Source: Apostichopus japonicus (taxonomy: Eukaryota > Echinodermata > Holothuroidea > Aspidochirotida > Stichopodidae). From it: DNA of 64,000 bases. This document shows, one piece after another, positions 1-64,000 of this stretch. The stretch spans positions 14,417,001-14,481,000 of the forward strand of contig NC_092561.1 of the NCBI RefSeq assembly GCF_037975245.1. Direction: 5' to 3'. The first letter of the stretch is position 1, and each line of letters opens with the position of its first letter. Under the pieces are notes generated by a model that was not told the origin of the DNA, did no database searches, and saw nothing but the letters and a program-made list of their open reading frames with translations. The position numbers and the translations under genes were made by a program.

Positions 1-344
1 CACTACTGGTGTAATTTTGACCGGTCTGTTAGGGTTGAAGGAGGTTTTTCTATATTGGTTGTCCATAGATGACATTTTTTGCAACATTATGGGTATGTTT
101 TGAAGTGAATTTACTCACGAGAAATGTGAATTTTTCAAATTCGGAACAAATAATGGGCTGAAAACCTTAAAATGTGGGGCTGTCGAATCACCTACAAAAG
201 CAATGATCCACAGGACATGCTATGAGGTCGAACATGATGTGTAACTGGTGAAAATCTTCAAAAAGATTATGGATGGGAAAAACTATTGGGAAATACTTGG
301 CTCTCAGGCAAAAGTGTACATCTGGTTGGTCATTTTCAAGCCCG

Positions 345-480
345 AGAAGTGCCAGTTCCGGTGATCTGGGGGGTATCAAAACCAGAAATTTTCTTGTACG
401 CTGCGCGCCAACCGATGGTAGCGCTCCGCTTAGATAGCAATTCGCGCCCCCGGGTTAGAAAATCCTGGATACGCCCCTGT
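345..480 (-). mobile_element. Part of a hAT-type MITE
   Basis: Reverse copy of the GCGGAGCGCCACCA / TTGGCGCGGAGCGTACA module also found at 8.6, 55.8 and 56.1 kb. It ends at CCTGGATACGCCCCTG, the complement of the CAGGGGCGTA terminus. The other end was not located. Confidence 0.6.
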
Positions 481-1171
481 AGTATTTTGAAACCAAATTT
501 TTTTTCAAATTTTACTTCATCTAAGGCCTATTAAATTATGCAACATGAAGGCTGTAATTTGAAAAGCATTTCTGCAACATTTTAGTGAAGGCTGCAAAAT
601 AGACCAACATTCACCTAAGATTGTATGCATGTGTGATAACTCATGAGGGGAAATAAATACTGCACACTGAAACCAAAGGAGGGACGGGCTAAGGTTTCTT
701 TGCTATATATATATGGTGGGGCTATAAGATGCATAATTATAGGGTTTCCTTAAAAGGTTTTAAAGACATTACTTTAGAAAAACACAAATTTAAAGCTAAG
801 TTTTATATTTATGATGCATTGGTAGTTGCTTTTAAATGTGGCAAATAAGGGGTGAGATGGGAGAACACTAGTTTGAAAGTGGAGGGGCGTGCCCCTTGGG
901 CCCCAGCCTGGCTACCTGACTGCTAAAGAGGGTTTCATATTCAAATGGAGCCATAAAGCCACCTTAGACAAATGTTCAGTGAATGATAAAGAATAAAAGA
1001 CTGATATACACTGCAAAGTCATGTTGAGGTAAAACATTTCTTGAACATTTTTTATGGCAATTTAAGACTATACAAAAAGTTGAAGTTCGATGAAAGATCT
1101 TCGAAAAATTGCTGCAGAGTTCACCTGAAAGGTACCTCATAGTAATGAAACAACCAAGATGTTGTTATTGC

Positions 1172-1521
1172 CAAGGGCGTAGGAACCGGGGGGGGGGTTG
1201 AAAAATATGGTGGGGCGGAAGTATCATTCCGCCCCCCCCCCCCGCTTCGCAAGTCAGAAAACCCCTTTTTCATTTCCAAATGAGAAAAAAATCTCATTTG
1301 GAGCATCAAATTGCATCTAAGGCCAGGTGAAAATGCAAAATTATTTACAAAATGGAGTGGGTGTTGAAGTGTGCTATATTGCACCAAATTGCATCTGAGG
1401 CCACCTGGAAATGCAAAAAATTTCCAAAGGGGAGGGGGCACCCCCTCCCATTAGACCCCTTCCCCAGGCCGGCCATCAGTCTTCAGCCCCCCCTACTCAA
1501 AAGGACCTTCCTACGCCACTG
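1172..1521. mobile_element. hAT-type MITE, 350 bp
   Basis: Termini CAAGGGCGTAGGAA and TTCCTACGCCACTG form imperfect terminal inverted repeats. Exact 8-bp target duplications GTTATTGC lie at 1164-1171 and 1522-1529. It has poly-G and poly-C runs inside and no coding capacity. A second copy is at 58902-59241. Confidence 0.88.
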
Positions 1522-1529
1522 GTTATTGC

Positions 1530-3419
1530 TGTGTAAGTTGAGGATGCAGGTGTTTGGAAAATAGGTTCAAACCCACCCATATCGCATCTGCAAAACGATT
1601 TTGGATAAAACATCCAAACATGTATATTTATCCGTACTTTCTATTTTCAATGAATATATCAGATTGTCCAAGTGGAAACAGCTATACATATGCCTTCTTG
1701 CAAACTAAAGTCAAGATGGAAAAAGAAATAGATTACCTCACTAAAAAATATCGCCCCACCCTCCCATAAAATTGTTGTAGGATTTTTTTAATATGTCGCT
1801 TAAAGGCATTGAAGACTCGCCCACAAAGAAACGTCTGATGCCGGTAATCTGACCTAGTCTCCATCCCAGAAAATAGACACATAGTTTGCTACCGTCGGTA
1901 ATAGAAACCCTGCAAGGCAATGAAACTTTCTCCCAACGTATCAACCGCTTACCAGATCACTCTGACTTTTCTCATCCAAACAGAAGCACAGAAATTCCTC
2001 TCGATTTTAAATACTACGACTACAACGCCTTTAATGATGTAGCCTCAAATGATGGTCTTTAATATTTTTGAAGGATTGGGGATTTATTGGTCGTTTCTCA
2101 GTCCCCAATGGAAGATCCTGGTTTCTTGGGTCTGAAAGTCTGCAAACCGCCGACTTATATGATAACTTGTTGGGGTACAATATATAATTAAGACGCCCTG
2201 TACTCCGAAGGCACTGCGGTATACGCTATGATGACCGCAATGCTCTCTTAAAACGTTAATAAGAAAAAAGATCAGGAGTGACATAATTAGAGAATTTTCA
2301 TGTATTTCGGTCCATCAGAGAAATGAGAAGTAATTTTTTTTCAGTATACTTTATGCAAAACACTTCATAGTTGGTTTTGTAAGAACAAAGCAGAAATTCC
2401 GGTTACAATTCCTTTTTATCATCAATTTAAATTCATTCTTGTTATTAAATTGTTCCCTTTCATTATTGGCATAATAGGGACCCGTTGACGGTCCTTTTTA
2501 CTCTCTCTTCAATAACCTTTAAATACATTGCCGGGTTCTTGCTCTGGCATCCGGTGATCTCCAATTTGTTTTTGATTCCGTCGAAATTGATTACAAAAAT
2601 CCCTGTCTGAAATAATCATCTCTGTAAAACTATCGTTATATGTGTTTTTGTTTTTGAAGTTGTTAAAACTCGAAAGAATACGATTAATAAAACAGGTGCT
2701 GAAACATGGAAACGGTAATATTTTAAGACAAAATAACTTGTCAGGTAAAGAGGTCTACTATATTCAGAATTAATAATAAAAACAAAATATATTTAAGTAC
2801 AAAGGACAAAATTCGTTCACATTTTTTACGTGGACTACTTCTTAAAATGGTGGTTTCCAAGGCAGGAAACTCACGACACGAGGTGTGACGCGGACGGCAA
2901 TAGACCTTAAAACATGGTCTCAAAAGAAACAGGTAGTGGTTGCCTATATAAAGCTGTTGTTTTTTTATTGACGTCTTCAAGTTTACCAACCCCTACCAAA
3001 TATTACTCAAAAATCAGACTGAAATTAATCAAGCTATGACACCTCTAGAAACATTTCACTAAACACAGATTAATGAACAAGTTATGATTCCAGCTGGTGC
3101 CTAATATTTCGTGACCAATAAATCTCTTGTCGCCCAGAAAATTGGTATTAACGACAGTTGCCTTTAGTCTAGACGTGTACTTTTAACATTTGACATGAAA
3201 CTTCACCAGTCAAATTAATAACTACAGGATAAACATGCTCAGTATTAACTTGTACTAGACTGAAACCCCCTTCAAAATCAGTCAAAACACCAGCTGAAGG
3301 CTGGGGGTGGAGTCACTTTAACAAGAGAAGAAATAAGTAGAACAGGTCGGAGCAGAAAAGGATAGATAAGAAAGCAAAAACAAGAAACAAAATCCATCAG
3401 TGTCACCAGATCATTTCGA
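1530..3419. other. 3' flank of the anoctamin gene
   Basis: Contains only short frames without recognisable domains, plus the presumed 3' UTR. No second gene seen. Confidence 0.6.
2964..2969 (-). promoter_or_regulatory. Possible polyadenylation signal of the anoctamin gene
   Basis: AATAAA on the minus strand about 450 bases after the stop codon. Hexamer match only; a 3' UTR of that length is plausible but unproven. Confidence 0.25.
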
Positions 3420-3548
3420 TTACGCCATCACTTTAATACGACGAACCTTATAATCTAAGTATTTCTCTCTTTTCATTTGGTCCCTTACATCTTCTGGGAC
3501 ATCTGGAATGACAAAAGCCATGGCTATTTTGATGAGGAATATAATATG
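3420..3548 (-). CDS. Anoctamin exon c25, C-terminus and stop
   Basis: 129 nt including TAA: HIIFLIKIAMAFVIPDVPED, then VRDQMKREKYLDYKVRRIKV and MA. The IPDVPxDV and REKYL motifs are typical of the C-terminal end. The tail is short. The nearest AATAAA on the minus strand that I noticed is at 2964-2969. Confidence 0.93.
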   Translation of the reverse strand, partial: HIIFLIKIAMAFVIPDVPEDVRDQMKREKYLDYKVRRIKVMA

Positions 3549-4062
3549 CTGTAGAGAAAGAAGAAGTATAGAAAAGAACAAAACTTTAAAAGGAAAAGAT
3601 ATTTGCAAACGCACAATTGGAGAGATATTGACCACTTAATCTTGCAGTGAAATATTACTGCAAGATTGTCGTTCATGCATATTCAACAAGTGAAAAAGCT
3701 GCTGCTGATAAGTATATAAAAAATATTGACTTTCATATATTACTCGTAGTGTTTGACGCAAGTTACAAGTGTCTCCCCCTTGTTGTCCTTGGCCATCGGG
3801 CACCGCCGGTTGCTAGAACGGTCATGCAAACCCGACAGAGAATAAATTTGTGAACATGAAAATCTCAAAAATAAAAGGTAAACGATATGTCCGAAAAATA
3901 AAATAAACTGGCTAGCTTTACGATGACTATAATGTTTAGGAATTTATACTTGTTCACTTTCAGTTATAAGTTCAGCAGTAGAATTGTCACCATCTATTGC
4001 AGATGATGAAGACTATAAGATCGGATTGAATGTTTTAAAACAAGAAAGAATTTTCAGTTTAC

Positions 4063-4162
4063 CTCAAAAAATAATACGAAGAGTAGTTTTCTAGCAATTA
4101 TGAGCCAATAGTCTTTGGTGTGGTCGTAAGGCAGGTTAGGTCCCGTGTTATATCCGCGGTAT
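4063..4162 (-). CDS. Anoctamin exon c24, TM10 start
   Basis: 100 nt: R completed across the junction, then YRGYNTGPNL and DYWLIIARKLLFVLFFE. Matches CRYRxY...WxxxAxxLxFVxxFE. Acceptor GGTAG, donor GTAAAC. Confidence 0.94.
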
Positions 4163-5140
4163 CTACCAACAGAAAAAAACCAGTTTTTGTTTCTTGAACT
4201 AAACAAATGATGTATCTTAACCTTTATCTATACAAGTTAATACATTAAGCTGAAATCAGGATAAAATGTATCACTTTCTTAAAAGTTTTGTGCAGTATGG
4301 TCCCATCAGAAACAATATACTAATAGTAAAGTTGAGAATAAATGACTTGTTAACACGGAGTGTTCATAATAGAACTATTAAAGGATGACTTGAGCTAGAA
4401 ATTTATATTTGATATTTTACAGTTTACAGGGTAAAAAAAGGAGAAACAGTGAAGTGTTAGTAATTTGTCTCTAACTATTGCAGCTTTTAGATATTCAGCT
4501 TTAAAATATGTTTAATCTATGGAATGCTCATTTAATGCTAAACTGACGATGATGCTGGCCCCTCAGTGTATGCTGAAAAGTTCATTTTAATCCATTGATT
4601 TTTATTAAATTCTAAGAATTTAACCAATTTACATGTTATTTTGAGTTTTTAACAACGGAACATCCATATATGACATTCAATATCATTTGTCCTTCATGAA
4701 TTTGTTATTTCATTGTTAACATGTTATCAAAGGCTATACAAGTCTTGTACGTTTACTTTTTATGTTTTGTGTTGCATTTGCAGGACTTGACCTAGTGATC
4801 TGATTGTTAGACTAAGTAGCCCAGCCACTGTAATTGATGGGCTTCTGAAGTTTTATGCCTCATTTCCACAAAATTAAATTGTGTCTAATAACATGATGGG
4901 CAGATCACTTTCATTTAGGGTAAACAACATACTAAGTTTAATTGTGTGCCTTAAGGCACCCTTTAATTAAGTGTTAATTACAGTACATGGTGAACAATCG
5001 ATCTTGTAACATTTAGTTTGATGAATCACAATCACCTTTCTTATTGACAGAGAGAGAGACACCCTGTACATCTGTAGATTAATATATACTGTCAGAAACA
5101 GGCAACTAAAAGGAAAAAGCATAGAGGATCTAGTTAATAC

Positions 5141-5316
5141 CTGCACTCAGTCACATTAGGGAAACTTGAATTCACTGGAGCAGAGCCGTTTTCAAAGTTT
5201 GAAACGTTGAATACTGAGAGGGAGAATTCCATATAGCCCGCGAGTTCACCTTCCCCGTAATAGGTTTGGTAAACTGTTTGTGGAATGAACTCCGAAGTGA
5301 ATGCAATGATCAGTGC
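5141..5316 (-). CDS. Anoctamin exon c23, TM9 and loop
   Basis: 176 nt: ALIIAFTSEFIPQTVYQTYY through SLSVFNVSNF to NVTEC plus two bases. IAFTSxFIPxxVY is a family hallmark; several N-x-S/T sites in the following loop fit an extracellular position. Acceptor CTGTAG, donor GTATTA. Confidence 0.95.
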
Positions 5317-6620
5317 CTACAGTGGGAGGAAGAAACTTGAAACTGAAACTTCTGTCATGAACATGATAATGAATCAAGGCAATAAATAATGAATTCAAAC
5401 ATGTGGCAGGGAAATCAAAACGAAGGTTACAGAATAACTTTATATAGTTCGTTAACGACTCGGTAAGTCTTTATAATTGTCTCAACCAGACCAAAAAATG
5501 TGACGAGTAAAAATCGAGTCAGTCATACATCATGGTTTAACAAGCTGGTTTTGCCACTTACCACATCAGTAGATTCATTATTGCCTAGAGATATCAGTGC
5601 CATCTTACTCGATATAACCTACTGTACAGAACATATGTTCAACTATATGTATAGGCTCCGTGGTCAGAAACCTTCTCGCCTGTTGTTGGTAATTATCTTC
5701 TGTTTTGATTGCTACCCTAATAGCTTTGCTCGGGATATGTCTTATGGTGAACGTCCACGTTAGTTGTTTTACTTTTACTTACTCCATAAGGCAAGTTGTG
5801 TGATAGACAATTTTGGGCATACCCTCTTAGATTTTCTAAAATGGTATATGTAAACGGTTACCGTATACTTAGTAGCGTTTAAACACAATTTCAATTAGTG
5901 TAAGATGTAGCTAATTTGCGAACAGTGTAATAAATTTCTGGGAAACATCACATAGCTATAGATTACAGATACTATCTTCGTGCATGAGAGACTGACAAAG
6001 TGAGATAGATAGTATGTGTCTGTGTTTGGAGGAAGGGGGAGATTGGTGGTTAATAAAGTGACTAATTCCAGTCGACTTTATGTAGTTTCTATAAAATACT
6101 CCTGGAGGCGTTACACTGAATGTTGAGTCGCTGTGATGAATCTTTCATATTTCTTTTTGAAACGAGAACGTACTTCTATTCATGAATTAATAAACCAGGA
6201 ATATAATAACGGTATTGTCAAACCAATGCCGGCACTAGACAACACTTTGATATTTTAGAATCATGAGCATTTGCCCTACCACTTTAAATAATAAGTTGTA
6301 AAACTGAAGACATTATGTCACATATATAGACTAGCTCAAGTCTTCCGACTTGTTTGTTAATGAACAATACAAACAATAATCCTCCTAAATGAAATAAGAT
6401 TTCCTTAAGCTTAACGGAGAAGTTCTTCATCAGTAGAATATCTATCATACATAACAATGCTAATAATTGTTTCTACTTCAACGTTGCTCCTACATTCATC
6501 TCGTAATTAATTTAACAAATAATGATTTAAGTAGAAAAAATCTTCATTCCAGAACAAACGTAAAACTGTGGCACAAAACTGTTATAGTCCGGATCAAATA
6601 AACACATATACTATACTTAC

Positions 6621-6673
6621 GTTAGTCAGAACCGATAAATTTCCAATTGCTGAAAGTATTATGTACCATGACC
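6621..6673 (-). CDS. Anoctamin exon c22
   Basis: 53 nt: SWYIILSAIGNLSVLTN after completing G. Matches the DIGxWxxIL...IGxLSVxTN segment. Acceptor TTACAG, donor GTAAGT. Confidence 0.94.
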
Positions 6674-7165
6674 CTGTAACAAATGTCATAAAAATATAGC
6701 TCATGATGGGATTTAACAACGACCTTCACTGCTGTTTGACTATTTGGAATGGACTGCAACGATATATGTCTGATTGAGTGCACAAAATAGACATGTATGA
6801 TTAAGTTGGTGATTATCAGATTTGATAATTGGATTTGACAGCATATGTAATACATGTCTGCTTATAAAACAATTCATGCCGCAAAAAAAAAATTCTTTTT
6901 CTTGATAGTGCTTAATGGCAGAATGAGCTGAGGTTGACTAACACTATAAAAAATCCTCTTCCTTTTATTTATACTGTTTTATTATCTTGTCTCGCATGCA
7001 TCATATATATTACAAATGCTCTGGTTGAGTTCAGCTCAGATTGCTCTACCTTGAGTTTTTATCTTTCGCCTTGAATGGAGACAAATTATATGAAAAGACG
7101 AAATTATCTAGAGAAAACATTGTGCATTGCTGATGACACGCCATCATCACCGCTATTAAACTCAC

Positions 7166-7318
7166 CGATATCTTCAGCCCTGGCAGCGTACTTTCTACGA
7201 CATTGTGTTAATATCTTATAGGCATCCAACCTGATCTCGATGAGATTGTTCAGGAGAGCGAAGAAAGGAGCCAATGGGAATGCCGCAACAAAGATGGTGG
7301 TGAAACCGAACTGAATCG
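7166..7318 (-). CDS. Anoctamin exon c21, TM7-TM8 core
   Basis: 153 nt: [34 protein letters not shown] and ARAEDI. This is the most conserved block of the family; the E and D of IEIRLDA fit the TM8 Ca2+ site. The acceptor has a T-rich tract (TTTTTTTTAG); donor GTGAG. Confidence 0.97.
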
Positions 7319-8245
7319 CTAAAAAAAAGAGAAAAAAAGCAAATCATTCTTGGTTTCCCGAAATGAAAACCTATGGAGTCATTCTTACCGACCTTGCATA
7401 CTTTCGAGGGACCGCATATTTTAAAGTCGTGACGAATTAACCAGGTCACACATCCGGAGTCTATGCATGCTAAGTTCTTTAATGCCGCCCTCATTTACTT
7501 TCAGGGGAACCATTTCATTCTGTAGTTTTGATTAGCTTGGCGATAAAGGACCTCTTTGAATATGACATCCGACTTTTCGCATTTTTTGTCAAATCCATTT
7601 CCTTCTGGCAACGCCGTCTGAGCTCTGTTGTTAACTTTAACTTTTATTCCCACTTAAAGGTCTACGGAAACTTATGAACAACATTGTCCCAACCACTTTA
7701 ATAAGCATTATAAATCATGAAAATAGCCCCACCTTTCATCAAAATCCATCACAGATTGACCACTTTACACGTCTTTTCTTAATTCTAGTTTTAATAATGA
7801 AATACACAATAGGTAATTACGTACATTGATGATGTAAAGGGTGTGACTGCCTTATTTTCTGTTAATTTATTCCATTGTTTTTACAACCTTCGTTTCAAGG
7901 ACACTGAACATACGTTTGTGATTTTCAATGAGTTTGAAAAATTTATCAAAACTTCGAATGCGCACATATCGTGGAAACGAAATAGCTTTTCGTAAAATGT
8001 CAACAGATTTTCGATGAGATTTTCACACACAACAAATGTACTGCATATGGGGCTAATTTGCTAGGTGTCTGTAGTACTTTATTGACTCGGGAGGGATAAA
8101 CTGAAATTTGTTGGAACTGACATGTAAATTTACAATTTAACGTAGATCATTATACTGAGTGTCATCTCACTGGCAGTCTCTAACCACAAGAGATGATAGG
8201 TGATAATTTAAGAGGTGTAATCTATCCGGGTTCATTAATTCAGGT

Positions 8246-8843
8246 CAAGGGCGGCGGCAGCACTTTTAATCTGGGGGGGGTGCACCGACATCAAAGGGCA
8301 CTTTGCAGAAATATATTTAGTACCCTTTATAACTCCATCAACGCCCCCCCCCCCCCTCCTCAAGGAAAATATGCATACTAGCACTGCAATATCCAATGTG
8401 CAAATTGGGAAACAAGGAACAAGTTTTCTTTTGAGACAAAATGAGGTGAAATCATGCTGGTTGCTAATGTAGGAATCTTCCGAATTAGAGTTTATTTCTT
8501 GTTAATATCTTAACAATTGTTTTTCCATTCGAAATAGCTTTGAGTTTGACCCACATAAATTCATTAAAAGTCAGGGGCGTAGCCAGGATTTGCAAAGTTG
8601 TATGCACGACTATCTGAGCGGAGCGCCACCATCAGTTGGCGCGGAGCGTACAAGAAAATTTTTGGTTTTACAAACCCCTCAGATGGCCGGAAACGGCCCT
8701 TCCCGAGTGTTCATTCTGGTTCCCTGGCCTCTTGCTAACTTGAGACACCTCAATTTTTATGTAGAAAAAGGGCACATTTTTAACCTGAGGAAAAGTGGGG
8801 GGGGGGCACGTGCCCCCTGTGCCCCCCGGTTCCGCCGCCCTTG
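8246..8843. mobile_element. hAT-type MITE, about 598 bp, possibly composite
   Basis: Begins CAAGGGCGGCGGCAGC and ends GGTTCCGCCGCCCTTG. Flanking 8-mers ATTCAGGT and AATCAGGT differ by one base. Inside, at about 8573, a CAGGGGCGTAGCCAGG terminus starts and is followed by the shared GCGGAGCGCCACCA module, suggesting two fused or nested elements. It lies in the intron between c20 and c21. Confidence 0.75.
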
Positions 8844-9886
8844 AATCAGGTTGAATGAAATGAACCGGCAGAAAGGGGGTAGAATATATGCGTGCATGCT
8901 ACTGAACAATATTTGTATACGGTGAGATATTCGTAATGAAGAGGTTTGGGATCTTTGACTACGATTCCAAATGGGTTTCATAAGTCATTATAAGTAAAGT
9001 AACCGTTTTTCGCAATGTAAAGATATAACTAAAAAAGTCATCACGATACTAACCCCATTTCGAAAACTGGAATGATTAGAATTTTGAATGAAAACAAGAA
9101 AGGTAATTATACAGCTTATGTTCATTAACCTCATAAGCAAACGAAACAATCTCTACAGCCACATGCCTGTTCCAAGCCTACGAAGGGGGGGGGGGGAGGA
9201 ATTGAACCGCCCCCTCCCCATCCGAAAAAATAATAAATCAGTAACCCATTTCCATGATTACATAGCTTGATCGTTCAAAGTTACATTCGAATTAAATTCT
9301 TCCGTTTTGTTTTGCCAAAATATATGCTAGAGAGTAGGCCTACTACTATATAAGCAACCTATTTAAGGCATCAGCTAAGCTATAGTACCTACCAAGCTAT
9401 CAGGCTGACAGACTTGGTAGACTTGGTCGCTATATTTCATCGGTTACATAAAAGTGTTTACATATGACGGAACAGTACTATGGTTCGAATTCTTACTGTG
9501 TTGAACGTGATTTTGAAATAAATATATGAATGCATCATTAAATTGGACTAGATGTTCCAGACCAAAAGGAGGCACTCAATATAACAAAATAGAACTGACC
9601 AAAGGTCAGTGAATTTAACAATTAAAAAGCCCTCAACATGTCCTCTTTATCTACTTTCTCCCTTCAATCTCCTGTCCCAGGCCGGCAGTCCATAACTTCA
9701 AAATATATGAATCCCTCACCTCCTCTTCAATAAAGAAAATCTTTTTGTTTTCATGGTGCATTAGTCCTCTCCGTATGTCATAATTTTCGTTGTATCTTTA
9801 AACACATTGGTATGTAAGTGATTCTGTTCGTTCGTCGTCTGGCTGTCCTAATAATGGAATTGAGTTTTACATCTTAATTTTCTTAC

Positions 9887-10026
9887 CCATTTCAAGGTAT
9901 TCATGCAAGAGACCCAGTGAACTTATAGAGGAAAGATCATAATCCTTCTCGTATTGTTCAGATTCAGAAACGTTCTTTGCATTAGTCTTACGGAATCTGT
10001 ATGATCGTATGCGGTTGCGAATTACA
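9887..10026 (-). CDS. Anoctamin exon c20, TM7 start
   Basis: 140 nt: VIRNRIRSYRFRKTNAKN through YEKDYDL to LGLLHEYLEM. Both glutamates of HEYLEM fit the TM7 Ca2+-site positions. Acceptor TTCAG, donor GTAAGA. Confidence 0.95.
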
Positions 10027-10449
10027 CTGAAAAAAAATATATGAATATTTGCAGATTATCATATGTAAAAAAGCTGCAGATAAAAATATAACAAAATGTG
10101 CTGTGTCATATACTGAAGTTAAACGCACACTATACCTAATTCCTAGTATTTTTTTTTGAAACTGCTGATAATTTACTATGACCCTACCTAATGTTATATA
10201 ATTATTATTGCCTATATCATATATTACTGCCTGTCACAAAGAAGGCTCTTACCTTATACTTGAACAGTTAAAAAAGAAGAAAAAAATTCTGCAGAACGTT
10301 GTTTATTTGTAGGGTGAATTTATGAGGACCTTGTGACAAGATTAACCTATAGCCAAGATGTGACTAGAAAATTCCTAGATCAGTCAAGTGTTAGTTTTAA
10401 GGTTCTTCAAAATTCATTACAATATTTTCGGTAATTTGTTTTTACTTAC

Positions 10450-10547
10450 GGCCACCCTAGTTCCTGGAAGTTTCCAAGAAACTGTTTAACGCACATAATA
10501 GTCGCGATGTGGATAAAAAGTTCTTGCATGCAACCAGACACGTCACA
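10450..10547 (-). CDS. Anoctamin exon c19, TM6
   Basis: 98 nt: CDVSGCMQELFIHIATIMCV, then KQFLGNFQELGWP. Matches CDPxGCLxEL...KQ; the N and E of GNFQE align with Ca2+-site positions of TM6. Acceptor ATAG, donor GTAAGT. Confidence 0.94.
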
Positions 10548-10919
10548 CTATCATGAGAAAGTGATATTTACGTCAATACCTTGAAAACACAGAAGCAACA
10601 GAACGACTGGGTATTGTAACTCATCCTACAAATCTGGTATTGACTGATTACATTTACCAAATATCTTCCGTCCTGCTTTTTAATGAACATTTCCCCAGCC
10701 CTTGTCCCCTCCCTCCCCACAAAAGAGAAGAAAAACAATCAGATTTTTATTTCACATAGTTTTTGCTTTCGAAAACAACCTTTCACAGACTGGTGTCTAT
10801 ATGGAGATCGTGGTGAACAAATCAACTATCAGCTATTAGTATAATGACGATGTGACTTTCCTGTTGCCAGGTGCAATAGTCAACTTTGAGCATGGAAATA
10901 TCTTTTAAGTTCCTCTCAC

Positions 10920-10974
10920 CTCTTCTTGACGATAACCAAAGATCCTCCCATATGAATGGGGGTCTCCTGGCAGT
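10920..10974 (-). CDS. Anoctamin exon c18
   Basis: 55 nt: LPGDPHSYGRIFGYRQEE after completing K. It matches the PGDY...GYRxEEC loop before TM6. Acceptor TCTAG, donor GTGAGA. Confidence 0.92.
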
Positions 10975-11363
10975 CTAGAGAAGAAGATAACATGTAAGTC
11001 AAAACAGAACATGCATGAGCAACAATATTGCAAACTCAAGTACACATCTTTACCCCCACCCGCCCATGCCCTTCTTTATTTAAATGATCGTTGCGAATAT
11101 TTTGTACATTCACGTAAATTCTTTTCAAACTTGCAAGAAGAAACGACAAAGCAAAAGAAGAGAATCAGTTGAATAAGAACAAGCAAGAACTATGACTATA
11201 GAGTCATAGTTATTAAAGTATATGTTGTGCACTCACTGGCTTAGAGGTGTTAAACTGTTTTTTTTCAATTAGCACATTAGGCTAATCTTTTTTTATTATT
11301 AATTTCTAAGCATACCAAACATTGAACATGAAAAGTGCTATTGAAGCTTGCAGGCTTACTTAC

Positions 11364-11475
11364 TTTCCCTTCACGAACGCAATGTAAAAGCTGCTGGAGT
11401 AGAAGTTGAAGAATGATACTAGATAGTACTTAAATATTAAGCTATCTTCATATTCCGTTTCAGTACGATGTAACT
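11364..11475 (-). CDS. Anoctamin exon c17, TM5
   Basis: 112 nt: LHRTETEYEDSLIFKYYLVS, then a hydrophobic run ending FYIAFVKGK. HRTxTEYEDSLxFK and FYIAFxKGK are family hallmarks. Acceptor TTGCAG, donor GTAAGT. Confidence 0.96.
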
Positions 11476-11800
11476 CTGCAAATAAGAGAGAAGATTTAAT
11501 TACTGGCATGTTTGTAAGGTAAGGACAACAAGTATGCATTTTATGTAATGCACAGCCTGTTGCGACAATGGCTGTTTGTCGTCGTACGTGAACATAGTAA
11601 ATAGTATTCTTACGACACACCGGATATTCTGAGCAAAGATCGTATTACAACAGTGTGTGATTCAACAATAAGTATTTAAAAATACCTTGGCCAAAAAATA
11701 CTACAATGTTCAGAGGGAACATTCTTTTTCAATGAGCACGAAAAATGTAATACACCACAGTTGTCATATCAATATTTGTTCTTCAACTGCGTATACGTAC

Positions 11801-11837
11801 CCAGTTTGGTTAGCAAGACAACGATTCGCTGATAGAA
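11801..11837 (-). CDS. Anoctamin exon c16 (37 nt)
   Basis: FYQRIVVLLTKL plus one base that completes E with c17. It matches the family (Y)xxVAxxLTxxE stretch after TM4. Acceptor TCGTAG, donor GTACGT. Confidence 0.88.
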
Positions 11838-14800
11838 CTACGAAAAATAGGAGAACAACAAGGATAAATGTGAGTTGCTTGATACAAACTTAACAAATTA
11901 AACCTTCCATGCCTTGGTATATGAGCTTGTGCACAATTTACATCATATGAAGGCATTAGCTTTTTCCGCGAATTTTCGTGATTTTTTGCTCTGCCTCCGC
12001 GATTTACACTTCTCCATTTGCGTATATTTCTAACAACAGAGTTACTGTATCATTTGATCCGTCGTTCGCATGTTTTTCATTACCAAAGGCATATCGAACC
12101 TGCAGGGGGACAAAAACTATTATCCTAACACACTATATCATACGAAAATTGGAGCCTATATGGCAATTTTTCCCGTTGATTTTCGTAAAGTTCCAAACAT
12201 TATTGCAATTATATTTCCTTAAGTTTCCCATGATTTTCAAATATTTTAGTTTTATGATTTAAAGAATTAAGTTGTGTTATAACGACAGGCTAGTAATGTG
12301 GATTCAGTGATCACAAACTTTGTTTCTACTTTTTTAATAAATTAAAAATTCTTCATAATAAAAGGCATCAAAATGTTGTCTTATAACCTTTAATTTCGCA
12401 AAGCTTCCGGGGCTTCGACACCTGGACCCCAAACGGGGCGTTCCCCTCCATGGATCCCACCAGTGGCCCAAAGACGCGCCCGTGGACCCCACCCGTAACT
12501 GTGTCTCGCTGCGCGCTCTGACTGACGCCTTCCACGTTAGTAAAGTATCACCCACAAAGTTCAGTTTTTTACCCCAGGCTCATCCCTGCCTATATGTTTT
12601 CATATAAAATTTGAGAAAAAAAGCAATGAGCTTCTTGGCTTTTCTAGCTTTAAATGAGTTTTATGGATCAACCATCTATACAGTTCTGACAACTAGGATC
12701 CTAATACTGAATTGTTGAATGATTTGGTAGTTATATGTTTGCATCGCCAATTCCATTCTGGGAATCCCACGAAGAACTAGCAAACATATTTTCTGTCCTT
12801 TTCAATCACAAGATTAACAAATTTCGCGACACCTTCCCTGCCATTACTACCATCGGTCCTGTTCGTGGTTGCTGTTTGCATTAACAGCTCTAACCTGGTC
12901 CCTTCAAAACATCAAAAACTACAGAAATCCATAACATTATTTTTATGTCACCATCCATTATATGTGATCTCAATCCAATCCCAACTGTACTTACTTGAAA
13001 TACCGTGCAAGTACATTTATTCCATGCAGAGCCAACGACAATATTCACACTAAATCATACTAAACATTACTTGAGACTGGAATACTACCATCATTGATGA
13101 AATATGCACTTGTTCGTCCTCTACTCAAGAAATATAATCTTGATACTGAAACTGAAAATTTATCTACCAGCTTCTAATCTCACTTTTCCGCCTAAGCAAT
13201 CGGAGAGTGTTGTTTTAGCACCATTTGTTTTAACACCATTATCTTAATTTCTCCAACACTGCACGTTTGATACTTATACCAATTTGCCCACTGTGAAAAC
13301 CAATGCCACGGATATTTTGGACTTGTCCGCTGAATTTGACACAGTCGATCGTCGTATTCTATTAAACAGAATAATTAACCTTCAAAAGTAGCAAAGTAGC
13401 ACATACTAAAGTGTAAAAAATGGCAAAGGTCTTGTGATCGAAGGAGGTAAATGTCAAACTTGGCGAAACTTGTGAACGAACAAAAATGACCTAAAATCTG
13501 TGGAGAAGTTTTTTAAAGTTTCAAGTCAAGAATGTTCCGGTAGCTAAAGTTGCTTTTGACTTCTATGTAAATTCCAAACGATAAATTAGCTGAATGTGTT
13601 GTATTGTGCAAATATATGTTGATCATCGTTATCGCCGTCGTCGTCGTCATCATCATCTTATTATTATTATTATTACTAATATCTAAACATCCGAACACGG
13701 GTGACTACCAATGCACGGGAGACCTATGGCCTCGTGCATCGCTTGGGTTCATATCCCCGTTCGTGCAGGATCCCACCACGATAAACGCACCGTAGTTCGT
13801 TGAGTAACCATGCTCTTTTATACAAAAGAAAAAATAAATATCAATTTCATTTCAGACTGTTAGTCAAAGTTCAAAAGGAAAATAATCAACAATATTTTTT
13901 TTCGAAAAGGTCCTCCGTATTTCTTTACTTTTATTGTAGTTAGAAAACTTAAAACAATTTAAATGCATCAGTTAAATAACAAAAATGCCAGAATTACGCT
14001 ATGTTATACAATGAAGCCAGAAGGATCTGACGCAAGACATATACTACACTTAAAGTTGTCATAGCAACATGAACCGACCCATTCATGTCACCAGAATGCA
14101 CTGGCATAACGGTCTCTGACGTGTACTATTACTTTTATGTATTACTTACTACACCACAATGTATGTACTAAGCTACAGTTAATGTTGAACTATGTCGTTA
14201 ACCAAATGTGATTAATTCCAACAAGAGAGTTCTCAAGCAAACAGTTAAATTTTGTACATTAATGGCTTTAACCTGCACGCAAATATATGTGAACCATGAC
14301 ATAATATGTTTACTTTCTTGAAAATGACGTTTACTGTTCCTTAAAACGTGCATTTCTTGAATACATTTGCTACTCTTTTCCCGATAATTGTGGATATCGT
14401 TGCTGTAACGCTAGGGGTTCTTGCATTGGCGTGTTTTCGATATTGGCGTGTATGTCTTTCGTTTGTTCAATCCATTGGACCGTTGCTCTCAGGACAATTG
14501 AAGATTGCCTTTGCGGATTTCAAACCTGTAATCTGATACTAACGTCATTGCGCCTATTTTCGTTTCAATGGCTGCTTAACGCCACAATTATTAATAACAT
14601 TAACACTGTTTTCGATGGCAGCATTGCTAAATGAGGTTATTGTTGTTACTCGCAGCCCACGGTGAGTACACTTCAGGTTGAAAGTTTGCTTTCTCAGACA
14701 TTTTGGGCATCATTTTGTTAAGTGCGTGTTTACACCAATGGGTTTGTGCAGATACCAAACTTCATCTGATTCGTTTGCTTTGACTTACCTTAGGCAGGTA

Positions 14801-15112
14801 ACTGGAATTAAGCTTGCCGAACTAGGTACTTAATTTTGCAATTTACATTCATCCGCCGGTGAGTTTACCGTGCATTATATCCAAAAATGGTAAATGCGCT
14901 GTCAGCTGACGACAACCAGTCAGTTTTGAGAAGTATTAACGAGTATGAATGAAAATCTATTAATCGAATTCCTCCTATATGTATCGAAGAGCCTATACGT
15001 TTTCATAAAATGGCAGAATTGCTCTTATACCTTGAATCAGAAACGGGGAGCGAAAGAAAGATAAGCAAAATCATTTTCCTAACTGATAAGTGTTAGTGTG
15101 TTATTAACTTAC
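11838..15112. other. Intron c15-c16
   Basis: Holds the LINE relic at 12.7-13.4 kb, a GC-rich patch at about 12400-12545 unlike its surroundings, and a short trinucleotide-rich patch at about 13630-13675. Nothing else recognised. Confidence 0.6.
12725..13390 (+). pseudogene. Decayed non-LTR retrotransposon reverse transcriptase
   Basis: Fragments in shifting frames read LANIFSVLFNHKINKFRDTF, then MKYALVRPLLKKYNLDTETE, then LDLSAEFDTVDRRILLNRI. The last matches the DLSAAFDTVDH block of LINE reverse transcriptases. Stops and frameshifts are frequent. It lies in the intron between c15 and c16, antisense to the gene. Confidence 0.7.
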
Positions 15113-15280
15113 CTCTTGGAGAATTAATATCGCAACAATGGAGAGAATAGAAGCAGTGATTGTAGTTATGAGTGAAGTGTTCGCGCCTTCATTCTTGGCA
15201 TCCTTGTCAAGGGTCAAGGCTACGTTCACGGAGATGCGGTAAAGGATAATCGCAACAACTGCTATCAGCGACAGCATGAT
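15113..15280 (-). CDS. Anoctamin exon c15, TM3-TM4
   Basis: 168 nt beginning IMLSLIAVVAIILYRISVNV and ending SILSIVAILILQE. It has two hydrophobic segments around an extracellular loop and the family YRISV motif. Acceptor TCGTAG, donor GTAAGT. Confidence 0.95.
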
Positions 15281-15378
15281 CTACGAAAAGAAAGACACAA
15301 TTTATAAGTGATTTATTCGTTGATTATATTTTGTTGCAGATTAATTGATTGATTGATCAACATAACTAGTTGACTTAC

Positions 15379-15453
15379 CAAGAACAATATCATAATGAAG
15401 GAAATGATGTATCTACGAAATCGCACCCAATAATGCACGTAAGGCTCTTCCGC
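15379..15453 (-). CDS. Anoctamin exon c14, TM3 start
   Basis: 75 nt: AEEPYVHYWVRFRRYIISFI, then MILFL. The EPYV...RFxRY motif leads into TM3. Acceptor TTGTAG, donor GTAAGT. Confidence 0.94.
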
Positions 15454-15540
15454 CTACAATCACCATGAATTCCAACACCAATTTCGGTTTTCAGAGAAGA
15501 CATCGACGAAGATCGGGGGATAAAAAAGAGAGATTAATTA

Positions 15541-15705
15541 AGATTTGTTAGGATATATAATATATATCCATATATAGGATATATATATATACATATATAG
15601 GATATATAAACACATATATACATACATGTATTAATATATATATGTATATATATATATATATATATACGTATATTTATATATATATACGTATATTTAAATA
15701 TATAA
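15541..15705. repeat. AT-rich microsatellite
   Basis: TATATA/GGATATATA/TACGTATATTTA repeats just upstream of exon c14 in gene orientation. Confidence 0.9.
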
Positions 15706-15931
15706 GTCATAAAATTCTATTCGAAAGAAGGTAACACTTTAAATTACGTTTGGATGAGGATAGATTATTAATGCAATGCAATGCAGTTGGTACGGAATTC
15801 CATTAGGAAATAGCAGAGTATTTGACAAAATGTTGACTACTTGCAAGAGAATAATGGGGAACGGAAAGTAAACTTGCATTGCGGGTATTGTAAGCATGAA
15901 AACAATTATTTGATAAAAAAATTAGAAGGAG

Positions 15932-16162
15932 CTACTTGGAAGATTGTCGTGAAAAAAAGTTAAATACAAAGATTAAGGTGTAGTACTTGACTAATTCAAA
16001 TATGGTTAAGAGTTTACTGTCACAGAAGAGGCTGTACGAGTGACTATTGTAAGGAACATCATAAATTGCACGCAACAATTTCTTTTGTAGAATATAGAGC
16101 TTATCAATATGACTAGGGTACGTATAACCCAACACAATACAACAGTACGATAAAATAGGCAA
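15932..16162 (-). pseudogene. LINE reverse transcriptase C-terminal fragment
   Basis: A 76-aa open stretch starting MPILSYCCIVLGYTYPSHID and continuing LQKKLLRAIYD resembles the end of the LINE reverse transcriptase domain (YxxLxYxxxxWG...LQKKxxR). 5' truncated. Intronic, same strand as the anoctamin gene. Confidence 0.7.
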
Positions 16163-16176
16163 GATAAGAATATTGT

Positions 16177-16323
16177 ATGTTCAACCATCTTGAATTCCAA
16201 AATGGCTGCTTGGCATTCAGAACTAACATGTGATGCAAGTACTTCTCTAGATTTACAGTTATCCTGATGTAACTTCCCACCTGTACTACAATTCACATTT
16301 TGGAATTCAAGATGGTTGAACAT
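16177..16323. repeat. Inverted repeat, 28-bp perfect arms
   Basis: Arms 16177-16204 and 16296-16323 are exact reverse complements, each including AACCATCTTGAATTCC or its complement. Spacer 91 bp. Confidence 0.85.
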
Positions 16324-16419
16324 GTTACCAACAAAGGGGCCCAGCATTAATATCACTGAGCCTAGTGAAATACTTGACGATAAAAACATGGCAATGTTTT
16401 ATTTTGTTTTATTTTTATA

Positions 16420-16870
16420 ATGTTGTTGATCTAATTGGATTCCTGAACTCTGAAAACATGGGTTTGTGAAAGTGAAAATAGTTCCAAATGGCGGCCATTT
16501 TGAATTTCAGTATGGCTTCCTCAGCACAATGTCCCAGTGTTAATGTTGTTATTCTTATTGGATTCCTTGACCCTAAAAACATGGGTATAGACACCAGAAT
16601 TATAACTCTATGTGCCTTAGAAGCTTAGTTATAGGTAAAAATAGTTCCGAATTGGCGGCCATTTTGAATTTCAAAATGGCCGCTGCAGCGCAATGATCCA
16701 ATGGTTATGTCTTTGTTCTAACTGGATTCCTTGACCAAGAAAACATGGGTATTAACACCAGAATTATAACTCTATGAGCCTTAGACGCCGAGATATGAGT
16801 GAAAATAGTTCCAAATGGCGGCCATTTTGGAAAATGGCGGATATGCAGAGTCGATCCCAACATTTTCAAT
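16420..16870. repeat. Tandem repeat, about three 120-170 bp units
   Basis: GGATTCCTTGACC...AAAACATGGGTAT and AATAGTTCC...TGGCGGCCATTTTG recur in order near 16,440-16,510, 16,560-16,670 and 16,725-16,830. Intronic, c13-c14. Confidence 0.8.
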
Positions 16871-17184
16871 GGTAACATGCAAAATATTGTTCGGACGGGT
16901 CTCCTGAACAAAATGATACCACTCGTAGAGAGTCTTGGGGGGGGGGTGCTTGGTGGGTCCTGCTAGCCCATAGACTAAGCGGGCCCCCTTTTGGTTGGGC
17001 CCCCGGCTCAGCAAGGTCCGAACCAATAGGAGTTACGGTACTGGATAATACATAAGTATAACCTTTCCGTTACAGATATATAATTTTCGAACTGTGTAGC
17101 ATGTAGAGAAAAGTCGCAAAACCAATGATTTCACCAAGTGTCGTTCACAATTAGATAAGGACAAAATCAAGTGGAAACATATAC

Positions 17185-17247
17185 CCCGGTAACTGGACTT
17201 ATCCTTGTCGTTTCGATGCTTCTCTCCAACTGTGGTCGACAGTTTTC
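17185..17247 (-). CDS. Anoctamin exon c13, intracellular loop
   Basis: 63 nt, phase 0-0: ENCRPQLERSIETTRISPVT, then G. It supplies the RPxxE...NPVTG-like stretch expected between the acidic loop and TM3. Acceptor AATTAG, donor GTATAT. Being symmetrical, it could be skipped. Confidence 0.85.
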
Positions 17248-17611
17248 CTAATTTATAGGATACAAGAAGGAAAAAAAGGAAAGATACATAAAAGTGAGGA
17301 AGTTTTTTTCTTGACAGCTTTTTAATATCCGTTTTCATTATACCTATGAAATATACAAGTTGTGACCAACGAATATGTTTACAACAACATGAAACATTCA
17401 CTTTTACCAAAATCTTCAGAGTGAATTGTCCACGACTATAGGACCATTTTCTAGCTTTATATTCAAGTACTGAATAAAAGACTACACTGTGAATGCTTTA
17501 AACCTACAATGCAACTTAAGTAAAGGGTATACAGACACCGAAAATATGAATTCGCCATATTATGGCCTATGAAGTTATATCCACTTAAATCAGCTCTTGT
17601 TCGTAACATAC

Positions 17612-17694
17612 CTCGGTCTCTTCATATCCAATAGCATCCCATTCACACGCAGTGGTTTTTTCATGCCGTTTCCAAAACTCACAGAAAACTGTAG
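17612..17694 (-). CDS. Anoctamin exon c12, WKR motif
   Basis: 83 nt: ATVFCEFWKRHEKTTACEWD, then AIGYEETE. Cytosolic end of TM2 and start of the first intracellular loop. Acceptor ATGCAG, donor GTATGT. Confidence 0.95.
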
Positions 17695-18557
17695 CTGCAT
17701 TTATAACAGAAATAATGGAAAGCGCAGATTCTTTTTTTTTAGGGTCTACAACCTCTCCCTCTAAGATTGCTAAATGAAAAACTTAAACCGCTTTAACAAG
17801 AATGGAAAATGAATTAATGTTTCGTCGTTGGGATACATGTTATGGTATGAAGCTTAATTTGTTAAATTAACGTAATATATTAACATATTGACGTTTTATA
17901 ACGTTATATATTTATGACTCCTCTGAAGACGGTGAAGTTCATGTTCTGTTGCTGCAATAGCTGATTCGGCAGTGTACGAACATATTCCTCACTTTCTGTT
18001 GTTTTTAACCACCTCCTAAACGACTGAATTTTCTATAAACGTTTTTTTTTGTGCGTGTATGGGGGGAGGAGAGGAGAGGAGGTTCCGCCATGACGGGAAG
18101 TTGTGTCTCGCAGACCCTTAGAACCAGAGGTCAAAAGTTGAAATAAGTAAAAAGTGATCTTTTTGCTGTGACTTTTCAAGGAGAAATATTGAATCGACGT
18201 GCAACCTTCACAAGTATATTGGAATTGCGTTTTCTATATAAAAAAGTATGGCTCGTCCTTGTTTTCTGCAACTAGATTTCTTACAGCGCGGTGGTATACA
18301 ATTAATGATAAAAAGAACAAGAGAGTGTTCACGCACGTATTGAATTTGGGGGATTTCTTTGCAGTATTTAGATATGCAACTCCATGGGTTGCCTTCTTTA
18401 TTAATTTCTCAATCGTGACAAAAGAAAACTAGTTTCATTTCTGTCATTTATCACATATTAGAGAGTAACCAAAATGGTAATCATATTATACTGCCAAAGA
18501 ACATGAATACATTTTAGAAAATTTAAAAGAAGGGAGTGAACGTACGCTGAGACTTAC

Positions 18558-18618
18558 CCCATAGGGACATGAAACTTGCAAAAAATATTGTTGCACCATT
18601 ATCAAACAGGTAGGTTAA
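18558..18618 (-). CDS. Anoctamin exon c11, TM2 start
   Basis: 61 nt: LTYLFDNGATIFFASFMSLW, one base over. FDNGATxFFA is strongly conserved in the family. Acceptor TTTTAG, donor GTAAGT. Confidence 0.95.
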
Positions 18619-19111
18619 CTAAAAGTTGAAAGAACATGTGAACGGAGGAGTAAAAAAGAAAAAGTTCATGGCAGATAGTATAAACTGTGGCAGCATAACA
18701 TTATACGATAATGGATATAAAGTCCTAAAACATTGAATTTCTCTTTTTCTACATTTTAGATCTGGGTTTCGTTGTTTTTCATAACGTTCTTTATAATTTG
18801 CATATGTTCACTATGAATTTAACTTAGCCAAAAAGTAACTGAAATTTTTGTTGACGAACACACATGTGGCTGCGTAAATTGGATACTTAGCTATATCCGA
18901 AGTGAAGTGTAAGCCAATCGGTGTTAGCTGATCTTAGATCTTTGTGATAGGAATTGAATACTAATATGTATCCTTGTATCCTATTTGGCAATTATTCTTT
19001 TGTTAGTTCATCTCATTCTCGCTTGTACTGTTATTTAATGCAAATAGGGGGTTTGTTTTACATCAACACAAGTTGAAAACTTCACAGATAAGTTTCGAAG
19101 GTACCGTTTAC

Positions 19112-19217
19112 CTTTGCATACATACACCTCGATGAAAGATGCGAATAGTCACAATCTTGATCGCAGCTGGGGCACATGATTATGCTCCCAGTACCGTTTC
19201 TGTCGCAAATTTCGTTT
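19112..19217 (-). CDS. Anoctamin exon c10, extracellular cysteine loop
   Basis: 106 nt: NEICDRNGTGSIIMCPSCDQ, then DCDYSHLSSRCMYAK. The Cys pattern (EIC...MCPxCDxxCDY...C) is that of the TM1-TM2 extracellular loop. Acceptor CATAG, donor GTAAAC. Confidence 0.95.
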
Positions 19218-21617
19218 CTATGTATAAAGAGTGGAAACACTAGAACGTCCTTCTTTTTTATAATAACCGATGAGTACCACATTAAATAAAATTTCACCCC
19301 CCAAAAATAAAAATAAATTAATAAATGAGAGAATAGTGACATCCATATTGGGCTTAATGGTGGGGTAATGTAATCGACACGTAATTTCTGAAACGGACAA
19401 TTATTGAGCCAAGTAGTGTCAGGACTCTTTATTCCTTATATGGCTGATTTATTTGTAACACTAATAGGAAACATACGCTGTACTGTAAGAAGTTATACGG
19501 GGGGATGGGAATCTCAAAAGACTAACATTTATACGTAGATGTAATGACTGTAATTAAACTGAAAAGTGTGTTAGCTACGTATTGCTGTTTTGCCAGTCTT
19601 TGGCTTTAGCGAAGCAGATTGTATGGTTTTTGTGCATATTCCTATTAATCGTTGTGCAGGAGATGCTAACATTCCTAATGAAGTCATTCCTAGATCATGT
19701 TCTACGTTCGTGAGGATCTCCTTAATTTCATACCATTATCATACCATTATTTTAATGTGAGTGAAATGATCCATTTTCTGAAACTGCTTAAGAAATTGTC
19801 GATGAATTTTATATCAAATTAACCGTACCAGCAATTTTCCACTTAACTTTCAGATTTCCGCAAACTTTGAAAAAATCGACTATTACTCATATAGTTGTAC
19901 AGTTGAAATAAGTCGATCCAACTTTCTACTATGGAGGACCTGTCAGCTGGTGACTGCTAAGTTGTTCCCTTTGTTATGACCTCTGGAAATATTTGTGCTA
20001 CAGGGAGCCTTAACATGTCTCTGGACTCGCTATGCTGGCTTCCTACTTTTTGTTTTTCGTTGAAATCGTTTCCCCGAAATGAGAATATGATCCATAAGAA
20101 CATTACCTTCTGTAATTCCCATAAAAATTTAACTTCCTCTTATTTTGGGTACTCTTTTTTAAATGCGTGTCCTGCATCAAGAACTATGAATATCTGCATT
20201 TGATAGCTTGTAAGCATCTTCATCTACCACCATGCGTGAATTGGGTTCTGGCTTTACAGCTTTATCGAGCTGTCTTGAATCAATACATTAGAATTAAAAA
20301 ATATCTCTCTAACAGTTTTGTTATGCCTCTCAACTACAGTACAACCTGCTACTTATACTTGTACTCCTCCGCAGGTTCTACTTATTAACTAAATGTTATT
20401 CTTAAAATGCATAACGAATTTGTCTTCAAGGTTTTGTTGTTGTTGGTTTCATCTGTCTGAACAAATACAACGTAAAGAAGAGTCTTTGCTAGAACCCGTG
20501 TGCTTTGAGACGTTAGATTACTCGAGATCGTAAAGGTGTTAACATTTGGCCTGTTTGCCGACAAGATTTTTATTAGGGTTAATTATTATGACGGGGATAA
20601 TTCAGACAACATGTAATGATACGTTATTGTTAACTCTCTGAAGAGAAATATTTGACCCGCCACTGCTGTTGACATTCCAAAGTGTTACTCTGCAATACTA
20701 GGCTACTACTGACCCACGTGTGTTATGCATCTCTATCATGTACTAAACTGAAAGGTTTCTTGCGTTAACCATATCTTTCCTGTACTACTGAATGGGTGTG
20801 CCTATATGCTTTGTTCATATAGCATGGTGGGCTCATAATTGACGCACTTAAGGATTGGATTGACGATGTCTGTCAACATAAAATAAAAATCACTCAACTG
20901 CATGCATTTTTCATCAGAAATGTAATGATCTCAAAATATTTATTGTTCTGTGCCTACGCAACGTACAATTGAGAAGAATTTTACCCTTAAAATGTCTGCT
21001 GTGTTAAGTTCTTTCATACCCCTAAATTGACACATTCGTCGATAAGCTAACTGTAGTGTAGGCATAAGTCATACATCCATTGACTTTGGATGCTGTTTGC
21101 TATGCTCTGAACCTCTAAGCTCAGACAGGTCAGGTCCCAGAGAGTAGTGTTATCATATTGAGATTAATGTTGGATATTTCTTGGGTGTAAGATTTCCAAA
21201 TGCCCAAAAAACATGCAAACCTGGGGGAGGGTCTTTAAAGCTTTTGGTGAGCAAATAGCTGAAATAAATTCAAACTCATGAAAAATGTAATTCTGCTTGA
21301 CTGCAAAAAGTTTAGGTTGCGTGCTGTATCGTTGCTAGTAATAATTGAAGGTGTGTCAATTACGGGGGTGCGTCAATTATGAAGCCTTTACTATACATGT
21401 TGTGCTACTATAAAGGGTGCGTGCTCCTGAAACTTAGAGTGCGCGTTATCCATATTGATGGCCTACGTCTACCATTGGAAGTGTGCATGTATTAATCATC
21501 TCACATCAGCAAGCTGTTACTGTTGATCCTCGCTCGACATATTTGAGTATTTTACAATATAATTATCAGGTAATAACATTGTTAATCCATTTATGACAAA
21601 GACAAAGCAATGCTTAC

Positions 21618-21752
21618 ACTTTGATATTGTATTCAAGAGTTATACAAGCCAAGAGGAAGGTGACTACTCCAAAGATGGCTGCGAAGGTCAGCATAATCGT
21701 GTAGTACCCCAACCAGGAGAAGTACAAAGCTACCCTCTCTCCAAAATAATTC
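21618..21752 (-). CDS. Anoctamin exon c9, TM1
   Basis: 135 nt, from NYFGERVALYFSWLGYYTIM through a hydrophobic run to LEYNIKV. This is TM1 with the conserved YFGE and YFxWLG motifs. Acceptor ATGTAG, donor GTAAGC. Confidence 0.96.
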
Positions 21753-22420
21753 CTACATCATGAAAAAGGAGGAGATAATGAAAAAACTTAACTTAATATG
21801 AAAGGTAAACCAAGAAAGAGTTCAGGATCTTTATTAAATGGTGGGAGGGGTGGCTGGCTGAAATGGTGCATCATAGATCAATTATTATTCGTATTTATAG
21901 ATCAGGACTTTAACTCTTGTTGTGCAATGTATGGATAAACATTTGGCTATTTTAAAATTACCCTCTGATAGCATTGATATGACCGTTACCGGGTACCCAT
22001 TGTTTTGAGAGAGAAAAAAAGGGCCGATTAATAATATCAGGGTATACCGTATGAAATTAAATGTATCACGACTGCAATGAGTTCACATTGGGACGCATTC
22101 CAAGTTCGAAGTGTAAATTGGAAAATATCATACATTTGGAAGTACGCATGTTTGATATCACAATTGGTCGCTTCTGGTTCACCTATAGTACAAAACGTAT
22201 CGACTTCGGATATTGTTACTTTAAGAAGGAACGAAGGAATTGAAGGCAAACATCATACGGATGTTTAGCATATTTATCTCTGTTACCATTTCGGAAAGAA
22301 GAATGTCAAAACAGCTTTGAGAGAGTGACTTTGAATTTATAGGCATGCAGGTGATTGGTGAACTAAGCAACATGACCATTCACTTTTCCTTACCGCGAAT
22401 AGGGAAGAAATCACACTTAC

Positions 22421-22485
22421 CTGACTAAGTGCAAAGGCTGTTTTTTGTAGAAATTGTTAGGTCTGGCCCAGTCTTCATAGAGGAC
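22421..22485 (-). CDS. Anoctamin exon c8
   Basis: 65 nt: VLYEDWARPNNFYKKQPLHL, then VR across the junction. The WAR and KKQPL motifs match the pre-TM1 segment of the family. Acceptor TACAG, donor GTAAGT. Confidence 0.94.
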
Positions 22486-24681
22486 CTGTATATAGGAATT
22501 TGCAAAGAGAATGACAACACATTGACGTTAATGGGCTTGAATAAGGTACCTCTGGTCCCCCATTACCAAGACAAACTGGTAATAATATTATATTATAATT
22601 GCAGTTGGTATATATGGGTAATTGATACTATACCGAAACCATACTCTAACCACACTGTGGTGGTAATTAATGTTACACAGCTGCAATTGCGTTGTTTGTA
22701 TCCGGTGATACTATTGTCGACCGTTAAATGACCCATAAGTTATAACCATAGTTTTATCTTTACTATATAAAATGATACGATTTTTTTTCGGACTTGCTTT
22801 AAACCAGCTAGAGTTACGATGATGATCCAGAAAAGTTGAACTTTTCTGATTTTCTTCGTTTTACTTCACTGCCATTGGCTCCTCCCTATATACATCTGCT
22901 CCTGACCCCCCCCCCCCCCACACACACACACACATTTAAGATGACTAACTTGGTCGACAAACTAGTTTTTCAGAATGCTATTTCCATATTAAAACAGTAG
23001 AATTGGTTACCTAAGATTTCACATGAAAATGTCTCTGTGCAAGAGGAGTAATGAAACTATGTTTGACACTTTGGTAAAGCAGGATAATAAAAAACTGTTA
23101 AATTAATAGTAAATCTTGCTCGCTTGAACCTAATTATGTTCGTATACTTAAGACATAGGAGTTAGGGACTCGTTAATAATATATATAGTTGCACCATTTA
23201 CTTTTATTTTTCTACGAATAAGACAATTTTTGAAACATCAAGTGGACCTGACAACATATTCATGATACAGGATAGAACGCAACCATTGCACTCAGTGATA
23301 AAACATTATCTAGTTCTAATACGTAGTAATTTACTTCGCCTGTGACGTTGTAAGTTACTCAATCATCAGTTGTTCCGGAATAAAATATATCACTGTGAAA
23401 GATTCAATAACTTGATTCAACGTCCAGCCAAATCTTGAACCACTGATAAATTAGTCTACATGTGCATTCGTCTTTTAAGGTTTCACATTCGTCAAATATG
23501 GAATGGCGTGCACGAGACGAGTTTAGTATTGTCTCAAGCTAAATGCTAACGCTTTAAGGCCTTTGAAATGCGACTCGAATAAACTATATTGTTAAATTGC
23601 TACATCAAGTCCAGAACAAAAACTTGAAACCTGTTCAAACGGATTAATATCAAACGGAATAATACATTCATAGCAGATTCTATCAGACCTACAGCCCGGT
23701 TGTAATTGCAATGCTCATTGTCAGTTGTTATTTTTGAGGATGAATTGAGTTAATGTTGTTATATTGGGTACCTCACTAACTTGATCCAGCTCAATCATCG
23801 TATGGTGGCCATTAACTACAGATAGCTTCAAGGGGTTCCCCTTTTTTCTTGGGGGGATCTAGCTCAAGTTTTTCTTAGGGGAAGGGGACCATTGTAAGGC
23901 CCCGTTCAAACACCCACCATCCTCATAATGTATGTGCATTTATGCAGATGGGTATCAGTTATTCCGAAGTTTGAAAGGATATTCACTGTTAGTTGAGAAA
24001 CGAAGTCTGCACATCTTCTTCCTGACGCTAGATATGGCTTTGTGAATGTAAATAATTTACCAGATAAACCTTCCTTTAGTCCAGGCAGTGGATCACAGCA
24101 GTCTGTAATGCCGGTGGTTGGTTGTCATAAGCTTTACTTTCCTACTATTTTGTTGTTGTTGATTTGTCCTTGAAATTTGATGTACATCTGTAATGTTTGC
24201 TTAGTTTTCAATATGTTCTCTGTATCAAGAATGACATCAATATGAAACTTGTTTGTCAGAATATTATGCTCCTAGGTAGATAAATTATGAGTTCTTATAA
24301 AGCAAAACTAAGACCTTTCCAGCTCAATCGCCATGTTGACATCAATGACAATGATGCTGCCAGATATACTGATGAAATTTCACAAATTTTCGAAAACACT
24401 CATGTCTTTGCCATACAAACTAGTAAGATGACCTGGTTCTTACCATGCATGGAAGCAGTCAATTCCCAAAAACATTTCAGGAAATCAATATTAGCCATCA
24501 GAAAAACCCTTTTCACTTTTCACATTGGAATCGTACAGGGATTTTGACATCAAATGATATTCTTCGACTTTCGAAATTAAGGTGCGTTTTGGAGAAATGC
24601 TTCTAAGTGTGATTCATTTTCTTCCAATGAGCTGAATGTGAAAAGTACATTTGAATGAGGCAGTGAAATAAACGTGCTTAC

Positions 24682-24764
24682 CTGTCGGTCGTTTCGAGCG
24701 TAATAAGGTTTATCTACTTTCCAATCTCCATCATGAAGAGGGTAAGCTGGCACTTTTTTATTGT
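24682..24764 (-). CDS. Anoctamin exon c7, YPLHDG motif
   Basis: 83 nt. After completing a D codon it reads NKKVPAYPLHDGDWKVDK and ends YYARNDRQ at GTAAGC. AYPLHDGD is a family signature just before TM1. The acceptor is ATCCTAG. Confidence 0.92.
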
Positions 24765-25859
24765 CTAGGATGTTAACTTTGTTTAAGAGGAGAAAATATT
24801 CAACGATATGACTTAGTAAAAAAGCACCATGGAGTCTGTTGATAAGACTCAGTGTGAATGTCACAAATGTAACCAATTAAAATAAGGGTTTCCCGTGGCA
24901 ATTAAATAGTTGCTAATTGCATAAATAATCAATACATCTGTTATCTTTATAAAGAAAGGGACCGGTATCACATCCCTTGATAAAAACTAAAACTATATCA
25001 ACTGCTCATTCTCATCAGACTCACTGTCATTTACAGACGGAGAAATTTTCTACGTATACGAATGCTTGTTATCCCAGTAATCAAACGTCCTTGTAAAAGA
25101 GAAGAAATTGAAAGGCCACAAATAGGTTCGCCGCTAGCAAAACAAACAGAATCAGTTTTGGCTACGAGATATGCAATAAACGACAAACTCGTGGAAGTCT
25201 CAAAAGAAGTGATTAACGGAAAGAATTTGTCAGTTTAAAACTATTAACCAGCGAAAGGTTGAACGAACATTTGGTACGTTATGAAGAAATAGTAAACTCC
25301 CAATTGAATATCGGCATAGTCTGTAAAATATTACTTTGTAAAATAAGGAGAATAACCCAGAACCGCTTCAATGTGGGTTTTATCATTAACTGTAACCTAC
25401 TGTAAGCAAAGCGACACTTTACGGTATATCCCTTGCAAAATTATCATTATCATGATAAAAGGCACAATGCAAGGCTGCAAGGATTTCAACTGTTCCAAAC
25501 GATGGAAGCATATTCTCAGCCAATATGAATGGAAACAGTTTACCAGTCTAACCATTGAGGCCATTCAGTACTATTACTGCAGCAATTACTGAGTATGAGT
25601 TCGCATGAGCAGAAATATAGCCTATAATGATAGCCTATAATGATCTTGACGATTATACGGTTCTATGGTACCCATACACTGCAGATGTGATATGAAAGAA
25701 GCTATATTTGATTTCGACCTAGTCAATTGCAGATGAGCCGGTCAGTCGGGCTACAAACTAAATGGCAGGCGGGCTGTATAGCTTCACTCACATCTTGCTT
25801 AGTGATCGGAGTGAACGTTGTGTATATATAAGATTGACATATTGATTATGCATACATTC

Positions 25860-26050
25860 ATCACCATAATCTATTGCCTGTTGTTTATGCACTTAGCAAA
25901 TGCTTCGAAGCAATCCGAGCAAACACTCCTACTGCTGCGGTAACCGCGAAGAGAAGAATGTTTGCCACTCATGTCATTCCTGAGACGATTGCTAGCGATA
26001 ATGGTACAGTATTTGTTTTCCGCGAAGTATACACTAACATTGTGACCAAT
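25860..26050 (+). pseudogene. Ty3/Gypsy integrase relic
   Basis: Reads MFATHVIPETIASDNGTVFV; IPETI-SDNG is the block around the second catalytic Asp of retroviral-type (Gypsy) integrases. The frame soon stops. No LTRs seen. Short, so the assignment is tentative. Confidence 0.5.
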
Positions 26051-26757
26051 TAATACATAGGTCGTATAGCCTACAGAAAGCACCAATACATTCGGGTAGC
26101 ATGGGAATCATTAAACAACATTTCAGTTAGTGGAAATTGCATGGTGTTACAAAAAATAATGATATTAATCTTGAGATAAAAATTCAACATTTTCCAATAT
26201 TGTAAAGAATCAACCCATAATCAACCACTGGAAAAAGCCCCAATCTTGGTCAAAAGTTTGACAGAAAAGGATGACATAGAGTTAATTTCTAGCTTCTAGG
26301 GAACAAGCTTTAGAACCTGGTCTGAGCAAATAAGCGTATATTGGAATTGCATCTTAAAAGGTCATAGAAACCATCAATGTTTGTAAACTCTCCTATTAAC
26401 TGAGTTCTCTCAAACTGTAATTCTCTCGAAATTGGAGATGCTCAGGTACTGACGGTGCAGACAATTTTTACCAGCGAGTTCAATTTGTTCCGTGGTTCAT
26501 GATACAATGACTACGTAATTGAATGACCGTAACGCAGTTATCTTGTTTAGTTTACAAAGCCGTGTTTCTGACAATATGTAGTGTGTTCTGGGAAGCATAT
26601 CTTCAGATAAAGCTAAGTAGTGACAAACAATCAGTTCAAAATGACTAGGGAAGAAATATCAAGTTTCATAATACATGTAGTTAGTTCCCCTAACTACATA
26701 TCGCTCACTGTAATAGTCTTTAAAAACACATTGGTATTCGGCTACATTCAAACTTAC

Positions 26758-26773
26758 CATTTTGGTCACGAGT
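26758..26773 (-). CDS. Anoctamin 16-nt microexon c6
   Basis: 16 nt reading TRDQN plus one base, phase 0 in and 1 out, between CTAACAG and GTAAGT. It is the only piece found that bridges the phase-0 array to exon c7, which needs one base. It restores the family spacing between the helix and YPLHDG. The intron before it is homologous to the array introns. Confidence 0.75.
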
Positions 26774-27002
26774 CTGTTAGAATGGAAGTTCACAAACCAA
26801 ACAATGCTAGTTAAGATGAGTAGAAAACCGTCAAGAAATGTAAACACATAGTTTGAAAAAGCAACTTCAAGGAAGTTTCTGATTTTTAATGACACAATAA
26901 AGTTCCAGATTTAACTTTAGTAACTTTTCATTCAGTTAACCATGATTACTGTAACAGAGATGTTAATATTATGGCACAATGAAAATAAAAATAAGTACTC
27001 AC

Positions 27003-27056
27003 AATATTTCTTCCCGCTTGGATCGTATTGCGGATGTTCTTCAAAATTTCATTAAC
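27003..27056 (-). CDS. Variable exon v28, diverged last copy
   Basis: 54 nt: VNEILKNIRNTIQAGRNI. Acceptor TTACAG, donor GTGAGT. It is separated from v27 by 3.4 kb. It could be a default or ancestral copy, or could be constant; the sequence alone cannot say. Confidence 0.85.
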
Positions 27057-30000
27057 CTGTAATTATGGTAAGTCACGGAGGAAAGATTGCAGCTTACTGA
27101 TAAGCAATAACGACAAGGAATGTAAACAATTTGTTTAACAAGAGCAAAGCATTTTCAAGATATTTAACGGCACAACTGTTCGAATCTATTCAACGACATT
27201 CTTACAGAATTTTCAGGAAATAACTGGAGAAAATACTAGCAACTTGTGACGATAAAGCAATTGACAGCACACTAGGACAAGGTCTTTCAATATCATAGAT
27301 CTTTATACCACATCGAAAGAGATTTAATAGCATAGATATTGTCAATAACCAAATAATTCTTAGAATCACCCAATTTCATCCCAAAGTCTAAATTGCTTGG
27401 ACCAAAGACTGGTTAATTTTTTTGACTGCAGAACAGTGCAAAACAGCTTTAAAAAAGGCCGATTTGACAAAACTTGAGAAATGCTGATTTTTTGTACCTA
27501 GTGTTTGTTTATAAACTGCTTTTGAATTATTATGTAAACTGCATGGTTTCAATCATCATCCTCTTATCTGTACATGTTTTAAGTTGTATGTTTGTACGCT
27601 AAGTGTTTAGAATGCTCCTATGCGACTTTCATACTATCAGCTCTGTTCTTTCAAACAGTTTCCTTGAATTTTTTAACTCTAATACTATCAACAACTTTTT
27701 TGTTGTAAGAGCTTTTCTTCGTGTAAACGTATTTTGAAGTCTTTAATGGTAATTCTCTAGATGAAGACTCAGTTCGATGTTAAGAATGCTTTTTATGATT
27801 TCACATCTGTAATCTTAGAGTTATTACATCTACATACACATGCGTCTTATGTGTAAGGAATTAAACAAAGTACTCAAGCATCAAGAGATCCATAAAGTTA
27901 TTTTTCAGTACAGGTGATAATACCACCCTCCTTTAAGCTTGATAATGCTAACCAATTTCATAAATTGGAAACGATCAAATGGTTCCCAAATACTATGATA
28001 TTAATGACTTTCAGAACCTAACAAATGAATAACTCAGCTTAATTCATCTCAATAGCTGTAGCCGATATAATAAATTGCACGACATATCCGGTTATCCCCA
28101 GCAACTGAACCACACTTATTGGTAATATGGCATTGAAACATGGTTTGACGGTGACATCTCCCCTTTTTTACAATTGGAATATGTTTGTTATGTTGATTTT
28201 TATCTTAAAAAAACAAGGGTGGTGGGTTTATCGAGGTGATTTTCACTTTCATATACTTTCATATATTTCTCACTTAAATGATAATATCGGAAGTATCTTT
28301 TGAGGTATGTGTACCTTGTTAAACCACAATGCTATTGTTGGGGTTGACTATTGAGCTGCATTTTCTTTGAAGTATTATGCCGGAGTAGTTATTTAGGTAC
28401 CATACCACAATTAGAGTAGTGTACGTCCGCGTGAAAGGTTAACCTTTGGAAAATAGTTCTAAAGTGACCTACTCTAGTGGCTTTTGGCATACTTTGAATC
28501 ATAATCATTATACATTTTGATACATGGATGTTGAAGTGGATGAACAAACTGATGGTGGTCTAAAAATCTGGAGGATTGAAGAAGATTAAAGGCATTATAG
28601 AAAATCCTGGGTGAAACATAGAGATAGCCACGAGAGACCTGGCAGATGGGTTGCAGAGCACCATGCTAACTTTGAGCTCTTGTAGCGCAAAATCTGAACC
28701 TTCATGGTGGCAAAAATCGAATGTTCTGTGATAGTTCAAGCCCTCAGATATCATATGGTGGGTAGGACATTTCAGTTGAAAACGTCAATCTATGCATAAG
28801 CAGCCTTGAAAAGTGACGAAATTTAGTGTGTAAGTTAATGGAGCACTTACTTGTGGCAGAACAACTTTGATGGGGGGGGGGGGGTTAATATCGACCTCGT
28901 GGATAATGCCTCATCTGACGTTATTTAATATTGTCTTGTCCTATGGTTTCATGCCTTCCACTACCAAACCAACTCTAGGTTGTGCTACTAGTGCTTCCCT
29001 TATATAATATCTTGATAACATTGTGACTAATAGTAGCACATTGGCATTGTGGACCGAAATGTAACGGTCGCATCATTTGCATATCTCGAAGACCAGTAGT
29101 ACTTCTTTCGAAGCTATTCCAAAGCAAATCAGGCGACTTTCATGACTTGTATTTCTGTCACAAGATTAAAATAAGGCATAAGCTACTTTTGTCAGAGTAT
29201 TCAATAGGATATAAAATACATCATTTCCTTCTGTATAGTCGCAAGAAAATGGAAATAGCAAGTTTGAATGAGAGTGACAACTCTCTCAAACACAAAACTA
29301 GGCAATACAAAAAGTTTCTGAGTTCTCGGTAAGACGCAAATAAGTTAATTTATACAACTTATCGCAACAAAGTAATCATAGTAATCGTATTGCTAAACAA
29401 TACCTTACTTAAAGGATTTATTTACTGAGCAAAGCAGAATGATAATGAAATCCCCCCAAAAAAAATTAATGCAAGTTCTCCAGAGAAAAAACATTCACAG
29501 ACCGCAGGTGGTTCGTAAGGATTTCAGTTACTTCGCTAGTGCATTCAATCACGTCCTTGTAAGTCTCAGGGTGTCGGCATACTTTGTTGATTGTAAAATG
29601 ACCTATCGAGAGTAATTCGTCGAGCAATTTAAATTGGTCTTACTTTATCTTCCTTCTCATCGTTGTACTGTGTGGTCCACTACAAACAAGTCGCTAAACC
29701 GATACGTCATTCTCCAGAAAAAGCTTTTGTTATGTGTGTGCTGCTGGCCCACGTGATCACCCTAACAACTTAATTCATTTTTTTTTCAAATTTAGTGACA
29801 TGTTAGTGACACTTTATTCACATCGTTTCCGAACTAATGCTTTACCAAATTCTTTTGTTAGCTTCTTTGTTCACTACCATCACATCAGAAACTCAATTCG
29901 TCCTCGTTCTGTACATGCAGTTACCAAGTTTTCTATATACAGCCTTCGTTGTCGTGCTGGTATGATTTGGAATAATCTTTACAGTTACTTTTGATCGATC

Positions 30001-30510
30001 CAACACGTCTTTAGTAGGGCATTTGCTAATAGACCTTTTTAGCTTATATTGACTTTCATCTACATTTTTCTTCTTGGGGGAGGGGAAGGTACTCAGTGAT
30101 GCGATGTATCAGCAGTATTTCGTATTTTTGTTGGAATGTTTTTCTTCCTGCAACGTATGTTTACTTTACTTGAATTTTTCCTCGGGAAATGTGCTCATGC
30201 CAAGCCCACAAGGGTTTTAAGCATACTTCCTCTTCATAACACTTGTTTCTAGTGATTACACTGTACGTCCTTTACTTTGCATTGCTGAACTATAATGAAT
30301 CAAATATAAGTCATTAAATATCTTACTTTTTTACTTTTTATCGGTATTTTCTCGCAAATTTTACTGTGAGTTTTCTTAAAGTCGATAACATCCTGAAACA
30401 TTTCAAACTTTTACTAAACGATTAGCTAATGAATAACACTTATAAATTATTCCTTTCATAGTAACGATTTTAATACAAAAGGGTTAAAATATATTAAAAT
30501 CGGCACTTAC
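27057..30510. other. Intron v27-v28
   Basis: The first 250 bases resemble array intron text. The rest has no further copies of the 54-nt exon that I could find; a LINE fragment lies at 29.7-30.0 kb. Confidence 0.6.
29700..29994 (+). pseudogene. LINE ORF2 C-terminal fragment
   Basis: An 86-aa stretch with YSHRFRTNALPNSF, SIRPRSVHAVTKFSIYSLRC and AGMIWNNL resembles the terminal part of LINE ORF2 proteins. Intronic (v27-v28), antisense to the gene. Confidence 0.5.
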
Positions 30511-30564
30511 AATCATGCTTAGGACTTTATCTGTACAGCGATCATTCTCCAAAATTTGATGAGC
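30511..30564 (-). CDS. Variable exon v27 (class A-like)
   Basis: 54 nt: AHQILENDRCTDKVLSMI. Acceptor AACAG, donor GTAAGTG. It shares the HQIL-DK-L pattern with class E but keeps both splice sites. Confidence 0.86.
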
Positions 30565-30943
30565 CTGTTAGTATGAAAAGACATAAATGGAGCATGCAAG
30601 TAACTGATAAAGCAGGAAGCCGACAAGATATGAAATACATGATTTCAAATAGCAAAGGAGTTTCCTAATTTCTAATGACACAATGAAGTTTGGAACATCC
30701 CGAATCATCTTAGATATTTTTCTTTAATTAAACATGATTTCTGTACATAGTAAAACCATTTAACTATGGCACTCAACAATATTACAGGAAATGAAACTTA
30801 TCCGGGTAGCCGATTTCACCTGAAACATTTCAGTCGTTTACTGAACGATTACCTATAGGGTATAATACTTATAAATTGCTTGTTTCATTTTAACAACTGT
30901 AAATGAAAAAAAATGTAAAATATAAATTAAAATAAGCCCTTAC

Positions 30944-30997
30944 AATCTTGATTAGGATATCATCAGTGATTTTCCCACCCTCCAAACTGGCATGAAC
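30944..30997 (-). CDS. Variable exon v26 (class C)
   Basis: 54 nt: VHASLEGGKITDDILIKI. Acceptor AACAG, donor GTAAGGG. Intact. Confidence 0.84.
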
Positions 30998-31310
30998 CTG
31001 TTAGATGAAAAGCCATAAAAGAAACATGGAAGTTAATGATAAACACGAAACCGACAAGAGATAAAAAATACACGACTTCAAAAAGCAAAGGAGTTTCCTA
31101 ATTTTTATGACAGAATGAAGTTCGGAATATCCCGAATCATCTTCGTTAACTTTCTTTCAATTAAACAGGATTACTGTACAGAGTAAAACCATTTTACTAT
31201 GGCACTCAACAATTTTACAGGAAATGAAACTTATCCGGGTAGCCGATTTCACCTGAAACATTTACGTCGTTTAATGAACAATTACCTCAGATACCATACT
31301 TATACATTAT

Positions 31311-32160
31311 GTATTTAGTTTATTTTATTTATTTATTTGTTTTGCCACAAAATTACAGAGTGGAGGGAAGTCTTCCGTAAAGCTTAAATGCTTAACTATG
31401 TGGAAGATTCCCTGAAGAAAGAAAGGAAAAAAGAAAAAAAATATTTATGTGTATAAATACATATACATAAGTATAAGTACAATTTAAATGTTCAACATAT
31501 ATATAGTAATTACATACAGGTATAGTTTGGTTTTAGTCAGTAACTAGCTATTATTTCCTTACAAAACCACTTCTTAAAGGATGTGACTGACATTTTACTC
31601 TTTAAATCGTTCGTTAGAAGATTCCATGTTTTTGTTGCACGGTTTTGTAGGCTTAAAGTTCCAATGGTGGTATTGTAGAGATTATAGTAGGCATGATTAG
31701 CATGCCCCGTGTTATGATTATGTACATCTCTGTTACTGGCTTGAAAACTAGTCAAAGGCAGCTGGTAGTAATCCATTCCAGGTCTTGTAGGCAAATAATG
31801 CAAGCTTAACTTTAATGAGATCGTGCAATTTTAGTAAGTTGAGTTTCTTAAATAGGGGACTGGTGTGCTCACGTGTGGCTGAGTGTGTTATGTGGCGAAT
31901 GTCTGCCTTTTGGAGTATTATAAGTTTGTTAAGGTTGGTGTTGTATGTACCAGACCAAATAATGGAACAATAAGTGAGATGCGGGACAATCAGGGTCTGG
32001 TATAGTGTTCTGAGTATGTTTTCCGATAGATAGTATTTCAACTTAGATAATATGCCAACATTCCGTGCAATTATACTGCATATAGTTGAAATATGGTTGC
32101 GCCAGCTAAGTTAACAATCAATATTTACACCTAAAAAGTTAGTAGTATAAACTTGCTTAA
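31311..32160 (-). mobile_element. 5'-truncated LINE inserted in the exon array
   Basis: Two frames cover the reverse transcriptase end: TLYQTLIVPHLTYCSIIWSG and LNKLIILQKADIRHI, then YNTTIGTLSLQNRATKTWNL to the terminal FCKEIIASY. One frameshift near 31,770 separates them. The 3' UTR contains TGGAGGGAAGTC and the element ends in short T-rich repeats. Same family as the copy at 52 kb. It separates v25 from v26. Confidence 0.82.
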
Positions 32161-32223
32161 TTATTTTATTGTAACAATTGTAAATGTAGAAAAGGTGAAA
32201 TATACATTAAAATAAGCACTTAC

Positions 32224-32277
32224 AATCCTGCTTAGGTCGTCATATGTGAAGTGGTTTCTCTCTAAACTTTCAAGATC
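32224..32277 (-). CDS. Variable exon v25 (class C)
   Basis: 54 nt: DLESLERNHFTYDDLSRI. Acceptor AACAG, donor GTAAGTG. Intact. It lies next to the LINE insertion in the array. Confidence 0.85.
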
Positions 32278-32942
32278 CTGTTAGTATGAAAAGTCATAAA
32301 ATAAACATAGAAAATGGTAAGCAGAAAACTGTTAAAAAATGTAAACGGTTGGTAATAAAAGCAACTTTAAGGAAATCTCTTAATGTTTAACGGCCTAAAA
32401 TAAGTTCCGAGTATCTCAAGCCATCTTCGTTAACCTTTTTGTCTTCAATTAAACAGGATTTGCTAATGAAGAATATTTATATATATTATTCCTTTCATTT
32501 TGAAGGGGGGGGGGGGGTAGTTGGGTTGGATGGTATATTGATGGCGGGATAAAGACGTTTACTCCGAAAATTGTCTGAAATGTATTCGATTTTAGTTTAA
32601 ATAGGAGAAGTATTTGTCGTTTTCAGGACTTCAGACAGTTTCCCCGATTTATAAACCTCACGTCTCAAGTGCAAAGTCGAAGCGTTTGCCAGCCGTCTTC
32701 GACTAAAGCTGCCTCATCTAACTCAACATCCAGATCTCGTACACGTTTCCAGCTTGTAGGCTCATTTACTATGGCACACAACAGAATGACAGGAATGAAT
32801 TCTATCTGAGATATCGATTACACTTGAAACATTTCAGTATTTTACTGAACGATTAGCTAAATGAATAAAACTTTTAAATTATTCCTTTCATTGTAAAGTT
32901 TTTCATGCAAAAGGGTAAAAATAGATTAAAATAAGCACTTAC

Positions 32943-32996
32943 AATCCTGCGTAAGTCTCCATCCGTACAGCGTTTATTGTCCAAAATTTGATGAAG
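32943..32996 (-). CDS. Variable exon v24 (class A)
   Basis: 54 nt: LHQILDNKRCTDGDLRRI. Acceptor AACAG, donor GTAAGTG. Intact. Confidence 0.87.
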
Positions 32997-33254
32997 CTGT
33001 TAGTATGAAAAGTCATAAAATAAACAAGCAAGTAAAAGATAAGCAGGAAACCGACAAGAAATGTAAACAGTTAATTTAAAAAAGCAGATTTCAGGCATTT
33101 TCTCACTTTTAATGACAGGTTAAAGTTCAGAGTATCTCGATTTATCTTTGATAACTGCACGATTACCTAAGGTATAATATACTTATGAATTATTTTTTCA
33201 TTTAAACAACTGTAAATGCAAAAATGTAAAATATACATTAAAATAAACCCTTAC

Positions 33255-33306
33255 AATCTTGCTTAGGTTGTCATAGGTGAAGTGTTTTTCTCCAAACTTC
33301 CATGAA
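33255..33306 (-). pseudogene. Variable exon v23 (class C, frameshifted)
   Basis: 52 nt between an altered acceptor (AACAAG) and an intact donor. A base missing near the middle breaks the frame relative to v25, which otherwise matches closely (HFTYD core). Confidence 0.75.
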
Positions 33307-33706
33307 CTTGTTAGTTTTAAAAGTCATGCAAGTAAATGGTAAGCAGAAACTGTTAAGAAATGTAAGCCGTTAAAAAAAGCAACTTTAAGGAATCTCGTAA
33401 TGTCTAACGGCCTAATAAAGTTCCAAGTGTATCTCGAGTCACCTTTGTTAACTTTTTATTCCATTAAACAGGATTTGCTAATGAATAACACTTATACATT
33501 ATTCCTTCATTTTGGTGTGGTGGGGTGGGGGAGGGGGAGGTTATACTGATGGCGGGCTGAAAATGTATGCCCCTCGAAGTGTCTGAAAGTTATTTGTTTT
33601 GAGTTGAAAAAGGAAAAGCGTTTGTCGTTTTCAGGGCTTCAGACAGTTATCCCGTTTTATTAACCTCACGTCTCAAGTGAAGACTATAGCGTTTGCCAAC
33701 CGTCAG

Positions 33707-33842
33707 CCGATACGCATAGCTGATACAGCAACTACTTTTCACGTCCCGCAACTGTGCATCAGTAATTACAACTTTGTGTTCGTATCACGGTAACATGTGT
33801 TACAAGTGGCACCAGTAGTTACTGTACTAGCTATGAGTATCT
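33707..33842. repeat. Intronic hairpin repeat H1
   Basis: Begins CCGATACGCATAGCTGATAC and ends TACTAGCTATGAGTATC; the ends are near reverse complements over about 35 bp. Includes the small palindrome GTAACATGTGTTAC. Lies between v22 and v23. Confidence 0.8.
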
Positions 33843-33995
33843 GTGGATATGAAATGAAATATATCTGGGTAGTCGATTACTCTTGAAACATGACAGTATT
33901 TTTTTTAACTGAACGATTAGCTAATGAATAATTCCTTTCGTTGTAAAATCATTAAATGCAAAAGTGGTAAACATTTGATGTTTATAGTAACTCAC

Positions 33996-34031
33996 AGTCT
34001 TAATTTGTTCTTTGTCTAAAATTTCATGAAC
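33996..34031 (-). CDS. Variable exon v22 (class B)
   Basis: 36 nt: VHEILDKEQIKT. Acceptor TTACAG, donor GTGAGTT. Differs from v8 by one residue (K for T). Confidence 0.86.
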
Positions 34032-34364
34032 CTGTAAGTATACAAAAGTCATCACTGTCACATGTGTTACAAGACATGAACAATAGTTACTGTACCAGCT
34101 ATGAGTATCGAGTGCATCCGTCATCGACTTAAGCTGCCTCTTCTACCTCAACATTCAGATCTCGTACACGTTTCCAGCTTGTAGGCTCATTTACTACGGC
34201 ACTCAACAAAATGACAGGAATGAATTCTATTTGGAAAGTCGATTACGTCTGAACATTTCAATCTTTTACTGAACGATTAGCTAAATAAATAATACTTATA
34301 ACTTATTCCTTTTGTAACGATTTTAAATGCCAAAGAGTAAAAATAGATTAAAATAAGCACTTAC

Positions 34365-34418
34365 AATCCTGCGCAGGTCTTTATCTTTATGGGGTGTATT
34401 CTTCATAATTAGACAAAC
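34365..34418 (-). CDS. Variable exon v21 (class A)
   Basis: 54 nt: VCLIMKNTPHKDKDLRRI. Acceptor AACAG, donor GTAAGTG. Open and spliceable although diverged. Confidence 0.82.
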
Positions 34419-34726
34419 CTGTTAGTATGAAAAGTCATAAAAAACAAGCAAGTAAAAGATAAGCAGGAAACCGACAAGAGATGTAAACAGTTAGTTTGAA
34501 AAAGCAGATTTCAAGCATTTTCTCACTTTTAATGACAGGTGGAAGTTCAGAGTATCTCGATTTATCTTTGATAACTTTCTTTCAATTAAAGATAATTAGC
34601 ATACAGAGTAAACCTAATTTCTTATGTCACCCGAACACATAACAGGAATAAAATTTATCTAAGTAGTCAATTTTACCTGACACATTTCAATCTTTTACTG
34701 AACGATAAGCTAATGAACAACACTTA

Positions 34727-34780
34727 AATCATGCGTAGTACTTTATCGGTAATATGTTTTATCTTGAAAATTTAATGAAA
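34727..34780 (-). pseudogene. Variable exon v20 (class E, donor deleted, stop)
   Basis: The acceptor AACAG remains. The third codon is TAA, and a deletion between two CACTTA direct repeats removed the donor and the adjoining intron text. Confidence 0.8.
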
Positions 34781-34936
34781 CTGTTAGTATAAAAAACATT
34801 AGAAGAAAAATGCCAGAAGAGAATAAACAGAAAACGGAATTAAAATGTAAACAGTTTAATTGAAAAGCAACATTAAGTATTTTCGTGAATTTTCATGACA
34901 CAAAAAGGTAAAAATAAGATAGTAATAAATACTTAC

Positions 34937-34987
34937 AGTCGTACTTTGGTCTTCATCGGTATAGCCCTCATTCTCCAAAATTTCACA
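34937..34987 (-). pseudogene. Variable exon v19 (class D, acceptor lost)
   Basis: The core EILENEGYTDEDQSTT is open with a good donor GTAAGTA. The acceptor position reads AAATTGTG with no AG, as in v3 and v10. Confidence 0.75.
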
Positions 34988-35033
34988 ATTTACATTTTTT
35001 AAATTTAAAATATGCATTAGAATAAGCACTTAC

Positions 35034-35087
35034 AATACTGCTTAGACCGCCATACGTGAAGCGTTTATTCTCCAAACTTTCACGAAC
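35034..35087 (-). CDS. Variable exon v18 (class C)
   Basis: 54 nt: VRESLENKRFTYGGLSSI. Acceptor CACAG, donor GTAAGTG. Intact. Confidence 0.87.
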
Positions 35088-35269
35088 CTGTGAGATGAAA
35101 AGTCATATCACAAACATGCAAGTAATGATAAGCAGTAAACCGACAAGAAGTTTAACACATGGTTTGAAAAAGCAACACAATTTCCTGCTTTTTCATGAAA
35201 AACTGAAAATATGATTACTGTAGAGAGGAAAACCATCTTACTATTGCACTAAACAGCATGGCGGGACAG

Positions 35270-35405
35270 CCGATATATAGCTGGTACAGCAACTACTGTT
35301 CATGTCCCTTAACTATGCATCAGTCACAACTACTTTGTGTTCGCAACACGGGTAACATGTGTTACAAGTGGCACCAGTAGTTACTGTACTAGCGATGAGT
35401 ATCGG
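35270..35405. repeat. Intronic hairpin repeat H2
   Basis: Copy of H1 between v17 and v18, with ends CCGATATATAGCTGGTAC and TACTAGCGATGAGTATCGG. Confidence 0.8.
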
Positions 35406-35566
35406 GTGGACAGGAATTGAAATATATCTGGGTAGTCGATTACACTTGAAAAATGCCAGTATTTAACTGAACGATTAGCTAATGAATAACACTTATAAAT
35501 TATTTCTATCATTGCAACAATTTGAAATGGTAAAAGAGTAAAAAGAAGATTAAAATAAGCACTTAA

Positions 35567-35621
35567 AATCTTGCCTAAGACTTTAAAGGGTAATATGTTT
35601 TATCGTAAGCGTTTGACTAAC
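35567..35621 (-). pseudogene. Variable exon v17 (class E, donor lost, stops)
   Basis: The acceptor AACAG is present but the donor is TTAAGTG instead of GTAAGTG. The length is 55 nt, and the reading frames contain TAA. Confidence 0.78.
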
Positions 35622-35782
35622 CTGTTAGAATGAAGAGTCATAAAGGAAACAGTGCGAGTAAATAATAAACAGGAGGCGGACAGAAATGTAAACAGTTAGA
35701 TTGAAAAAGCAACTTTAAGGAATTTAATGATTTTTTTTTTATGACACAAAAGGGTGTAAATTTGATTGTAATAAACACTAAT

Positions 35783-35833
35783 AGTCGTACTTTGGTCTTC
35801 ATCGGTATAGCGCTCATTCTCCAAATTTCCCAA
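35783..35833 (-). pseudogene. Variable exon v16 (class D, both sites lost)
   Basis: The core resembles NERYTDEDQSTT. The donor GTAAGT has become ATTAGT, the acceptor AG is absent and a base is missing in the first codons. Confidence 0.75.
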
Positions 35834-35878
35834 TTAAAATTTTTAAATTTTAAAATATGCATTTAAAAAAGCACTTAC

Positions 35879-35935
35879 AATAATACTGCTTATGCCGTCA
35901 TTTTTGAGGAGTTTCTTGTCCAAACTTTCATGAAC
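35879..35935 (-). CDS. Variable exon v15 (class C, 57 nt)
   Basis: 19 codons: VHESLDKKLLKNDGISSII. Acceptor CACAG, donor GTAAGTG. It carries one extra codon compared with the 54-nt copies and is the longest intact array exon. Confidence 0.84.
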
Positions 35936-36118
35936 CTGTGAGATGAAAAGTCATGTTTGAAACATGCAAGTAATAATAAGCAGTAAACCAACAAGAAGTT
36001 TAAACACACGGTTTGAGAAACAAACACAATTTCTTGCTTTTTAATGACAAAATGAAAATATGATTACTGTACAGAGTACAACTATCCTACTATTGCATTC
36101 AACAACATGACGGGACAG

Positions 36119-36255
36119 CCGATACTCATAGCTGTTACAGCAACTGCTATTCATGTCCCTTAACCACGCAACAGTCACAACTACTTTGTGTTCGTAACAC
36201 GGTAACATGTGTTACAAGTGGCATCAGTAGTTACTGTACTAGCGATGAGTATCGG
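36119..36255. repeat. Intronic hairpin repeat H3
   Basis: Copy of H1 between v14 and v15, with ends CCGATACTCATAGCTGTTAC and TACTAGCGATGAGTATCGG. Confidence 0.82.
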
Positions 36256-36416
36256 GTGGACAGGAGATGAGATCTATCTGGGTAGTAGATTACACTTGAA
36301 AAATGAAATTATGTAACTGAACGATTAGCTAATGAATAATACTCATACATTATTCCTTTCATTGTTACAACCTAAAATGCAAAAATTGTAGAAATTTGAT
36401 GTTAATAAGCACTCAC

Positions 36417-36452
36417 AGTGGTAATTTTTTCGTTGTCTAAAATTTCCTGAAA
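36417..36452 (-). CDS. Variable exon v14 (class B)
   Basis: 36 nt: FQEILDNEKITT. Acceptor TACAG, donor GTGAGTG. Intact. Confidence 0.82.
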
Positions 36453-36785
36453 CTGTATACAAAAGTCATCATAAAAAAAAAAACGTGCACAAATATAGCA
36501 GGAAACCGACAGAGAATGTAAACACATGATTTGATAATGAAAAGGAATTTCCTGATTTTCAATGACACGATGAAAATATGATTACTGTACAGAGGAAAAC
36601 TATTTTATTATTGCACTCAACAACATGACGGGAATCGAGATCTATCTGGGTAGTCCATTACACCTAAAACATGGCAGTATTTTACTGAACGATTAGCCTA
36701 ATGAATAATCCTTTTGAATAATTCCTTTCATTGTGACTATTTCAAATAACAAAATGGTAATTATCTGATGTTAATAAGAACTCAC

Positions 36786-36836
36786 AGTCGTAAGATCTAG
36801 ATCGATGAAATCATCGTTCTCTAAAATTCCATGTAC
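36786..36836 (-). CDS. Variable exon v13 (class B, long)
   Basis: 51 nt: VHGILENDDFIDLDLTT. Acceptor AACAG, donor GTGAGTT. Intact. Confidence 0.86.
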
Positions 36837-37157
36837 CTGTTTGTATACAAAGTCATAAGAAAAAAACGTACAATAATAGAGCAGAAAACAGACAGAGAAT
36901 GTAAACACATGATTTGATAATGAAAAGAAAGTTCGTGATTTTCAATGACACGATGAAAATATGATTACTGTACAGAGGTAACTATTTATTATTGCAATCA
37001 ACAACATGACGGAAAATGAGATCTACCTGGGTAGTCAATTACACCTGAAACATGGCAGTATTTAACTGAACGATTAGCTAATGAATACGGTAATTCCTTT
37101 CATTTTGACAATTTCAAAAACAAAAAAAGTAAACATTTGATGTTATTAAAAACTCAC

Positions 37158-37208
37158 AGTCGTAAGATCTTCATCGATCAAAGGATCGTTGTCTAAAATT
37201 TCATGAAC
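37158..37208 (-). CDS. Variable exon v12 (class B, long)
   Basis: 51 nt: VHEILDNDPLIDEDLTT. Acceptor TTACAG, donor GTGAGTT. The full-length form of class B, showing that the 36-nt members are internally deleted in frame. Confidence 0.88.
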
Positions 37209-37867
37209 CTGTAAGTATACAAAAGTTATCAGGAAAACAAAGTGCAAGATTAGCAGAAAACCGACAGGGAATGTAAACACTTGATTTGAAAATGCAAAAG
37301 AATTTCCTGATTTTCAATGACACGATGAGTTTCCGATTATCCCAGGCTAAAGATGAAGGCTCCGCGAAGTGTCTGATATGTATTCGTGTTTTAAAGTAAA
37401 GTGGAAAAGCGTTTCCAGACAGTTACCCCATTTTAATAAAATCACGTCTCAAGTGAAAACTCGAAGTGTTTGCAAACCGTCATCGACTAAAGCTGCTTCA
37501 TCTACCTCAACATACAGATCTATGATCTATGATGAGCAGGAAACCGACAAGAAATGTAAACAGTTAGCTTGAAATAGCAAATTTAAGGAATTTGCTGATT
37601 TTCAATTACACGATGAAGTTTCGAGTATCTCAATTTTATCTTTGATAACATTTTCAATTAAAGATAATTCCTGTACAGAGCAAAACTTATTTTTTATGGC
37701 ACCCGAACACATGACAGGAATGAAATATATCTAAGAAGTCGATTTTACCTGAAACATTTCAAGCTATTACTAAACGATAAGCTAAGGTGTAATACTTATA
37801 AATTATTCCTTTCATTGTAACGATTTTAAATGCAAAAGGGTTAAAATAGACTAAAATAGGCACTTAC

Positions 37868-37921
37868 AATCCTGCGTAGGTCTTCATCTGAACAGCGTTT
37901 TTTCTTCATAATTTCACGAAC
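37868..37921 (-). CDS. Variable exon v11 (class A)
   Basis: 54 nt: VREIMKKKRCSDEDLRRI. Acceptor AACAG, donor GTAAGTG. Intact. Confidence 0.88.
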
Positions 37922-38181
37922 CTGTTAGTACAAATAGTTATAAAAGAAACAAGCATGTATAAATGATAAGCATGAAAACGAACAAAAATGTAAAAAGTTA
38001 GTTTGAAAAAGCAGATTTAAGGAATTTGCTGATCTTCAATGACACAATGAGGTTCCAAACATCTCGATTTATCTTCATTAACTTTCTTTTATTTAAAAAA
38101 TAATTAATAATAATTTTAAGGAATTTCATGATTTGTTTTATGTTACAAAGGGGTAAAAATTGGATAGTAATAAATACTCAC

Positions 38182-38232
38182 AATCGTACTAATTTAGTCT
38201 TCATTGGTATAGCGCTCATTCTCCATAATTTC
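38182..38232 (-). pseudogene. Variable exon v10 (class D, acceptor lost, stop)
   Basis: The core EIMENERYTNED is followed by TAA, and the acceptor shows the same AAATTGTG change as v3 and v19. The donor (GTGAGT) remains. Confidence 0.8.
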
Positions 38233-38281
38233 ACAATTTACATTTTTAAAGTTTAAAATATGCATTAAAATAAGCACTTAC

Positions 38282-38335
38282 AATATTTTTAACGCAGTCA
38301 TATCTGAGAAGTTTTTCCTCGAAGTTTTCTGTAAC
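38282..38335 (-). CDS. Variable exon v9 (class C)
   Basis: 54 nt: VTENFEEKLLRYDCVKNI. Acceptor GACAG, donor GTAAGTG. Intact though diverged. Confidence 0.8.
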
Positions 38336-38454
38336 CTGTCAGATAAAAAGTCACATCAGGAACATGCAAGTAATGATAAGCAGTAAACCGACAAAAAGTC
38401 TAAACACATGGTTATTACATGGTTACTGTTGCACTCAACAACATGAAAGGACAG

Positions 38455-38590
38455 CCGATACCCATGGCTGGTACAGCAACTACTGTTCATGTCCCTCAAC
38501 CGTGCATCAGTAGGTATTACTACGTGTTCGTAACACGGTAACATGTGTTACAAGTGGCACAAGTAGTTACTGTACTAGGTATGAGTATCT
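38455..38590. repeat. Intronic hairpin repeat H4
   Basis: Copy of H1 between v8 and v9. A half copy (right arm only) is at about 34050-34112, next to v22. Confidence 0.8.
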
Positions 38591-38738
38591 GTGGACATGA
38601 AATGAAATATATCTGGGTAGTCGATTACACCTGAAACATTGCAGTATTTTACTGAACGATTAGCTAATGAATGATTCCTTTCATTGTAACATCATTAAAT
38701 GCGAAAATGGTAAACATTTGATGTTTATAGTAACTCAC

Positions 38739-38774
38739 AGTGGTAATTTGTTCTTTGTCTAAAATTTCATGAAC
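38739..38774 (-). CDS. Variable exon v8 (class B)
   Basis: 36 nt: VHEILDKEQITT. Acceptor TTACAG, donor GTGAGTT. Intact. Confidence 0.86.
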
Positions 38775-39404
38775 CTGTAAGTATACAAAAGTCATCAGGA
38801 AAAAAAAAACGTGCAAGCTTAGCAGAAAACCGACAGAAAATGTAACACTTGATTTGAAAATGCAAAAGAATTTCCTGATTTTCAATGCTTCGATGAGTTT
38901 CCTATTATCCCGGGCTCCGCGAAGTGTCTGAAATGTATTTCTTTTTAAAGTAAAGAGGAGAAGCGTCTCCAGACAGTTACCCCATTTTAATAAAATCACG
39001 TCTCAAGTGAAAACTCGAAGTGTTTGCCAACCGTCATCGACTAAAGCTGCTTCATGTACCTCAACATACAGATCTATGATCTATGATGAGCAGGAAACCG
39101 ACAAGAAATGTAAACAGTTAGTTTGAAAAAGCAGATGTTTTGAATTTGCTGATTTTCAATTACACGATGAGGTTCCGAGTATCTCGATTTTATCTTTGAT
39201 AACTTTTTTTTTCAATTAAAAATAATTCCTGTACAGAGCAAAACTAATTTTCTATGGCACCCGAACACATGACAGGAATGAAATATATCTAAGTAGTCGA
39301 TTTTACCTGAAACATTTCACGCTATTACAAAACGATAAGCTAAGGTGTAGGTGTAATACTTATAAATTATTCTTTCATTGTAGCGATTTTAAAATAGGAC
39401 TTAC

Positions 39405-39458
39405 AATCCTGCGTAGGTCTTCATCTGTACAGAGTTTTTTCTCCATAATTTGATGAAC
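39405..39458 (-). CDS. Variable exon v7 (class A)
   Basis: 54 nt: VHQIMEKKLCTDEDLRRI. Acceptor AACAG, donor GTAAGTC. Intact. v5, v6 and v7 are a run of three close class A copies at about 440-bp spacing. Confidence 0.88.
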
Positions 39459-39837
39459 CTGTTAGTACAAATAGTCATAAAAGAAACACACATGTGTAAT
39501 AGATAAGCAGGAAACCGACAAGAAATGTAAAAGTTAGTTTAAAAAGCAAATTAAAGGAATTTGCTGATCTTCAATGACACGATTAGATTTCGAATATCTC
39601 GATTTATTTTTAATAACCTTCTTGCAATTAAAGATAATTATTGTACAGGGTAAAACTAATTTTCTATGTCAGCCGAACCCATGACAGGAATGAATTTTAT
39701 CTAAGTAGTCGATTTTACCTGAAACATTTCAAGTCATTACTGAACGATAAGCGTAGGTGTAACACGTATAACTTATTCCTTTCATTGTAACAACTTTAAA
39801 TGCAAAAGGGTTAAAATAGACTAAAATAAGCACTTAC

Positions 39838-39891
39838 ACTCCTGCGTAGATCTTCAACTGTACAGCTTTTTTGCTTCATAATTTGATGAAC
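39838..39891 (-). CDS. Variable exon v6 (class A)
   Basis: 54 nt: VHQIMKQKSCTVEDLRRS. Acceptor ATCAG, donor GTAAGTG. Intact. Confidence 0.86.
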
Positions 39892-40277
39892 CTGATAGTA
39901 CAAATAGTCATAAAAGAAACATGCATGTACATGATAAGCAGGAAACCGACAAGAAATTTAAACAGTTAGTTTGTAAAAGCAAATTGAAGGAATTTGCTGA
40001 TTTTCAATTACACGATGAGGTTCCAAATATCTCGATTGTATCTTTAATATCTTTCTTTCAATTAAAGATAATTCCTGTACAGAGCAAAACTAATTTTCTA
40101 TGTCACCCGAACACATGACAGAAATGAAATATATCTAAGGAGTCGATTTTACCTGAAACATTTCACCCATTTAATAAACTATAAGCTTAGGTGTAGGTGT
40201 AACACTTATAAATTATTCCTTTCATTATAACGGTTTTAAATTCAAAAGGGTTAAAATAGACTAAAATAAGCACTTAC

Positions 40278-40331
40278 AATCTTGCGTAGGTCTGCATCTG
40301 TACAGCGCTTTTTCTTCATGATTTGATGAAC
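40278..40331 (-). CDS. Variable exon v5 (class A)
   Basis: 54 nt: VHQIMKKKRCTDADLRKI. Acceptor TTACAG, donor GTAAGTG. Intact. Confidence 0.88.
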
Positions 40332-40717
40332 CTGTAAGTACAAATAGTCATAAAATAAACATGCATGTACATGATAAGCAGGAAACCGACAAGAAATTTA
40401 AACACTAAGTTGAAAAAGCAGATTTTAGGAATTTGCGGTTTCAATGACACGAGGTTCCGAATATGAGGTTCCGAATATCTCGATTGTATCTTTGAAAACC
40501 CTTCTTTCAATTTAAGATAATTATTGTACAGAGTAAAACTAATTTCCTAAGTCATCCGAAAATATAACAGGAATGAAATCTATCTAACTAGTCGATTTTA
40601 CCTGAAACATTTTTATATTTTACTTTAAGATAAGCTAAGGTATAACATAAATTATTACTTTCAGTGTAACAATTTTATATCCAAACGGGTAAAAAGAAGT
40701 CCAAAATAAGCACTTAA

Positions 40718-40771
40718 AATTCTGCGAAGGAGTTTATCAGTAATGTGTTTTGTCTTCAAAATTTGATGAAC
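40718..40771 (-). pseudogene. Variable exon v4 (class E, both splice sites lost)
   Basis: The frame is open (VHQILKTKHITDKLLRRI), but the donor GT is TT and the acceptor ACAG has become ATGG, so it should not be spliced as an exon. Confidence 0.78.
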
Positions 40772-40939
40772 CCATCAGTATCAAAAGTCACAACTTGTAA
40801 GATACAATGCGACTAAAGTATATACAGCAAAACAATGGACAAGGAAATGTAAACAGTTACTTTGAAAAGTAATTTTGAGGAATTTCATGATTTGTTTATG
40901 TCACAAAAGGGTAAAATTTAGATAGTAATAAATACTCAC

Positions 40940-40990
40940 AGTCCTACTTTGGTCTTCGTCGGTATATAGCGTTTATTCTCCAAAATTCAC
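40940..40990 (-). pseudogene. Variable exon v3 (class D, acceptor lost)
   Basis: Homologous to the array exons, with a usable donor (GTGAGT). The acceptor AG is replaced by AAATTGTG, the same lesion as in v10 and v19. Confidence 0.75.
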
Positions 40991-41037
40991 AATTTACATA
41001 TTCGAAGTTTAAAATATGCATTTAAGTAAGCACTTAC

Positions 41038-41082
41038 AACACTGCGTACGCCGTCATATTCATTCTCTGAACTTCCAGGAAA
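41038..41082 (-). CDS. Variable exon v2 (class C, short)
   Basis: 45 nt: FPGSSENEYDGVRSV. Acceptor AACAG, donor GTAAGTG. It has a 9-nt in-frame internal deletion compared with class C. Confidence 0.72.
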
Positions 41083-41410
41083 CTGTTAGATGAAAAGTCA
41101 TATCAGAAACATGTAAGTAATGATAAGCTGTAAACCGACAAAAAGTTTAAACACATGGTTTGAAAAAAAAACACAATTTCTTGCTTTTTCATGACAAAAT
41201 GAAGATATGATTACTGTACGGAGGCCAACTATCTTACTATTACACTCAAGATCATGACAGAAAATGAGCTCTAACCGGGTAGTCGATTGCACCTGAAACA
41301 GGCCAGTATTTTATTGAACGTTTAGGTAATGAATAATAACTATGAATAGTTCCTTCATTGTAACGATTTTTAAATAAATTGAAATAGTATTGATATTATT
41401 AAGAACTCAC

Positions 41411-41446
41411 AGTCGTAATTTGATCGTTGTCTAAAATTTCATGAAC
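41411..41446 (-). CDS. Variable exon v1 (class B)
   Basis: 36 nt: VHEILDNDQITT. Acceptor ACAG, donor GTGAGT. It is the first array member after c5 and lacks the 15-18 nt middle part of the longer copies. Confidence 0.82.
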
Positions 41447-41774
41447 CTGTTTGTATACAAAATTCATCAGAAAAAAAAACGTGCAAGGTTAGCTGTAAAC
41501 ATATGATTTGAAAAAGCCAAGGAATGTCCTGCTTTGCAGTGTAACGATGAAATTCAGATGATCCCGATTCATCTTCGTTAACTTTTCTTTCAATTAAATA
41601 TGATTACTGTACAGAGTCAAAACTAATTTACTATGGCACTCAACAATATTAGAGGAATTTTACCTGAAACATTGCACATTTAGCTAACGTATAATTCGTA
41701 TGAATTGTTCCTTTCATTGTTACAGGTTAAAGTTCGAATAAAGGTTTACAAGTTTGATTGCGATATATACTCAC

Positions 41775-41838
41775 AATCCTACTCCGTGTAGCATTTGAGA
41801 AGTACTCTTCCTTGCATTTCTCACTTATCTCAGTAAAG
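41775..41838 (-). CDS. Anoctamin exon c5, last constant exon before the array
   Basis: 64 nt, phase 2 in and 0 out. It completes the L codon from c4, then reads FTEISEKCKEEYFSNATRSR followed by I. The TRSRI ending is where other anoctamins continue with a V-x-EIL helix, and every array exon starts with that type of sequence. The acceptor is GCTACAG and the donor GTGAGT. Confidence 0.92.
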
Positions 41839-42690
41839 CTGTAGCAAATATAAACCAGAACCAACGATAGAAAGCTTAGGAAATGAACTGAAAACATAAA
41901 TTGATCAAAGTCAGGCTTTACTAACGAAGCTTGAGTTCACCGAGTAGTCAATGCACTTCGACTAAATGTAATCAGGTATTCAAAATGGCGTTAGTTAAGG
42001 TAAACAGAGGTTCAACATGCATGTCCGGTTATTGTTTCCAGGAAGGTATATAAGCACAATACAAGTGTTGGCAATTCTCCTGAAAGACAACAAATGACCA
42101 TATAAGGAAGAGACTCGCATTTCGGAAGTTAAACATGTGACATTCTAAGACTGTGAGTTGTTTCCAGATAGCCTACTTGGAAATCTTCCGGAAACAATAA
42201 TGAGTAAAGTCCACCATTAATATAAATAAAAGCGTATTAGTATTAAAATCCCAATAAGATCAGTTATGGTAGTCAGTTAGAGATAGTTTGTCTTGAAGTT
42301 AGAGAGACTTGGCTTGTTACAATTTGTTTAAGTCTCAGAAAAGTTGTTAAAGCTATGTGTATTTAAAGGTGAAAAATTCCTGGGTCTATCGTAAACCTCG
42401 TAATTTCTCGCTCCGTTCTTGTCTGAGTGTGCCTCGCACTGCACCCTCGTATTCCAAATATAAACAAATATTCCTTTCGGAGATTCGAGACGTAACAGAA
42501 GAGTAGTTTTACGGGCTCAATTTTACAAGTAACTAAAATAACTACATTGACTAACGATGAATGTATAGTTTAACTTACCTTTGCTGGATTTCCATATATT
42601 GCGCTAGACGCGCTTACTTTATATATTTTATGTTTTATAAAAAAGTTTTACAGCTAATTAAAAAACATAACGTGTATTACATTTCTAAAA

Positions 42691-42844
<154 letters not shown>

Positions 42845-42846
<2 letters not shown>

Positions 42847-43256
42847 GTTCCCGCCAGTTCAATCCACTCACAATATTAATCAGACTAATTAATCCTGTCC
42901 GGCTTAAATCAATAATGTTTATCTTTTGTTTAATTTACCGATATCAACCAGCCCCTGACCTTTATCACTCTTATATATATAGATATAGACATAGACATAA
43001 ATATATACATATATATAGATATAGACATAGATATAGATATAGATATATATATATACCAGACGATGCATTATCATACTGAAGAAGATGTAGTACATGCGTG
43101 GGTGCGTGCTTTGTGTGTTAATGGAAGTGATAAAGGTCAGGGGCTGGTTGATTAAATTAAACAAAAGATAAACCTTATTGATTTAAGCCAGACAGGAGCC
43201 AGACAGGATTAATTAGTCTGAATCAATTTTGTGAGTGGATTGAACTGGCTGAACTC
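42845..43256. repeat. Long inverted repeat, arms about 125-131 bp
   Basis: Arm 42845-42969 is the reverse complement of arm 43126-43256 apart from small changes, including an 11-bp duplication (GCCAGACAGGA) in the second arm. The spacer holds AT-rich microsatellite. In RNA it would form a long hairpin just downstream of the c4 splice donor. Confidence 0.85.
42970..43056. repeat. (TATAGA)n-like microsatellite
   Basis: Imperfect TATAGA/CATAGA repeats in the loop of the long inverted repeat. Confidence 0.9.
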
Positions 43257-43279
43257 AATTTCGTCGTCATCATACTTAC

Positions 43280-43401
43280 AGTTTTTCTTTCTCCATTTCA
43301 AAAGCAAAATTATCATATTTGCTCTTTGGCTGGACGATGTCTTTGTTGAATGCAAATGGGTCTGGAATTTTTCTCCTAATCCAACTCGAGATAAGCGATG
43401 G
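43280..43401 (-). CDS. Anoctamin exon c4
   Basis: 122 nt, phase 0 in and 2 out. It reads PSLISSWIRRKIPDPFAFNK, continues to KYDNFAFEMEKEKL and ends at GTAAGT. The W-R-x-K-I-P-x-PFAF pattern fits the linker after the dimerisation domain. The start was chosen at TCCCAG because it gives phase 0; an ATTAG nearer the motif would not. The donor is 23 bases from the edge of a long inverted repeat. Confidence 0.82.
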
Positions 43402-44519
43402 CTGGGATAAACCAAATAAATAGTATTTATCACAATTAACGCATTAAAAGAGCATCGCAAAAAAATGTGTTATATGCATGGAGTCCGAGTTACAACAGAC
43501 ACTTTGCAAGTAGGACGAACGTTTACATGTCAATAGCCGTAACCTTTAGGAGGGAACAATCGCAACTCGTTCGCGAGTGGCTGCAATGTGAACACAAAAT
43601 GAATGAGCAAAAGCCCAACGATATATATGGGTGCGTGTGTGTTGGTGTTGGTTTGTTGTGCTTTTACTGCGCTACGGCTATGTACCTCTTACTGTAATAC
43701 CGTAGACTGTAGCTTTTGATTTTCACATTGTTCTAGTGGAATGTTTAAGTGTATATGCACTGTTTATATTACGTGATATTTAAAAAGGAAACAGACAACA
43801 CCGTGTTCTGCAATTGCTCAAATGGATTTTAAGTAAATAATAGCCATAGGATGTTCTGGAAAGTGAAAACTCGGAAATATCTGTAGACATATGCTTAATT
43901 AAACAAATAATCGAAAACTTATTCACCACAAAAGAAAAGAAAAAGGAAGAAAAAACTTTATTTGGCCCTCATGATTGTTGACAGCAACTTGGACGGTTGT
44001 CCTGTGTTAGTTTGAAACGGCCATCTTTAAAATGCATAGCTGGTGGTTTTTCGACATCCTCTAATCCGTTCAAATTTATGTTACATTGAATATTCATATT
44101 GGTACCTTTACATCGATGCGTGCATGGCACATTGTATTATTTTCTTTTCGGACTCGGTAAAACTTGATCAAACTTAGCACTTTTGGACAAGGAATTTGCT
44201 CTTTTCGCAAAAATTCCTAAGCGCTCACGGTACTGCAGGTCACCCGGTGACGTACATGTGCGGAGTCCGTTGAGGAAAAATTTCGATCAAGCTATTCACT
44301 TCAGCACTAACACTACGCCAATAAGACACTCTGTCGTACTGTTAAAATCAAAATGGCAACGATTTGTGTAGTAGGAGGTTGCAAAACACTTTTGAAACCG
44401 AAATTTAAGTTTCTTTACGTTTCCCAGTCATCAAATCGACGATAAAGGTCGCAGGCCTTGGATTAATTTGGAAGTAGCACCCGCAAAGACTTTCTCGCTC
44501 CCGGGGTTTCCCACCGTCC

Positions 44520-44922
44520 ATGGCAAGCCACATGTGTAATGATTCTATAAACCGAGTTTATCGCCGTTAAACTCTGTTTTTTGATCGATAAACTCACTTT
44601 ATCGAATGGATAACCGTGTTTATCGATAAACTCACTTTATCACTCGATAAACAGAGTTTATCGAATTGGATCTATGTTTCTTGATCGAAAAGGATAGTTG
44701 CTCAAGAAAATCTGATAAATTGAGTTACTGATCGACTCGAGAAACTTAGATTGTCGATTTAGAGACATCGCTTTTTTAGCAACTCTGTTTTTTTCGCTGG
44801 ATAAACTCAGTTTATCGCGAAAACACGGTTATCCAGTCGATAAACTCATTTTATCGATCGAAAAACGGAGTTTAACCGCGATAAACTAGGTGTATCGAAT
44901 TATTGCACACGTGGCTTGCCAT
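44520..44922. mobile_element. Foldback (palindromic) element, about 403 bp
   Basis: The ends ATGGCAAGCCAC and GTGGCTTGCCAT start long imperfect inverted arms that meet near 44,720. Both arms carry many copies of GATAAACTC / GAGTTTATC. A short ACCGTC is present just outside both ends and may be a target duplication. No ORF. Intron between c3 and c4. Confidence 0.75.
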
Positions 44923-46679
44923 AACCGTCTGCAGACGTTTATATATGCTCAGCGCAGTTCGACACAAACACGTATTATAGGCAGTATTGTCTACGCAGAG
45001 GCCCTCTCAAGGTAAAGTCTCCCTAATGTTGATATATTCCTAAACTCATTAGCCGCGATTTCCCCGTTATTCTAATGTGCATCTTCAATTTTTTATCTTC
45101 AGCCGTGATTTACCTCATAGGTGCAGGAAAAAAATATCATATTTTAAAAGAGTACACTGTACAATAGGCCCTCTGTGTGACTTAGTTCTCTTTAGCAGAA
45201 CCAATGACACGACACTACGCACGGAGCTAACTTTAATTTGTGATGCACACTAACACATACTGACGATATGTATTGTAGGCATGTTTATGTTGTACTGCGA
45301 CGGTAAGTTTTCTCAATTGTTTACTTTTCAAACTCTCTTATGGAATATGAAATTTATCTATCTATTTTACCGTGGTGTTCCGTTCGCTTTGTGTATCTGC
45401 TTTTGTGGAGTTGTGACCTTCTGAAAGCCATACATTATGGCAGCGAGACTGAGACATACCCATAGCTTTATATTTCGTGGATTCGATTAATATTGCATCC
45501 ACTAACTGGAAACTAACTGCAAACTGATTAATTGCAACAACAAATGAATGAATACCCGAGATGTCGACATATTTCACAAGGTAGGCATTTCAATTGTGGC
45601 AAGACCTCGATATCGTACGGCACAGTATTTATACTGGCCTATAATAGCAGCAAATCTTACAAAATATGACTAGACCTTTAGGCAGTTTTTTTTACCATAA
45701 TCTACTTTTAGTTGAAGTATTGCTACCCAAAATGAGTGAACAAATGTGTGAACAATTCTAACAAGCATTTCTTTCTCTAGTAGCTGCATGTTTATTGGAA
45801 TAGCGAAGTTAATAAATGGTTCACTTTCTTACGAGAAGTACATGGAACGTCCATTGTTATTGTTTCGCGTTCGCGGTAGACGTCGCAGAATTACGTCACC
45901 TAGTGACCCGTACGTTGATGAGATTTTAAGCATCACGTTTCTGGTCAGTGCGAATCTGCTAACTTTGACATCAAATTTCTCTAAATTACTGTCTCTTTCG
46001 ACTAACGGGTAACTACAGTATTGTTTTTGTACTAAAATGCTTGTATATGAGCCCAAAAAAAGGTTTTTTTTTGGGGGGGGGGGCTGGTTGTCTCCAGTTA
46101 TGCATTTTAAAGGGACATTCCATTGACTGACCGTAACTGTGAAACTTATATGGCAACAAATAATATTCCACACTGTTAGTTGATGATTTGACTGTCGCCA
46201 ATTTAGGAAGTTGATATAATTAGTTTTGTGTCAGTAGCAGACATTTATACGTACTTGCCATATACGAAATAACATAATTTTCACTTCGGCAATCCTCGTT
46301 AAAGATACGTTATCCATTTGACAAATAGTACATAACGTCCAAAACATAAGCGTGAAATTGTGTGCCATGGTTCTGATTAACTTCAACCACAGAAAATCGA
46401 GCAAGTTCAAATGGAGAACTGTCTCAAATTTACAAAACAAAATCTAGCCAGCGACACTAATAGGCAATCCAATTTTCGCAGGAATCCTCTACCTCAAGTA
46501 CAGGATTCCTCCGAAAATTGTGTTGTATGGCCTTTGATTATTGACGCTACTTTATAGGTCTCATGAACATTGACATTTATATCAACACATGCATGTTATT
46601 AACATGCAAACGTTAAGTTCTATTTCCAACATTTGTTTAACAGATTGAGAAACTTGCTAATTTGACATGTATACAACTC

Positions 46680-46768
46680 CCCCTACTCCCTCCCTCCCTC
46701 CCCCTCCTCCCTCCCCTCCCCTCCCCTCCCCCTCCCCTCCCCTCCCCTCCCCTCCCCCTCCCCCTCCA
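46680..46768. repeat. C/T-rich tract
   Basis: CCCTCC-type repeats, about 90 bp of nearly pure pyrimidine on the plus strand. Confidence 0.93.
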
Positions 46769-47771
46769 AAAAAAAACAGATTTTATTTACCTTTCAGTCT
46801 ATACACTGACAATAATGATATGATAGCACGTGCCGATACATACAACCATCGAGTTTGAACTTCGACTATTTTACCTCTTCGCCTCATATATGATACTTAT
46901 ATTGTTATATTTACTTCAATATTCAGCTGAATCTACCAATGCTTGCATAAATTAGTGAAAACCTTTTACTAACATATGACATACATTGTGAGAGTTTGAA
47001 AAGGACACAAACAACCAATACTCGCATGGGCGGCGATCATGGGGGGGGGGGGGACGGGGGACACCCCCAATATTTTAGGTGGGGGATATAGTATCTAATA
47101 TCCCCCCAATATTTGGTGGCATCGTTTTTTTTTTGTGGCTATAAGAGCATATTTTTTTTATGATATCGCTAATAATTTCAAAAATATGCTTAGATGCAAC
47201 TTACATGACATGTAAGTTGACATGCAGCAGTTCTCACTTTATTACATTTATCCACAGTTGTTAAATTTTGGAAGGAAATCAAATTTGCCGCAGTCAATAA
47301 TTGTTTTCTGGGAGAGGACCCAGACCCATCGTATACAAAAGGCTACTTGGATTATTTGTCCCCTGATTTGTTTTTCTGCAGACGCCCATGTGTTTCCCCC
47401 AACTTAAATTTTTAAGCCATGAGATCTCAAATTTAAGGAGGTTTTGGAGCATTATTGGGTCTAGGAAGTGTTATTTCCGGCGATCTGGGAGGTATATTTG
47501 CCCAAAAAAATTCTTGTACGCCACGATAATGGTAGATAGTATCAGAGAACAGATACGCGTCCCCACCATTATCCAAGACTGATCTGCGCCAATGAGACGG
47601 ACCACATCCGTAATGAAATTTGGTATATATACAAAATATCACGAAGCGCGCGAACAATTTTGGGGATGCAGTTGCTACGCGCCTGCACCCAAGCAAATGT
47701 CCCCCCGGCCCCCCATATTTGAAACAAATCGCCGCCCCCTGAATACTCGTAAATATCATAACATCTCTTAC

Positions 47772-47906
47772 CTCATTCCACAATGTCGGTTTACGTTTTT
47801 TCTGTTTATGTAGCCAACTCATGGGCATTTTTATTTTCATCAGTTCTGCATGACGAGCAAGAGTTTTCCAGGGAGCATGGATCTTTATGAAGACCACTTT
47901 ACCGTC
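47772..47906 (-). CDS. Anoctamin exon c3, KIHAPW motif
   Basis: 45 codons, phase 0-0, running from DGKVVFIKIHAPWKTLARHA through LMKIKMP to TLWNE. FIKIHAPW and the IKMP stretch are hallmarks of the anoctamin N-terminal domain. The acceptor follows a pyrimidine-rich tract (TTTCTTTGTCTCTT). The longer ORF around it runs into introns and is not all coding. Confidence 0.88.
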
Positions 47907-48746
47907 CTTTTGTGTAAGAGACAAAGAAACCACGTGAACTGATTATTCCTATACGGATAGTAGTGGATTGTCAAACACAATGACATGATCTACCTCAAGT
48001 TGTCTTAGGAATGTTCACGAAACGCACCGCATGCAGGGTTGATATGAGCATTAATTACAGGGATGCCAAATGATGGCAGATCCCACCGAACGGTCCCTAC
48101 ACAACCCCTTAACTCAGAATGCTCCGTATTTCATAATACTAGACCACAGGTTTGCATTGTTCTGGGGCCCAGGCTAGTCAATGCCACTATCGATAGCGTT
48201 TTGACATATAGTCATTCTTTCTTTCTTTCGTAGCCTTACATTCAGGGACGTAGCCAAGAGGGGGGGGGGGGGTGGGTGGGGAGCAGTACGGGTAACTGCT
48301 TCCCCCATTTCAGTGTCAAAAATATGTTAAAAACTGTCTTTTTTTCCATGGTATTATACATACATACCTATACATATACATACACACACATACATACATA
48401 ACAAACGTTGCAAGAAATCCTGAGTAGAAATATTACCTTTGTTTGACCCCCTATCTGTTACCCGGATGACATCGAGACAGGAAAAAGAAAGATACGCATA
48501 AAAGACTGATTAAGGTATATAGCGGGGGAAAGAGCCATATGATGGCAAAATGGGTTAGGGTAACACATTGTACAACTTTAGTATGACGTATAAAATTAAA
48601 AAACATATGAAGTTAATATATTATTATAAATACGAAATAAGATATCTTTAAGGGATGCTACGTATCATGGTTAACAATAGGCGTTAGTGTTTGTTTTCAT
48701 TACTTTTTTTAAGATTTCCTTTCAAATAATCCCACACCCGCAACAT

Positions 48747-48750
<4 letters not shown>

Positions 48751-48813
<63 letters not shown>

Positions 48814-48846
48814 GTACATACATACATACATACATACATACATACC
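48751..48846. repeat. (TA)n then (CATA)n microsatellite
   Basis: About 62 bp of TA followed by CATA repeats to about 48,845. Confidence 0.96.
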
Positions 48847-49090
48847 TACATCTCCAATAACCATAATTATATGGCGTGATTGGGCGTACAGGGTTGCCAC
48901 ATCAGTAACATAGAGATCAACTTTCTTTTCGGTCATTAAGGGGGTCAGGGGCAGGAGTAGGGTAAGAGACGGTTTTACTTTCATTGCTATATGTACACGT
49001 GCAACTTTGTATACATGTGTCGCCTTCTCACCTATAATGCAAACGAATGGTCGGCTTCTTTTTGAAACGGTGAGAATTTTTTCCACTTAC

Positions 49091-49246
49091 CTGCACCTCT
49101 GTTTCAAGTCCCTTGCCCTCGATAATCTTACAGTAATGTACCACTTTTGGCAGAGTTTCATAGTTTACATCGTTTTCCAATGGAAAAGCCACGACGTAAT
49201 CAATTTTTTTGGTTCCACAACTGCATCTTATACTCTTGGCATTGCA
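49091..49246 (-). CDS. Anoctamin exon c2, N-terminal cytosolic domain
   Basis: 52 codons, phase 0-0. It begins CNAKSIRCSCGTKKIDYVVA and ends EGKGLETEVQ at GTAAGT. KKIDYVV is the usual first strand of the anoctamin dimerisation domain. The acceptor TTTTCAG is followed directly by TGC. A second possible acceptor (GATGCAG) lies 22 bases inside but would change the phase. Confidence 0.85.
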
Positions 49247-50157
49247 CTGAAAAGTATTAAAAACAATCACTTCAATTATACATACACGTAGTAACGCTTA
49301 GCCTGTATACGACTCGAATACTGATATAGTTTATTATAGTTTGGATGAATACATTGCTCAAGTATAACATCTTGTTGATTAGTCTTTAATTAAGTGACTT
49401 CACTTTGTCTTGAGCTGTAAATGATGTAACAGATAGTACATTAATTAACAATTGTTCAGTTTATCAAGTTGGCAATATTTGCATATGAAAATTGGAACAG
49501 ATATGTTTTCCAAGTTGGATTCTGCAGGATGTTACTTTTCTGTTCAATGAAGTATTTATTACTTCTGCTATTTGCAGCAGTACGTTATACATTTAAACTG
49601 AGGAAAGCTTTAGTTTTTCTTGCCCCCATGCCCGCTCCCATCAACCCCCGTGCACAACCCAAATGCATACCATAACATGTTGACTATCTGGCCATAACAC
49701 TCCTCATCAAATCATGACTGAAACAGGAATTGAGATTCGTAATTCCAAATGGCATGCCATTGTTCTGCCTCTATACTAATAATCTATCATAAACGCAAAT
49801 CAAGCTATAGAGTAAAGACAACAAGACTCATCCTTTAATTTATGCACGGTCGGTTTTTTGTTCAAATTCATGTTTAACTGTGGTGTCAATACTTATTACT
49901 GAGAAGTGGTTCATTTATTGAGATTAGATAGTTACTCTTAATACTTGCTGGGTTTCTTTTAATATTCATGTTGAATGCATTTATTAGACAAAACTTTAAG
50001 TGCAGTACTAATATAGTTCTCCGAATATCAATATTGAACCAAATATAGCCAGTTGTGGCTTCATTGCGTCAAGTGTTTTTATTTTCAGTTCAAACTAAAA
50101 GGGAAGAAAAAGAAGAAGAATCAGTTGACCAATCCTCTCATATTTCTCACAACTTAC

Positions 50158-50181
50158 CTTTCTGCTTTCCGGGTCACCCAT
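50158..50181 (-). CDS. Anoctamin exon c1, candidate start codon
   Basis: Reads MGDPESRK and ends in phase 0 at a GTAAGT donor. The ATG is the nearest in-frame one. A possible acceptor (CCACAG) lies 8 bases before it, so a non-coding first exon may exist further upstream. The frame stays open above the ATG, so a longer N-terminus is possible. It joins exon c2 in frame. Confidence 0.6.
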
Positions 50182-50189
50182 GTTAATGT

Positions 50190-51896
50190 CTGTGGACAAA
50201 ACATCAGACTTCAGTTTTAGTTTGTACAACCTCAGTACGGACATAAAATTAAATTTCATGTTTATTTTCTGTCTGCATGGTTTGAGACTTTGCACAAGGT
50301 CTTTCAGTGACTGCCTAGATGCTGTTATATCTAATTGGGATCTCACTTTACACATCCCTGTTCAAACTATAGGCAGCACCTCCGTTAGGGTGATCCAACG
50401 CTTGCGATACTTTAACCGTGAAATCTTCTGTCCTGTCATAAAACAGCTTTTCTTTGTAACGAGAAAAGGAACATGCGCTGTCAAGACCAGGGGTAAGCTA
50501 AACAAGAATTTGCTCTCTCCTCTCAGCATCCCCCTTTCACTCTCTTTAGTTGTGACATCATATTGTAATGTCTAATACAGGCAAATCCACACACTTTGAG
50601 GGAGGGGAGCGGTTGATGTTGATGATGTTCCTGAAAGCCGTATTTTAATGTCGAGTCGGAACAATGACATTTCGCCCATCTCAGTGAATTAAAGGCGTCT
50701 ATTGAAAAATGGGTTCGTTTTAATCAAATGCTCACGAAGAGAGCTTGAAACCGCTGTTCCCACTTCCTCCGAACCTACTTATCAGGGTTACTTTGATACC
50801 AGTATACCAATACCAGTGGTACCGCCTCTTTGCTACACCAATCCCCAGCTCATAGAATGTGCAGGCTACCACATGACATCGAAGCAGGCCCGTATATATA
50901 TAGGCTGGTGTACATGAGACGTCACACATGTAGACTACTTTGCCTCACCTCCGTCACCAACATGTGTGCACAAACTTCACAAGTTATAAGAAAAGATGAT
51001 TGTGGCCCTCTTTATCAATTGCGAGTTATATGCAAGCTCATGATATCCCATGATGTTGTCCTGGCTATTACGAAATTATTTTGGAAATTCAAATGCATGA
51101 TTTACTCATTTTGACGCAGAGTGGTGGATAAGTATTAACCTCAATTTACAGATATGTTAAAATTGTGTGCAGGCACAATGTTTCAGACCTTACACAGTTA
51201 TCTCCATGATTATTGTGGAATGAATATTTCCATTGTATACATAGCTTTTTAGAATTTACAGAAATTCGTTTCCGCATGAGCGTTGTCTAGTCTTGCACAG
51301 CTATTGTCGGAAGTAAATGCATTCCTAAATTATTAAGACCAAAACTAGAGAAAATTTTCAGACAAATGGTAGAAATCTCCAGATAAAACAAATTAAAAAA
51401 AGTTTTAAATTTCGAAATGAGACTTTAGAATTTGAAGATAAATTTTTTTTGATATGGAATTTTTGATGCAAAACATTGCAATTTTGAGAGAAAAACAAAG
51501 TCTTGAGATAAAACTTCACAATTGCGAGATAATTTTGGAATAAAAAAATTGACACTTTTGATTTTGGAGACAAAACTACGAACTTTTGAGATGAAAATGG
51601 TTTGTGGTACATCTTCACAGTTTCGAGATTAAAAATCAAAATGAAAACGAAATTCTGAGGGAAAGGTAAAGATTTTCAGATGAAAAAGTTGCACTTTAAA
51701 ACTATAGTCGTGTTTCCAATATCCATGCTGGGCCACCGTATCATATAATACAAAGTTATAAATTCTTCTGGGAAATGGCCTTAAACACAGGGGCATAGCT
51801 ATAGACGTCTGTTTTCAGGGGACCTGATGCATTTCTATGGGGGCAGGCATTAACCTATTTTTTATGATATGTATAGGGTTTTTATACCTATCTCAG
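50190..51896. other. Upstream flank of the anoctamin coding region
   Basis: Should hold a 5' UTR exon and promoter if 50181 is the start, but I see no convincing TATA box or GC-rich promoter. A 131-codon plus-strand frame at 50180-50575 overlaps exon c1 and has no known domain. Confidence 0.4.
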
Positions 51897-52628
<732 letters not shown>

Positions 52629-52695
52629 TCAATAAAGAGTAATTCCATCCCATCCGACAAACAAGGCGATCATAAATCTACCCGAGAGCCTAGAT

Positions 52696-53073
52696 CAGGG
52701 TTGTCCAACCTACGGCCCGCGGGCCACAGTCCGGCCCGCCGCAGGGTTGCGTCCGGCCCGCCAGAGATGCTCTACGGTGCGAAATTTAGTGAGCAGATTT
52801 ATTGATAACAATTTGAAGCTATATAATCAATCATTCGAACCTTCTGGGTCAAAAAACTGCGTACAGGTCTCAGCGTAAGGGGCGGGGGCGGCTGGACTTT
52901 ATTCATCTGTTTTATCAGGAAAGAAAATAAATCAGTGCGCACCGCGCGCAGTGCTCACATTTTGTTGCCTTGGGCTTCGCGCAAAAAAATGAAAAATCGT
53001 AGGGTTCATGCGGCCCCTCCTTCATCATAATCATTCCATGTGGCCCTCCTCTGCAAATGGTTGGACAACCCTG
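52696..53073. mobile_element. hAT-type MITE, 378 bp
   Basis: Inverted termini CAGGGTTGTCCAACC and GGTTGGACAACCCTG, with exact 8-bp duplications GCCTAGAT at 52688-52695 and 53074-53081. GCCCGCGGGCC-rich subterminal text. Termini of this type are common in animal hAT MITEs. No ORF. Confidence 0.9.
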
Positions 53074-53081
53074 GCCTAGAT

Positions 53082-55711
53082 GTATCATGTTCCTGAAAAC
53101 TATCTGCCTATATGAACGTCATGCTTTTCTCCTAAAACCGAGCATTCCCGACAATCGTCTCTCTGAGTGGACGGGAAATTATTTTGGGTTCCTATACCCC
53201 CCCCCCCCCTCCTTCAGCCACACAACCACAGGCACCCCATATTGTAACTTGAGCCTATACACTCAATGAGTGTTAACAAGGGCTTTCAACCGGGCCCGAG
53301 AAAACTTGTGCGTTAGATCCATGTTACTAAAATGTGCTTAGGCGCTATGGCCCTCAGTTAGACTCCACGTCAATTACAATGCCCCCTCCCCCCTTACTAC
53401 CCTTCCTCCACAAATCGACGACATATATCTGAACAGAGATTGCCCAAATGCACATTTTAATGTTTACTTACATAAATCTACAAAGCTTAAATCCAGAGCT
53501 AGAACTAGCAGAAGACATACTTACTGACATCACTGTAATCAGGATTATATGCCGCATTATACATGCTCATTGTGAGGTGGTCAAATATTCGAGCTGACAT
53601 GAACCGCTACTAAAGTCAGAAGACCACTGCAGAAACATCATGGAGCGACAAATATATATCTATATATATGTATATCATGGAGATATACATCATGGAGCGA
53701 CAAACATAGATACGTATGGCATAAGAGATTACAAACTTGTACAAAGATAAAGTATCTATATAAAAACAAATCTAAATATAGGATTGCACAAAGTACATCG
53801 ACAATGTCGCTTGCATCGTCCCCCATATGCATATGTGGTAGGAAATCAGGCAATGATCAACTACAAACAAATTTCAACAAGCATTTACTGTTAGTCTAAA
53901 CGTACAGCTATATTCACACTATCATTGTAGAAATAGTCAATGTCACGGAGTCATTTAGAGGATCAACGACCACAGGGAAGAACCATGAAAAGCTACCAGC
54001 ATGCCAAAATATGGGACCAATAGCGATGACCTTTAAAGGTCAAGAATGATGGAAAGCCCCAAAATGAGTATTAAAGCAAAATTTGCGTTTGGTCGCCGAT
54101 TTCCACCTTTTTGACATGTCCATCGATTTTTTGTTTACATATATCTATCTCAAAACAGCAATCTAAGATATTTAGCCAAGTTTTTCCCTACCAACATCGT
54201 TCATTGGGTGAGCAAGTAAGGACTTCTACAGATAATGAGAAAAGTGTCTTCCGACAATTTCCTACAGCACCCCCAACCCCACTTGTTTGAATTTAGCCAA
54301 TCAGTGAGTAGCTAACATGTTGCCCCCAAGATTGCCGGAAATGACACTTCCCAGGCCATGTAAGTTGCATCTATACATTCTCAATTTTTAGGTATCATGG
54401 TTTAGAAATTAACAGTTGAAAAAAATGTAAATTAGAAAATTTTTAATCGGTAAAATCACTTTGTAGGGGAAATATAGAATTTTACGTAACTATATAAACT
54501 CTGCTGTATTCATTGTTTTACACAGGTAATTGAAGATATAGAAGCAGGTTAGGGCATTCTGATGGTAGCCGTAACCTACAAATGCTGAGGGGAAGCCATA
54601 TGGGGAATGTAGGTGTAAATTAATTGTTAGGTTTGTGTTATCATTATTTGTTTTACATGCAATAAAGGACCTATTGGGGATGGGTGGCAAATGAGCTGAG
54701 TGGGTGGGCCGTTTAGGAACTATACTTCAATATTCTTAATTAAAACATCGTAGCACTGATCTTGTATGTGGGCTATACTGAAACTTATAGACTAATATTA
54801 AACATATAGACGTAATAAGTATATGTATGAACAGTAGTTTCGCATTAGCCTGCTACACTGTTCAAATAGGTTAAATCTTAGGAGCTCGGTTATTCTAACC
54901 AAACTTGTGAAAATCAAAACAACGCACGGTCATCGCATCCGTGATCGTACATATACATGATGAGCGGTTAAAGCAAAGTTTGTGTTCCTTTTGAACGCCA
55001 TTCCTACAATACGTGCCTAGAATCTTGAGGTAACACACTACTGACTATAAAATCAGAAGAAACGATATGAACGTTTCGCTGAAATATAGCGTATATATAC
55101 CATCCAGGCGTTCACATTATCGTAGGCCTATACTATCATTTAGGAAGTAGAAATCTAACGGGGACAGTTCCCCCTGCCGCCCCCCCCCCCCCGCCCGCAA
55201 GCTACGGCTCTGTACTTGGCATCAGTTAGCTTAATCACAAATAAAATATTTTGTGAACATACGTACATAACTACTAAACTAGAACTTGAGGTATAATGAG
55301 TAACATGGTTATAACAACAACATGACTAGCAGCTTAGCACCCAGGCACACAGTCTCAGCCCTGTTAAATGTAGACAACAGAGGCATGCCAATGTATGCAT
55401 GGGTATATGATTGGAACAGTACCGTAGTACATGCCTTGTAAAGCTAAGGAAGTTTTATGAGTACGTTCAGCTTTACTACTGATTGTCATCATGTTACTTT
55501 ATCTCTATGTATGTTCTGCCGCATTGCTCGTAATGCACATCTGAATCGCTAAAAGTCAAGTCCTGTAGATTTCAATGACTCTATGTATGTATGTATTCAG
55601 GAACTCGCGAAGAAGCATTATTGGCTTATCAAAGTCGCAAGCTGACCGAAGTCAGTCTCTTACATTCATATTTAACGTCCATGATTATGAATTGTCAACA
55701 ACTCTGTAACT
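53082..55711. other. No recognisable feature
   Basis: AT-rich sequence with a poly-C run at about 53197 and another at about 55180, the latter perhaps a MITE end. No gene seen. Confidence 0.55.
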
Positions 55712-55719
55712 GGACGACA

Positions 55720-56795
55720 CAGGCGCGGCGGAACGGAAAAATTATTGGGGGGGCTAATGTGTGGAGACTATCTAAGCGGAGCGCCACCATCGGTTGGCGC
55801 GGAGCGTACAAGAAAATTTTGGGTTTTTTTCAAACCCCCAGATGGCCGGAAACGGCACTTTCTGAGTGTTTTATGCTGAGAATACCTAGCCCTAAAATAT
55901 GGGTCTTAAGCCTGCAATTTCTCAGATTGCACGTAAAAGTCTGTAAAAACATTGTAATTTGTATATTCGATGGTTTTGTAAGAGAGTAGCTATTACTCGT
56001 AGTGTACTCGCAAAGATGTTTTTGAGTGTAGTAAGGGCAGTGGCGGAGCTAGAGTATTGGTCAGGGAGGGCAAGAATGTTCTGTAGGGGCGCTTTCGACA
56101 CTATCTAAGCGGAGCGCCACCACAGGTTGGCGCGGAGCGTACAGAAAATTTTTGAGTAAAGATACTCCCTAGATTGCAGGAAATGACCCTTTCCGGGGCC
56201 TTGCTAATTTGCAGATAAACGGAGAATAAATAGGTGTCGTCGCCATTTTGTCGGAAAATTACACCCACAGAATATGACAAATGTCAATAGGTATATGAGA
56301 GCACAATAAAATAGTCAAAAATCGCGAATAAGTAAAAAGTAGTGAAAAGCTGAAAAGGGCGCCAGCAGTCCATTTGAGTCCGTCAGGGGGGGGGGGGGGC
56401 ATCCGCCCCCTGACTGTATATATGGACGCTCCGCCACTAAGTAAGGAGATGTTGGAGAACTGGCTGAAATGAGGCAAGTCATTGGCCTAAGACGAAGTTG
56501 TGTTACGCTTACCGGTACTCACACTCACTGCTTCCACTTTTCACGGGGTGTGAAGACGCGGTTGGGGTGACAATGTGGTCTATAGCCAGGGGAAGGGCCG
56601 AGGGTCCCCCAGCAATTACTAAAATTATTACACCTATAGAGTATACGTGTGCATCGGACAGATCGACAAGTATGCATTGAAAAATGGGCAGATGCACGTT
56701 TCGGAGCCTTGGTAAATATTGGGGGGGCTTATCATGCATTTGCCCCCTCAACTTTTTTATTGGGGGGGCAAGCCCCCCCGGTTCCGCCGCCACTG
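55720..56795. mobile_element. hAT-type MITE interrupted by a second element
   Basis: Begins CAGGCGCGGCGGAAC and ends GTTCCGCCGCCACTG. Exact 8-bp duplications GGACGACA lie at 55712-55719 and 56796-56803. About 674 bp belongs to the outer element; the rest is the nested element at 56038-56439. Carries the shared GCGGAGCGCCACCA module. Confidence 0.87.
56038..56439. mobile_element. hAT-type MITE nested in a relative
   Basis: Begins CAGTGGCGGAGCTAG and ends CGCTCCGCCACTA. Flanking 8-mers AGTAAGGG and AGTAAGGA differ by one base. Contains a poly-G run and the same internal module as its host, so family members insert into each other. Confidence 0.85.
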
Positions 56796-56814
56796 GGACG
56801 ACATACATTACTCT

Positions 56815-56881
56815 TGGAGTGACTCGAACCGAGACCTTATGATTGGAAGGTACCTGCGTTAACCACTGAGCTAACACTCCC
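56815..56881 (-). tRNA. tRNA-like sequence, probably a pseudogene or SINE head
   Basis: The minus strand shows an A box (TAGCTCAGTGG), a B box (GGTTCGAGTC) and complementary ends (GGAGTG with CACTCC). A stem ACCTT/AAGGT encloses an 8-base loop containing AAT. It is only 67 nt, the loop lacks the invariant T before the anticodon position, and the first acceptor pair is mismatched. A working tRNA-Ile is unlikely. Confidence 0.5.
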
Positions 56882-58901
56882 TAAACTCTAAACAAGAAGA
56901 TTAACGGCGCTATACGTTACCGTTGATATCTGTGGCAGTTCTCGTGTCAATGTTTGCCCATGTCGAGCTTATGGAACGTCCGCATCGGCTTTTTGCGAAA
57001 TGGAGAATGGCTACGCGTATGGTTGCCATAATGTTTTACTGTACTTTTAAACTGCTGCTTACTCACATACCATGTAACAATAGGCAGCTAGCGTCGAAAA
57101 AAGAAACGCATTTGCTTAGGAATGCCAGTTAAATTCCTGAGATGGAATTGTTTGGATACTAAAAGGAATGAAAACTTGGTCACAACCATTCTTCCGCCAC
57201 CCCTGCAATTGCACTAGGTATGGGCGTCCGAAAGGGGTGGGGGCCTTTCCCCCTGGAAATCATAGCAGTAAAAGAAAAAGAAATATCTTAAAAAAGTACA
57301 GCTTCCGGCGGGGGCCCCACTGGGGATTTCAAATACGTTCCAGTGAAATTGAATTCCTCTCTGAAATGTATTTTTGTGTTTCAAAATCACTATCAGAAAA
57401 CAATAACTATTTGAAAAGTGAACATGTCTCAGCTGGAGTTCCCGGGCTACCAGGGCTTAGAACAGTGGCGTTCGCAAAGGCGCGAGCGGGGCTCTGCCAA
57501 GGGACCACTCCCCCCATCTCCTATCGTCATTAGGGGTAAATGGTTCAGTCGGGGTATTTCGGCATTCAACAGGGGAAATTTTTTCTAACTCTACACAAAG
57601 TAACACAACCTTTTCTTTAGAGGTACTTAATTTATAGCCCAAATATGCCTCAAAACGAACCATTCCCCCCCCCCCTCCCACCCCACCCCATGTCAGAGAA
57701 GTTCAGGAGTTAGACTTAACAGAAGATTTTATAATAGTTTCAAACACCCCTTCCTGCTCCTCCTCTCAGATAAACTAAATTTTCAAGCTTAACCTTATGA
57801 TATAGTGTTTCGGGCGCTCTACCCGAATAGGGCACATATCCCTTCCCTCCTTGAATCGTTAAACCACAAAAAAAGTGAACCAACTGATGGAAATTTGATT
57901 TTTCACTATTAAGTTTTTCTGTGTTATCCCGGAGTGCACTTGCTGGGGGATGTATAACTCAGTTTTGAAATGTTTCCAGTATTCTACCTCCCGTAACAAT
58001 CGACTACTGGAAACTGTCCAAAGTTCTTCAAACGCGTTTAATATAGGTAAGGGGGAGGGGTTCACCGTAAAAGCTGTATGATAGTATACGGTTACCCCTG
58101 CATGGACACTCTCTTCCCCTCTCTCTCTGTATTGTATGGCACACGTAATCTTCCTCTTCCTTTTTGGGAGGGTTGGGGTGGGTTTGAACGAACTTAAACA
58201 AAACGGATCAGCAGAGAAACAGAATCGTTCATTATGCTGTTTAAAAACTGCAACCTGTTACCAATATAATTTTCAACGAAAGAGGTTCTCTTGAAATATC
58301 ACAGTATAGGCCTACACCAGTTTGTCATGCCACTGAACAACAGATGTGTCATCATACTGGTTGGAATATGTACTGGCTGCCATTTTACTGTGCATCCATA
58401 TAACAGCATTATGATTTGTGTATTCTATATATGTATATGTGGCTGTTAATTTAGGTAAATGATTTTTGGAGGTATTACACATGAACTATTTGAGACTATC
58501 GTTCCCTGACACTCTTGTGTTAGTATGTGTTAGTATGTGTTAGTATGAATTAAATAGCAAATTCTACCCGTTTGCACGTTTATCACATATGAGATCTATT
58601 GTAGGCTTGTATAAGTAAGTCTTAATTCCCCTGTTGACCCTTCAACCAGCGTCGAACGGTCACATGCATGCCCTGTACAGAGTATATAGGGGTTATATAA
58701 AAGGGATTACTTTATCCTGTAGGATGTTTTTACCAAAAGGGAGGATATTCAATGCTCTATGTTATCTCACACTAAATTAAAGTATCCCCTCGAAAACAAA
58801 GTACTCAGGGGGATTTTTTTTTGGGGTGGGGGGGGTGGTTTACACTGCCACGCTGGTTTTACGATAAGTCGATGATAGAGCTTTGCATAAACGGGTTTGT
58901 G

Positions 58902-59241
58902 CAGTGGCATAGGAAGGTACTTTTGAGTGGGGGGGGGCTGAAGACTGATGGCCGGCCTGGGGGATTTTTTGGCATATTCAGGTGGCCTCAGATGCAATTT
59001 GGTGCAATGTAGCACACTTCAACACCCACTCCATTTTGTAAATAATTTTGCATTTTCACCTGGCGTTTTGGTGCAATTTGGTGCTCCAAATGAGATTTTT
59101 TTCTCATTTGTAATTGAAAAAGGGGTTTTCTGACTGGCGAAGCGGGGGCGGAATGATACTTCCGAATGATACTTCCGCCCCTCCATATTTTTCACTGGGG
59201 GGGGGGGCTGGCGCCCCCATCCCCCGGTTCCTACGCCCTTG
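58902..59241. mobile_element. hAT-type MITE, 340 bp, sister of the 1.2-kb copy
   Basis: Begins CAGTGGCATAGGAAG and ends CCTACGCCCTTG, in the opposite orientation to 1172-1521, with which it shares much of its interior. Exact 8-bp duplications GGTTTGTG at 58894-58901 and 59242-59249. Confidence 0.9.
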
Positions 59242-59249
59242 GGTTTGTG

Positions 59250-61596
59250 TGAGTGTGTGTGTGTGCATGGGTGCAAATGTCATGTGGATATGAGAACTAT
59301 TTCAACATGAATTTAAATTCCCAAGTTCACGTTTCTCGTGCAATTGAATGCCCATCCTATCTGATATATAGCGAGGTTCGGTATCGTAACTTAGAGAAAA
59401 TAGCTTCGAATGAAACCTTCTATTTCTGCAGAAGGTTGATCTTACTTTACCAAAGGAGCACAGAGCATGGCCCGAATTAATAATCGAGAGAGGCAAGGCA
59501 ACTCTGTAAGGACAAGTTAGAAATTGCCCTGGGATTCTATAAAATAGCTCGACATCATGATTATTTTCAAAAATTTCAATGCACACCTATAAGCGAGAGA
59601 AAACACGTACATATGCCTACATGACAGACGAACGATCCGCTAGATCGCTTCCGGTAGCTGTTTAATAGTTGTTTTCAGGCAAAATATTGCTGAAACTGAA
59701 ACATACTGAGCCCCTTCCAAGATAAATATTGATCTACCTATACGCAACCTACAGTGATGTGTTATAGAGACCACATTTCACAGAGGCAGGCACATCAGCT
59801 TTTATGCCTCTTGCAATGGATAGCTAAGCATTAGCTCAGCTGAAAGCTTTCAGCTGAGCTATATAGCGAGTATCTATCAGATACCCGTTATCGACTTATG
59901 ATTATTAAGCTGGTAACAATGCTCATGTTTTGTAAACAAAACAGATTATCGCTTTACTGCGAAGATAAAATAGTAAACGATCCACAGAAAAGGGTTAAAC
60001 AACAATCGGTTTCCGTTATCAATTTAATATGTGTTAATCACAAAGTTGTTTGGCATGATGCTCTGTTCATATTCCTTTATAATTAAATTGTTTTGCCTAT
60101 ACTATTGTTCAAGCGTATAAGTTTCTACCAGCTGTTGTATTCCTAGATAGTGGTTTCAATGTTCCATAGTTGTTTAACTGTTTAATAAATATAGAATCTG
60201 CGGTTACGAAAAGTTGTTCAACCTTCTTCTACTTTGATTGTGTTTTGTTCGAGGGAATTTGTTTTATGACAGTATAGTGCAGGTTATAATGAAACATGTC
60301 AAAATACAGGGTAACCTTCGTGGTTTCATAATTGCAATGGGGAAGGATTTCTTTGCCATGATCTTTTGTAGTGATTTGTTCTCATTTATTGTTTGTTTAT
60401 TGTACACAGTAAATGAGAACATTTGATACAAGATTTATTGTAGTAATTTCGGTTTAACTAACCTTGGCACGACGTCGAGTCCCACAACATTAGTCACATT
60501 GGCAGATATTGCACAACGTTGGTAGTTATCAAACGTCCGTTTTGTTTGATCAAACTGGAAATTTTCAGATGACTGATGTTTTCCAAGAATAGCGCCAAGT
60601 GTACCAATTGGAGATGTTCACCATTTTGCAAGGTTTGATAATTTCGTGAAAATCGTATTTTTAGAATTGTTGATTTTTTTTCTGTTTCACACGAATAGAA
60701 TTGTCCTCGACAAAACGTTAACCTTGATATTTTCACAGATTTAAGCATGTGTATTTCAAGGTTCAAGTCGTTAGGTCGATGCAAGTTACGTAACATTCCG
60801 TCCGTATACAGTGATAACTTACAGTGATAGCGGCATACTCCATCTACAGTCAATATCACTCCGCCCAATTTGTCTCTTTCAGTTAAGGAGTGTCAAAAAA
60901 GCAACATGATTTCGTTTACTGCTTGCGGGCATGTCAAACACACGAATGGAAGATCACGTGATGATAACATTTACCCAACTTCACATAGCTATAGGCCTTC
61001 ATAGAGAAGTATAGGAAATGTGCAGTTGCGTAGCAAGAGGGGTGGGGCGGTGCGAGGAGGGGGGGGAGTGTCCTCACATATCTTTTCAGGGACGAAACGG
61101 GGACGAAAAACAATTCGCAAAAGAAATACAAATAATAGCCACGATAGAAAGTAACCTGATACTGGATAGGGTATAGGCCCCTACTTATTTCTTTTAGTAA
61201 TGTGTGTAAGCACGTGATCTGCTTCTCAGCAAGTTTTCTTCGTCAGCCAGGATACTAAACTACTAAACGTAGAACGAGAATCCTCTAACCGCGTAACTTT
61301 GATCCATTGCTTGACAGATTTGAGTCCAGGTCCAGCTAACAAGGTATCACGTTTCATTAATGTCTGCATTTTGTAGCAACACGAACAAAACGTCACTTGC
61401 AAGCAACAGAAAGTTAACTTTTTTTCAGGTGGCCGCACGCGGTTTGGGGCCAATCTTCAATGGCTTTAACGGAGCTGATGCGGTGGTATCTGTGGTGGTA
61501 AATTGGCAAACGTCTTTTCCCCGACAAAAAAAATCAGATCACTTATTTCAAACGAGATACAGATTACTGTATATTGTTGCGCGTCGGCCAAACGAG
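59250..61596. other. No recognisable gene
   Basis: Apart from the 30-bp palindrome, it contains a 124-codon minus-strand frame at 60494-60868 without any domain I recognise. It might be an exon of an upstream gene, but I have no evidence. Confidence 0.45.
59832..59861. repeat. Perfect 30-bp palindrome
   Basis: Half-site TAGCTCAGCTGAAAG followed directly by its complement CTTTCAGCTGAGCTA, with weaker symmetry outside. Might be an unusual regulatory site or the core of a decayed foldback; nothing around it decides. Confidence 0.85.
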
Positions 61597-61604
61597 GACG
61601 CCTT

Positions 61605-62010
61605 CAGGGGCGTAGCGAAGGGGTTTTTGTTGGGGGGGTGTGGAGAATTTGATTTGCCGACGGATCTGGAAGTGGTGACTGAAATGGGGGAGGGGTCTAA
61701 GGGGAGGGGGTGTCCCCCTCCCTGGGTGTCCCCCTCCCCTTTTGAAAATTTTTTGTTTTGAAACGTCCTTAGATGCAATCTGCTGTAAATTTTAAGTCAA
61801 ATTTGATTTGCCGACGGATCTGGAAGTGGTGATTGAAATGGGGGAGAGGTCTAAGGGGAGGGGTGTCCCCCTCCCCTTTGGAAAATTCTTAGTTTGAAAC
61901 TCCTTAGATGCAATCTGGTGCATATTTTAAGTCAAATTTGATTTGCCGACGGATCTGGAAGTGGTGACTGACCCCCCTCACCCCCCTCACCCCCGCTCGC
62001 TACGCCCCTG
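61605..62010. mobile_element. hAT-type MITE with internal tandem repeats, 406 bp
   Basis: Begins CAGGGGCGTAGCGA and ends TCGCTACGCCCCTG. Exact 8-bp duplications GACGCCTT at 61597-61604 and 62011-62018. A roughly 150-bp block containing TTTGCCGACGGATCTGGAAG occurs 2.5-3 times inside. Confidence 0.9.
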
Positions 62011-63449
62011 GACGCCTTGCAACAATTCTGCCTACAGTAGATGACGTGATTGGCGGAACTCGGAGCATGTAGCTGTCAAAAAGACATATAACTCGGAAGA
62101 GTATTTGCTTAATTAGCCTATATATGTATTGAATATTGGAACGATTTTCTCAGAACAGTTTCATTTTTTGTTTTGGTTGATAAAACAAAGAAAATCTTAA
62201 CAAACAGGGTTTACAGACATTTTAATATGTAAGTGTGGTCCTGTCACATGACCAAGCTGATGCATTAACGTTAGAGTAAGATAGGCTACAGTGTAAAGAA
62301 CACATGCCTTGCAACCACTTACAGCTGTTACAGGTATACTGTTTATGTATGTGTGTGGCTACTTATGAAGAGATGGTTCTTCTACTCAATTATAAATTAA
62401 CATATAACATGTATGTATCAAGGATGACATAAAACTAACGTGTACTTTCTGAATTATTGAGTGACGTCAATACATAGCATACGCCTTACACACTCATACA
62501 CACGCGCGAGCGCATGCACATACGCATTTATTAACCATCGCATACATTCCGTTATACCTACACTGAGTGAAATTGTTATTATTTACTGTTTGGGGCTGTA
62601 AATCATAAGCAACTCTATCAGACATTTTAATAATAGAGGTTGTGTTTCTTCATTCCTTAAAATGACCATCAATTCAAACTTTCCCATTCATGGTAACTGA
62701 AGCAATTCCATGTATTTATTAATAATTATTCCAGGAATTTACACAAAGAGGAGTCCCAGGGGTCGTTCAAGACACTTCCCATTGGAGTGGGTGTCTGGGT
62801 GTTCTCCCCCCCCCCCCTAAAAAAAGTTAAGCGTCACTTGGTGCTTTCTGATGCGTATTTAATTTGGACTATAAATTAGGTCTCTAAGTCGGTCTATTGA
62901 GTTGTGGTAGTAACTACTTTTCAATAATTGTGCGACGTTTAAGAGGAAGGGATCGAGAGATACGGACCTGTGAATCAATACAATTAACATTGGTACAAAA
63001 GTACCACAAACCTGTGTGAACGTGAAATTGAAAGCTATACATAAATCCTTTATAAGTGACTAGTCTGAAAAGCCAATCCTTACTGTTCATGGCATTAACC
63101 TTTTCTATAAAGGTCGGTGACGGAATCAGGATTTCTCGCATGAAGGGGCGCGGTCGATACTAAAATACTACCTGAATAGCGGTGCATTAGAGAACAAACG
63201 TTTTAAAGAATAAAACAAAATTGAAACAGTTTTTTTTATAATTTTTTATAAAGATTTCCCTAGCAAGAGGCGTGCGAAATTGTTCCTACTTCGTAATACC
63301 GTTCCGTATCTTGAGAAAAATAGTATTTGCAGTTAATTCTTAGAACCCAAAAATGTTCGGAGTTTGACTGCGTCCTCTCCATGCCTTTAAGTGTGTCATG
63401 ATTTGGCCATTTCTTAGCTAGTACATGCCCATGTACTTTTACATACATA

Positions 63450-63781
63450 TTAGACACTTATATAGCGCTGCTACATCGAGATCGTAGCGCTTTACAATCT
63501 TAGCCTTGGTCATTGGTAACTTGGCACACCTACACACCAAAGTGCGCGCAATTCAATCAATCTCTCCTGGGGCACCACAGTGCACCACAACCACGTGTCC
63601 CCGGGGACTTCCCATAGGGAGCAGCCACAAACCGGAGCACGCAACTATATTTACAAGTTACCTCGCAAGTCCCCATTTATACACCTGGGTGAAGTGCCTT
63701 GCCCAAGGACACAACGCAATGATCTGACCAGGGCTCGAACCTGTAATCCTTAGATCACCAGTCCACTGCCACCAGTCCACT
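63450..63781 (-). mobile_element. SINE-like repeat with tRNA-type B box
   Basis: The minus strand reads TGGACTGGTGATCTAAGG, then a B box GGTTCGAGCCC, then TGTCCTTGGGCAAGGCACTT. That last phrase resembles the conserved core of MIR/Deu-type SINEs. It ends in GTAAAGCGCTACG near 63490. No target duplication was established. It does not encode protein. Confidence 0.65.
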
Positions 63782-64000
63782 TTTGATGATGTACATGTCA
63801 CATGCTGGTCTGTTTATGAGGTTTGGTCACGACAGTTCAATGTGCAAGTGAAGAGTTCTCCCGAGGTTTGATGAAATCATTAGTTTCAGTACTGAGACAA
63901 CAGTAATGTTGGCCTTCATATTATGCATGTGGTCTGCGAGGTTCTTTCAACTACCGTGTACTTGTTTACTACTGTGGACTTGTTTACCAAATATACTTTA

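Follow-up and report, generated by a model that had tools for sequence, protein, structure and literature searches.

The anoctamin gene and its exon array

The minus strand of the 64-kb window, i.e., the whole stretch of DNA analyzed, carries an anoctamin gene, anoctamins being membrane channels or lipid scramblases. Full-length comparison of the spliced protein with solved TMEM16 proteins (phmmer) gives E values of 1.1e-160 for ANO1 and 5.6e-145 for ANO6, the nearest relatives with solved structure. In tests with the Pfam domains Anoct_dimer and Anoctamin, the N-terminal half containing array copy v5 scores 132.5 and 108.9 bits, respectively, and exon c18 scores 85.4 bits. Domains and full-length similarity thus bear out the preliminary description of an anoctamin gene, and by its sequence the product is a TMEM16 family member. 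The following constant exons were located.

49091–49246, minus: N2, possible N-terminal constant exon; weak similarity, splice sites present
47772–47906, minus: N3, constant exon with KIHAPW motif; tblastn and splice sites
43280–43401, minus: c4, constant exon
41775–41838, minus: c5, constant exon; TRSRI at its end, phase 0, donor GTGAGT
24682–24776, minus: c7, constant exon, VNILDNKKVPAYPLHDGDW...; phase-1 acceptor
22421–22485, minus: c8, constant exon
21618–21752, minus: c9, constant exon, which we take to be the TM1 region
3420–19217, minus: c10 to c22 including c15b, the other 14 located constant exons; stop codon at 3420–3422

Between c5 and c7, a profile search finds 28 head-to-tail homologous units in the place of one exon, running from 41446 down to 27003 on the minus strand, as many as had been counted before. 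Models trained on either half of the 20 intact units recover every other unit with E<0.01 (18 of 18 in each direction) and give no extra match below 0.05 anywhere in the 64-kb window; run on ten Markov control sequences of 64 kb, the first of them stays without a match below 0.01. Of the 28 units, 20 are a multiple of three in length, read without a stop and are bordered by AG and GT at homologous positions; all 20 are phase 0-0, so that the earlier estimate of at least 20 such exons becomes an exact number. Their lengths are 36 nt (four units), 45 nt (one), 51 nt (two), 54 nt (twelve) and 57 nt (one), and they encode 20 different peptides of 12–19 residues. Eight units (v3, v4, v10, v16, v17, v19, v20, and v23) are dead, the exon borders of those of type C being our own placement.

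41411–41446, minus: v1, intact, type A, VHEILDNDQITT
41038–41082, minus: v2, intact, type S, poor domain fit, FPGSSENEYDGVRSV
40940–40990, minus: v3, broken, without acceptor, type C
40718–40771, minus: v4, acceptor and donor broken, frame open, type R'
40278–40331, minus: v5, intact, type R, VHQIMKKKRCTDADLRKI
39838–39891, minus: v6, intact, type R, VHQIMKQKSCTVEDLRRS
39405–39458, minus: v7, intact, type R, VHQIMEKKLCTDEDLRRI
38739–38774, minus: v8, intact, type A, VHEILDKEQITT
38282–38335, minus: v9, intact, type S, poor domain fit, VTENFEEKLLRYDCVKNI
38182–38234, minus: v10, broken, type C
37868–37921, minus: v11, intact, type R, VREIMKKKRCSDEDLRRI
37158–37208, minus: v12, intact, type A, VHEILDNDPLIDEDLTT
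36786–36836, minus: v13, intact, type A, VHGILENDDFIDLDLTT
36417–36452, minus: v14, intact, type A, FQEILDNEKITT
35879–35935, minus: v15, intact, type S, VHESLDKKLLKNDGISSII
35783–35831, minus: v16, broken, type C
35567–35621, minus: v17, donor broken, stop, type R'
35034–35087, minus: v18, intact, type S, VRESLENKRFTYGGLSSI
34937–34986, minus: v19, broken, type C
34727–34780, minus: v20, donor broken, stop, type R'
34365–34418, minus: v21, intact, type R, VCLIMKNTPHKDKDLRRI
33996–34031, minus: v22, intact, type A, VHEILDKEQIKT
33255–33307, minus: v23, acceptor broken (CAA), frameshift, type S
32943–32996, minus: v24, intact, type R, LHQILDNKRCTDGDLRRI
32224–32277, minus: v25, intact, type S, DLESLERNHFTYDDLSRI
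30944–30997, minus: v26, intact, type S, VHASLEGGKITDDILIKI
30511–30564, minus: v27, intact, type R, AHQILENDRCTDKVLSMI
27003–27056, minus: v28, intact, last unit of the array, VNEILKNIRNTIQAGRNI

The 45 longest self-alignments of the array, several of which cover two or three exons, reach just 65–88% identity, for which reason an assembly artefact was rejected; their pattern does not look like one. Block duplicates are v15–v17 with v18–v20 (82%), v7–v8 with v11–v12 (85%), and v2–v4 with v15–v17 (77%). The exon for one N-terminal cytosolic segment, from TRSRI to the YPLHDG region, would thus have been multiplied, partly as multi-exon blocks, to 28 units. Gene, array, live and dead copies and phases can be read directly from the DNA of this one genome, on which all array results rest.

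The varied segment and constraint on its copies

The varied segment aligns to about residues 250–267 of the ANO1 chain in PDB, within Pfam Anoct_dimer. ANO1 and ANO6 possess a single segment of comparable length at this position, and the alignment to both, together with the Anoct_dimer profile, upholds the proposal that the array replaces one canonical segment. Its placement adjoining TM1 has to be revised, as the presumed position of TM1 puts the segment in the N-terminal cytosolic domain, roughly 60 residues ahead of that helix.

With the live copies inserted one at a time, the Anoct_dimer profile gives 119.9–138.1 bits, compared with 110.8 bits and a match in two pieces without any copy, and 112.9–126.1 bits with eight shuffled peptides. 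Any inserted peptide, even a shuffled one, fuses the match into one stretch and scores better than no insert, so only the margin over the shuffles is informative. Eighteen of the 20 live copies outscore every one of these shuffles, and no shuffle reaches the score of the copy from which it was made; v2 (119.9 bits) and v9 (125.8 bits) fit this profile no better than shuffled peptides do.

One might suppose that usage is limited to one copy or a few and that the others are mostly decaying duplicates, passengers of neutral tandem duplication. We consider this improbable, although 8 of the 28 units are dead and dead units of types C and R' have themselves been duplicated. The family-like sequence of 18 copies beyond the level of shuffles argues against it, as does the way in which frame follows splice integrity: an open frame with a length that is a multiple of three occurs in 20 of 20 splice-competent units and in one of the eight others (Fisher 6.8e-6, an optimistic value as the units of the array are related to each other). 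Leaving out v28, a total of 41 distinct gap blocks was counted over three groups in the flanks (up to 100 nt) of the other 19 intact exons, and 33 of these blocks are not multiples of three; live exons differ from each other in length only by multiples of three. Exons as short as these may stay open by chance, with a probability of 0.42–1.00 per copy, but that all 17 testable copies do so under substitutions alone has a chance of 0.004.

Rates at codon positions 1 and 2 relative to the flanks, ratios that depend on a noisy flank alignment, differ between the types. The four 36-nt type A copies are slow at these positions (ratio 0.18, P 7e-5), which again speaks against decay, and the two 51-nt type A exons give 0.60 (P for less 0.18). 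Type S and type R exons are not clearly slower than their flanks, as decay would have it: the ratio is 0.89 for four type S exons and 1.44 (P 0.04) for the seven intact type R exons, the latter dropping to 1.14 (P 0.25) once two dead R' units out of three, v4 and v20, are added. Dead type C exons, too, change less than their own flanks (0.40). Since the type R signal fades in this manner, the flanks are noisy and dead type C exons behave as they do, diversifying selection is not claimed. Conservation of donor positions +4 and +5 in 27 of 28 units is little evidence, because dead units retain it. Overall, coding constraint on the live copies is evident from the sequence comparisons, and the family fit of 18 of 20 copies together with the tracking of frame and splice sites makes most of them look like real coding exons.

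A linking exon between array and c7

Direct splicing of a v exon to c7 was rejected: it produces a stop in all 20 live copies, and of the seven AGs within the open frame that runs to YPLHDG four are phase 1, three are phase 2 and none is phase 0. A linking exon is therefore needed between the array and c7, which corrects the earlier exon model, in which such an exon was missing. The best candidate is a microexon.

26758–26773, minus: mx, 16-nt candidate linking microexon; TRDQN plus 1 nt, entered in phase 0 and left in phase 1

Through mx the frame is open for 20 of 20 live copies, and the block upstream of mx is homologous to the block upstream of the v exons. A conserved block lies some 40–85 nt ahead of each copy. 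Among candidates of up to about 200 nt, mx (donor score 10.8) is the only one of five phase-1 linkers with a fair donor that also has a good acceptor. Of five phase-2 candidates one has a fair acceptor, 25401–25489 (89 nt), and with its weak donor (5.0) it would be a poor alternative. We infer that mx is the actual linker.

With c5 joined to mx and mx to c7 the frame stays open as well, and the array might normally be skipped, its copies being rarely included. This is highly improbable, considering that without a copy the Anoct_dimer score falls to its lowest value and the match breaks in two, and that the segment is present in both ANO1 and ANO6.

Probable choice among the copies and comparison with known arrays

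In the reading that we prefer, at a probability of about 0.6, c5 would as a rule be spliced to a single copy out of about 20 live ones of a multiplied anoctamin exon, and the chosen copy would then be joined to the 16-nt microexon, restoring the frame of c7. About 20 protein versions would result, their difference limited to the segment of 12–19 residues, and segment choice may tune gating, assembly or partner binding. Many copies would be used in mRNA, and exactly one per molecule is likely.

Unlikely is a cumulative cassette array, in which several copies are joined in one mRNA and the linker varies in both length and composition. The copies would permit it, since all are phase 0-0 with lengths in multiples of three and each of the 190 ordered v-v pairs leaves the frame open; moreover, the ends of many copies of types R and S are similar to the TRSRI with which c5 closes, so that v-v junctions resemble c5-v junctions. 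Two tandem copies still give a significant Anoct_dimer match (129.8 bits), as do three (132.5 bits); however, two cost 3–6 bits compared with the same copies singly (133.1 and 135.9 bits), with three the match falls into two stretches, and ANO1 and ANO6 each have just one segment here, similar in length to a single copy.

If normally one copy is chosen, exon lengths cannot enforce it, because no v-v pair breaks the frame. A frame break on double inclusion and over-short introns are known means of enforcing mutual exclusion, but not obligatory ones. Four of the 27 inter-unit introns measure 47 nt, all leading to dead units, and the remaining 23 have at least 156 nt. Scanning for docking and selector pairing (148 scans, 74 windows on two sides) gave a best mean gain of 3.0 kcal/mol over shuffles; in the v28-mx intron the gain of some windows is 2.5–2.8 kcal/mol, up to about 5 SD, with six shuffles each and in half of the targets. 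No pairing stands out convincingly from the shuffles at this depth. No consensus RNA structure was found upstream of 19 of the 20 live copies and mx, and Rfam has no match in 24600–41900. Of 215 inverted-repeat pairs, 25 were listed; seven of these, the three longest among them, fall within a shared insert rather than occurring once per exon. A CAGGT motif resembling recursive splice sites was discarded, as it occurs in many introns and is conserved no better than its surroundings.

Dscam is the main known source of large exon arrays, which there make surface recognition codes. The anoctamin array is like arthropod Dscam1 in its layout, a large head-to-tail array of homologous exons replacing one exon; it differs in lying in an unrelated gene, in its exons of 36–57 nt, in encoding a cytosolic segment and in requiring a phase-shifting linking exon. 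Fly Dscam has clusters of 48, 33, and 12 exons (PMC6071210), and Dscam clusters reach up to 53 (PMC5740500). Other fly clusters of mutually exclusive exons given in the available part of PMC6071210, i.e., MRP (8), Mhc (5 and 3), TepII (5), and Atp-alpha (4), do not exceed eight exons, in contrast to 28 units with 20 live ones here, and within what these two sources list only Dscam has larger clusters.

A literature search combining TMEM16 or anoctamin with tandem or mutually exclusive exons yielded no description of an array of this kind in a TMEM16 gene. Segment b of mammalian ANO1 presumably belongs to a different part of the N-terminal domain from the array's segment. Alternative exons of ANO1/TMEM16A (6b, 10, 13, 13b, 14, 15, and 18) change the N-terminal domain and the first loop, and segment b lowers Ca2+ sensitivity; these are single cassette exons, and a tandem array is not described in the available parts of these sources (PMC3170211, PMC8480199). 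In the available part of PMC12592175, "mutually exclusive exons" appears only in a cited title about another channel.

Twenty live copies in a channel or scramblase would carry Dscam-scale diversity into a cytosolic domain and offer a natural variant series of one TMEM16 segment. Decidedly speculative is the wider idea of a Dscam-scale splice code in TMEM16, by which cells would pick among some 20 Anoct_dimer segments governing subunit pairing or partner binding (or from a larger repertoire if copies are concatenated), with type R diversifying and type A held constant. The places to look are the linking exon, obligatory in every in-frame array transcript, and the copy types A, R, and S.

Host gene, exon array and probable linking exon

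The anoctamin gene lies on the minus strand from ~49.2 kb down to 3.4 kb. Splice sites were placed for 22 constant exons, a count that takes in the linking microexon and the weak exon N2, and exons seem to be lacking from the model at the 5' end and between N2 and N3, c12 and c13, and c14 and c15. Joined with one variable copy, the protein of 730 aa matches ANO1 (E 1.1e-160, two stretches) and ANO6 (E 5.6e-145), nearly the full length being covered in both cases, and the gene matches the Pfam domains Anoct_dimer and Anoctamin.

41775..41838, minus strand, constant exon c5
41446 down to 27003, minus strand, variable units v1 to v28
26758-26773, minus strand, 16-nt microexon, probable linking exon
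24682..24776, minus strand, constant exon c7

Exon c5 ends with TRSRI at phase 0, and between it and the following exons 28 homologous units were recovered, as claimed in the preliminary description. Profile models from ten intact units each recover all 18 remaining units in both directions, and with the first of these models ten control sequences of 64 kb each yield no match under 0.01. The claim of at least 20 intact units also holds, as 20 of the 28 possess AG and GT at homologous positions, are stop-free and have a length that is a multiple of three; these live units encode 20 distinct peptides. Dead units recur because several exons were duplicated at a time.

Classes of array units (types A, R and S assigned by eye from peptide and donor)
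Type A: v1, v8, v12, v13, v14, v22; VHEILD...TT, donor GTGAGT
Type R: v5, v6, v7, v11, v21, v24, v27; VHQIMKKKRCTD.DLRRI
Type S: v2, v9, v15, v18, v25, v26; V.ESLE...
v28: own class
Dead, type C: four units; AG absent at the homologous acceptor
Dead, R-like: v4, v17, v20; donors broken in a similar way
Dead, outside both: v23

The preliminary description had envisaged no linking exon. However, spliced directly to c7, all 20 live copies run into a stop, and none of the seven AGs in the open frame toward the YPLHDG motif is in phase 0, whereas splicing via the microexon (acceptor TTCTAACAG, donor GTAAGT) keeps the frame open for 20/20. The interval from v28 to c7 was scanned for linking candidates of up to ~200 nt: five that lead into phase 1 have a fair donor, and among these the microexon alone has a good acceptor (donor score 10.8); of five leading into phase 2, one passes (donor score 5.0). 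The microexon is preceded by sequence that shows homology to what precedes the v exons (87% identity over one piece of 53 nt), so the microexon itself may be derived from the array or be an old neighbour of it.

Evidence on use of the copies

Frame integrity tracks splice integrity (20/20 versus 1/8; P 6.8e-6, optimistic because the units are related and the borders of dead type C units were placed by us). Gap blocks in the flanks are mostly not divisible by three (33/41), and live exons carry none such. The chance that all 17 testable live copies (20 minus v2, v15 and v28) stay open under substitutions alone is 0.004. Against the Anoct_dimer profile, the protein scores 110.8 bits in two pieces without any copy, 119.9-138.1 bits with each live copy singly (n=20; v5 in a longer construct), and 112.9-126.1 bits, likewise in one stretch, with eight shuffled peptides; 18 of 20 copies exceed every shuffle, v2 and v9 failing to do so.

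Codon-position evidence is mixed. At positions 1+2, the ratio of changes to flanks is 0.18 in the four 36-nt type A exons (P 7e-5), 0.60 in the two 51-nt ones (P 0.18), 0.89, about equal, in type S, and 1.44 in type R (P 0.04; 1.14, P 0.25, on adding two dead units); for dead type C exons it is 0.40 over all positions together. Donor +4/+5 conservation was discarded as a sign of use because dead units retain it.

Copies per mRNA and position in the protein

The family profile fits one copy best; two or three still score. Because all 190 of 190 v-v junctions are in frame, and the array introns and pairing scans established no intron-length or RNA-pairing device enforcing a single copy, it is from the domain fit that we infer one copy per mRNA. 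By alignment, the variable segment corresponds to roughly residues 250-267 in the ANO1 chain, within the cytosolic N-terminal domain. It is thus cytosolic, as had been proposed, but does not adjoin TM1, lying ~60 residues ahead of what we take to be the TM1 start. Segment b in the N-terminal domain of ANO1 is reported to lower Ca2+ sensitivity (PMC8480199), and a TMEM16F study infers extra N-terminal inter-subunit contacts, although the interface seen by cryo-EM is at TM10 (PMC10761740); tuning of gating or subunit association by the variable segment is therefore plausible.

Among the mutually exclusive clusters in the literature consulted, those of Dscam alone exceed this array in size; outside Dscam, the fly clusters in the list of PMC6071210 reach eight exons at most, compared with 28 units, 20 of them live, here. 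Two papers that treat tandem or mutually exclusive exons in humans (PMC5740500, PMC9741552) name neither anoctamin nor TMEM16 nor any of the ANO genes looked for in their main texts, and, in line with the preliminary description, searches of the main texts of published open-licence papers found no anoctamin exon array.

Possible origin of the array and further features of the region

The 3' end of c5 (41769-41812) shows weak likeness to v-exon 3' ends (E 0.08 and 1.4) and the c5 intron aligns with array introns, as if the founding duplication had started inside c5. A motif similar to recursive splice sites, which act as zero-length exons, GTTTCAGGT(A/G), recurs ~95-122 nt after v1, v4-v8, v11, v12, v26 and c5; in the array introns it is conserved no better than its surroundings. 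Between v25 and v26, an inserted remnant of a LINE-like reverse transcriptase ORF was recognised by eye (31540-32110), its part 31751-32110 giving no Pfam match below 0.1. Several array introns share an insert in both orientations (stretches within 33814-34110, 35277-35408, 36116-36258 and 38456-38589), possibly a small mobile element, which accounts for the region's three longest inverted repeats. Tandem repeats comprise:

52001-52237, perfect AAGA microsatellite, 59 copies
16470-16829, 164-bp tandem repeat
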